This document shows, one piece after another, positions 1-36,565 of a stretch of DNA of 36,565 bases (position 1 is the stretch's first letter; each line of letters begins with the position of its first letter). The notes under the pieces were generated by a model. The model did not search any database and was not told the origin of the DNA. It saw only the letters and a program-made list of their open reading frames with translations. A program made the position numbers and the translations under genes. The stretch is from a virus: IMG/VR virus record IMGVR_UViG_3300047200_000219, positions 1-36,565 of that record; one strand, 5' to 3'.

Positions 1-11
1 GATAACTACTT

Positions 12-1037
12 TCATTTTGGATGCATATATCCTGGAAATTCATTCCCTGCTTTCTTCTTCTGGTTAGCATCTAACTTGGTGGGTGGATGGCAATTAAATT
101 GATACCACATTCCTTCTTTGGGTTCTGCCATTCTAATACAATCGTGGCAGGCTTGTATATTATCCGGATCTCCATGATACCAGTGTGAACGGATCTCTGC
201 TAATCTATATGAGTGCCACGCTTCCTTTAGAGATACGCACCTGATATTACCTAACCCCCACGTTCCATCAACTCTCTTAAAGCAGGGTTTAATCTCTCCA
301 TCACTCTGAATTAACAGGGAAGTCATGGGATTAGGTGCGATTGCTAAGCAGTCTGTTCCGCAGGATTGTGGAGTGAGCATCCTATCTACGGTAACTCTCT
401 TTCCTTCTGGTACGTCCGGAATGAAACCATACGTAGGATATTCCTTCTCCTGAGTATATGGTTGCTTATACATGAGTTTTAACTGAGGAACCTTCTTAAA
501 ATAGGATTTCCCTAACTTATACATTGGTACCGCATATGCTTCTGCTGCACGTTCTGTTACCATTTGTAGCGATATGGACTTATTCTTTGGATCAGATTCG
601 AGGTATTCTATTGCATTACAGCAACTTAACTCCCTCTTACCTACATCTGAAGTCCATAGAACTGCTAGAATCATGCGAAGGTTCTCCATTCTGCGTAACC
701 TTTCTGCCTTCTCCCCTGTTAACGACAAGCAGTTGGTAGATAATCCTATTTCTGTATCACATGGTAATATCTCGAACAAATCAGGATGGTTAAGGGATTC
801 TCCGGTAACATGGAATGAGATATGGTCTGCGTGCATCTCCTTTGCTTCTCTAACCGCTTTCTTAGCGAGTTCCTTATCCATGTAGACTTTCTGTTCCTTC
901 GGACGGCGCACGATATCGCAATGGGTACATCCGGCATTACAGATACCAGATAACTCAATCTGAACGATAGGAATCTTATCTTTAGGTGGATACATGCCAA
1001 GTTTCTGCTTAATTGGTTTAACTATATTAGAGAACAT
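12..1037 (-). CDS. Radical SAM / SPASM-like protein
   Basis: 341 aa. The N-terminal half has the radical SAM cluster motif CNAGCTHC (C33, C37, C40), which holds a 4Fe-4S cluster and cleaves S-adenosylmethionine; VTGES at 78-82 sits where the GGEP-type motif is expected. The C-terminal third has further cysteines (C226, C230, C252, C267, C297, C300) around SDGEIKPCFK and LGNI, the layout of a SPASM or twitch auxiliary cluster domain. Such enzymes modify peptides, sugars or other small substrates; the substrate here is not evident. It diverges from a glycosyltransferase, so surface or glycan modification is possible (inference). The ATG start is supported by an upstream TATA element at leaderless spacing. 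The family call is firm, the role unknown. Confidence 0.88.
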   Translation of the reverse strand: MFSNIVKPIKQKLGMYPPKDKIPIVQIELSGICNAGCTHCDIVRRPKEQKVYMDKELAKKAVREAKEMHADHISFHVTGESLNHPDLFEILPCDTEIGLSTNCLSLTGEKAERLRRMENLRMILAVLWTSDVGKRELSCCNAIEYLESDPKNKSISLQMVTERAAEAYAVPMYKLGKSYFKKVPQLKLMYKQPYTQEKEYPTYGFIPDVPEGKRVTVDRMLTPQSCGTDCLAIAPNPMTSLLIQSDGEIKPCFKRVDGTWGLGNIRCVSLKEAWHSYRLAEIRSHWYHGDPDNIQACHDCIRMAEPKEGMWYQFNCHPPTKLDANQKKKAGNEFPGYMHPK

Positions 1038-1060
1038 TACCTATATATCACTTCAATAGA

Positions 1061-1069
1061 TTAATATAA
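1061..1069. promoter_or_regulatory. Shared bidirectional TATA element
   Basis: The near-palindromic TTAATATAA is centred 28-29 bases before the minus-strand ATG at 1037 and 26-27 bases before the plus-strand ATG at 1092. Both distances fit archaeal leaderless promoters, and the 54-base gap shows no ribosome site for either gene. One TATA element may serve both directions (inference from spacing). Confidence 0.5.
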
Positions 1070-1091
1070 TTTTGTATTCAATTTATACATA

Positions 1092-1691
1092 ATGTATCTA
1101 GGTACTCCGAGAAAAGAGGACGATGATCCGCTAGATGCTTACATAACCAAATTAGAGAGGATTACTAACAGTAGGAATAAAATAAGGCAGAAGTTCCTAG
1201 AGTCAGATGAAAGTATCCTCCTTATGTTGGATTCGGATATTGAGATGGCAAAGGGTATTTGGGAAGTTCCGGAAATGGGGGGGTGGGATATCCTCTATAA
1301 TTCCTATCTGGTGCATAATGGTAACGTCTGTACTAGTGGATTGGGATGTACACTAATCAAAAGAGAGGTTTTAGAGAAGATTAAATTCAGGTGTGGTATA
1401 TCAGGAGAGAAGAAATACGCCTTTATAGACGAATGCCTTTACTTTGAGTTAGATGCTATTAAGGCAGGATTCAGGGTAAAAGAAGGAGTATTCATAGAAA
1501 CTAATCACGCAGGAAGGATACTTAAACCAAGAGAGAGGACGAGAAAAGAGAAGATATCTTATGCTGTTAGGATATGTATGCACCCATTTGTAGATTGTTA
1601 CCCAATAATGATTATGTGGGGTACGCTAACCAACTTCGTTTACACCAAAGTTAACAAAAGTGTTAACCAAAGTGTAACAATGGGGGATTAA
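1092..1691 (+). CDS. GT-A (family 2-like) glycosyltransferase, short N-terminus
   Basis: 199 aa. LLMLDSDIE (about 43-51) is the DxD metal and nucleotide-sugar site of GT-A enzymes. The middle segment TSGLGCTLIKREVLEKI and the acidic DECLYFELDAIKAGFRV segment match the acceptor and catalytic-base region of family 2 enzymes. The usual first 60 or so residues (the first nucleotide-binding strands before the ARN motif) are absent: the protein starts just before SRNKIRQKF, and the frame upstream is closed by a stop at 1062. It is a natural minimal form or an N-terminal truncation. Its stop overlaps the end of the convergent minus-strand gene by four bases. The likely role is sugar transfer to virion or host surface (inference). 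Confidence 0.72.
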   Translation: MYLGTPRKEDDDPLDAYITKLERITNSRNKIRQKFLESDESILLMLDSDIEMAKGIWEVPEMGGWDILYNSYLVHNGNVCTSGLGCTLIKREVLEKIKFRCGISGEKKYAFIDECLYFELDAIKAGFRVKEGVFIETNHAGRILKPRERTRKEKISYAVRICMHPFVDCYPIMIMWGTLTNFVYTKVNKSVNQSVTMGD

Positions 1692-1840
1692 ACTCGTTTT
1701 AAGAGTTCTTTATAATACTCTTCCAAAGAATCTTCCAGGAACAGCATATGACGTATATCTGTGCGCATTCCCTCTGACATCTCGTTAATAGACTCAATAA
1801 GATGTCCGGTTGGCATGTTAGTAAGATCTACCGCAGTCAT
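1688..1840 (-). CDS. Small protein downstream of terminase
   Basis: 50 aa, starting MTAVDLTN. The start overlaps the terminase stop (TAATG), so it is probably translationally coupled to terL. It is acidic and helical, with a methionine-rich middle and no cysteine or membrane segment. No family recognised. Its end meets the glycosyltransferase gene tail to tail with a four-base overlap. Confidence 0.6.
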   Translation of the reverse strand: MTAVDLTNMPTGHLIESINEMSEGMRTDIRHMLFLEDSLEEYYKELLKRV

Positions 1841-3177
1841 TACAACACCATTCTTCTTCTGACTTTATAGGGTTTATTCTCCCAAAACTCTTCATCTTCG
1901 TATCCCTCCAGCACATCAGGTATATCATCGTAGTCAAATTCCCCTTCCTTTGGTTCGTCTGACTCCTTGAAGTCTCCAATCATCCCTATTGTCGTAGCAC
2001 CAGTACCCATTGCATAACAGCAGAGAGCAACTGATATAACTAAATCATCATGGAATCCCTCAGGTGCATTATACTGCACATGCCCGTTCTGAGTTACCTT
2101 GTAAGTGTATGCAGAGAGTTCCCGCTTAAGTTCCTCATCCATTGGTAAGATAATCTGTCGGTTCTCAATAGTTACAGCCAGGTTATTAATTAAAACAGGT
2201 TTCGTTGCTGCATTCATATGGTAGGGAGAAACAGGAACTCCCATCTTAATTAAATCCTCAGCAACAGGATCTCCTATTCCGGTAGAATCCAGATAGCATA
2301 CGGGTTTTCCATAGGACTCATTAACAATCTTAACCCGGTCCTTAATGTATTCCCAATTAGATTGGTTAAACCTCTCCATGTAGACTATCTTTCTAGACTC
2401 TGGATCTCCTACGGTTATTACCGTGAAGTCCTCGTGCCTGCCGAGATCCACCCCCATAACGTATATCCTACCGTCTTTGAACTGCTCGTAGGCATCCTCG
2501 CGGATACATACCTCGAAGTTACGGAATACAGCACCACCACCTTCGATGAACTGTGCAAGGATCTCCTGCTTGTAGACCATCTCCGGCATCTGAGAAGTCA
2601 TTTCGTCTAGTTCTTTTCTAGCAATGATAGGATTATCGTATGAAGTAAACTGGAAAGACTTGTAATCGTTCTGCGAATCGTCTAAACCTCTTAAAAAGAC
2701 TTCGTAGAACCAGTTCTTGCCTTTGGGAGTACTAATTAGAACAGCCCAAGAACCAGGAGAATCCGCGAGTGCAGGACGAATTGCTTCGTTCCATACTTCG
2801 GGCTTGAGCATTGCTGCTTCATCCAGCACACAACCTTGAAGTTTCTCCCCCCTTAGAGAGTCAGGAGAGTCTCCGGATTTCGCTGCGATTCTGGAATAGT
2901 TATCAAACTCGATATACTTCTCACCCTCCATTATTCGACAGGGAATATTCCAATCACGAATGATGAGTTTCAGCATTCTCCAGATGATGCTTGTTTGCGC
3001 GTATGTGGGAGAAACGAGATAGTAGACGGTTTTAGGTGCTGATAACGCAGATACGAGTACAATATAGGAGGATAACTGACTCTTACCGAACCTTCGCCCA
3101 CAGCAGAGTACTCTAAACCTATGCGTATCATAAAAGATCTCCTTCTGTTTAGGAAGCAGTTTGAGTTCTAGATCCAA
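1840..3177 (-). CDS. terL: Terminase large subunit (packaging ATPase/nuclease)
   Basis: 445 aa, the normal length for the family. The ATPase domain has Walker A GRRFGKS at 27-33, Walker B VLDE at 117-120 and the coupling motif STPKG at 149-153. The RNase H-like nuclease domain shows the metal-binding acids D244 (GVDLGRHEDF), D297 (YLDSTGIGD) and D377/D378 (FHDDLVISVALC). The protein drives viral DNA into the prohead and cuts the concatemer at the portal. It lies downstream of the probable small subunit and overlaps it by 29 bases. The acidic C-terminal tail (about 405-435) probably contacts portal or capsid. No portal gene lies beside it, which is unusual. Confidence 0.97.
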   Translation of the reverse strand: MDLELKLLPKQKEIFYDTHRFRVLCCGRRFGKSQLSSYIVLVSALSAPKTVYYLVSPTYAQTSIIWRMLKLIIRDWNIPCRIMEGEKYIEFDNYSRIAAKSGDSPDSLRGEKLQGCVLDEAAMLKPEVWNEAIRPALADSPGSWAVLISTPKGKNWFYEVFLRGLDDSQNDYKSFQFTSYDNPIIARKELDEMTSQMPEMVYKQEILAQFIEGGGAVFRNFEVCIREDAYEQFKDGRIYVMGVDLGRHEDFTVITVGDPESRKIVYMERFNQSNWEYIKDRVKIVNESYGKPVCYLDSTGIGDPVAEDLIKMGVPVSPYHMNAATKPVLINNLAVTIENRQIILPMDEELKRELSAYTYKVTQNGHVQYNAPEGFHDDLVISVALCCYAMGTGATTIGMIGDFKESDEPKEGEFDYDDIPDVLEGYEDEEFWENKPYKVRRRMVL

Positions 3178-3688
3178 CTCTACCTCCTGAGGACTTCCTT
3201 TGGCTTGCTTCTTTAATCATTTTAGTAGCAAATTCACTGAAAATGAGTGATTGCTCGTCTAATTCCGGATCACTTGCATTATTTATAATCATAATGGGTT
3301 CCTTGTGGACCGGGGGTTTGAAGTCACCCACGTTAATATTGAAAACTCCAGAATTCTTGGTAACATTCTTGCCTTCGTAGAGGTTTTTACTTACTTTCAT
3401 GAGTAATTCCAAATAAACCTGTAGATCTCTTGGTTCCTGGAAGTCTATTTTACCCGAATATTTATACAAAGTTGACAGAATCTCGTTTTTAAGTCCTTCT
3501 GCACCATACAAAAACAAGTGAAAGAACCTTTTCTTCTCTTCTATTGATAAATCCTGACAAACAGCGTGTGGAGCGTAGATCGTCATAGGACAAATACTAA
3601 AAAACGTGCAATTAGTAGTACACTTATCATGAGGTTGATTAAAAACTAACCATTTATCTTCTTCTATCGGAGAAAGCGCGTTATCCAT
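3149..3688 (-). CDS. Probable terminase small subunit
   Basis: 179 aa, immediately upstream of terL with a 29-base overlap, the position of the small subunit that recognises the packaging site. The N-terminus carries four cysteines (C23, C27, C33, C44) that could bind a metal; the middle (45-110) is helical and the C-terminus basic. No clear terminase motif is visible, so the call rests on position and size. A TATA element at 3714-3721 is centred 29 bases before the ATG, which supports leaderless transcription of a terS-terL operon. Confidence 0.55.
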   Translation of the reverse strand: MDNALSPIEEDKWLVFNQPHDKCTTNCTFFSICPMTIYAPHAVCQDLSIEEKKRFFHLFLYGAEGLKNEILSTLYKYSGKIDFQEPRDLQVYLELLMKVSKNLYEGKNVTKNSGVFNINVGDFKPPVHKEPIMIINNASDPELDEQSLIFSEFATKMIKEASQRKSSGGRVGSRTQTAS

Positions 3689-3713
3689 TTACTGATTATT
3701 ATATTTAATAGGT

Positions 3714-3721
3714 GATATAAA
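3714..3721 (-). promoter_or_regulatory. TATA element of the terminase operon
   Basis: On the minus strand this reads TTTATATC, centred about 29 bases before the ATG at 3688. This is a typical archaeal TATA position for a leaderless message. Confidence 0.55.
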
Positions 3722-3748
3722 TATCTTTATTAGTCTTTACGCTAATTA

Positions 3749-3758
3749 TTATATATAC
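3749..3758 (+). promoter_or_regulatory. TATA element of the plus-strand small-gene block
   Basis: TTATATATAC, divergent from the terminase promoter. The expected transcription start is near 3779, which favours the ATG at 3801 over the GTG at 3765 as the first start of the block. Confidence 0.5.
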
Positions 3759-3800
3759 AAAGGAGTGGTTATCATAGAATACCTGTATCGTGACGTTTTA

Positions 3801-3998
3801 ATGGGGTATATCGCTGAGATGATAGAGGAAGATCCTACTGTCCAGATGAAAGAACTTTACAAGGAGATAGAGTCAAAGAGATTCGATGCAAAGAATATCC
3901 ATAGAGAACAGGAAGATCTTTTACTTGAGATAGAAAAAGCGCGTGCGGCAATCGCTGTATTTGAATTATTTATGAAAAACATGAAGGTGAGAAAATGA
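3801..3998 (+). CDS. Small coiled-coil protein
   Basis: 65 aa from the ATG at 3801. The frame also allows a GTG at 3765, but an AAAGGAG abuts that GTG with no spacing and the TATA position argues against it. The sequence is charged and helical, with a heptad-like pattern from about residue 20 to 55 (KRFDAKNIHREQEDLLLEIE). First gene of the plus-strand block; its stop overlaps the next start (ATGA). Function unknown. Confidence 0.6.
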   Translation: MGYIAEMIEEDPTVQMKELYKEIESKRFDAKNIHREQEDLLLEIEKARAAIAVFELFMKNMKVRK

Positions 3999-4093
3999 TA
4001 ACTGATGTATTGGCGGGATTCCTAATGGGAATTATAACGGTAAGGATGTTATGGGTAGGAATAGGGTATATTAATACCGGAGCGAGAACATGA
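3995..4093 (+). CDS. Single-span membrane mini-protein
   Basis: 32 aa: MITDVLAGFLMGIITVRMLW followed by VGIGYINTGART. It is almost one hydrophobic helix with a polar tail. GGTGA lies 5 bases before the ATG, and both ends overlap their neighbours by ATGA. The coupling supports a real gene; the function is unknown. Confidence 0.5.
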   Translation: MITDVLAGFLMGIITVRMLWVGIGYINTGART

Positions 4094-4269
4094 GAGAACC
4101 TGCTTATCCGGAATCCTATCATGAGTTGGATACCTGCTTCAACTGCAAGGAGTCAATACAGATTGATGGATGCCATGTATCAGAATGTAAAAAGTATAAC
4201 GTGTGTGTAGCGTTATGGTGTATATGTGATGATTACGTCAGGAGGGTGTACCTTTATGAAACTCTGTAA
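4090..4269 (+). CDS. Cysteine-rich mini-protein
   Basis: 59 aa with CFNC, CHVSEC and CVALWCIC, eight cysteines in the central 35 residues, likely one or two bound metal ions. It starts in an ATGA overlap with the preceding gene and overlaps the following start by 14 bases. No family recognised. Confidence 0.5.
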   Translation: MREPAYPESYHELDTCFNCKESIQIDGCHVSECKKYNVCVALWCICDDYVRRVYLYETL

Positions 4270-4612
4270 ATGTGGATGTGGGTTGGAAATAACCGATAAT
4301 AAAACCTCTAAAGTATATTACAACGAGGAACACCGCTTTAAGCATAAGTTAAAGCACCCTGAAAAGCGCATAGGGAATTACATAAACGGTAGGGATTCCG
4401 GAGCAATGATAGGACCTATAGAAGAATTACTTAAGGAACAGAATTATCCGAGATACATTTCAAGAACTAACTTCTCGCTTGACTTACAGGAGAAAGGAGT
4501 TGTATCCTACGGAATAAAGGATATCAGGTACCATGTAGCGATAATGCTGCCGAAACTAGGATACAAAAGGAGAACTAAACTGTCATACGAGAGGGTAGAG
4601 AATGGGGTTTGA
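4256..4612 (+). CDS. Zinc-motif plus winged-helix-like protein
   Basis: 118 aa from the ATG at 4256, which has AGGAGG about 9 bases upstream; an earlier in-frame ATG at 4226 lacks this. The N-terminus MKLCKCGCGLEI followed by YYNEEHRFKHK resembles small zinc motifs of the CxCGCG...HR type. The C-terminal half (about 56-105) aligns by eye with the gene at 5221: LLKEQNYPRYISR against FLEKERYPTIISR, and LPKLGYKRR against MMKLGYTLH. Probable nucleic-acid-binding protein; targets unknown. Confidence 0.65.
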   Translation: MKLCKCGCGLEITDNKTSKVYYNEEHRFKHKLKHPEKRIGNYINGRDSGAMIGPIEELLKEQNYPRYISRTNFSLDLQEKGVVSYGIKDIRYHVAIMLPKLGYKRRTKLSYERVENGV

Positions 4613-4802
4613 GTACCAATTTGAGGGTGATATTGTAGATATTAAACGTGCAGTACATGAGATTCTCTACTATCACCAGTTAGAAGAATGGAGAAGATAC
4701 GAACCACATATGACGACAATGTGTTCAATAAGCCTCGCTAAAATGGAGCATGATCATTGGATGGATTGGGTGTCTATGAAACCAATTAAAAGGGAGGTTT
4801 AA
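4602..4802 (+). CDS. Hypothetical small protein
   Basis: 66 aa, rich in H, W, M and Y, overlapping the preceding gene by 11 bases. A GAGAGGGT lies 6-7 bases before the ATG. No motif recognised. Helical prediction by eye in the first 35 residues. Confidence 0.55.
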   Translation: MGFEYQFEGDIVDIKRAVHEILYYHQLEEWRRYEPHMTTMCSISLAKMEHDHWMDWVSMKPIKREV

Positions 4803-4803
4803 A

Positions 4804-4863
4804 ATGGAGTATTTATACAAAAATGTGGAATGTGTGGAACAGTGGTTGTTAAATCCAGGATGA
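4804..4863 (+). CDS. Possible 19-residue leader-type ORF
   Basis: MEYLYKNVECVEQWLLNPG, starting one base after the previous stop with GGGAGG 6 bases upstream. The good ribosome site and tight spacing are the only support. It could instead be a chance ORF. Confidence 0.3.
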   Translation: MEYLYKNVECVEQWLLNPG

Positions 4864-4867
4864 TGAA

Positions 4868-5086
4868 ATGAGCGATCATGTTTTAATAGAAGACCCAAGA
4901 CCGGTAAGCGATGGGACAAAATGCCCCATTTGTGGATTTGAAATGATAAATCATGGTGAGTCCTATTCCCCAAGTGGTGATTGTTACCATTGTGTTGTCT
5001 GTAATAAAAACTGGTTGGAGGTAAGTAAACAGAACAAAGAAGAAGCAATATCCCGATTATCAAAGTGGGGAACCCCGGAGTGGTGA
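4868..5086 (+). CDS. Zinc-ribbon mini-protein
   Basis: 72 aa. CPIC at 19-22 and CYHCVVC at 39-45 give a treble-clef or ribbon-type zinc site, followed by a helical tail. No SD stronger than GATGA is visible, so translation is probably coupled to the upstream stop at 4861-4863. Function unknown. Confidence 0.62.
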   Translation: MSDHVLIEDPRPVSDGTKCPICGFEMINHGESYSPSGDCYHCVVCNKNWLEVSKQNKEEAISRLSKWGTPEW

Positions 5087-5090
5087 AGTA

Positions 5091-5237
5091 ATGTGTAATA
5101 TGGGTGTATGCAACGATGGAAAAATTCCACATTGGATAAATCCACGCAGACGGTGGATTAAGAATAGATGGATTAGGAATGCTAATACATCATCACTTGG
5201 GTTTGCTATGCGGAGGATGAATGTCGTTTCCAATTAA
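5091..5237 (+). CDS. Basic, tryptophan-rich mini-protein
   Basis: 48 aa, starting MCNMGVCNDGKIPHW, then a very basic stretch with several tryptophans (WINPRRRWIKNRWIRNA). GGTGA lies 4 bases upstream. It overlaps the next start by 17 bases. It may bind nucleic acid or membrane because of its charge (inference); no family known. Confidence 0.4.
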   Translation: MCNMGVCNDGKIPHWINPRRRWIKNRWIRNANTSSLGFAMRRMNVVSN

Positions 5238-5481
5238 CTACGAACTAAGAAATAAGATGATAGGATTCTTAGAAAAGGAGAGATATCCTACCATAATTTC
5301 AAGGGAAAAGATACTAGATGGAATATATCCAGGAAATGAAGAGAAGCATAAAAGAGGTAGAGGAGATCCCAAAATCAGGAACATTAGGAAAGAAATATCA
5401 CGGCATATGATGAAACTTGGATATACCCTGCATTGCCAAAGCGATAAGAATCGTGTATTCCGTAAAATCGAGGTAGAATGA
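5221..5481 (+). CDS. Winged-helix-like protein, paralogue of gene 4256
   Basis: 86 aa, basic. It shares with the 4256 product the blocks FLEKERYPTIISR and IRKEISRHMMKLGY in the same order but lacks the N-terminal cysteine module. CGGAGG lies upstream of the ATG. A small DNA-binding regulator is likely (inference from charge and helical layout). Confidence 0.6.
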   Translation: MSFPINYELRNKMIGFLEKERYPTIISREKILDGIYPGNEEKHKRGRGDPKIRNIRKEISRHMMKLGYTLHCQSDKNRVFRKIEVE

Positions 5482-5618
5482 GCGCAACCGAATGCTACGA
5501 GAAATACCCACATATAAAGGACGTACCACCTATAAACTGTAAGCAGTGTGAAAGTAATCATTGTGAAAATATTAAAAGGTATAATCCAGAACAATATTAC
5601 TACAAGGTGAAAGAATGA
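5478..5618 (+). CDS. Cysteine-rich mini-protein
   Basis: 46 aa with CKQCESNHC at 21-29 plus C6, likely a single metal site. ATGA overlaps with both neighbours show tight translational coupling. Function unknown. Confidence 0.5.
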   Translation: MSATECYEKYPHIKDVPPINCKQCESNHCENIKRYNPEQYYYKVKE

Positions 5619-5809
5619 GTACTAACGAACAATACTGCGGATATATCGCTAAGGATAAGATCCTGCCTTGGTTAGAAGAACGCGTAAAAGAATACTCTAA
5701 AAAGAACCTTACTAATGGGGGAATGGATGCGGGTTATATTATTGCTATCATGACGATAAAATCCCAAATTGAGGAAGGGTTGTTTGATTGGCAGAGGGGG
5801 AGTGAATAA
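5615..5809 (+). CDS. Hypothetical helical protein
   Basis: 64 aa, starting MSTNEQYCGYIAKDKI, with GGTGA 5 bases upstream and an ATGA overlap with the previous gene. Mostly helical. No family recognised. Confidence 0.55.
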   Translation: MSTNEQYCGYIAKDKILPWLEERVKEYSKKNLTNGGMDAGYIIAIMTIKSQIEEGLFDWQRGSE

Positions 5810-6315
5810 TCACCGATATAAGTGTATCATGTCCGGAAGCAAGAAGAACAACAACAAGGAGAAAGAAATTTAAGAAGAAATGGGTTGGTGCTGAGTGGAA
5901 ACAGAAGAGGATAGAGTTTATTCATAAGATGGGTGGAAAGTGCGCATGGTGCGGATCTACCGAGTATCTTACGGTTCACCACCCTGGACGCAACGAATAT
6001 AATTCTGACGAGGCATATATGGACTTCTATTTGTCTGGATGTGTCCTGTTATGCAGACGTTGCCACCAAGCTACTCATGTAGGAAAGGAACTCTGCGAGA
6101 ATGAGCATGAAGATGGAGTTAATCACTACCGATGGCATGATGCTGAAATGTGTACCGTATGCTTCCTCGCTCTCCACCCTGAGATTAAGATAAACGCAGA
6201 ACTTAAGAAACAAGCATTAAAAGACGCACAGAAGAGATATAGACAGGAACAGGCAAAGAAGGTTAAGGAGTGGAAGAAGGAACATCCAATAAAGAAGAAG
6301 AACGGGGTATCATGA
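5809..6315 (+). CDS. HNH-type nuclease-like protein, start codon unclear
   Basis: The conserved core has CAWCG, then LTVHHPG (HNH histidines), then LLCRRCHQATH, and a second cysteine/histidine group CENEH...CTVC. HNH proteins cut DNA, and in phages some act with terminase. The first ATG in frame is at 5929, but the coding pattern clearly begins earlier: the frame is open from 5806 and reads WVGAEWKQKRIEFIHKMGGK, the basic helix that precedes HNH cores. No ATG, GTG or TTG lies in that extension. The start given is an ATC at 5809, 6 bases after GGGGGAG, as the best-placed codon; a frameshift from the short ORF at 5829 or a base error are alternatives. Confidence 0.7.
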   Translation: MTDISVSCPEARRTTTRRKKFKKKWVGAEWKQKRIEFIHKMGGKCAWCGSTEYLTVHHPGRNEYNSDEAYMDFYLSGCVLLCRRCHQATHVGKELCENEHEDGVNHYRWHDAEMCTVCFLALHPEIKINAELKKQALKDAQKRYRQEQAKKVKEWKKEHPIKKKNGVS

Positions 6316-6467
6316 TTCCTTGTAAGGATTGTAAATGGTGTATTAACGACACAATTGTAGGTTGGTGCTGTAATCCCATATCGGAAGCATTTGATATGCC
6401 TGTAAGACTAACAACAACATGCAGAGATGCGGAATATGCAACCAACAATGGTCTACTACCTCGTTAA
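6312..6467 (+). CDS. Cysteine-rich mini-protein (CKDCKWC type)
   Basis: 51 aa from the ATG at 6312, in an ATGA overlap with the HNH gene. CKDCKWC, GWCCNP and TTCRDAEY form the spaced cysteine pattern seen in many phage-encoded mini-proteins of unknown role (recalled from general knowledge). Probably binds a metal or Fe-S cluster. Confidence 0.6.
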   Translation: MIPCKDCKWCINDTIVGWCCNPISEAFDMPVRLTTTCRDAEYATNNGLLPR

Positions 6468-6606
6468 ATGCACTAATGCCAAATGCAGGGAAACTAAGGT
6501 TACTGCTGCGAAGGACTGGTGTAAGTGTAATATATGCAAGAAGTATACAAAGGTAACAGATACCCGTGCAGAGAGAAAGGAGCTTACAATTGGAGGAATT
6601 CTATGA
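6448..6606 (+). CDS. Zinc-ribbon mini-protein
   Basis: 52 aa from the ATG at 6448; in-frame ATGs at 6427 and 6436 are also possible. It starts VYYLVKCTNAKC and continues with CKCNICKKY, a compact zinc ribbon, then a basic tail. Its stop overlaps the next ATG (ATGA). Confidence 0.55.
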   Translation: MVYYLVKCTNAKCRETKVTAAKDWCKCNICKKYTKVTDTRAERKELTIGGIL

Positions 6607-6890
6607 ACTCAGATTATGCTATAGATGCAGGGAAGTCACACCCCACCATAACCGCTACGGATACTCAGTATGTACATGCGGAACAACCACTAGGTACTTC
6701 GTATACTTCGTATACCGCAGGTACTCAGTGGATATTAGACCTGATAGATAGCGAGATCTCATTTCATACCGAACATGAAACGCCCCTTGAAGTTAGAGAA
6801 TATCTACATCTTAGAAACATGAGAACTCCACAGGAACTTGTTATCTACGAATTAAACTTCCTAAAAAAGATGCTGGAGGTAAAGGAATGA
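6603..6890 (+). CDS. Hypothetical protein
   Basis: 95 aa. The ATG at 6603 has GGAGG 7 bases upstream; the longer in-frame start at 6534 lies inside the previous gene. The N-terminus is threonine-rich and low in complexity (GTSYTSYTAGTQ), the C-terminus helical (EVREYLHLRNMRTPQELV). No family recognised. Confidence 0.6.
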   Translation: MNSDYAIDAGKSHPTITATDTQYVHAEQPLGTSYTSYTAGTQWILDLIDSEISFHTEHETPLEVREYLHLRNMRTPQELVIYELNFLKKMLEVKE

Positions 6891-7048
6891 GCGAAGTACC
6901 GAATCCGGGTAGTCCCGAAGCAATAGAACTTGGATGTACCTGCCCCGTTCTAGATAACGGACATGGACAACGTGTAGATGGTTTATTCTGGATGAACATG
7001 GATTGCCCTATACATGGCGAAGCCCTGCATGGAAAGGAGAAGAAATGA
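6887..7048 (+). CDS. Widespread phage mini-protein (PNPGSPEA...CTCPVLDN family)
   Basis: 53 aa, starting MSEVPNPGSPEAIELGCTCP, then NGHGQ and FWMNMDCPIHG. I recognise this as a small family found in many bacterial phage and prophage genomes, with the same PNPGSPEA opening, CTCPVLDN block and ending DCPxHG. Its role is unknown; the three cysteines and the histidine suggest a metal site. ATGA overlaps on both sides. Confidence 0.75.
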   Translation: MSEVPNPGSPEAIELGCTCPVLDNGHGQRVDGLFWMNMDCPIHGEALHGKEKK

Positions 7049-7227
7049 TCCCAAAAGAAGATATTGATAGTACGTTCATGATCGGTAACGCACTTGAAAG
7101 ATTTACAATATTAAGTCAAAACCCTTGCCACAACCTAACAATACTAGATTGGGGTCCATGGTATAATGGTTGGATGGAAGGAAGGTTTAGAATGCTAGCA
7201 GATCTTAAAATATACGAGGAACCATGA
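7045..7227 (+). CDS. Hypothetical protein
   Basis: 60 aa from the ATG at 7045, with AAAGGAG about 6 bases upstream; the longer in-frame start at 7003 is within the previous gene. It contains WGPWYNGWMEGRFRML. No family recognised. Confidence 0.6.
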   Translation: MIPKEDIDSTFMIGNALERFTILSQNPCHNLTILDWGPWYNGWMEGRFRMLADLKIYEEP

Positions 7228-7409
7228 CGTGGAATAGAGAACCCTGCGAGGACTGTGCAGTAGGAAAGAGAAGTGGATCTTTACCCTGCCACTGGAGAGT
7301 AGATATAGATCTCCTCACACTAGGCGTTAACTCCCCTCGGGTGAGATTAGTATCCTGCCCCCATTATAAAATACCCAATGAACCCTCATACCTAATAGAG
7401 TGGATGTAA
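7224..7409 (+). CDS. Cysteine-motif protein, paralogue of gene 14668
   Basis: 61 aa: PCEDC, LPCHWRVDIDLLTLG, SCPHYK and a final LIEWM. The same order (PCFDC, LPCRWKTEVEILTLA, ECPHQK, LIEWI) is in the gene at 14668. Four cysteines and a histidine probably bind a metal. ATGA overlap with the preceding gene. Confidence 0.65.
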   Translation: MTWNREPCEDCAVGKRSGSLPCHWRVDIDLLTLGVNSPRVRLVSCPHYKIPNEPSYLIEWM

Positions 7410-7434
7410 TGACAACTTATTCATGCGGAGGCTC

Positions 7435-7644
7435 ATGACGACTACACACGCACATAAACGAATAATAAGACATCTTAGTACTCTACCCAGTGGAACTATC
7501 ATCTCTTCAGACCAACTAGCAAAAGAATTAAACCAAATGCCTAAAACAATAGGGAGATCCATAAGAAGTACTACGGATGAGCATGGCGAACCGCTTGCAG
7601 AATATATTCCATGCAGAACGGGTGGTAAGTGGCGTAAACTATGA
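7435..7644 (+). CDS. Small helix-turn-helix protein
   Basis: 69 aa from the ATG at 7435, with CGGAGG 5 bases upstream. The stretch IISSDQLAKELNQMPKTIGR is a good helix-turn-helix, followed by a wing-like GGKWRKL end. Probable DNA-binding regulator of viral genes; target not known. Confidence 0.6.
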   Translation: MTTTHAHKRIIRHLSTLPSGTIISSDQLAKELNQMPKTIGRSIRSTTDEHGEPLAEYIPCRTGGKWRKL

Positions 7645-7895
7645 TAGATAACTCCATTTCCCTTTTAGAAGAACTTACTATCTGGTATGAAGCAGAGAAA
7701 GCAAGCAAGAAACTATTAGAGAACGATTCCCTTCTCCTGGAGTTAGTTACCCTGAAACTCGCTGACCTAAGAGTATCCCTCATAGAATCAGAAGATAACA
7801 GGGAAGAGTATACACTCCTGTATAAAGCACTAACAAACCTCCTATCCTATAGACTAGAAAAGTATACGGGTGGAGTTACTAGAGATACCAAATAG
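7641..7895 (+). CDS. Helical hypothetical protein
   Basis: 84 aa, acidic, leucine-rich, probably an all-helical dimer. It starts in an ATGA overlap with the helix-turn-helix gene and is followed by a terminator-like hairpin, so it closes this operon. Confidence 0.6.
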   Translation: MIDNSISLLEELTIWYEAEKASKKLLENDSLLLELVTLKLADLRVSLIESEDNREEYTLLYKALTNLLSYRLEKYTGGVTRDTK

Positions 7896-7916
7896 AGCAA
7901 TTATAGAACGAATCAG

Positions 7917-7941
7917 GTACCTTTCAGGTACGCGCTTTTTT
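7917..7941 (+). terminator. Hairpin plus T6 terminator
   Basis: GTACC at 7917-7921 pairs with GGTAC at 7927-7931 around a TTTCA loop; after GCGC comes TTTTTT at 7936-7941. It lies 21 bases after the last stop codon of the operon, and the T tract alone fits archaeal termination. Confidence 0.6.
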
Positions 7942-8122
7942 CAGAATGAACTCCTTTTAGGAATTCCGGCAGATTTCCACGAACGATCTGTTTCTGATAT
8001 ATATAATCCCTGGTTTTAAAAATTAAAAATACGGATTTATCATATATATAAAGCCAAAATACAGAAATTTATACGGAGGAGTAAAAGACAGTTACTCGTC
8101 ATCGTTGGGATGTGATGCGGAA

Positions 8123-8133
8123 GGTTTATATAG
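8123..8133 (+). promoter_or_regulatory. TATA-type element, copy 1
   Basis: GGTTTATATAG, identical to the element 111 bases downstream. It matches archaeal TATA consensus, but no ORF begins at the expected distance, so any transcript would be non-coding. Confidence 0.45.
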
Positions 8134-8233
8134 ATGTGCTTATCAGTGTCACCTAGTGGTGTAATGCGTTGATGTATACCATTACCGCTTGTTAAGTGCT
8201 TTGCATTGCCTGTGCATTGCATGATATGTGGGG

Positions 8234-8244
8234 GGTTTATATAG
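8234..8244 (+). promoter_or_regulatory. TATA-type element, copy 2
   Basis: A second exact GGTTTATATAG, followed by TAGGAGGAC, a ribosome-site-like string with no ATG after it. Confidence 0.45.
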
Positions 8245-8323
8245 TAGGAGGACTAACTTTCTGTTATCTTCTTGTTATTAATATCTACTTGTTTTAACTA
8301 AAGTGTACTTGTTAAGATGATAG

Positions 8324-8333
8324 TTATATATAT
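8324..8333 (+). promoter_or_regulatory. TATA element upstream of gene 8366
   Basis: TTATATATAT; the expected transcription start is near 8355, giving a short leader to the GTG at 8366. Confidence 0.45.
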
Positions 8334-8365
8334 GAATAGTGTTATAGTAAGTAGTATCTCTTGTT

Positions 8366-8680
8366 GTGGTGACAGGGGAATTAAAGAGATGTTGTATTAT
8401 GGAAACGATGGAAGTTAAGAACGATATTCTTAAGGGAATATTGAGTACCGATGAAACAACTAAACTATCAAGGTATTATGGTTTAGGTGGCTCAATGGTT
8501 AACGGGGAGATTGAAGAATTAAAGCACCAGGGTTATTATTTCAATTCTATTAGTATAGATGATAACTCGGTTTATGCGCTCTTAATAGAGTTCGATAATA
8601 AAGAAGTGCTTAAGGATTATTCTGACTATGAGGTACTAATACCAACTTGTCAGGCTTCAGATATTATTGAATGCTGGTGA
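8366..8680 (+). CDS. Hypothetical protein, first gene of an operon
   Basis: 104 aa from GTG 8366; ATGs at 8399 and 8408 are plausible alternatives because the first residues (VTGELKRCC) are poorly supported and neither start has a strong ribosome site. The product is acidic (KNDILKGILSTDETTK...IEECW end), probably alpha/beta. No family recognised. It follows the 470-base intergenic region and leads the 8.4-10 kb genes. Confidence 0.55.
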   Translation: MVTGELKRCCIMETMEVKNDILKGILSTDETTKLSRYYGLGGSMVNGEIEELKHQGYYFNSISIDDNSVYALLIEFDNKEVLKDYSDYEVLIPTCQASDIIECW

Positions 8681-8684
8681 AGTT

Positions 8685-8771
8685 ATGAGTAACAATTTTA
8701 TTTTTGTTATTGGGTCCGCTCTTATTGTTCTTATGTATGGAATAGTCTGTATTGGAGCGGTATTATCATGA
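8685..8771 (+). CDS. Single-span membrane mini-protein
   Basis: 28 aa: after MSNN it is one hydrophobic helix (FIFVIGSALIVLMYGIVCI). GGTGA lies 4 bases before the ATG, and the stop overlaps the next start (ATGA). Membrane role unknown. Confidence 0.5.
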   Translation: MSNNFIFVIGSALIVLMYGIVCIGAVLS

Positions 8772-8911
8772 AGTCGCGTATTGAGTTATGCGCTCTATTT
8801 GTAGGCATTACCGGGAGATCTGTTATTACCGGGAATAGAACTACTACATACAATTCCAGGATAGATAAGATTGATTCAAGGATTATTAAGTCATATAACC
8901 GGGAGATGTGA
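8768..8911 (+). CDS. Hypothetical basic mini-protein
   Basis: 47 aa, starting MKSRIELCALFVGITGRS, basic and serine/isoleucine-rich afterwards. ATGA overlap with the membrane mini-protein. The sequence repeats ITGRS/ITGNR and SRIDKIDSRIIKS, but no family is recognised. Confidence 0.4.
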   Translation: MKSRIELCALFVGITGRSVITGNRTTTYNSRIDKIDSRIIKSYNREM

Positions 8912-8915
8912 AGGT

Positions 8916-9218
8916 ATGACAGATGAAGGTTACAATGGGTGGAGGAACTACGAAACATGGTTAGTAGGTTTATGGTTTGATAATGATGAAGGATTATATA
9001 ATGAAGCTCGGCGTATTGCTCGGCGCGCTAAAGATAGGTATGATGCAGGTCAGGCATTGAAAGATCTCGTTGAAGAGATGAACACGTTTAATGATAGGGC
9101 CGATGTATTTAGTGACCTGCTTAATGCTGCATTATCAGAGGTAGACTGGTATGAGATAGGAGATCACTTCACGGATAATGAGGGGGAGGAAGAGGAGGAT
9201 GATAATAATGACTCTTGA
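8916..9218 (+). CDS. NYETW-motif phage protein
   Basis: 100 aa from the ATG at 8916, preceded by GAAGGT; the longer in-frame start at 8871 lies in the previous gene. YNGWRNYETWLVGLWFDNDE is the hallmark of a small family common in bacterial and archaeal tailed viruses (I recall it as DUF7249, from memory). The rest is helical (ARRIARRAKDRY...LKDLVEEM) with a highly acidic tail of E and D. Function unknown. Confidence 0.72.
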   Translation: MTDEGYNGWRNYETWLVGLWFDNDEGLYNEARRIARRAKDRYDAGQALKDLVEEMNTFNDRADVFSDLLNAALSEVDWYEIGDHFTDNEGEEEEDDNNDS

Positions 9219-9504
9219 AAGTGATCTTAAAACCTTTTTAGATGCTTATGAGAAGTTATGGAAATCTACAGATTACGAGACATGCGATGAATTAAACGAG
9301 TTATTATCTGTTGACTCTCATTCTATTGAGAAGATCATTAAGCAAATATCAGATAGTGACCGATGCGCTTATTGTGGCAGATTATTAGATAATCCGGACG
9401 ATTATATAGAGGGTACTGAGTACGAAACTGATCCAAGTCCTGCACACTATCATTATAATAAAGGGTATATTTGCCCGGAATGCGGTAATAGGGAGATGTT
9501 TTAA
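9208..9504 (+). CDS. Zinc-ribbon protein
   Basis: 98 aa from the ATG at 9208, with GAGGAGG about 9 bases upstream. The N-terminal 50 residues are helical; the C-terminus has CAYCG at 52-56 and CPECG near the end, with an HYHY stretch between, a typical zinc ribbon. Overlaps the previous gene by 11 bases. Confidence 0.62.
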   Translation: MTLESDLKTFLDAYEKLWKSTDYETCDELNELLSVDSHSIEKIIKQISDSDRCAYCGRLLDNPDDYIEGTEYETDPSPAHYHYNKGYICPECGNREMF

Positions 9505-9505
9505 A

Positions 9506-9652
9506 ATGAGATGTATTTATGAAAATGGTGGTTATTGTGGGATATGTAATAAACCTATATTTAACCCAAAAAATGATAATGAACAACTAGAATCGGTAGA
9601 ATGTGATAAGTTATGTGATGAATATATAGAATGGGATGAATGGGAGATCTAA
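9506..9652 (+). CDS. Cysteine-rich acidic mini-protein
   Basis: 48 aa, with CGIC at 11-14 and CDKLC at 33-37 forming a probable metal site, and an acidic tryptophan-containing end (YIEWDEWEI). It starts one base after the previous stop and overlaps the next start (TAATG). Confidence 0.5.
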   Translation: MRCIYENGGYCGICNKPIFNPKNDNEQLESVECDKLCDEYIEWDEWEI

Positions 9653-9810
9653 TGACTAAATCTTTTATTCCGGCACTAATAGAAATTAAGGAATCAGACG
9701 GTTCATTTAAATTAAACCTAAAAGAGTTTCCAACATTATTGGAACTACTTTTCGGGTTCTCCTGCTTAATGTGTCTCTGGTCTTTCATTACTACCGGGAA
9801 ATTCTATTAA
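9652..9810 (+). CDS. Small tail-anchored membrane protein
   Basis: 52 aa: a soluble N-terminal 25 residues, then a hydrophobic helix (LLELLFGFSCLMCLWSFI). TAATG overlap with the preceding gene. A T8 tract lies just downstream (9813-9820). Function unknown. Confidence 0.48.
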   Translation: MTKSFIPALIEIKESDGSFKLNLKEFPTLLELLFGFSCLMCLWSFITTGKFY

Positions 9811-9820
9811 CTCTTTTTTT

Positions 9821-10042
9821 ATGAAACGTGTTAAAGGTATATCTGGCACCGGGAATTATAAGCCCAGGTGGTTATGGGATAAAGTAGCACTAAAGTATGA
9901 TCACGGCCTAGAACAAAATGATACAATTGTCTATAAATTTACTAGGCCTAGTATAGACAAAACGATAATCTGCTCTAATGATATTACAATATGCTGTGTT
10001 GATTGTATGAAATGCTATTCTGATTTATTAGAACAATATTAG
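9821..10042 (+). CDS. Hypothetical protein with C-terminal cysteine cluster
   Basis: 73 aa, starting MKRVKGISGTGNYKPRWLWD. Cysteines at the end (ICSNDITICCVDCMKC) probably bind a metal. It directly follows a T8 tract with no ribosome site, so translation is leaderless or weakly coupled. Last gene before a 380-base intergenic region. Confidence 0.5.
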   Translation: MKRVKGISGTGNYKPRWLWDKVALKYDHGLEQNDTIVYKFTRPSIDKTIICSNDITICCVDCMKCYSDLLEQY

Positions 10043-10054
10043 ACCGTTATAGAA

Positions 10055-10084
10055 CAACATATAGACATGATCGGTAATATGTTG
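10055..10084. repeat. Inverted repeat after gene 9821
   Basis: CAACATAT at 10055-10062 pairs with ATATGTTG at 10077-10084 across 14 bases. It lies 12 bases after the stop codon and could be a terminator hairpin or a protein site. No T tract follows at once. Confidence 0.4.
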
Positions 10085-10160
10085 GTATAATCCATTGTCT
10101 TTTATTATTTTTCGTTTGTTTGTTCCGCGTGGCAGTAATACATTACAATGGACAACTATG

Positions 10161-10280
10161 TACATTGGCGTATAGATTTATACATTAGCGTATAATTATG
10201 TTCATTAATGTATAAAAGTGTGCATCGGTGAACAAAAATATACATTGGTGTATAAAAAAGGACATCGGAGTTCTCGGAGG
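10161..10280. repeat. Six-unit 20-bp palindromic repeat array
   Basis: Six units begin at 10161, 10181, 10201, 10221, 10241 and 10261, exactly 20 bp apart. The consensus start is TACATTGGTGTATAAAAATA. With the preceding TA, the best unit reads TATACA-TTGG-TGTATA, a perfect 6+6 palindrome with a 4-base spacer. Units 3, 4 and 6 are diverged but in phase. The 20-bp step places sites on nearly the same DNA face every two turns, as in operator arrays or replication iterons. Confidence 0.8.
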
Positions 10281-10393
10281 GTCGCTGGCGGGCGCAGGAG
10301 CGCAGGGGGTTCCTAGGCACTTCCCTCTTTTTGGGTGATCCCTCTTTTCCCTCTCTTCCCTGTTTTTACAAAACATATATATCCCTCCCTTCC
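10274..10393. other. GC-rich patch and pyrimidine tracts
   Basis: From 10274 to about 10312 the sequence is G-rich (runs GGAGGG, GGCGGG, GGGGG) in an otherwise AT-rich region. From 10318 to 10393 the plus strand is almost all C and T with repeated TTCCCT blocks. No ORF is convincing. This is the flank of the repeat array and could be a melting or strand-asymmetric part of an origin (inference). Confidence 0.45.
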
Positions 10394-10403
10394 CTATATT
10401 TAG
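10394..10403 (+). promoter_or_regulatory. TATA element of gene 10425
   Basis: CTATATTTAG is centred about 27 bases before the ATG at 10425, giving leaderless transcription. A second element, CATATATATCC at 10374-10384, lies just upstream. Confidence 0.5.
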
Positions 10404-10424
10404 TATGCAGGGTGTTAGTGAAGG

Positions 10425-10631
10425 ATGAGCAATCCAACCTTCCCTGCTAATTGTACAAAGGAGTTGAAAAGAATGAAACCTAATTATTTGGATGTTGTAG
10501 ATTATATTGTGGAATGCCCGTTGTATAAATTTAATGTGGGTACAAACGAAATATGTTTTAAGTGTGAGTATTATTTGGGTTTATCTTATGAAAATGAGAG
10601 TATCGCATGTAAATATAAGGTGAAAAAATGA
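10425..10631 (+). CDS. Cysteine-containing hypothetical protein
   Basis: 68 aa, with C10, C31, C44-C47 (CFKC) and C62. ATG 10425 fits the TATA spacing; an in-frame ATG at 10473 with AAAGGAG 11 bases upstream is an alternative start. Stop overlaps the next gene by four bases. Function unknown. Confidence 0.55.
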   Translation: MSNPTFPANCTKELKRMKPNYLDVVDYIVECPLYKFNVGTNEICFKCEYYLGLSYENESIACKYKVKK

Positions 10632-10912
10632 AATACCTGAAATGTCCTCTGTGTGGTAAAACCCCTATGGATTATAGAACAACATCTGAACATACTGGAG
10701 CTTATCCCCAAGAGATATATAGGTGTATAAGTTGTAGTACCGTAGTTAAAACAAGTAAATTAAGAAAGGAAACTAAAGAAATTAAAAAACTAGAACGCTG
10801 TCCAGTTTGTGATGAATTAATGAACTTATTTATTGATGAACAATCCTTCATAGGAATTGTCTGCCCTAATCATGGGTACTATCATGGATGGAGGGTTGTT
10901 TTCTATGAGTAA
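10628..10912 (+). CDS. Double zinc-ribbon protein
   Basis: 94 aa with two ribbons: CPLCG at 6-10 with CISC at 33-36, then CPVC at 58-61 with CPNH at 79-82. The two are joined by a lysine-rich helix (KLRKETKEIKKLE). GGTGA lies before the ATG. Likely nucleic-acid or protein adaptor; role unknown. Confidence 0.68.
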   Translation: MKYLKCPLCGKTPMDYRTTSEHTGAYPQEIYRCISCSTVVKTSKLRKETKEIKKLERCPVCDELMNLFIDEQSFIGIVCPNHGYYHGWRVVFYE

Positions 10913-11096
10913 GATATGTCCCTTTATGTCAAGACCGCACAGATCCAATCTTGGTCAGACAGTAGATGATCTATTCTCTATTGTGTATTGTCGTGAAGAT
11001 CAATGTATGGCATGGATCCCTGCTAAGTTAAAGATCGGTAATGTACAAGAGGAGTACCAACCTGGATATTGTAAGCTTATTGGAGTGGTTGGATGA
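10905..11096 (+). CDS. CPFMS-type cysteine protein
   Basis: 63 aa from the ATG at 10905, with GGAGGG upstream. ICPFMS, then VYCREDQCMAW and a final GYCKL are the cysteine pattern of a small family widespread in phages and prokaryotes (general recall), probably binding zinc or an Fe-S cluster. Overlaps its neighbours by 8 and 4 bases. Confidence 0.65.
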   Translation: MSKICPFMSRPHRSNLGQTVDDLFSIVYCREDQCMAWIPAKLKIGNVQEEYQPGYCKLIGVVG

Positions 11097-11530
11097 AACT
11101 AATCAATCTTACTAACGATCCCTCTATCAACATTTATCTTCCTGATGGATCTGTAGTATGTTACCCGCAGAAAGGATGTTTAAGGGTTAATTCTGATTCT
11201 ATTGTGGTTGATGCTATATCTTCTGAAATGATTTTAGGCAGGATTCATAAGATACCTGTTATGACTACGGTTTGGATCCCTCAGGAGTTACCACCTGTTA
11301 TTGAAGATACGATGTATATTGTTTCTTCTCTTACTGCTATGGCTATTCGTGAGACTCATCCAGAGCGTAAAGACTTCATATGTCCTAATACTCATCCTTC
11401 TCAGGTTGTTCGTCATGGCAAAAGAGTCATGGGTTGCCTGTCGTTTCAAAGAATGTGGGATGTACAAGAGCGCGTTGAAGGGTATGGTATTGATGGTGAT
11501 ATAAGAGTTGCATATAAAAGGGAGGGGTAA
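11093..11530 (+). CDS. INLT...YIVS family phage protein
   Basis: 145 aa. It opens with KLINLTNDPSINIYLPDG, has a central MYIVSSLTAMAIRE block and ends with a GCLSF segment. This order (an INLTPH-like strand, a PxSG-like turn, YIVS, then Arg/Asp and a final G-x-x-x-F) is one I recognise from many hypothetical proteins in bacterial and archaeal tailed viruses. No activity is known. It follows the CPFMS gene with an ATGA overlap. Confidence 0.6.
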   Translation: MKLINLTNDPSINIYLPDGSVVCYPQKGCLRVNSDSIVVDAISSEMILGRIHKIPVMTTVWIPQELPPVIEDTMYIVSSLTAMAIRETHPERKDFICPNTHPSQVVRHGKRVMGCLSFQRMWDVQERVEGYGIDGDIRVAYKREG

Positions 11531-11537
11531 GTTAAAT

Positions 11538-11723
11538 ATGACAAAGAAGAAAGAACCAATTGCATTCCCAAGTTGTTTTGGTACTTGTGATATTTGTGAT
11601 AGAAATTGTATGCATGGATGTATATTAACCATTAGATGTATGAATCACCTCGAAACAGATCCAAAATATAGACGTAAAACGGGTAATCCAAATGAGGGAG
11701 AATTTTTCTCTCCTAACCTTTAA
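11538..11723 (+). CDS. Cysteine-rich mini-protein
   Basis: 61 aa from the ATG at 11538, with GGGAGGGG about 11 bases upstream; an in-frame ATG at 11508 is an alternative. CFGTCDICDRNCMHGC plus C44 give six cysteines in 25 residues, likely a metal or Fe-S site. Ends before the structured intergenic region. Confidence 0.55.
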   Translation: MTKKKEPIAFPSCFGTCDICDRNCMHGCILTIRCMNHLETDPKYRRKTGNPNEGEFFSPNL

Positions 11724-11743
11724 TTAAAGCGAGAATAGATACC

Positions 11744-11771
11744 TTTATACCCTCTTTTATCCTATATATAA
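11744..11771 (+). promoter_or_regulatory. Two TATA-type elements
   Basis: TTTATACC at 11744-11751 predicts a transcript starting near 11772, which would include all of the structured leader. CTATATATAA at 11762-11771 is a stronger match but predicts a start near 11793, which would drop the first helix strand. Confidence 0.45.
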
Positions 11772-11889
11772 TTGGTAATACTAACCAACATACAGGAGTT
11801 GAAAGCCCCCCTTTCTATCCGGTATTACCAAGAACAACGCAAGTGGTGGTTTCCCTAAGGGGTTTTCAAATAATAATCACCCACCTTGC
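11772..11889 (+). promoter_or_regulatory. Structured leader with interlocking helices
   Basis: Three complementary pairs are present. A: TTGGTAATAC (11772-11781) with GTATTACCAA (11822-11831), 10 perfect pairs. B: TTGAAAGCCCC (11799-11809) with GGGGTTTTCAA (11859-11869), 11 pairs with one G-U. C: GCAAG-tg-GTGG (11839-11849) with CCACCTTGC (11881-11889), 9 pairs with a two-base bulge. Their order A B A' C B' C' means two hairpins whose loops can kiss through B. C' ends just before TAGGAGG and the ATG at 11905. A regulatory leader of riboswitch or sensor type is likely, but no known class was recognised. Confidence 0.6.
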
Positions 11890-11904
11890 ATAGGAGGAAA
11901 AAGA

Positions 11905-12108
11905 ATGTCACAACATAACAACTGTGAAGAAAAGACTGGTGATACGTCTTATGACGATCACTTAGATCGGATTAACAAGTATCGTGACTTCTGCCGTAAA
12001 TCATGGGGTACCTATATGGGTGGACTCTATCATCCTCTCTATGATGAGAAAGGCATGATTATCGGCGCAATTCGGATTAGCGATAAGGAGGAAAAGTATT
12101 ATGAATAG
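11905..12108 (+). CDS. Hypothetical protein behind the structured leader
   Basis: 67 aa, starting MSQHNNCEEKTGDTSYDDHL. TAGGAGG lies about 8 bases before the ATG, one of the strongest ribosome sites in the window. Charged and tyrosine-rich (KYRDFCRKSWGTYMGGLYHP). No family recognised; it is the first gene controlled by the leader. Confidence 0.6.
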   Translation: MSQHNNCEEKTGDTSYDDHLDRINKYRDFCRKSWGTYMGGLYHPLYDEKGMIIGAIRISDKEEKYYE

Positions 12109-12364
12109 AATTCTTACTAACAAGATGGATACATATGGTATCGTTAAGTTAGAGGGAGCACAAGAGGTGACAAGTGTTGGTTATTACGATGTTAATTATC
12201 TCATATCCGCACTTAAGACTCTTAAAAGATTGGGGTGCACAAGAGTTACACTAGCACATACACCCGCACATAATCCGATGCTAAATGTTTGTGTGATAAT
12301 CCCTAATGATATGCATTGTGGGGAGCATGTTGCTATGACTGTTGCCCCTAGGAGTGAACCATAA
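12101..12364 (+). CDS. Alpha/beta hypothetical protein
   Basis: 87 aa, overlapping the preceding gene by 8 bases, with AAGGAGG upstream. Predicted alternating strands and one helix (YDVNYLISALKTLKRLG, then CTRVTLAHTP, then VCVIIP and VAMTVAPRS). The helix-strand-loop-strand order with a final hydrophobic APR segment faintly recalls part of a sliding-clamp domain, but this is too weak to name it. Confidence 0.55.
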   Translation: MNRILTNKMDTYGIVKLEGAQEVTSVGYYDVNYLISALKTLKRLGCTRVTLAHTPAHNPMLNVCVIIPNDMHCGEHVAMTVAPRSEP

Positions 12365-12801
12365 TGTCTAATTGTAAATTTTGCTCGGAACCTATAACAT
12401 GGGTTAAGATGGGGGAGAAGAATGTACCCCTTAATATGGACGGCGTTACTGTCCATAAGTGTAAAGATGGTGTACCTCAGGCAGGCATACCCGTATCTGG
12501 TGCTATTACTGCTAGTGTTCCTGTTCAACAGGGTACCCGCGCTCAGTACGCTCCTAAGGCATATACACCAAAGGCAGAGGATCCCGACAGGCAAAGGATC
12601 ATCGTATGGCAGAATATGATGGGTCATGCGGTAGAAGCTATTAAAATGACAGGTAACTTCACTGATATGGACGATAGCATGGCTAAGCGTATCCTGTTTG
12701 TTACCGATCTGCTGTTCGAAGGAACTATGACGAAGTGGAGGACAGGTAAGTTAGTAGAGATCCCTAAGGATATCCAGGATAAGATTAACCAAATAACCTA
12801 A
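12364..12801 (+). CDS. Zinc ribbon plus helical-domain phage protein
   Basis: 145 aa. The N-terminus CKFCSEPITWVKMGEKNVPL followed by HKC is a zinc ribbon of a kind common in phage genomes (C-x2-C...W-x-PLxxDG...HxC). After a P/A-rich linker (35-70) comes a helical domain with RIIVWQNMMGHAVEAIKMTG and ITDLLFEG-like segments, a pairing seen in other tailed-virus hypothetical proteins (recall). Possibly involved in DNA binding or replication. One-base overlap of stop and start with the previous gene. Confidence 0.6.
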   Translation: MSNCKFCSEPITWVKMGEKNVPLNMDGVTVHKCKDGVPQAGIPVSGAITASVPVQQGTRAQYAPKAYTPKAEDPDRQRIIVWQNMMGHAVEAIKMTGNFTDMDDSMAKRILFVTDLLFEGTMTKWRTGKLVEIPKDIQDKINQIT

Positions 12802-13034
12802 TTCTTCCCTCTTTTTAGATGCTTTATAACTGTACCCTATTTACTTAGTTAGCAGTTTTCTATAGGGGGATCTTTTCTCTGGATCCTTTGCCGGTACCAT
12901 ATACTATTTATACTATTAATTTCTAATCTATACAACAGAGTAGTATACTGTTTTTTTATTATTAAGAAAAAAAGAGTAGTCAAATTATATTTTATAAGTT
13001 ACTCAGAAACTTCATACTAAGTTAATAGGAAAAG
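12802..13034 (+). other. Intergenic region with T tracts
   Basis: No ORF. It opens with CTTCCCTCTTTTT, a 13-mer also present at 10319-10331, then holds TTTTTTT near 12951-12957 and an AT-rich stretch. The T tracts probably terminate transcripts from the 11.9-12.8 kb genes. Confidence 0.4.
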
Positions 13035-13044
13035 CATATAAAGG
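13035..13044 (+). promoter_or_regulatory. TATA element of the RHH gene
   Basis: CATATAAAGG is centred about 28 bases before the ATG at 13067, with no ribosome site between, consistent with a leaderless message. Confidence 0.55.
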
Positions 13045-13066
13045 AATATATCATATATATTAGTAT

Positions 13067-13390
13067 ATGTTTGGAAAGAAGCGCAGAGATGGGGAGAGAA
13101 GGAGATCTATATCTTATTCACTCTCCGAATGTGTTATAAGACAGATAGATGAAGTGGATAGTACCTCCCCTAGATCTGTCGTTGTTGAACAACTCTTAAT
13201 TGAAGCACTTAAACTAAGGAAGAAAGCAGATGTAGCAGTTGTCTTCCCTCTCTCTCATGAAGAACTATCATGGATTGCTAAACTATGCAAGCGTGGACAG
13301 ACACCTGAGGAGTACTTTCGTGGGTATGTGTGGTCGCTTGTAGAGAAGGCAGAGGCACTATCTAAATTAAAGGTGAGTGATGATGATTGA
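13067..13390 (+). CDS. Ribbon-helix-helix regulator
   Basis: 107 aa. A basic N-terminus (GKKRRDGERRR) leads into SISYSLSECVIRQIDEVDST and SVVVEQLLIEALKL, the strand-helix-helix fold of Arc/MetJ-type dimeric repressors, which insert a two-stranded ribbon into the major groove of palindromic operators. The C-terminal half (55-107) is helical, with a tryptophan-containing segment, and is probably an oligomerisation or ligand domain. A leaderless promoter starts a new operon here. It is a candidate ligand for the palindrome array at 10161 (inference). Confidence 0.72.
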   Translation: MFGKKRRDGERRRSISYSLSECVIRQIDEVDSTSPRSVVVEQLLIEALKLRKKADVAVVFPLSHEELSWIAKLCKRGQTPEEYFRGYVWSLVEKAEALSKLKVSDDD

Positions 13391-13550
13391 AGAAGAGGAA
13401 GATGTTATTATCCATCCCTTTGTACCACCTACACCACCACCTAAGTGTAAACAATGGGCGCATCCAGAGTGGAGAGGTAACGCAACAGAGGGATTCTGGA
13501 TTTGTGTTGATGATCGAGAATGGGAAGCAACTATATTTGAGGATGCATAA
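13383..13550 (+). CDS. Small acidic/proline-rich protein
   Basis: 55 aa: MIEEEEDVIIHPFVPPTPPP, then CKQWAHPEWRG and FWICVDDREWEA. Overlaps the RHH gene by 8 bases and the next gene by one (TAATG). Two cysteines and four tryptophans; no family recognised. Confidence 0.5.
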   Translation: MIEEEEDVIIHPFVPPTPPPKCKQWAHPEWRGNATEGFWICVDDREWEATIFEDA

Positions 13551-13792
13551 TGGAAACTGAGATCACAGCTGAGCAGTTCTATGAACGTATTGCTAAACTC
13601 CAGGAAGAGAAAACTCCACCTAAGGTATCAGAGGAACACCCACTAATGATCTGCATGAACAAGTCTTGCAATGCTCATTATACACTCCCTATGCCATACG
13701 AAGAGGCAAATAAAATGTTCCGCGACTTCTGTCCAAATTGTGTAATCTCCATATATGAGGAAGAAGATAGGAGAAGAGATCATGATAGATGA
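13550..13792 (+). CDS. Zinc-ribbon protein
   Basis: 80 aa. A helical N-terminal 25 residues, then CMNKSCNAHYTLPMP and FCPNCV, a four-cysteine ribbon, then an acidic/basic tail. TAATG start overlap. Likely adaptor; role unknown. Confidence 0.6.
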   Translation: METEITAEQFYERIAKLQEEKTPPKVSEEHPLMICMNKSCNAHYTLPMPYEEANKMFRDFCPNCVISIYEEEDRRRDHDR

Positions 13793-13946
13793 AATCAAGT
13801 GTAGTAAATGTGAATGCACAATAATGAAATGCTTCATAGGAATAGATGAAATTGTTAAAATGGCAAAGTTAGAGTTTCATTGTCTTAACTGTGGTAATCG
13901 TATGATAACAGATATAACAAAGGAGTGGTTTACGGATGTCAGATGA
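13782..13946 (+). CDS. Zinc-ribbon mini-protein
   Basis: 54 aa from the ATG at 13782, with ATAGGAG upstream. CSKCEC at 7-12, C17 and CLNCG near residue 34-38 give a zinc ribbon. Overlaps both neighbours by 11 bases. Confidence 0.58.
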   Translation: MIDEIKCSKCECTIMKCFIGIDEIVKMAKLEFHCLNCGNRMITDITKEWFTDVR

Positions 13947-14121
13947 TTTAAAGTTACTACCAGGGCAAATTGCATGTTCTTGCTCCCATTGTGGACAGTT
14001 ACAGGCAATAATGCAGGGGCATAAAGGAGGATACCCCAAGAAACATACCTGTTGCTATTGTGGGTATCGTTTCCCTGTACAATCTACTCAGGTACACGGA
14101 CACAATTATAGGGATGAGTAA
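13936..14121 (+). CDS. Zinc-ribbon mini-protein
   Basis: 61 aa: CSCSHCGQL and TCCYCGYRF form a classic paired-knuckle zinc ribbon separated by a glycine/lysine loop, with a histidine-containing tail (STQVHGHNY). Preceded by AAGGAGTGG. Third consecutive zinc-ribbon gene. Confidence 0.62.
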   Translation: MSDDLKLLPGQIACSCSHCGQLQAIMQGHKGGYPKKHTCCYCGYRFPVQSTQVHGHNYRDE

Positions 14122-14125
14122 ACTC

Positions 14126-14133
14126 TATATATA
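14126..14133 (+). promoter_or_regulatory. TATA element of gene 14155
   Basis: TATATATA is centred about 25 bases before the ATG at 14155 with no ribosome site between them, the leaderless pattern. Confidence 0.5.
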
Positions 14134-14154
14134 CCTATTTTCAATATATATGTG

Positions 14155-14319
14155 ATGGTTAACTTAAAACTTGAAGAGTATTGTAAATCCCAACTTGCTT
14201 TGATACAGCGATTGGATACAGATCATATCATTACACAGAGGAAGAGACACTTCCTTGCACAGAAGATGATGCTATCAGAGATATTAGAGGCAAATAATAA
14301 AGGAGAATTCGATGAATAA
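14155..14319 (+). CDS. Helical hypothetical protein
   Basis: 54 aa, starting MVNLKLEEYCKSQLALIQRL, all-helical by eye. Leaderless start at ATG 14155 (GTG 14152 possible). It overlaps the next gene by 8 bases, and its 3' end carries that gene's AAAGGAG ribosome site. Confidence 0.5.
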   Translation: MVNLKLEEYCKSQLALIQRLDTDHIITQRKRHFLAQKMMLSEILEANNKGEFDE

Positions 14320-14671
14320 CGATCAGAGTAGGGGAAGAGAGAAAAAATTAGACCGCGTGGTTCCTAGATGTATCACGATATATCGGTCACAAGATGAGGC
14401 TTTGAAGGCAGCGAATATTAATTTATCTGGTAAAATCCAGTGGTTTTTGGACACTTTTGTCCTACCAACAGAGATTAATGAGAAGTTCATGCCGAACGCT
14501 GAGAGGATCTTCATCTCAGAAACAGAAGGCATTAAGGATTATCTACGTAAATTCGGTGAGGAAAAGACAATAGCGTATGTAAGGAAGATTATCGATGATA
14601 AGATGGGTATCCCTGTAACAATGAAACAGGCAGAGAACTTCTGGATTAAGTGGAAGCATCTGGTAGCATGA
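14312..14671 (+). CDS. Probable ribbon-helix-helix-type DNA-binding protein
   Basis: 119 aa. The segment from about residue 17 to 51 (RCITIYRSQDEALKAANINL, then SGKIQWFLDTFV) has the strand-helix-helix layout of RHH proteins with the common INLS turn between helices. The C-terminal 65 residues are helical and charged. AAAGGAG lies upstream. Likely a transcription regulator; weaker match than the 13067 gene. Confidence 0.5.
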   Translation: MNNDQSRGREKKLDRVVPRCITIYRSQDEALKAANINLSGKIQWFLDTFVLPTEINEKFMPNAERIFISETEGIKDYLRKFGEEKTIAYVRKIIDDKMGIPVTMKQAENFWIKWKHLVA

Positions 14672-14844
14672 GTTACACATCTCCCTGCTTCGATTGTAAA
14701 ACCCACTTACAATCCCTTCCCTGTAGGTGGAAAACAGAAGTAGAGATCCTTACACTTGCTGCTGACATGCCTACCTTTATGGTAATCGAATGCCCCCACC
14801 AGAAGATGATCAACGATCCTGCTAAACTTATAGAGTGGATATGA
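14668..14844 (+). CDS. Cysteine-motif protein, paralogue of gene 7224
   Basis: 58 aa from the ATG at 14668 (ATGA overlap with the previous gene). PCFDC, SLPCRWKTEVEILTLA, ECPHQK and LIEWI match the 7224 gene in order and spacing. Metal binding by four cysteines and a histidine is likely; function unknown. Confidence 0.62.
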   Translation: MSYTSPCFDCKTHLQSLPCRWKTEVEILTLAADMPTFMVIECPHQKMINDPAKLIEWI

Positions 14845-15878
14845 AAACCATACTCTTCTTTGGATTGATTCGTCCTTACAAGGGATTAGAATTACTTATA
14901 GAAGCAGTTAGAGATCTAGACGTTAAGTTACTAGTAGTTGGAGAGGTATGGGAAGATGATACAATTATTGAGAAACTCACTAATAACCCTAAAATTGAAT
15001 TTATTCGTGGTTATGTTGATGATATTAGAATCCCTGCTTATTTTAACCGTGCTGATGTATTGGTACTTCCCTACCTGAGAGCATCATCATCCGGAGTTGC
15101 GCATATAGGTATGTCATTTGGATTACCTATTGTTTATACTGATGTAGGAGGATTAAGGGAGTCTATGCGTGGATATGAGGGTGGAATATGTGTAAAGGAT
15201 CCAAAGCGGTTGAGAATGGTTATAAGAACCGCATTAATCCTGTCTGAATATGCTCCCTTCCCTATTCCAAAAGGCATGACATTCAAAGAACTTGCTAATG
15301 AATGGGATGTCGTTAACCCTACTATCATAGGGCCATCTCATAGGTTTGAATCAGGTATCTCGCATTACACTGTATCACTTTCTAACTCTTTACGGGATCC
15401 TAATGTCATACTTTTCAGAAACATGCTCCCTAAATTCCTATTCCCTGGAAAAGATAGAGTAGGTAATGCACATACAACACATATATTTACAGGGTGTTGG
15501 ATTGAGTTACTAGACTGGTACAATCCCTTTACTTGGATTCGTGCAGGAGGATACCTTAATCACGATGTAATCCTTGAATGGTGGACTTCATCCGTCGCTC
15601 ACATGTACCTCTTCATCATGCTATTCTATAGAAGAAACTACATTATAGAGATGCACGAAACAATAGATCCTATGGAGCACTCTAACATCTTACTACGCAC
15701 GTATAGCAGGATAATGGGAGCACTTATCAGAAGGTTAGCATCTTCATATGTCGTTCACTCTAATGCTGATAAAGTTGCTATAAACTTGTATTATAACATC
15801 CCACCAGATAAGATTAAAGTAATTCCACATGGCATTTACGATTACCATAAAAAGAATATTATAATAGAAGGAGAATAG
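14841..15878 (+). CDS. GT-B glycosyltransferase with reversed domain order
   Basis: 345 aa from the ATG at 14841 (ATGA overlap). Residues 1-130 are what is normally the C-terminal, donor-sugar domain of a family 4 enzyme: ILFFGLIRPYKGLELLIEAV, LLVVGEVWED, then ADVLVLPY and SSSGVAHIGMSFGLPIVYTD with VGGLRES. Residues 159-345 are what is normally the N-terminal, acceptor domain: TIIGPSHRFESGISHYTVSL opens it, NPFTWIRAGGYLNHDVILEWW and a membrane-facing helix follow, and it ends ADKVAINLYYNIPPDKIKVI plus PHGIYD, the usual interdomain linker. The breakpoint is at the domain linker, as for a circular permutation. Membrane-associated sugar transfer is likely; substrate unknown. Confidence 0.85.
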   Translation: MKTILFFGLIRPYKGLELLIEAVRDLDVKLLVVGEVWEDDTIIEKLTNNPKIEFIRGYVDDIRIPAYFNRADVLVLPYLRASSSGVAHIGMSFGLPIVYTDVGGLRESMRGYEGGICVKDPKRLRMVIRTALILSEYAPFPIPKGMTFKELANEWDVVNPTIIGPSHRFESGISHYTVSLSNSLRDPNVILFRNMLPKFLFPGKDRVGNAHTTHIFTGCWIELLDWYNPFTWIRAGGYLNHDVILEWWTSSVAHMYLFIMLFYRRNYIIEMHETIDPMEHSNILLRTYSRIMGALIRRLASSYVVHSNADKVAINLYYNIPPDKIKVIPHGIYDYHKKNIIIEGE

Positions 15879-15886
15879 ATATATAC

Positions 15887-16123
15887 ATGGCAAGAGAGCA
15901 GAAGTTTAAGGAAATGGAGGGAGAAATTAAGGAACAATTAGAGAAGGGTAATATTAAGGAACTAGCAAAGAGCAAGAACCCGATAATGGATCTCATGAAG
16001 GATCTTAAGAACGATCCGGAGTTCAGACCGTATCTCGTACCGATCCCCGATTACGGAGCTGTTAATTGTTTAATCTCCATGAAGGTTCTTCGAGAATTGC
16101 AGAAACTAAATGATAAATCCTAA
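15887..16123 (+). CDS. Hypothetical charged protein
   Basis: 78 aa, starting MAREQKFKEMEGEIKEQLEK, helical and lysine/glutamate-rich, ending VLRELQKLNDKS. GAAGGAG lies 13-14 bases before the ATG. No family recognised. Overlaps the next gene by 14 bases. Confidence 0.55.
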   Translation: MAREQKFKEMEGEIKEQLEKGNIKELAKSKNPIMDLMKDLKNDPEFRPYLVPIPDYGAVNCLISMKVLRELQKLNDKS

Positions 16124-16379
16124 CCTTAAACTTTATAGAACATTTCTATCGAAAGAAGAAGCAGAGAACCTTCTGTTAGTCTTTCCCTATTTTGAGGAAT
16201 TTTTAGACACTTTTATTCAGCGACATTATCCTATCTCAAAGTGTACTCGAGAGATGGTTGCTTGCCTCCCACAATTCACAGAAAAGGAAGAAGCATTCCT
16301 AACAGGTATCTACAGGAAGTTCGATGATAATCCTAAGAGGAACTGGTATGCGAAACAGCAAGAAAAAGAAAACCTATAG
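16110..16379 (+). CDS. Hypothetical protein
   Basis: 89 aa, starting MINPNLKLYRTFLSKEEAEN, mostly helical with two cysteines (C45, C52). No family recognised. Overlaps both neighbours. Confidence 0.52.
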   Translation: MINPNLKLYRTFLSKEEAENLLLVFPYFEEFLDTFIQRHYPISKCTREMVACLPQFTEKEEAFLTGIYRKFDDNPKRNWYAKQQEKENL

Positions 16380-16503
16380 AGTCTATACTTGTATTCATCT
16401 TCTTTGGGATGGATCTAGGTGCCTCAATTTTGGCTGCAATAGAGAGTGTAATGGTACCTGCATCACCTTAAAGCGTATTAAAAATGTATCCAAAAATGAG
16501 TAG
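16348..16503 (+). CDS. Cysteine-rich mini-protein ending the plus block
   Basis: 51 aa: a basic start (MRNSKKKKTYRVYTC), then C25, C30, C34 and C38. It overlaps the previous gene by 32 bases, which lowers confidence. It is the last plus-strand gene before the convergent virion module. Confidence 0.42.
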   Translation: MRNSKKKKTYRVYTCIHLLWDGSRCLNFGCNRECNGTCITLKRIKNVSKNE

Positions 16504-16537
16504 GTGATTGGTGCAGGCAGAGGGGGTCATCCAAAGT

Positions 16538-16873
16538 TCAGTCCTGCATATTCTCGTCTATCTTTCCCTCTATATCAACGTTATCTGTATTATTATCTAA
16601 GCGGAATACTTCTCCCCTATCTGCTTTATCTGTATTTTCCAATGCTCTTCTCCGCGCTATTGCAGCAGGCATTTCGGTATCTACTAACTCCCTGAATTTA
16701 ATCCAGCATTCACCGCAGAAGCATACGGATACCTCACCGTGTATCTTACTCTCGAAGTCGGTAAACCCTCCGTTAATATCGGCTGCAATCTCAACCCGAT
16801 GTAAAGCGAACCCACAACCACAACAGATGGTATCGAACTCAGGAAGTGCATCCTCTAAAAACTTCTCATCCAT
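16538..16873 (-). CDS. Zinc-motif protein
   Basis: 111 aa. CCGCG at 17-21 and CFCGEC at 51-56 form a probable zinc site; the second half is basic then acidic and low in complexity. It is the last gene of the minus-strand virion module and starts in a TAATG overlap with the gene upstream. Role unknown. Confidence 0.6.
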   Translation of the reverse strand: MDEKFLEDALPEFDTICCGCGFALHRVEIAADINGGFTDFESKIHGEVSVCFCGECWIKFRELVDTEMPAAIARRRALENTDKADRGEVFRLDNNTDNVDIEGKIDENMQD

Positions 16874-17028
16874 TAGATTTCTAACCCCAATTCAGAAGTC
16901 TTCCTGTCTATAGCGAATCCCACATTAACAGGATGCCCTACCCCTAACCCAGAGTTGTCCACCATGACTTCGTATAGAGTCATAACATAGACACTATGAT
17001 CGTACTCAAGCAGGTAGTCTTTATCCAT
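16873..17028 (-). CDS. Hypothetical mini-protein
   Basis: 51 aa: MDKDYLLEYDHSVYVMTLYE, then a glycine/valine-rich stretch and RKTSELGLEI. TAATG overlap with the following gene. Beta-rich by eye. No family recognised. Confidence 0.5.
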   Translation of the reverse strand: MDKDYLLEYDHSVYVMTLYEVMVDNSGLGVGHPVNVGFAIDRKTSELGLEI

Positions 17029-17062
17029 TGTTAAAATTTTGTAGCAGGGTATATAACTCTTT

Positions 17063-18205
17063 CTACATTAAAAACAAACATATTGCAGTTATAGCAGTTC
17101 CATAAAGACCTTTAGAATTATAAATTTCATCAAATGATACCCCCGAATTTGAGGATAAATATACTCTTGAATCTGTATTAACCCCATACCCACAAGAAAC
17201 AGCAATATAAGAATCCAATTGATATACTGAATAAATCTGCTTATCCGTTGTTAGGATCAGATCCCACGCTGAACCGTTATATCTTTCAAGTTTTTTATTA
17301 TCTGTATTTAATACCCTAAACCAATTAGTATCGGTATAAAAGAACAGATGGTAACTCCCAGCTGAAGTTATAGGGGTTATAGTAGTTAGATTATCATTAC
17401 ATGAAAACGAATAATTACTCCCCCCGGTGGTCATATAACCATATATAATAGAACCATCAGAAATAATCCAATTTAATATTATCCCTGTTAGAGTATGGTC
17501 TATAGACCAAGTCAATCCATCGGGTGAGGTATAGATATCTGTATCATTTCCATTAATACATGCGCATATGTAATTAGATCCCCAATAAAATACCTTAAGG
17601 CATTTATCCCCCCCACCAGAGGTTCCAGGGTCTATCTTTTTTATCCAGTTATCGCCACCATCTATACTAGAATACAATACAGGATGCCAATTATAGTTTA
17701 AATAATACTGCCCGGCAACAAATAAAAGTCCACCAGAATTAAATATAGATGGCCAGTTATAAAATCCGTTGGTATCTGGTGTTTTTAATGGTGCAAAACT
17801 ATAACCATATGTTGTAGAATATGCAATAGAGCCATTAGCACCACCACCGGACAAAATCCTACTGTTGTTATTATTTTCTATACAAGTAATTACCGTATCA
17901 CCTATTTTAGTACTTGTTATAAAATTCGTACAATTATCTATTGTTGTTTTAATAAATCCATTTAGTCCGATTATTATACCAACTATTCCCACAGAAGAAT
18001 GTGCAATATATTTACCACTAGAATCTAAGGATACCAGCATATTAGCACCCACAACAGGAGGACCGGACTTAGAGGCATACCACTTCCCATCAGAACCCAT
18101 AAATGCCTGTAAATTATTGCCTACAGAAACACTAGGAGTAGACTTACAGTAATACTTACCATCACTTCCCATTACTACGCTTACTTTATCCCCGGGTGCA
18201 GTCAT
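17063..18205 (-). CDS. Tail-tip protein: N-terminal repeats plus BNR-type beta-propeller
   Basis: 380 aa from the ATG at 18205 (GTG at 18220 possible). The first 75 residues hold three copies of a short unit seen as MGSDGKYYCKS, MGSDGKWYASK and LDSSGKYIAHS. The rest has Asp-box turns (SSIDGGDNWIKK, TSPDGLTWS, SSNSGVSFDE), the signature of sialidase-type beta-propellers that bind or process surface glycans. Position right after the tail hub in the order of transcription suggests a receptor-binding tip or fibre. Confidence 0.65.
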   Translation of the reverse strand: MTAPGDKVSVVMGSDGKYYCKSTPSVSVGNNLQAFMGSDGKWYASKSGPPVVGANMLVSLDSSGKYIAHSSVGIVGIIIGLNGFIKTTIDNCTNFITSTKIGDTVITCIENNNNSRILSGGGANGSIAYSTTYGYSFAPLKTPDTNGFYNWPSIFNSGGLLFVAGQYYLNYNWHPVLYSSIDGGDNWIKKIDPGTSGGGDKCLKVFYWGSNYICACINGNDTDIYTSPDGLTWSIDHTLTGIILNWIISDGSIIYGYMTTGGSNYSFSCNDNLTTITPITSAGSYHLFFYTDTNWFRVLNTDNKKLERYNGSAWDLILTTDKQIYSVYQLDSYIAVSCGYGVNTDSRVYLSSNSGVSFDEIYNSKGLYGTAITAICLFLM

Positions 18206-19944
18206 ACCTTCTTCGCCCACACATCCCCGATACTTCCACCTAATCTTAATAGAACCTGAGTTGAATCCGTAGCGGAAACAGTAAGAACTGTTGCCTGAGT
18301 AGTATTAGCATTCCTGTTAATCGCGGTATTATACGCTTTATTAGCATTAGCGAAGTCATCCAGGATAAACATATCAACATCACCATACTCGAGAAGTACT
18401 GGTTTATACTGGTTCCAGGTTACTCCTATTAGTCTGGTATCTATTACTTCCGGAGTTGCTTTGATCTTACAGGGTACGTTGTAAAGATAATGTGTACTTC
18501 CATCAGTAGGGTCGTGCGAAGCAACAGTGGTAGTTGAATCTATCCATGTTGCCGCCTGAGTAAGTAATACTCTATCTCCTAATGTAATACTCTTCCAGAC
18601 ATCCGTATCAGTAAGATAAAAGGATCCATATGGTTGAGAGGTAGCAGTCGTCCTTAATATAATAGATGCCTTTAAATCTACACCATCCTGGTCTATTGCG
18701 CCCATAGCATCTATCGTAGTCTGCTTCAACCCGTTGCCATAAGTAGAGGTGGATGCATAGGAATCATATTCCGGTATTAGTACTCGAGGACGTACCATTG
18801 CTCCTGCGTGGTGAGCGTATGCATAGGTAGCAGCAGAAGTAATACCCTTAATATTCCTGCCTATTGTTCCATATATCCTACCAGATGCTTTATTAGAATA
18901 CGTCATAGATTCTGAACCTATTACGATATTACCATTGATAGATATAGACGCATCCGGAGAGAACCTGAATTCATGGAGGTTTAATACATCAGCGTTTATT
19001 GGATGTGCTGCGGCGGTACTAAGATATCCTCTTGATGCTGTATTGGTTATAGTAAGTGTGGTAGCGGTTTTACCTATGATTGTAAACATTTCAGCATCTA
19101 TTGCAACCAACCCGGGTGGGAAGTACCATGTAGTATCAGCTACGGGAATAATCGTAGCGGTAGCGGTAATAGCATTAGTAAGATAACTTTCAGTAGTAGT
19201 TAACGTAGAGAACTTAGTGAAGTTTGAATCCGCAGTTATAATAGATGTCATCCTTGCTGATTCCGGAGAACTTCCTACTGCCTGAACTGAAGTGAATACC
19301 TTATCCTGGTTCTGCTTCTTAACTAACTGGAATGCATTAGTATTATTTACATACGAAGTGTTAGCGGAGATATCCCCCAAATGAGTAGAGATCCTGAAGA
19401 TATAATCTCCGTACTTAGGTTTACCCTCCGAATCATAGGATTCAATCGCCTGATCTACTTCCCATTCTAATTTACCTAATCTAACTACATTAGATAAATG
19501 TGAGAGGCAGGAACCCGGGGTAACATGGTACCATAACTTAGGTTCCGTAACTCCCTGCGGGCAGTCTGAATAATCTACCCCATACTGATTCCATTTGAGT
19601 GACCATTTCGTAGCACTAAATGTGGGTAGAAGTGCTTTACAGATAGTAGATACCAACGTACCCTGATAGATTGTATCTGATTCCTGAAGAGTATCTCTTA
19701 GTAAACATGCTGCACCTTCTGAGTGAACGTGCCATACGGGTTTATTATCGTCTTTATCAATCCTTTTTATAATGCCTGTAAACTGGTGAAACCCGTTAAC
19801 ATACCAGTTCTGCGCCTTCCCTTCTTTAATCATTGTTGCCTGAGATGCAGTTACATTATAGAAATCTACATCACAGATGGGAACCTGTCTAAACCTCTTC
19901 TGGATAACGAGGTTCTTAATATTAGTCATATCGAAGGAAGTCAT
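18202..19944 (-). CDS. Tail hub / baseplate protein
   Basis: 580 aa. FTGIIKRIDKDDNKPVWHVH and the later DVWKSITLGDRVLLTQ segment resemble the OB-like and ring domains of tail-hub proteins of the gp27/late-control D type, here with a long central insert of beta-rich T/S/A-rich sequence (260-400). It follows the tape measure and distal-tail genes, the expected place for the hub that closes the tail tube and carries receptor-binding proteins. The call rests on fold-type segments plus synteny. Confidence 0.65.
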   Translation of the reverse strand: MTSFDMTNIKNLVIQKRFRQVPICDVDFYNVTASQATMIKEGKAQNWYVNGFHQFTGIIKRIDKDDNKPVWHVHSEGAACLLRDTLQESDTIYQGTLVSTICKALLPTFSATKWSLKWNQYGVDYSDCPQGVTEPKLWYHVTPGSCLSHLSNVVRLGKLEWEVDQAIESYDSEGKPKYGDYIFRISTHLGDISANTSYVNNTNAFQLVKKQNQDKVFTSVQAVGSSPESARMTSIITADSNFTKFSTLTTTESYLTNAITATATIIPVADTTWYFPPGLVAIDAEMFTIIGKTATTLTITNTASRGYLSTAAAHPINADVLNLHEFRFSPDASISINGNIVIGSESMTYSNKASGRIYGTIGRNIKGITSAATYAYAHHAGAMVRPRVLIPEYDSYASTSTYGNGLKQTTIDAMGAIDQDGVDLKASIILRTTATSQPYGSFYLTDTDVWKSITLGDRVLLTQAATWIDSTTTVASHDPTDGSTHYLYNVPCKIKATPEVIDTRLIGVTWNQYKPVLLEYGDVDMFILDDFANANKAYNTAINRNANTTQATVLTVSATDSTQVLLRLGGSIGDVWAKKV

Positions 19945-19951
19945 GTTATCC

Positions 19952-20569
19952 TCAATTTATATCACACCTGAACGTAGATGCAACTCCATGAGAAGCAGTA
20001 GTAATCCCCTGTAAATCAACTGCATGCGTAATCCCAGCTATATCTTGTATCCCTGTAAGAGCTACAGGATGATCTAAACCTGATATATCCTGTATCCCCG
20101 TAAGGTTTATAAGAGTTGGATCCGGATTAGCGGTTATAACCACCCCGTCTATGTATACTTCTAATGCTGCCTCATCCCACGGATCTCTTGCCTCAAACAT
20201 TATAGAAGTTATATCAGAATTAAAAAGACTTCCTCTATTAAATATATAATGATGTGTGAGTAAATCAGCAGGAGGAATACTAAACTCATAACTCCCGTTA
20301 ATCGTTATTTTAAGATCCTGTATTCCACTTATAGTATTCTGGAACTTATAATCGAATACAAATCCACTTACTCCGGTATTAGTAAACGTCTGGGAGGCAT
20401 AAGATGAACCATTCCCCGCTTTAAGATATAGACTCCAACTACCGCCATCACTAGTTAAAGCAACGTGTATCTGAGAATGTTCTATTGTGGTAGCATCCCC
20501 TCCTAACGTCCAGTTATCTATATCAGGCCAAGAACCTGTTTCAAAACTACCGTTAGCGAAGAGTACCAT
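19952..20569 (-). CDS. Carbohydrate-binding-like tail protein with C-terminal repeats
   Basis: 205 aa. NGSFETGSWPDIDNWTLGG is the opening typical of jelly-roll carbohydrate-binding modules (CBM4/9-like), followed by beta strands and an IDGVVI end. The last 45 residues hold two near-identical units (LTGIQDISGLDHPVA, LTGIQDIAGITHAVD) and a decayed third (LQGITTASHGVA). It lies between hub and distal-tail genes, consistent with glycan contact at the tail tip. Confidence 0.6.
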   Translation of the reverse strand: MVLFANGSFETGSWPDIDNWTLGGDATTIEHSQIHVALTSDGGSWSLYLKAGNGSSYASQTFTNTGVSGFVFDYKFQNTISGIQDLKITINGSYEFSIPPADLLTHHYIFNRGSLFNSDITSIMFEARDPWDEAALEVYIDGVVITANPDPTLINLTGIQDISGLDHPVALTGIQDIAGITHAVDLQGITTASHGVASTFRCDIN

Positions 20570-20577
20570 GTTTATTC

Positions 20578-21051
20578 CTAGTAGGTATCAGTCATCGTTA
20601 TAGTAAACTGGTTAGCATCGAATCCCGGGCATCTTGGATTAATCACCATTTTTAACCACACTGAGGTGCTCGTAGTAGTTGCCATATCACCAAAGGTTAA
20701 AGCAGCAGGATCGGTATGAGCAAAGGGTTGGTACCAAGTATACGTGGTTGCTTGTGCCTGTGTGTCTGTATTTGAGGTTGCTTTACAACAAAACAGGTTA
20801 GCATAGGTTGAGGTGCAGGTTGCTGAAATATAAAGAGTTGCCGATGGGAAGGTAACTAAATCCTCATTCTTAAAGTAAATCTTCCTGTAGTTAGTGGTAC
20901 CTGTAAGAGCATATGCTTTAGAAACAGTAGCAAATGTATTCCCTATCTGTGTGGAGGTAATCGTTGCTGAGGTAATTGCACCCCCGTTAGTTGCTGTTTC
21001 ATTCCATACTGCTGACTGGTACCATTTGTAATTCGCTGCGTTAATTGCCAT
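20578..21051 (-). CDS. Structural tail protein
   Basis: 157 aa, starting MAINAANYKWYQSAVWNETA, rich in T, S and A with beta-strand alternation. One-base stop-start overlap with the gene before it. No specific family; a tail role is inferred from position and composition. Confidence 0.55.
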   Translation of the reverse strand: MAINAANYKWYQSAVWNETATNGGAITSATITSTQIGNTFATVSKAYALTGTTNYRKIYFKNEDLVTFPSATLYISATCTSTYANLFCCKATSNTDTQAQATTYTWYQPFAHTDPAALTFGDMATTTSTSVWLKMVINPRCPGFDANQFTITMTDTY

Positions 21052-21506
21052 TATGAACTCACCAGATCCAATTGTATTGTATAATTACAGATATCTCCCT
21101 CTCCTGATACGATATTATACGTCATCATTTTAGGTAATCCCTGATAGTTAATGGTTTCCGTAGATGAAACGGTATCCACAAGTATCAGATGCCATCTCCC
21201 ATTTACTAAATCAAGGTCTGTACTTCCGGTTGCATTATGGAAAACAGCGAGGTTATTGATCTCTTCTAAAACAGTTATGGGTTTGCGGGAATTATGATCG
21301 TACATCATCTGTCCGGTAACACTAACGGTATTTCCTTCTATTAAACCCATCGGGACACCAAAGAATCCCGCGAATGGAATAGAAGCAAGGATATTCCCCC
21401 CTCCAATATTCACTTGTCTTGATACTGCTGCACCGGGAGAGAGTCTATAAAGATACAGTGGTGTACCCTGATCGTTATACATTACAATATTAACATAAGA
21501 GGGCAT
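21051..21506 (-). CDS. Distal tail-like protein
   Basis: 151 aa, starting MPSYVNIVMYNDQGTPLYLY. Beta-rich, with a GSTDLDLVNGRWHLILVDTV segment near the end. It is directly downstream of the tape measure gene (one-base overlap), where distal tail proteins are encoded in siphoviruses. No decisive motif. Confidence 0.5.
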   Translation of the reverse strand: MPSYVNIVMYNDQGTPLYLYRLSPGAAVSRQVNIGGGNILASIPFAGFFGVPMGLIEGNTVSVTGQMMYDHNSRKPITVLEEINNLAVFHNATGSTDLDLVNGRWHLILVDTVSSTETINYQGLPKMMTYNIVSGEGDICNYTIQLDLVSS

Positions 21507-23506
21507 TAGAAAGTCACCGTATTCCTTCCATCCTTTAGTATTCTTAATATATCGTTTCCAATTGTTTCACCAATCTGCTTGGCATCTGATATTCCATGGA
21601 ATGTATTACTAACGGTAATTGTAATCGCTTTAGATCCTTCTGTTACTGCGGTATTCTTAGCGTTATCTACAATTCCAGCACCCTCTCGCATTCCACCTGC
21701 TACAATAGTGCCACCAGGAAGTGTAGTTTCTACCCATTTAGTAATGATCTCAGCAATCTTACCCGCGAAATCATATGTTGTTTTAAATTCTCTCTTAATC
21801 CACTCTATAATCTCTCCCATAATAGTTAAAGCGAGATTAACGGTTATTTTTAATTCTTCCTTCGCCCATCCAATAATAACATCCAATATTGCTAACGCTA
21901 ACCCCACCGGATCTTTAAAACCATCCTTAACCCATTGTTTTATTAATCCTCCAATTTCCATAATTGCATCCCATGTATTACCAAGGGAATCCTTAAACCA
22001 TTGTAGAATCGCTCCACCAATTGCTGTAACTGCATCCCAAGTGTTCTTTAAAGAAAGCATTAACCAATCCCATATTGCCTTTCCTATATCTATTGCAGCA
22101 CCTATGGTATTCTTAGCAGCAGTAGCAAGAGCGTTAAACGGAGCAGCTAATAGTGCGAATATTCCTGCAAGGTAGGATTTTATAGTCATATACCAAGGTT
22201 GCGTCTGTTCCTTAGCGAATTTATTAGCAACCTTTGCCTCTCCCAAATGCTTTTCTGCTACCCTTACTGCATTTTCCTGATTCGTCTTCTGTGCTGCGGA
22301 GTTTTCTGCAAGTATCTTTTCCCATCCGCGCTTTGTGTCTCCACCCGCATATGCAAGATCTTTGAATCCCGGCATCCAGTTCTTAACGGGATACTTTTCT
22401 TGCCCGAACATTGCAGATTGAGATACATCGAATATTCCCTTTGCACCAACCGCAGTACCTAAAATGCCTGCAATAGCACCACCTATAAAGACACCCAAAG
22501 ACGCAAAACTAATACCAGCACCAGCAGCGGCAGCAGCACCACCGAGTCCTGCACCACCTGCCGCAACAGCACCACCAGAAGCAACTCCCAATGCCCCGGT
22601 ATGCCTTAGTAATGCTGCGGTATCTGCGTCTACTGCTGCTCTATGTCCAAATATAGTCCAGTTTAACCATCCAAACAACTTAGCGAGGGTTAATCCAGCA
22701 ACAATAGCAGCGAATATTGCAGAGGGCCACTTCCCCATTGCCTTCATTACATATCCAATAATTGAAGAAAGTCTATAAAGCATTACTGTGATTCCTATGA
22801 GTATGGGATAGAGTGGAATGAGTATCTGATTCATAATCATCCCTAATGCGTTACCTAGCATTGTGAATTGGTTCTTAAGTACGCCAGAATACTCACCGAA
22901 TACACGGAATGTATGCATCCATATTAACATTCCGGTTAACTGCTGTCGCATATTGTTTGCCGGAGCAACTGCATCCTTTAATGCACCAGCCGTATTTTTA
23001 GTCTGTTTTCCAAGTTCCTTGTTTTCTTTCTCCAATCTTTTTATGTCCCCTATATCGCCACTTAACTTATCTTTCATATCCTGCTTAATCTTTAATTCTG
23101 CTGCGTTTACTGCATTTGACTTTGCCGTATCAATGGCATTCTGTTTTGCTTCTATACTAAGATCTCCAAGATCTAATCGCAACTGCTGTATTGTATCAGA
23201 AAGTTCCTGCCTCCTCTCTGAAGCATCCTCTCCTTTAACTCCCTTTAATGAGAATATCTCTTTCTTTGCTTCCTGTATTGATGCACTTATAGATTTTGCC
23301 TGCTTTTTCAATTCTATACTTTGTGATTTTAATGCATCAATTGCGATGTTTCCAGATGCTGTGGGAGAACCAACACCAATTGCACCAGATCCCCCTATAG
23401 ATCCACCCAATCCTTTAATAACATCATTTATCTTACGGGTTGCTTCTTCCTCGCCTTCGGTAACGATAGTGAGTTTTACCTCCCGATTAACGCCTTCTCC
23501 TGCCAA
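21506..23506 (-). CDS. Tail tape measure protein
   Basis: 666 aa. Long charged coiled-coil N-terminal third (about 50-190: LKKQAKSISASIQEAKKEI), hydrophobic segments around 200-290, a glycine/alanine-rich membrane-like stretch at 300-360, then W-spaced amphipathic repeats (NTWDAVTAIGGAILQWFKDS, NTWDAIMEIGGLIKQWVKDG). This is the usual build of tape measures, which set tail length and enter the cell envelope with the DNA. It starts with TTG at 23506, directly after the chaperone stop (TAATTG), with no in-frame ATG nearby. By the usual rule of about 0.15 nm per residue the tail would be near 100 nm. Confidence 0.9.
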   Translation of the reverse strand: MAGEGVNREVKLTIVTEGEEEATRKINDVIKGLGGSIGGSGAIGVGSPTASGNIAIDALKSQSIELKKQAKSISASIQEAKKEIFSLKGVKGEDASERRQELSDTIQQLRLDLGDLSIEAKQNAIDTAKSNAVNAAELKIKQDMKDKLSGDIGDIKRLEKENKELGKQTKNTAGALKDAVAPANNMRQQLTGMLIWMHTFRVFGEYSGVLKNQFTMLGNALGMIMNQILIPLYPILIGITVMLYRLSSIIGYVMKAMGKWPSAIFAAIVAGLTLAKLFGWLNWTIFGHRAAVDADTAALLRHTGALGVASGGAVAAGGAGLGGAAAAAGAGISFASLGVFIGGAIAGILGTAVGAKGIFDVSQSAMFGQEKYPVKNWMPGFKDLAYAGGDTKRGWEKILAENSAAQKTNQENAVRVAEKHLGEAKVANKFAKEQTQPWYMTIKSYLAGIFALLAAPFNALATAAKNTIGAAIDIGKAIWDWLMLSLKNTWDAVTAIGGAILQWFKDSLGNTWDAIMEIGGLIKQWVKDGFKDPVGLALAILDVIIGWAKEELKITVNLALTIMGEIIEWIKREFKTTYDFAGKIAEIITKWVETTLPGGTIVAGGMREGAGIVDNAKNTAVTEGSKAITITVSNTFHGISDAKQIGETIGNDILRILKDGRNTVTF

Positions 23507-23665
23507 TTAAATCCTACTCCATCTTTCGTATGCAGTTCCCACAGCATAACACATAAAGATCTCTTCCTCCTGACTCATAGATAAATAAAGTTCGGAGGGA
23601 AGTTTCCCTGTTAACTTCACCAGTTCTATGAGCATCTGCCCAGAATCACTCTCTGCGAAAGGATT
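23507..23665 (-). CDS. Tail assembly chaperone T-part, reached by frameshift
   Basis: An open frame of 52 codons overlaps the end of the G-type gene and ends just before the tape measure. It reads NPFAESDSGQMLIELVKLTG, then SELYLSMSQEEEIFMCY and YERWSRI, the composition typical of the T domain of lambda gpGT-like chaperones. It has an internal ATG at 23635 but no ribosome site there. Relative to the G frame it lies in +1 (equivalently -2). The shift must happen between the TAA at 23666-23668 and the G-frame stop at 23646-23648; TTT-C at 23657-23660 is a good +1 slip site. The fused protein loads the tape measure during tail assembly. Confidence 0.72.
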   Translation of the reverse strand, partial: NPFAESDSGQMLIELVKLTGKLPSELYLSMSQEEEIFMCYAVGTAYERWSRI

Positions 23666-24035
23666 TTATGTTAGCCTCTGTATCTAACGCTGCTTTGTAT
23701 ATGTCTGCTAAGAAAGACATACATTCACCCGTTTCGTTGTCCACGAATTCCCATGTATCAGCTTTATCAAACGGGTCGTCTAAGCACATCCTGGATATCA
23801 ATTCGTACATTAGTACTTCGGAATCCTCTACGCTTGAATCAGACTTAGTAATCTTCTCAATCTGTCTACGAACATCCCTAGGAATCGTAGGTCTGATGCG
23901 TACCTCTGTTTCCCCGATGGTAACAACTTTATATCTTTCCTTTGACGAAAGGATCATCTTTCTTACTCTTTCGTCTGACTCTAGCATCTTCTGACGCTCT
24001 TCCGTTAGTTTCTGCGATAGTTCTTGAGGTTCCAT
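23646..24035 (-). CDS. Tail assembly chaperone G-type protein
   Basis: 129 aa, acidic/basic helical, directly before the tape measure: MEPQELSQKLTEERQKMLES, TIPRDVRRQIEKITKSD, SFLADIYKAALDTEANIKSF. Size, position and the overlapping second frame all fit gpG. Most product should end at 23646, with a minor frameshifted GT form. Confidence 0.78.
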   Translation of the reverse strand: MEPQELSQKLTEERQKMLESDERVRKMILSSKERYKVVTIGETEVRIRPTIPRDVRRQIEKITKSDSSVEDSEVLMYELISRMCLDDPFDKADTWEFVDNETGECMSFLADIYKAALDTEANIKSFRRE

Positions 24036-24084
24036 AAGATTTATCCTTTAAAATATTTGATTGGGGGGTGAACAGGGAGACTTC

Positions 24085-24582
24085 CTATACACTACCATAT
24101 ACGAATGAAATATCAGATGCAGTTCCCTTAAGATCTCTTACTATGAATTCATGCTGAGTGAGTTTGAATGGTACTTCGGTGAAGTAAACCCCGGTTGCGG
24201 TGATTGTGAGTGTGCTTGCTGCGTTGGTAGACTCAGTTACCGTTGCTACAAGGCAGAATAACGCTTCCTTATTCCTATACGCACCAGAATCATTAACTCC
24301 GGTAGTACTTGTGGTTGTAAATGTGCCGTTAAGAACACTCCACATGATATAATCTTTCTGTGGATCCCATGCTGCGAACTTAGCGGTAACATTAACCTTC
24401 ATTGAATGCTTCGCTACTGCTGCTCGCTTAATAGACTCCATTCCGTATAACTCAACATGCTCAAAACTAGGTGTAAATTCAACCTCTTGTAGAATCGCCA
24501 CCGGAACGTTATTGGTTGTAGTTCCCGTTGTATCTCTTATAGTAAGAACTGCGGAATCTGCAAACCATGATACAGTTGCCAT
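24085..24582 (-). CDS. Major tail tube protein
   Basis: 165 aa, starting MATVSWFADSAVLTIRDTTG. Beta-rich, with ILQEVEFTPSFEHVELYGME, the pattern of tube-forming proteins that assemble hexameric rings around the tape measure. It sits between the tail terminator and the chaperones, as in siphoviruses. CGGAGG lies 9 bases before the ATG, and a TATA-type element upstream suggests its own strong promoter, as expected for an abundant protein. Confidence 0.78.
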   Translation of the reverse strand: MATVSWFADSAVLTIRDTTGTTTNNVPVAILQEVEFTPSFEHVELYGMESIKRAAVAKHSMKVNVTAKFAAWDPQKDYIMWSVLNGTFTTTSTTGVNDSGAYRNKEALFCLVATVTESTNAASTLTITATGVYFTEVPFKLTQHEFIVRDLKGTASDISFVYGSV

Positions 24583-24627
24583 ATCTTTTTCCTCCGAATA
24601 AAATTAGTTGATTAATATAAAGAAAAT

Positions 24628-24637
24628 GCTATAAAAG
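24628..24637 (-). promoter_or_regulatory. TATA element upstream of the tail tube gene
   Basis: On the minus strand CTTTTATAGC, preceded by CCC as in a BRE/TATA pair; the expected start near 24605 leaves the GGAGG ribosome site in the leader. A second AT-rich element (TTTATATTAATC at 24611-24622) follows. Confidence 0.42.
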
Positions 24638-24655
24638 GGTAAGGGTAATTTTAGG

Positions 24656-25111
24656 TTAGAACCAGAGTTTGCCTGTAACCTTTGTTATGGAGTAATGGAC
24701 TATATCTCCTGACGATTCCCAGTATCCCAATTCGGTTTCAGTCTTATACGTCTGCCATCCACCAAGAGCGTAACTATTATTAATAATATCAATCAGATGT
24801 AGTGCGTAATTCCTATTGGTTGCTATAAATGAATTAACATCGTCTGATCTATAATATAGCAAGATAGTTACAGGGAAGTCCATTCTAAGTGCATCATGCC
24901 CCATATCGAATTCCGTCTGTAATTTGCCCTCTATGATGGGGAGGATATACGCGCATGGGATTAACCCTGACTCTAACGCAACACCCGGATGCTCATCCTT
25001 CTCCTGTACTGATACAATCCCGCCCAGTGTTGCTGCATTCGTGGCAATAAGATTGCTAATCGCTGTAACTACCGTTGCCATTTTAGTTGCAGATTGAATC
25101 GACCATGTCAT
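24656..25111 (-). CDS. Tail terminator / completion-like protein
   Basis: 151 aa. Helical N-terminus (VVTAISNLIATNAATLGGIV), then beta strands with FPVTILLYYRSDD and a second helix (YALHLIDIINNSYA), the order of tail terminator proteins that cap the tube and join it to the head. It is directly upstream of the tube gene and overlaps the gp10-like gene by 4 bases. Confidence 0.65.
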   Translation of the reverse strand: MTWSIQSATKMATVVTAISNLIATNAATLGGIVSVQEKDEHPGVALESGLIPCAYILPIIEGKLQTEFDMGHDALRMDFPVTILLYYRSDDVNSFIATNRNYALHLIDIINNSYALGGWQTYKTETELGYWESSGDIVHYSITKVTGKLWF

Positions 25112-25599
25112 TTAGAATTCATCCTCCTTACTGCTAACGCTGTTCCTTTCTCTATTGCTTTTGTTAGATCCTGATGATATGAATAAAATTCTACCGCTTG
25201 GAAGTACCTTTGTCTTTCTCCCTTCTGACGTATTTCAGGCAACCCACGCGATGATTCAACCGCATGAATTGCAATTGCATTCGGTTTGATACTGACTTTT
25301 AATCCCGGTCTAATGAATGCCTGTGCAGCGCGCCACCAGAACATTCCTACCCTATGAGGACGAGTGCCTTCATGGAGCAAAGATAGGATCTGATAGGTTC
25401 CTGCATAGGAGTCGTTAGTGATCTCCGTTGTATTTGAGTCTGTACGCGTCTGATGCCATGAAGAAGAGGTAACTCCACTTCGTACTGGTGTTGACTCTAC
25501 TGCACCTAGATATAATTGCTCTCCAAAGGTATCGTGGATCTCATTGACTAGTTCAGTTAAATCGGGTTTCTTATCCCAAGATACCCTTATTTTTAACAT
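25108..25599 (-). CDS. HK97 gp10-like neck / tail-completion protein
   Basis: 163 aa. ESTPVRSGVTSSSWHQTR and LLHEGTRPHRVGMFWW match the conserved TPvdTG...Y...hEgTrph pattern of the gp10 family. It sits in the normal order connector - gp10 - terminator - tube. It is probably involved in joining head and tail. Confidence 0.8.
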   Translation of the reverse strand: MLKIRVSWDKKPDLTELVNEIHDTFGEQLYLGAVESTPVRSGVTSSSWHQTRTDSNTTEITNDSYAGTYQILSLLHEGTRPHRVGMFWWRAAQAFIRPGLKVSIKPNAIAIHAVESSRGLPEIRQKGERQRYFQAVEFYSYHQDLTKAIEKGTALAVRRMNSK

Positions 25600-25605
25600 G
25601 GTACC

Positions 25606-26358
25606 TCAGAATGGACTATAAACGTCATCAAGAAGCATGTGACGGCGGTATGGGATGAGTTGATCCTTTATATCCTGACTCATGATGTACCTCTCTCCCA
25701 TGAGTTCAAACATAGGACTGTAATCCCTCACGCCGGTACCACGTATGGTTGTAGCTTCGGCAACTTTCTTTTTCCTCAAAAGCAAGGACGTAGCGAGTTC
25801 TATTGCTATAAGGTTTATCGCATCGAGTTCCGCAGATCCAGAAGCGTATCCAGCAGTATAGGATATGCGAACATTATCTCTACCATACTGAGGAACATTA
25901 TTAAGAAAACGTACTGCTGTAAGATCGTTATGCTGTAATACATCGTAATCACCCGTAGCAGTTGCAGTTCTTAGATCTCTTGTAGTCCAGTTAGGAGTAC
26001 TCGTAGTGGTTATATCCTCTTCTACTACTACTGAGGTTGCTATTTGGCAGACTTCAAACAGGTAGAACGTCTTATCGAGATCGGTATAGAACTGAGTATT
26101 TGGATTATTAGCAATATAGGTAAAGTAATTGCGGAAGTCCTGCGCGCCGTCATTTCGTCCGGAATGGTATTCGGTGGCAGTATGTGTTTCTAAGGTATCT
26201 ACATTACAGAAACGGTTAATCATCTGCGTGACTTTATCGCATACCGAGGATGCAAAGGTCGCCCATTGGGTGGCATTCATTGTTACACCGTTATTTTTGA
26301 AATCCGCGCTGCTAAAACCGGTGTACATCTGGATGTCATCTTGCGTAATGTATGCCAT
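25606..26358 (-). CDS. Head-tail connector (adaptor) protein
   Basis: 250 aa. It starts AYITQDDIQMYTGFSSADF, the helical opening of gp6-like adaptors, and has YNVRISYTAGYASGSAELD-like sequence (VRISYTAGYASGSAELDAIN) followed by ELATSLLLRKK, a signature of adaptor proteins that sit under the portal. Longer than typical adaptors (about 100-200 aa) because of a central insert. AAGGAG lies upstream with an AT-rich promoter. Confidence 0.72.
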   Translation of the reverse strand: MAYITQDDIQMYTGFSSADFKNNGVTMNATQWATFASSVCDKVTQMINRFCNVDTLETHTATEYHSGRNDGAQDFRNYFTYIANNPNTQFYTDLDKTFYLFEVCQIATSVVVEEDITTTSTPNWTTRDLRTATATGDYDVLQHNDLTAVRFLNNVPQYGRDNVRISYTAGYASGSAELDAINLIAIELATSLLLRKKKVAEATTIRGTGVRDYSPMFELMGERYIMSQDIKDQLIPYRRHMLLDDVYSPF

Positions 26359-26380
26359 TTTTCAACTCCTTTTCATCAAT

Positions 26381-26397
26381 TTATAAAAATTTATAAG
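26381..26397 (-). promoter_or_regulatory. TATA-type element upstream of the connector gene
   Basis: Minus strand TTATAAATTTTTATAAA, two overlapping TATA-like cores 27-37 bases before the ATG at 26358; the distal one would leave AAAGGAG in the leader. Confidence 0.42.
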
Positions 26398-26398
26398 A

Positions 26399-26728
26399 TT
26401 AGGTTGCTACTGCAAGGACAGATATCCATCCTGTAGTTGCTCCTGTTCCTGTCTTAATGAATATGGTTCCACTCGAACATAACCATAAACTTCCTGGTCC
26501 TGCGGTTGCAGCGTTAGTAGTTGCTGTTAACCAGGGAGTAGCAGTAGATGCGAATATAGCAATATTAGCAGTACTGAAGTTAATGGTTGGTTGTCTGGTG
26601 TGCGCTAGATTAAGGGATGATACATCCGAATTAAGCGTGACCGAAGTGAAGTTCTGTACCGATAGATCGCTTTCCGCGCGTCCTGACGTTACAGGATTCA
26701 TCTTAAGGTGTCTATATAACCATGACAT
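26399..26728 (-). CDS. Capsid-associated hypothetical protein
   Basis: 109 aa, starting MSWLYRHLKMNPVTSGRAES, then T/S/A/N-rich beta sequence ending TGWISVLAVAT. AGGAGG lies 5-6 bases before the ATG but inside a potential hairpin. A decoration or minor head role is inferred from position between connector and decoration genes. Confidence 0.55.
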   Translation of the reverse strand: MSWLYRHLKMNPVTSGRAESDLSVQNFTSVTLNSDVSSLNLAHTRQPTINFSTANIAIFASTATPWLTATTNAATAGPGSLWLCSSGTIFIKTGTGATTGWISVLAVAT

Positions 26729-26733
26729 TTCTT

Positions 26734-26778
26734 CCTCCTAACGTAAATAAAGATTTACGAGAGTTTCCCCTCGTTAGG
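26734..26778 (-). promoter_or_regulatory. Hairpin covering a ribosome site
   Basis: CCTAACG (26737-26743) pairs with CGTTAGG (26772-26778), and inside it GTAAAT (26743-26748) pairs with ATTTAC (26753-26758) around AAAG. On the minus-strand RNA the outer stem takes part of the AGGAGG of gene 26728, so it could lower translation, or be a processing or pausing site. Confidence 0.45.
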
Positions 26779-26788
26779 AATCTTTACC

Positions 26789-27349
26789 TCACTCTCCTGT
26801 GGTTGGAACGCCAGTGAAGGTTGCCTTTGGATCTTCCGGCATTGCCATATAGAAGATCATCTGTGCTCCGGCAGTTACGTTACCCATGATAAGACTGTTC
26901 ATTACGAACAGCACGTTATTATCGGCGGTTACTGCTGCGGTTGTACCTAGACATCCCCTGATTACATCAAAGGTTCCAGATCCTGCTGTGGGTGCTGAAT
27001 CCTTAACCACATACATGATCTCATTCGTGCTTCCGTTATACAGGTAGAAGTTACCCGTAGAACGCTGCGATACTGCTGCTAACCCACTCCAGTTATCGTA
27101 GAGAATCTGAGTTGCAGTTGCTGAATACGCTACTGTGTTATTGAGTAGCACCGAGTTATACTGGAAATTGGAATTCGTGGTTGCTGCGATTGTAGCATTC
27201 GACGTAAGAACGCCAACTACAGGAATAACTCCTGCTTCATTCTTGAACCAGACACCATCTCCCTGCGCTGCCTTGTTAACATGCGCGACTTTGATAACTG
27301 CCGGAACGAATGCACCACTTGCATATCCTGTTGCTTCTACGTAAGACAT
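26789..27349 (-). CDS. Probable capsid decoration protein
   Basis: 186 aa, starting MSYVEATGYASGAFVPAVIK. Beta-rich with many T/A/N residues, no charged clusters, and directly downstream of the major capsid gene, the usual place of decoration or stabilising proteins. The sequence itself shows no diagnostic motif. Confidence 0.58.
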   Translation of the reverse strand: MSYVEATGYASGAFVPAVIKVAHVNKAAQGDGVWFKNEAGVIPVVGVLTSNATIAATTNSNFQYNSVLLNNTVAYSATATQILYDNWSGLAAVSQRSTGNFYLYNGSTNEIMYVVKDSAPTAGSGTFDVIRGCLGTTAAVTADNNVLFVMNSLIMGNVTAGAQMIFYMAMPEDPKATFTGVPTTGE

Positions 27350-27361
27350 TTCTTTCCCTCC

Positions 27362-28633
27362 TTAGGTAGTAATACCAAATACTCCACCATGCAGAGAAGA
27401 TGAACCGTCAACATCACTCTTATCAATGAGAGTTTCTGCTGCGGAGATTACGAACTTATCGCTGGTGTTGATATTCGCAAGTTCCTCGTAGGTATCCTGC
27501 CAAAGCACCCTGCGCGCCCACAGACGGGTATCAAGCAGGAAGATGTTTCCATACTGACCGCCAGTAGTCATTTGCAGGAATGGGTGAGGCATAAGCGATA
27601 CACTGTTGTTCGGGAATACGAGATCAATCTTCTGGACACCGGGAGCAATCGTCTTAACAGGTTCTCCACCGTAGCGGATGTATTCTGCGAGTCCACGCCT
27701 GATGATACCGAAGGTTGTATAGTCACAAACTGCGAGAGTTGGCTGCATACCGTATAACACCATCTTATTATACGAAATATCCAACTGTGCCATGATCTCA
27801 CCATAGGTATCTACAGTAGATGCTGCTGATACGTAGGTAGGAGTAGCGGTATTCGCCTTAATGTGTTCGTAAATACCCTTGTATTCAAGTGCTCCTGCGC
27901 TCTGGAAGTTGTTCGTAGTGCTCTGGAGGTTACGGGTAACACCAAGCATCATCCTCTCACGAAGCGCGCGCATTGCATCCTGCGCCATATCGATACGAAT
28001 CGCCTTTACATCCCTAGCAGGAATCTGAGTAAGTCCGGCGAGTTTAACTGCCTTTGTTAACCTTCCAACTGCGTAGAGGTATTTAACGGTATCCATCTGG
28101 TTGTGCGCGGTAATATCGGATTCAACAAGCGGTGGATCTTCTGAACCTGCTGCTGCACTTGCAATTTCGTATGGCCCTACGATATCCCAAGAGGCAGTCT
28201 TACCCATATTAGCTTCAACGGGGATAATTGCCTGTAGCGGGTATGGACGCTTGTAGAGGAACGTGACGTTCTGATCTGCAATAACGTGCATAAAGGAACT
28301 AGCGAGTGAAGTAGTTGAATCTGCTTTCTCTAGGATATCAATTGCCTTGTGCTGTGCCTTTCGGAGATAGTCAACGTTCTTATCGTGAAGTTCCTTAACT
28401 TCGTGTGCCTCTGCATAGGGATCTGAGAAGATTGCCTTCCTAAGAACTTCATCCCACTCAGGAATTGCAACAGGCATGATACTAACATGCTTGCCTTCCT
28501 GTGCCTTAATAAAGCGTTCCTGCGCCGTAATCTGAGCACCAATATGGTTAATAGGCATCCCATCGTAAACTCCGGCAGGATACATTGCCTGTGCCATCTG
28601 TGCGGCGTATTCGCTTGTAACAGTTTCTCTCAT
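27362..28633 (-). CDS. Major capsid protein (HK97 fold)
   Basis: 423 aa, the normal size. The N-terminal 110 residues are helical and charged (VRKA-type: DPYAEAHEVKELHDKNVDYL), like the delta/scaffold domain. The rest has HK97-type segments: IPVEANMGKTASWDIVGPYE, a long spine-helix-like stretch (MAQDAMRALRERMMLGVT), YGEIMAQLDISYNKMVLYGM and IFLLDTRLWARRVLWQDTYE near the end. It follows the prohead protease in the module. The identification rests on position plus these segments. Confidence 0.85.
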   Translation of the reverse strand: MRETVTSEYAAQMAQAMYPAGVYDGMPINHIGAQITAQERFIKAQEGKHVSIMPVAIPEWDEVLRKAIFSDPYAEAHEVKELHDKNVDYLRKAQHKAIDILEKADSTTSLASSFMHVIADQNVTFLYKRPYPLQAIIPVEANMGKTASWDIVGPYEIASAAAGSEDPPLVESDITAHNQMDTVKYLYAVGRLTKAVKLAGLTQIPARDVKAIRIDMAQDAMRALRERMMLGVTRNLQSTTNNFQSAGALEYKGIYEHIKANTATPTYVSAASTVDTYGEIMAQLDISYNKMVLYGMQPTLAVCDYTTFGIIRRGLAEYIRYGGEPVKTIAPGVQKIDLVFPNNSVSLMPHPFLQMTTGGQYGNIFLLDTRLWARRVLWQDTYEELANINTSDKFVISAAETLIDKSDVDGSSSLHGGVFGITT

Positions 28634-28635
28634 AT

Positions 28636-29895
28636 TTACACTCCGAATATATTTGCATTCCTTTCTGAAGATGAAAGTTCTGCCACCTGCTCAGGGATGA
28701 TAGCGATAATGCCACCCTTCTGAATAGTTTCAGTCTCCATCTTCTCAATTCGTGCCTTAATTAGTGTTAGTTCATCATTGATTGCCTTCGTAAAGGTATC
28801 CATCTGTGCTTTAGTAATAATATCAGCAACAGGTTCCTCTAAGAGTGCCTTCTCAACAACCTCTTCAACAGGGGTTGCTTTCTGAACCTCTTCCTTATCT
28901 TCCATTTCGTCCTCCTTATCTTCGGATTTCTCTAAATCCTTCTCTTCTTCCTCGCCTTTTTCTACAGGCATAGGTTCTCTCTTACCATCGGTATCCTCTG
29001 ATGTTGCTTTTGAGGCATGTACCTGCGCATCAGATTCTACCAGTTTAGCAAGGATCTCTTCTACCCCCTTTAATCTCTTCTCGATTTCCGAGGGGTTTCG
29101 CTCATCCGATTTCAGTACCTCTTCTGTTCCAGAGGGTGCTTCCTGATTCTCCGTATAGTGTTCAACGCCATCCCCTTTTTCAAGGGAACACTTTTGAACA
29201 TCTTCATCTTCCATAGTATCCTTCCTCCTACCTCCTTTTGTTCCGTCAGTAGTCGTATGAATCAGTGTAGATTCTGTAGTATCTGCCTTTATTAATATAT
29301 CCTCATTTTTATAATAATCTGAGAATGCCTTAACTACGTCTAAGAAGGTATGCTCGTTTACTTCATGGGTGCCCACTTGCTTGCCTACTGCTGAAATGCT
29401 CCATAAATCAAGGGCATCTGTGCGACAAGGAGACATTCTTTGCTCAGGTCTAAGCTTACACTCGGGCGAACTAATCTTACGCTTCCCATAGATTGAGAAT
29501 GCGTTCAGTTTACCCGTCTTTATCTCTTCCCATGCATCAGCGTTATCCGGTGTATCGTAGACGTTCGCCTTAACGAATAACGCTTTACCCTTAATCACGC
29601 ATTCAGTAAAGGTACCTATAGGTCGCTCAGTATGCTGATAGTGGAGTATAGGATGCTTCATGAAGTTAGTAAGGGATTCTTTAATCGCCTTTATTGCTAT
29701 TACTTCATTCTCGCGGTCTACGTCCTCGAAGTGAGCGCATCCGGATATTTGATAATCGGAATCTACAGAAAAGTCTATACTAAAAGAGATGGGTTGTTCC
29801 CCTTTCTTAATCAAGTGGGGGGATGGTGAATCCTCCGCTAGATTCGGAGTTAATGCGGTATTCTTTATCTGGTGCTCGTTGTGTTTCTCCTGCAT
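28636..29895 (-). CDS. Prohead protease fused to a scaffold-like domain
   Basis: About 419 aa from ATG 29895. The first half is a caudovirus prohead protease: ISGCAHFEDVDRENEVI, then HPILHYQHTERPIGTF with the catalytic histidine, and LNAFSIYGK with the catalytic serine (S78-type His-Ser protease). From about residue 230 on it is E/K/D-rich coiled coil, typical of internal scaffolds removed during maturation. Start is uncertain: ATG 29970 and 29895 overlap the upstream gene deeply and lack ribosome sites, while TTG 29814 overlaps it by only 8 bases and would begin MIKKGEQPISFSIDF, a natural protease N-terminus. The domain call is firm. Confidence 0.85.
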   Translation of the reverse strand: MQEKHNEHQIKNTALTPNLAEDSPSPHLIKKGEQPISFSIDFSVDSDYQISGCAHFEDVDRENEVIAIKAIKESLTNFMKHPILHYQHTERPIGTFTECVIKGKALFVKANVYDTPDNADAWEEIKTGKLNAFSIYGKRKISSPECKLRPEQRMSPCRTDALDLWSISAVGKQVGTHEVNEHTFLDVVKAFSDYYKNEDILIKADTTESTLIHTTTDGTKGGRRKDTMEDEDVQKCSLEKGDGVEHYTENQEAPSGTEEVLKSDERNPSEIEKRLKGVEEILAKLVESDAQVHASKATSEDTDGKREPMPVEKGEEEEKDLEKSEDKEDEMEDKEEVQKATPVEEVVEKALLEEPVADIITKAQMDTFTKAINDELTLIKARIEKMETETIQKGGIIAIIPEQVAELSSSERNANIFGV

Positions 29896-30301
29896 AGTAC
29901 CACTTCGCGGGTTCAAAGCAACCTTCCCATGTGAGGGGGAAATGACTATTGGGATTCGCCGCGCATACAACTGCCCACATAAACCAACCTATTCGGGAGC
30001 GCGCCCATCCATTCGTTGCGTAGAGTACTACCAATATCCTCAGAAGATTTATAAATGACTTTGCGTATTTTTCCTCCTTATCGAACTTCTTCGCCCATTC
30101 CATATTCTGAAAGAGCAGGGTTAAGTTGGGATCATCGTAGAGTCTTTTCATAAGTTCCGGATCATTCCCATCTGAGAAGTAAGCATCTCCAAGTGCTTTG
30201 AATACAGGATGCTCTATCTCTACGTTCTCGAACTGCAGGAGGAATTCAAGGTTCTTATCCAGAATAGGATTATAGTTCTCTTCTGTCAACTTCTCGTTCA
30301 A
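29807..30301 (-). CDS. Hypothetical protein of the head module
   Basis: 164 aa, starting MNEKLTEENYNPILDKNLEF, helical, tryptophan-rich in the middle (NGWARSRIGWFMWAVVCAAN). It overlaps the gene upstream by 4 bases and the protease frame downstream. No family recognised; neither it nor the 30298 gene resembles a portal protein. Confidence 0.55.
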   Translation of the reverse strand: MNEKLTEENYNPILDKNLEFLLQFENVEIEHPVFKALGDAYFSDGNDPELMKRLYDDPNLTLLFQNMEWAKKFDKEEKYAKSFINLLRILVVLYATNGWARSRIGWFMWAVVCAANPNSHFPLTWEGCFEPAKWYYAGETQRAPDKEYRINSESSGGFTIPPLD

Positions 30302-30945
30302 TCTGTCCTCCCGCTTACAAGATGCGTAATCTGTCCTTTACCCTTTGGATACCACCTGTCAGGATGAAACTCCGGATCCATTTGCCATTCTTCCTTGTGT
30401 ACGTGGAGATACTCCATAATCCAATCTACAGACATCCTGACGAATTCCTTCTCCTGGTAGAGTTCTATGAGAGTCACCCATGCGGAGTTAATCCATTTCT
30501 TAGAGTATCCGCGAATATCGTTCTGGTTCCACCAATCGTAGTAGAATTCCAACGCTTTAACGTGATCCTTCTTCCAGAGTTCCTCATTAGCAATGAAGAT
30601 ACAGACATGCCCTCCGATACGTTCGTAGTAAGCGGAATCCTGTTTATAGAGAGATAGTAAGAACTTACCGGATTGGTTAAGAGCAATACGTTCCTTCATT
30701 GAGAGTTTCTTTTCGTAGTGCTTGTGACTCTTACGGAACTTCTCAAACTCTTTGTTCATCTCTAATAGGAAAGCGTAGTTAGGTTTATCGGGATCTCCTT
30801 TATCTACCCTCCAGAACTTAATATCAATAGAGAGCGCGGCTAGATCACTAAGAGTAAGTTTCTCCTTCTCTAAAGCGTTACGTGCAATACTCTTCTGTTG
30901 GTTATGAAATTCCCATCCATCGGGGTTATGAGGTCTATTGCTCAC
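30298..30945 (-). CDS. Hypothetical protein
   Basis: 215 aa, starting MSNRPHNPDGWEFHNQQKSI, almost all helical and rich in W, Y and K (ALEFYYDWWNQNDIRGYSKK, EEWQMDPEFHPDRWYPKGKG). No family recognised. It is the first of a coupled pair before the protease. Confidence 0.58.
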   Translation of the reverse strand: MSNRPHNPDGWEFHNQQKSIARNALEKEKLTLSDLAALSIDIKFWRVDKGDPDKPNYAFLLEMNKEFEKFRKSHKHYEKKLSMKERIALNQSGKFLLSLYKQDSAYYERIGGHVCIFIANEELWKKDHVKALEFYYDWWNQNDIRGYSKKWINSAWVTLIELYQEKEFVRMSVDWIMEYLHVHKEEWQMDPEFHPDRWYPKGKGQITHLVSGRTD

Positions 30946-30966
30946 CTGAATCTTTATCTACTCCTG

Positions 30967-31290
30967 TTATATCTTATTCTCGTCTACTTTATGATCCCCG
31001 CACCAATCATCCAAGTATACTACAGGATATCCATTCATTGCAGGGGAATGTCTACGACACCTTCCAATCGGAGAATTACTTCCTTCTCCTCTTACCTTAT
31101 CAACAAAGAACATACAGGTTTTACATCTCATTCCACTTGAACGGTGTTTCCATGGATCCCCTGTTGTAATGCCCGTTGTTCCTCCGGTTGCGGTTACTGT
31201 AAAAGTAGACCAATTATTCATAGCGGCGTATGGATTACTACTACACCTAGAACATGCTGATGTTCCTGCCAATGCACAATTACAAATCAT
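30967..31290 (-). CDS. Small metal-binding protein (CKTC...GRCRRH...DDWCG family)
   Basis: 107 aa from the ATG at 31290; an in-frame start at 31353 would enter the upstream gene. An N-terminal cysteine group (CNCALAGTSACSRC) is followed by MRCKTCMFFV, IGRCRRHSPAMNGYPVVYLD and DWCGDHK. The second half is a small family common in phages and prophages (pattern CxxCxF...GxCRRxxP...DDWCGxx, recall), probably binding zinc or Fe-S. Role unknown. Confidence 0.68.
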   Translation of the reverse strand: MICNCALAGTSACSRCSSNPYAAMNNWSTFTVTATGGTTGITTGDPWKHRSSGMRCKTCMFFVDKVRGEGSNSPIGRCRRHSPAMNGYPVVYLDDWCGDHKVDENKI

Positions 31291-31300
31291 AAAAGGGGAT

Positions 31301-31546
31301 TTATTTGGTTGCTTCTTTAGCAAGGATATCTTTGTACATCTGGTAGACGGCATCCCATACTGCCTGTGCCTCTTCCTCAGTAATCTTATCGTCCTTCATT
31401 GCTTCGTTCATTTTAGACATGACATTAGTAAACGAATTGAAGAGAGTCTTAAAGCGTTTATACCTGTTATCCCCTACGATGTATCCCATTGCAATACCCA
31501 CGAGGAGTACTACGATGCTAATAATAGTTTCAATTGGAACTTCCAT
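31301..31546 (-). CDS. Small membrane protein, holin-like layout
   Basis: 81 aa. One hydrophobic helix (TIISIVVLLVGIAMGYIVGD) near the N-terminus, then an amphipathic charged tail with EEEAQAVWDAVYQMYKDI. The layout resembles some small holin-type proteins, and it lies near the peptidase gene, but there is no decisive motif. An AT-rich promoter lies upstream. Confidence 0.55.
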   Translation of the reverse strand: MEVPIETIISIVVLLVGIAMGYIVGDNRYKRFKTLFNSFTNVMSKMNEAMKDDKITEEEAQAVWDAVYQMYKDILAKEATK

Positions 31547-31581
31547 TATAATGCCTCTTATATAATAAGGAGATTATACTT

Positions 31582-31595
31582 CTATATATTTAAAG
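31582..31595 (-). promoter_or_regulatory. TATA element of gene 31301-31546
   Basis: Minus strand GCTTTAAATATATA; the predicted start is near 31561, leaving AAGAGG in a short leader before the ATG at 31546. Confidence 0.48.
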
Positions 31596-31607
31596 CATTT
31601 GCAGAAG

Positions 31608-31676
31608 AGTGGTTAATATGGGAGAGGAAAAAACCACTAAACCTCTCCCTTATCTGTGTTAGAGTTTGCGAACTCT
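31608..31676 (-). terminator. Hairpin cluster after the peptidase gene
   Basis: AGAGTT-TGCG-AACTCT (31661-31676) is a tight 6-bp hairpin. GGGAGAGG (31620-31627) pairs with CCTCTCCC (31642-31649), and AGTGGTT (31608-31614) pairs with AACCACT (31632-31638), competing with or knotting into the second hairpin. They lie in the 219-base gap between two minus-strand genes, so termination is the simplest role; an RNA element is possible. Confidence 0.5.
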
Positions 31677-31765
31677 CATGTGTGGCGACAATGAACTTAT
31701 AGAGATGTTGTTTAGCAAGCGGATGTGATACGCCTGCATACATATTACTTGTATTGCTGTATATA

Positions 31766-33145
31766 TCAACCTTTCTGTATGATATGGAATCTCTTCATTA
31801 GCTCCTTAATCTTCTGCGCGATGTATTCTGAGATCGATTGTTCTTGAAATGTAAACGCATATGTGCTAACCCCCTCCTCTACCGTAATCATCTGTAGAAC
31901 ACTGGTAGGTTCTCTTATTCTGAACTTATTCATTACAGTGCAGGATATCTGATAAGTATCTCCCACATGAAGCATTACCTTAACTACCTTAGTATTTGTA
32001 TACACATCGGTGTTTACAGAAATTGTAGACAGCATGTTGCTACTAATCGTTATAAGTTTATGATTGTCGGGATCAGGAGTTGGGGGGATAATAACATCCG
32101 TCAGGGAGTCGTGAGTTACAACTGGTACGAATGCCTGCCCATCTGCGTAGTTAAAGTAATTCCTGGAGAATCCACTTAACTTACTCCATGTATTCCCCCA
32201 TGACATAATAACGTAAACTACATCTAATTCATCATCATACCCACACGCGCATAGAGCATGTCCACCTATACATTCCCCTCTAGGTTCCGGTAGTAATCCC
32301 TTAGCACCACCTGAGGTATAATTCTCGTAGATGTTTACAGCTGTCATTACAGCACCATAGGTATAGATAGCATCCTTTAATCCATCCCATGTGTACACCT
32401 GAAGATAGTTATCTGCTCTATGTGCTGCTGCCTGATTAGCTAATGCTGAAATGGTTTCGTCTTTGTTGTTGTTTATTAGCGGATAATACATAGGAGCGCA
32501 GAATGAAGTATGAGCAGTCTGGCGATCCTTCTCGTAGTTGTACCCGTAGGTTTTGTACGCCTGACAGACGTTATCTATATATCCACCTTCTGGTACCGTA
32601 ACGTTACCTATTCTGCGCCCTTCATCGTATAATCCCTCTGCTGATGGAGTGAACTTAGGCAGGATATCAACGCGCATAACGCACTGATCGAATACATTAA
32701 CAGGTTGATCTCGAAGGATCTCTTCTATATCTTTAGAAGTAAGCGGAGTAGGATTTATAAGTCTTAACTGGTTAAACCAAGCGGTATAAGCACCCGAGAA
32801 TCCAGTGCAGGTACCTCTTCCATCCTGGTTTAGAAGTGGAATCAAATCAAAGAAAGGATTCATGTATTTCTTATGGCGGGATACCAGTTCTACCCGTTCA
32901 AAACGTGCGAATTTATCTTTAGGAGTGGGTTTAAGAGGTTTATCCAGTTTCCTCTTTAACTTGTAGATGTAGTGGTTATCCTCTATGTTCTTGGAGATCC
33001 AGTTCTCCTTAACCATAGTATCCAGTTCGCAGGCGATATCCTTCTTGGAGTCTGAAAGAACTGCTGAAATCTCGTCAAGGGTAACTTCATCCTTTTTAAT
33101 GGATTTAATAGTAGAGAAGATCCTTGCTCGTAACTCTTTTGACAT
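31766..33145 (-). CDS. Papain-like (C1A) peptidase with N-terminal winged-helix domain
   Basis: 459 aa. Residues 1-68 look like a winged helix (VTLDEISAVLSDSKKDIACE, then NHYIYKLKRKL). The peptidase domain has LLNQDGRGTCTGFSGAY with the catalytic C113 and ECIGGHALCACGYDDE with H296. The next block reads VIMSWGNTW, where papains have NSWG, so the usual asparagine is M314. The last 100 residues are beta-rich (TISSNMLSTISVNTD). Such enzymes could open the archaeal S-layer or process virion proteins (inference). Transcribed from a leaderless promoter. Confidence 0.78.
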   Translation of the reverse strand: MSKELRARIFSTIKSIKKDEVTLDEISAVLSDSKKDIACELDTMVKENWISKNIEDNHYIYKLKRKLDKPLKPTPKDKFARFERVELVSRHKKYMNPFFDLIPLLNQDGRGTCTGFSGAYTAWFNQLRLINPTPLTSKDIEEILRDQPVNVFDQCVMRVDILPKFTPSAEGLYDEGRRIGNVTVPEGGYIDNVCQAYKTYGYNYEKDRQTAHTSFCAPMYYPLINNNKDETISALANQAAAHRADNYLQVYTWDGLKDAIYTYGAVMTAVNIYENYTSGGAKGLLPEPRGECIGGHALCACGYDDELDVVYVIMSWGNTWSKLSGFSRNYFNYADGQAFVPVVTHDSLTDVIIPPTPDPDNHKLITISSNMLSTISVNTDVYTNTKVVKVMLHVGDTYQISCTVMNKFRIREPTSVLQMITVEEGVSTYAFTFQEQSISEYIAQKIKELMKRFHIIQKG

Positions 33146-33164
33146 GCGTAAGAATTAACAGATT

Positions 33165-33175
33165 AGATATAAAAA
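33165..33175 (-). promoter_or_regulatory. TATA element of the peptidase gene
   Basis: Minus strand TTTTTATATCT, centred 25 bases before the ATG at 33145 with no ribosome site between: leaderless. Confidence 0.58.
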
Positions 33176-33186
33176 GAAGAGTAAGT

Positions 33187-33429
33187 TTAGAGATCTTCAG
33201 TAAGTTTAAATTCCGCTTCTCCATCTGCATTAGCAATTGCCATGTTAGTAACAAGTCGCTCGATTTCAGGTTGAGATCCCTTAGTTATAAGCGTAACTTT
33301 GCCAATGGTAGTTTCTGCAACCAGATCGAATCCATTATCATAGTTGCTCTTAATCTCGAAATATCCATCAAATGGGATCCACGCTGGATACGTGGAATCC
33401 CCTGCCTTTCCCTCGTAACGAATGATCAT
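33187..33429 (-). CDS. Hypothetical beta-rich protein
   Basis: 80 aa from the ATG at 33429 (a longer start at 33477 lies above the promoter). MIIRYEGKAGDSTYPAWIPF, then alternating strands and an acidic end. TATA spacing supports this start. No family recognised. Confidence 0.58.
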   Translation of the reverse strand: MIIRYEGKAGDSTYPAWIPFDGYFEIKSNYDNGFDLVAETTIGKVTLITKGSQPEIERLVTNMAIANADGEAEFKLTEDL

Positions 33430-33434
33430 AGTTA

Positions 33435-33551
33435 TTATTTTGTGGGATAAGGATATAAAAGTGTTGCTATTCCACACCAGATTAAAACAGGTAGCATAAT
33501 AATTAAAGTAACACCAATAAGGAAGTAATAGGGGATTTCATCAACTGTCAT
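33435..33551 (-). CDS. Single-span membrane mini-protein
   Basis: 38 aa: MTVDEIPYYF, then LIGVTLIIMLPVLIWCGIAT, one membrane helix, and a short LYPYPTK tail. Overlaps the gene upstream by 11 bases. Its DNA contains the TATA box of the next gene. Could be a holin-type or virion membrane protein; unknown. Confidence 0.48.
   Translation of the reverse strand: MTVDEIPYYFLIGVTLIIMLPVLIWCGIATLLYPYPTK
33451..33460 (-). promoter_or_regulatory. TATA element of gene 33187-33429
   Basis: Minus strand TTTTATATCC, centred 27 bases before the ATG at 33429, inside the preceding mini-gene. Confidence 0.55.
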
Positions 33552-33663
33552 TATCATGCTCGTTTATTATATCGGGTTTAACACCGTGTTCACGTTCAAG
33601 TGTTATCCTAATCATTCTAAGTTCGTTAAGAATATCCTGTAATAAAAGGTAAATATCATCCAT
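33541..33663 (-). CDS. Small helical protein
   Basis: 40 aa: MDDIYLLLQDILNELRMIRI, then TLEREHG and an acidic tail. It starts directly after the PKD gene's stop codon and overlaps the membrane mini-protein. Amphipathic helix by eye; function unknown. Confidence 0.48.
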   Translation of the reverse strand: MDDIYLLLQDILNELRMIRITLEREHGVKPDIINEHDNDS

Positions 33664-34710
33664 CTAGTATACCCTTACCTGAGTTGTATTACCTGAGCAT
33701 CCATTAGAATTACAGACGTATTGAACTACACTCCAGAATCCGCGCTTAACGTATTTATAAGTAACGTTCTGTGTGGTGATATTAGCAGAACCATCCCCCA
33801 TGCTCCAGTTCCATGTAGTAGGAGTTCCGGTTGATGTATCAGTAAATAAAGTCCATCCTGGAATAATTGTAAAGGTTTTATTAGCTGTGAAATTCGCTGT
33901 CGGTGGTGCAGTTGTAAGGTACCTTATAATAACAACACCGGCTATTCCGTTTGTTGGGGGATACGTGCCATCACCACTATATCCTCCGTAACCACCAGAA
34001 CCATAACTACTGTTTAATGCTGGGGACCACGCACCATCTCCCCCCTTTGCCACATATAATGGTAATCCGATTATTGTTGATACAGTTCCGTTTCCACCTT
34101 TATCATTATCCCCGTTTGCACCAGCGGATGATGCGCCGCCACCACCACCACTATGGTATGCGCTTCCTCCCGCATTTGCCCCTGTATATCCCTGTCCTGC
34201 CGTTGGAGTACCTGCGTTGCCACCGGTTGACCCAACTAGTTTTCCACCACCACCGCTTGAACCGCCGCTTGCTCCATCGGCGCTATACCCAGAGTAACCA
34301 ACCCCCCCGGCACCACCTCCAATTGCGGTAAGGTTTGAGAATGTAGAATTAGCTCCGTTTGTCCCTCTTGTTGACGAACCGGGGGTTGCTGCTCCATGAT
34401 CTCCAACTGTAATGTTAAGTATTCCAACAAACCCGTTTGCCGTTCCGTTAAGTAACCCACCTGCACCACCGCCCCCGCCCTCATATTGCGCTCCTACCCC
34501 GGTTGAACCGCCCGGTCCACCGCCAGCAACAACAAGATACTGTATTGAATTGATACCATTAGGAACCGTCCAGGTAGTACTACCAGTTCCATTAAAAATA
34601 ATTACCGTATATGCACCATCTGTTGTATTCGTCTGCGTAACCGTAGCACTCGCTACCCCGCACAGCATCATCAATACTAAAAATAAGATTAAACCCTTGT
34701 AACTCCCCAT
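33664..34710 (-). CDS. Secreted or virion glycine-rich PKD protein
   Basis: 348 aa from the ATG at 34710 (34719 possible). A signal peptide is clear: a short basic start, then GLILFLVLMMLCGVASA with a likely cut after ASA. The middle (60-260) is a glycine-rich repeat region, as in GGGGGAGG and SSGGGGK blocks. The last 80 residues are a PKD domain (PTANFTANKTFTIIPGWTLF, then WNWSMGDGSANITTQNVTYK). Many N-x-S/T sequons are present. PKD and glycine-rich domains are common in archaeal surface and adhesion proteins. A secretion signal on a virion-module protein is unusual. Confidence 0.75.
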   Translation of the reverse strand: MGSYKGLILFLVLMMLCGVASATVTQTNTTDGAYTVIIFNGTGSTTWTVPNGINSIQYLVVAGGGPGGSTGVGAQYEGGGGGAGGLLNGTANGFVGILNITVGDHGAATPGSSTRGTNGANSTFSNLTAIGGGAGGVGYSGYSADGASGGSSGGGGKLVGSTGGNAGTPTAGQGYTGANAGGSAYHSGGGGGASSAGANGDNDKGGNGTVSTIIGLPLYVAKGGDGAWSPALNSSYGSGGYGGYSGDGTYPPTNGIAGVVIIRYLTTAPPTANFTANKTFTIIPGWTLFTDTSTGTPTTWNWSMGDGSANITTQNVTYKYVKRGFWSVVQYVCNSNGCSGNTTQVRVY

Positions 34711-35174
34711 TGCACCCACACTCCTGTAAGATTAACCAACGCTGCGATTGTATCTGAGGTTGCTATTCGAGTTGCTCTTACTATGCATGTGGTTTGTCGA
34801 GTTCCACCGGGAGTAAGAGATGCAGTCTGAGTACCTTGCTGTGAAGTTGCTGTAGTACTAAGCGTAGTAATAGATCCTACTGTAGCACCCCATGTAATTC
34901 CATCCCACGTACCATCAAACATAAAGGAAGCATTACCCGCAGAAGAAGGATTGGTAAATATAGGAGTTATCTTAAACGCAGTTGTGTTAAGATCGTCTAA
35001 TCCAATATGCCACTTGGTATAAGTCACAGCAGTTGATGCGAATTGTGCGTAAACAAAGTCGTTTGCATCCTGGTTCCATGTTGCCGGAGAGGTTGTAGGG
35101 ACCATCCCGTCCTTAACCGGATAGAACCTTGAAGCGGTTGTAATCGCAGTCTGTATCTTATACCGTGTTACCAT
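34689..35174 (-). CDS. Virion surface protein (hypothetical)
   Basis: 161 aa, starting MVTRYKIQTAITTASRFYPV. Beta-rich and T/A-rich, ending LTGVWVQWGVTRV. Its end overlaps the PKD gene start by 22 bases. Probably structural from its composition and neighbours; no family recognised. Confidence 0.52.
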   Translation of the reverse strand: MVTRYKIQTAITTASRFYPVKDGMVPTTSPATWNQDANDFVYAQFASTAVTYTKWHIGLDDLNTTAFKITPIFTNPSSAGNASFMFDGTWDGITWGATVGSITTLSTTATSQQGTQTASLTPGGTRQTTCIVRATRIATSDTIAALVNLTGVWVQWGVTRV

Positions 35175-35179
35175 GATAG

Positions 35180-35437
35180 TTACCCTTTAATATCTTTGAT
35201 ATCTTCTTCTGCCTTAGGTTTAATCCCTAATTTATCGCATTCAGCAATAAGATCGGCAACTTCCTTTAACTCTGCTTCTCTTTGAGCGGTATATACCTCC
35301 AAGTCATGAGTAATTGCCTTCTGCTGAGATAGGAGGAAATTATAATCGTAGGTGAACTTCGCTCCTATAATGTGAACGTCTTTAGTAACTTCAATCTTAT
35401 TATCGTCTACTTTCTTTACTGATGTAAAATCTGCCAT
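35180..35437 (-). CDS. Coiled-coil hypothetical protein
   Basis: 85 aa, starting MADFTSVKKVDDNKIEVTKD, with a charged helix (AQREAELKEVADLIAECDKL). GGAGGAAAC lies upstream of the ATG. It may be a fibre chaperone or attachment protein because it directly follows the fibre gene (inference). Confidence 0.52.
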   Translation of the reverse strand: MADFTSVKKVDDNKIEVTKDVHIIGAKFTYDYNFLLSQQKAITHDLEVYTAQREAELKEVADLIAECDKLGIKPKAEEDIKDIKG

Positions 35438-35445
35438 GTTTCCTC

Positions 35446-36565
35446 CTAGATACTTATCCAGAAATCTGTGCCGTCAAACTCTAGCGCGCCACTTTCCGGA
35501 TTAGTCATTAATGTACCTGATGTTAACTTAATGGGTGCTGTTGAGGCTGATGCTGTTCCTGCTGCAATGTGTAATCTCGCCGTTGGTGCTGTATGTGCGG
35601 TGGTGGAGGTGCTGCCGATATACACGCCTGTTCTTAACTGGGTTTCTACTACGGAGGCGTCACCGATTACTATTTGATTACTGCGATTGGTGAAGGTGTT
35701 TGCACCGAGTCCCATTGAGTTCGCGGCGGTTGCGAGTTGGTTTGCGTTATATCCTGCGTTGTATCCTAAAAATGAATTGTATGTGGCTCCCGTTAATGTG
35801 AACCCTGACATATACCCGATTGCTGCATTATAACTACTGGTAGTGAATAAAAGAGATTGATACCCGATACCAATGTTCCTTAAACCGGATACGTTAAAAT
35901 AAAGTGCCTGATGCCCGATTCCTATATTTGCACTACCCGTTGTATTGGTGTATAAACATTCCATACCAAAAGTGGTATTATAACTCCCTGTGATATTAGA
36001 AAATAAATTTGAAGTTCCTAATGCGCTATTTCTATCCCCGGTTGTATTGGTATAGAGGCATTGTAACCCAATTGCCGCATTATAGTTACCAGTTGTATTC
36101 TTTTGTAATGAGCCTGAACCAAGTCCGGTGTTTGATACTCCGGTTGTGTTGTATGAACCGGATAACTCTCCAATAAAAACATTTGAGTTAGATCCACCGG
36201 ATCTGATTCCACATAATGCGACATCCGATGAACTTGAAAGTTTTATAAACGGTGTTGATACAGCCGTAATACTCTTAATCGAAATGATTATGGTTCCTGC
36301 GAAGTCCGTAGCGGGAGTAATTGACAGACTTCCGGTTGTAACCGAAGTCGGACCCCATGCGCCAGTCGCCGTTATTGCAGGAGAGGTAACTCCGCCAAAG
36401 GTGATTGTAAACCCTGCTCCTACTGTGCCGCTTACGGTATAAGCAATCTGGTATTTCTTGGCGTTTACTGCAGCCGTTGATTGCGTAATGGGCGTTGTAT
36501 TACCCGTAGCATGGGTGAATCCAGATGCCCAATCCCCACTCCATCCTGTAGTCGCCCACCCCGTA
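35446..36565 (-). CDS. Tail fibre with YadA-like head repeats, 5' end outside the window
   Basis: The frame is open from 35446 to the window edge (at least 373 aa); the first ATG at 35964 is internal, because the upstream codons continue the same repeat. The order is beta-sandwich-like sequence (about the first 115 visible residues), then 20-24 residue units such as NTTGNYNAAIGLQCLYTNTT and NIGIGYQSLLF repeated about nine times, the left-handed beta-roll of trimeric adhesin heads. It ends PTARLHIAAGTASASTAPIK, then LTSGTL and GALEFDGTDFW, a conserved fibre tail I know from many phage and bacterial proteins. Receptor binding is the likely role. Confidence 0.8.
   Translation of the reverse strand, partial: TGWATTGWSGDWASGFTHATGNTTPITQSTAAVNAKKYQIAYTVSGTVGAGFTITFGGVTSPAITATGAWGPTSVTTGSLSITPATDFAGTIIISIKSITAVSTPFIKLSSSSDVALCGIRSGGSNSNVFIGELSGSYNTTGVSNTGLGSGSLQKNTTGNYNAAIGLQCLYTNTTGDRNSALGTSNLFSNITGSYNTTFGMECLYTNTTGSANIGIGHQALYFNVSGLRNIGIGYQSLLFTTSSYNAAIGYMSGFTLTGATYNSFLGYNAGYNANQLATAANSMGLGANTFTNRSNQIVIGDASVVETQLRTGVYIGSTSTTAHTAPTARLHIAAGTASASTAPIKLTSGTLMTNPESGALEFDGTDFWISI

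Follow-up and report, generated by a model that had tools for sequence, protein, structure and literature searches.

A circularly permuted GT4-type glycosyltransferase on a metagenomic virus contig

A glycosyltransferase gene in mid-contig

The material analyzed here is one whole IMG/VR virus record, IMGVR_UViG_3300047200_000219 (36,565 nt, referred to as the window). It carries a gene for a glycosyltransferase of the GT-B fold, one of the two main folds among glycosyltransferases, and the locus comprises the following features:

14650..14844, plus strand: small upstream ORF of 64 aa, from its sequence a possible zinc ribbon, whose stop overlaps the glycosyltransferase start (ATGA)
14841..15878, plus strand: permuted GT4/GT-B glycosyltransferase gene, 345 aa from ATG 14841, with the frame open from GTG 14835
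14847..15308, plus strand: donor-binding Rossmann domain, ordinarily C-terminal (family model 213-376; Pfam PF13692 and PF00534), with the C-terminal helix MTFKELANEWD
15309..15320, plus strand: new junction of ~4 residues from the old C-terminus to the old N-terminus, as placed by the family profile
15321..15854, plus strand: acceptor Rossmann domain, ordinarily N-terminal (family model 10-196; Pfam PF13439), ending in the old interdomain linker IKVIPHGIYDYHKK

The glycosyltransferase ORF is single and unbroken, lies in mid-contig, and reads through without a frame break. Because ATG 14841 forms an ATGA overlap with the stop of the upstream ORF, it is the likelier start compared to GTG 14835, and viral residue numbers are counted from it throughout; the donor domain's first strand follows it by two residues. 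The same overlap suggests coupled translation of the 64-aa ORF and the glycosyltransferase. A Pfam search of the 64-aa ORF returned no match. Separately, a 50-nt repeat (70% identical) occurs at 7356-7405 and 14791-14840, the second copy lying at the 3' end of the 64-aa ORF directly before the glycosyltransferase start, which perhaps points to small genes that are paralogous or to a hot spot of insertion.

Donor and acceptor domains in swapped order

Ordinary GT4 enzymes carry the acceptor domain before the donor domain, a rule that is broken in the viral protein, where the order is reversed through one circular cut. In Pfam searches, Glyco_trans_1_4 covers residues 4-127 (E 1e-18) and Glycos_transf_1 matches with E 1e-15, both above the gathering cut-off, while Glyco_transf_4 follows at residues 174-334 (E 1e-6; 29.2 bits for a cut-off of 28.5, and 31.3 bits for the domain alone). 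The Pfam domain order of cellular homologues is the opposite one. A family profile built from 57 full-length archaeal homologues, each in the ordinary order, matches the viral protein twice, with model positions 213-376 aligned to residues 3-156 (149.9 bits) and model positions 10-196 to residues 161-338 (224.5 bits). Once the viral protein is rotated in silico, the profile yields one single-domain match from model position 10 to 372 with 381.7 bits. Given these two profile matches in swapped order and the one continuous match after rotation, the domain swap is far beyond chance.

The profile also shows how exact the swap is. The only model parts absent from the viral protein are the two ends (1-9 and 377-387) and the interdomain linker (197-212), and deletions are present in the viral donor domain. 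The new termini fall within the former interdomain linker. The old ends are thus joined and the new ends lie inside the former chain, with no overlap or duplication, i.e., the protein is a circular permutant of the ordinary arrangement. At the level of sequence, this permuted order is confirmed, and it is known from one contig.

The initial annotation, made from the DNA letters, had described a relative of family 4 enzymes in donor-first order, cut at the PDKIxVIPHG linker and rejoined through residues 130-158. Its family assignment agrees with Pfam, the family profile, and the tree described below; the swapped order was borne out by the Pfam order and the two swapped profile matches; and the profile places the new termini in the interdomain linker, as proposed. 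The rejoining segment has to be revised: the donor domain keeps its C-terminal helix and thereby extends as far as residue 156, and with the acceptor domain beginning at residue 161 the actual joint is only ~4 residues long. In the GT-B fold, the final helix reaches across to the N-terminal (acceptor) domain, and because the viral donor domain keeps this helix, such a short joint is physically reasonable.

Other readings of the gene were tried and rejected. An ordinary-order glycosyltransferase with misread domains is excluded by the rotated-profile test, a read-through of two genes by the single ORF and the complete domains, and a contig-end artefact by the mid-contig position.

Relatives of the viral protein

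The best cellular match is a glycosyltransferase from a Methanomicrobiales genome (L089), with 55% identity in the acceptor (N) domain and 47% in the donor (C) domain. A homologue is present in 37 of the 232 Methanomicrobiales genomes, always as a single copy, and matches were obtained in 60 of 393 sampled genomes of the archaeal phylum that includes Methanomicrobiales. The ordinary order was seen in all genome-collection ORFs having both domains (76/76) and in all full-length archaeal ORFs (53/53, some genomes being sampled twice). Normal-order homologues, which the initial annotation had proposed to look for together with permuted relatives, are thus present in the likely host lineage, while permuted relatives were found neither in this lineage nor in IMG/VR.

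Among viruses, scans of IMG/VR proteins with the whole protein, a mixed alignment, the N-domain, and the C-domain recovered no glycosyltransferase relative, and a scan for the junction DNA pattern recovered no second permuted gene. Likewise, no glycosyltransferase was found in 37 terminase- or capsid-related virus records, including the two used for comparison below (L002 and L003). Three phage records gave a match to the donor half only, and the one that was fetched (L088) has an ordinary-order homologue.

With the permuted gene found in a single metagenomic record only, an assembly or chimera artefact has to be considered, and we judge it very improbable. The ORF is continuous and in frame across a junction located exactly at the domain ends, a placement that a random chimera would not give. 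The two halves have equal G+C (0.377 and 0.376) and are about equally far from the host genes, and none of the host genomes examined holds a permuted copy or a sequence identical to the viral gene that could have been mixed in.

Origin of the two halves

Phylogenies were obtained for each domain and for the de-permuted concatenation. In the N-domain tree, the virus clusters with a single clade of methanogens (support 98/99), and the concatenated tree places it in this same clade (82/92). The C-domain, too divergent to be placed firmly by itself, leaves the virus on a long branch; the clade of the N-domain is not rejected (AU p 0.25), and the C-domain tree by itself does not show that both halves derive from one gene. 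Taken together, the profile match over both domains and the tree position indicate that the viral protein belongs to the aglB-linked GT4 subfamily of Methanomicrobiales. Since the N-domain and concatenated trees give one clade that the C-domain data do not reject, one ancestral gene would be the simplest origin of both halves.

Alternatively, two half-genes from two different GT4 genes may have been fused end-to-start with loss of the outer halves, in which case no single gene was permuted. The long C-domain branch, not firmly placed with the N-domain clade, would be compatible with such a fusion, as would the fact that glycosylation loci carry several tandem GT4 genes, e.g., the extra GT4-like ORF in L208 described below. 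However, both halves fall in one narrow subfamily and score highly with one full-length profile, whereas a half drawn from another GT4 gene would be expected to score much lower, and the same-clade origin is not rejected and agrees with the concatenated tree. We therefore regard a two-gene fusion as unlikely.

Conserved residues and predicted structure

The viral protein keeps most near-invariant residues of the family, 36/39 in the N domain and 29/32 in the C domain, while at other sites it matches the majority residue at 68/155 and 42/125 positions, respectively (Fisher p about 1e-8 in each domain). The motifs kept include RPYKG as well as HE and WWTSS of the acceptor domain. This retention of strictly conserved residues argues for an active enzyme. 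The EX7E motif is absent from the viral donor domain, which reads ASSSGVAHIGM instead; since the host homologue also lacks it (SQSGVAHIGM), this absence says nothing on the permutation.

A dead or re-purposed remnant, i.e., fused domains that no longer transfer sugar, would fit the few invariant positions that are changed (L172E, Y177H, and F25V among them), the donor-domain deletions, the short linkers, and some low-confidence segments in the predicted structure. We nonetheless find it improbable, given an open frame in which near-invariant residues, including the motifs above, are kept far more often than other sites.

A structure prediction had also been proposed at the outset as a check. 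AlphaFold with an alignment of 42 domain fragments gave two alternating alpha/beta domains (pLDDT 77.7, pTM 0.54), compared to a pLDDT of 40 without the alignment, and pLDDT was low around the junction and at residues 161-173. This prediction recovers two Rossmann-type domains in swapped order and does not fix their mutual orientation, so that the domain arrangement in the model is uncertain. Foldseek matches in the PDB were to GT-B C-domains (e.g., those of glycogen synthase, MshA, and PimA), mostly over ~150-200 aligned residues and at ~3 A in the cleaner matches; as the search is sequential, a permuted chain should indeed align mostly over a single domain.

Link to aglB and proposed function

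The archaeal oligosaccharyltransferase is encoded by aglB, a homologue of which lies downstream of the cellular glycosyltransferase on the same strand in 12 of the 19 fetched host regions, and is confirmed by Pfam in L089. Because of this neighbor, the cellular homologue probably helps build the N-glycan. In another Methanomicrobiales region (L208), a second GT4-like ORF (9496-10632) stands between the homologue and aglB, and a similarly sized gap is seen in three further regions (L203, L206, and L209), an arrangement which suggests a conserved glycosylation cluster. The viral enzyme would most likely carry out this step, or a variant of it, on glycoproteins of the host surface or of the virion. 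The effects of N-glycosylation differ among archaeal viruses, and in Halorubrum the loss of aglB was without effect on one tailed virus (PMC10384203). Capsid decoration has been suggested for virus-encoded glycosyltransferases of other archaeal viruses (PMC10848311).

Overall, we consider it probable that the viral protein is a natural circular permutant of a GT-B enzyme, encoded by a GT4 gene captured from a methanogen N-glycosylation locus, still a two-domain GT-B, and acting on surface or virion glycans, where the cleft geometry, activity, substrate, host, and permutation route are the parts that we infer. Specifically, a methanogen akin to Methanomicrobiales would have supplied the virus with a GT4 gene of its N-glycosylation locus, the old C- and N-termini would have been joined by ~4 residues, and new ends would have been opened in the interdomain linker. 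The simplest route would be a tandem duplication, the textbook path to circular permutation, followed by the loss of the outer halves; this would fit the exact ends, with no intermediate seen. The old termini should be close, since the final GT-B helix reaches back to the N-terminal domain, and the joined protein could thus fold to the same two-domain cleft. The first domain would then bind the donor nucleotide sugar and the second a lipid-linked or protein-linked glycan acceptor, and the glycans placed by AglB on S-layer, pilus, or virion proteins would receive the sugar. With somewhat more reserve, we hold it rather likely that the protein is a catalytically active, naturally evolved GT4 permutant, generated within the virus lineage after an N-glycosylation gene had been captured from the host, and that it remodels methanogen surface glycans.

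Comparison with known systems

The aglB-adjacent GT4 of Methanomicrobiales (L089 2849-4015, CAIKOD010000032.1) shares its subfamily and conserved residues with the viral protein, but is cellular, in the ordinary order, and about 390 aa long, with a linker and extra ends that the viral protein lacks. Inverse order has been described for Alg13-Alg14 fusions in Entamoeba and Dictyostelium (Amoebozoa) and explained by a re-fusion of split subunits (PMC8993221). Like the viral protein, these fusions are N-glycosylation-linked GT-B enzymes with the catalytic/donor half ahead of the acceptor half; they are, however, of MurG/GT28 type and found in cellular eukaryotes, whereas the viral protein has GT4-type domains and gave no Pfam match of MurG/GT28 type (Glyco_tran_28_C, Alg14). 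His1 ORF31, a lipothrixvirus glycosyltransferase, and RfaG of an uncultured Caudovirales are virus-borne GT-B proteins with weak fold matches to the viral protein; among the GT4/GT1-type fold matches from archaeal viruses and phages, no permuted example was identified in a fold search that reports no domain order. The GT4 structures PimA and MshA resemble the viral donor domain in fold and sequence, but have the ordinary order and an EX7E motif, which is missing from the viral protein as well as from its close homologues in the hosts.

In open-access papers, we found no case of a circularly permuted GT-B enzyme besides the Alg13-Alg14 fusions. If true, the viral protein would, within the scope of this search, have no predecessor among permuted GT4 enzymes or among permuted GT-B enzymes of viruses. 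From a permutant whose four-residue joint is so exactly placed, one would learn that folding does not require the halves to come in a given order, and enzyme engineers would gain a natural template to start from. Such a permutant would also show a virus gene passing through permutation and would point to viral tampering with methanogen N-glycans, in a field, methanogen virus-host biology, of which to our knowledge little is known. Automatic annotation by domain presence alone hides such permuted cases.

The virus and its probable host

The large terminase gene has relatives in other records:

1840-3177, minus strand: TerL, related to that of IMG/VR records L002 and L003 (TerL 52%)

Capsid-region genes on the minus strand are likewise related to those of L002 and L003. 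All late genes lie on the minus strand, with TerS/TerL within 1-3688 and the capsid genes within 28636-36565, and appear contiguous across the record ends when compared to these two records in gene order, which suggests that the linear record was cut from a genome that is circular or circularly permuted, its late genes spanning the ends of the record. The virus is probably a tailed virus of methane-producing archaea, as judged from the origin of the glycosyltransferase gene and from distantly related TerL sequences found in that phylum of archaea. TerL searches gave one weak match only in Methanomicrobiales and more matches in the wider phylum, at 31-37% identity and not decisive for the host. 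Terminase relatives (35-37%) in genomes of this phylum (L279-L284) possibly mark proviruses related to this virus. Between the terminase and the record end, a radical SAM protein with a SPASM domain is encoded at 12-1037, which is unusual as a late-region virus gene. At 33664-34719, a glycine-rich protein with a PKD domain is encoded, probably a tail or adhesin protein.
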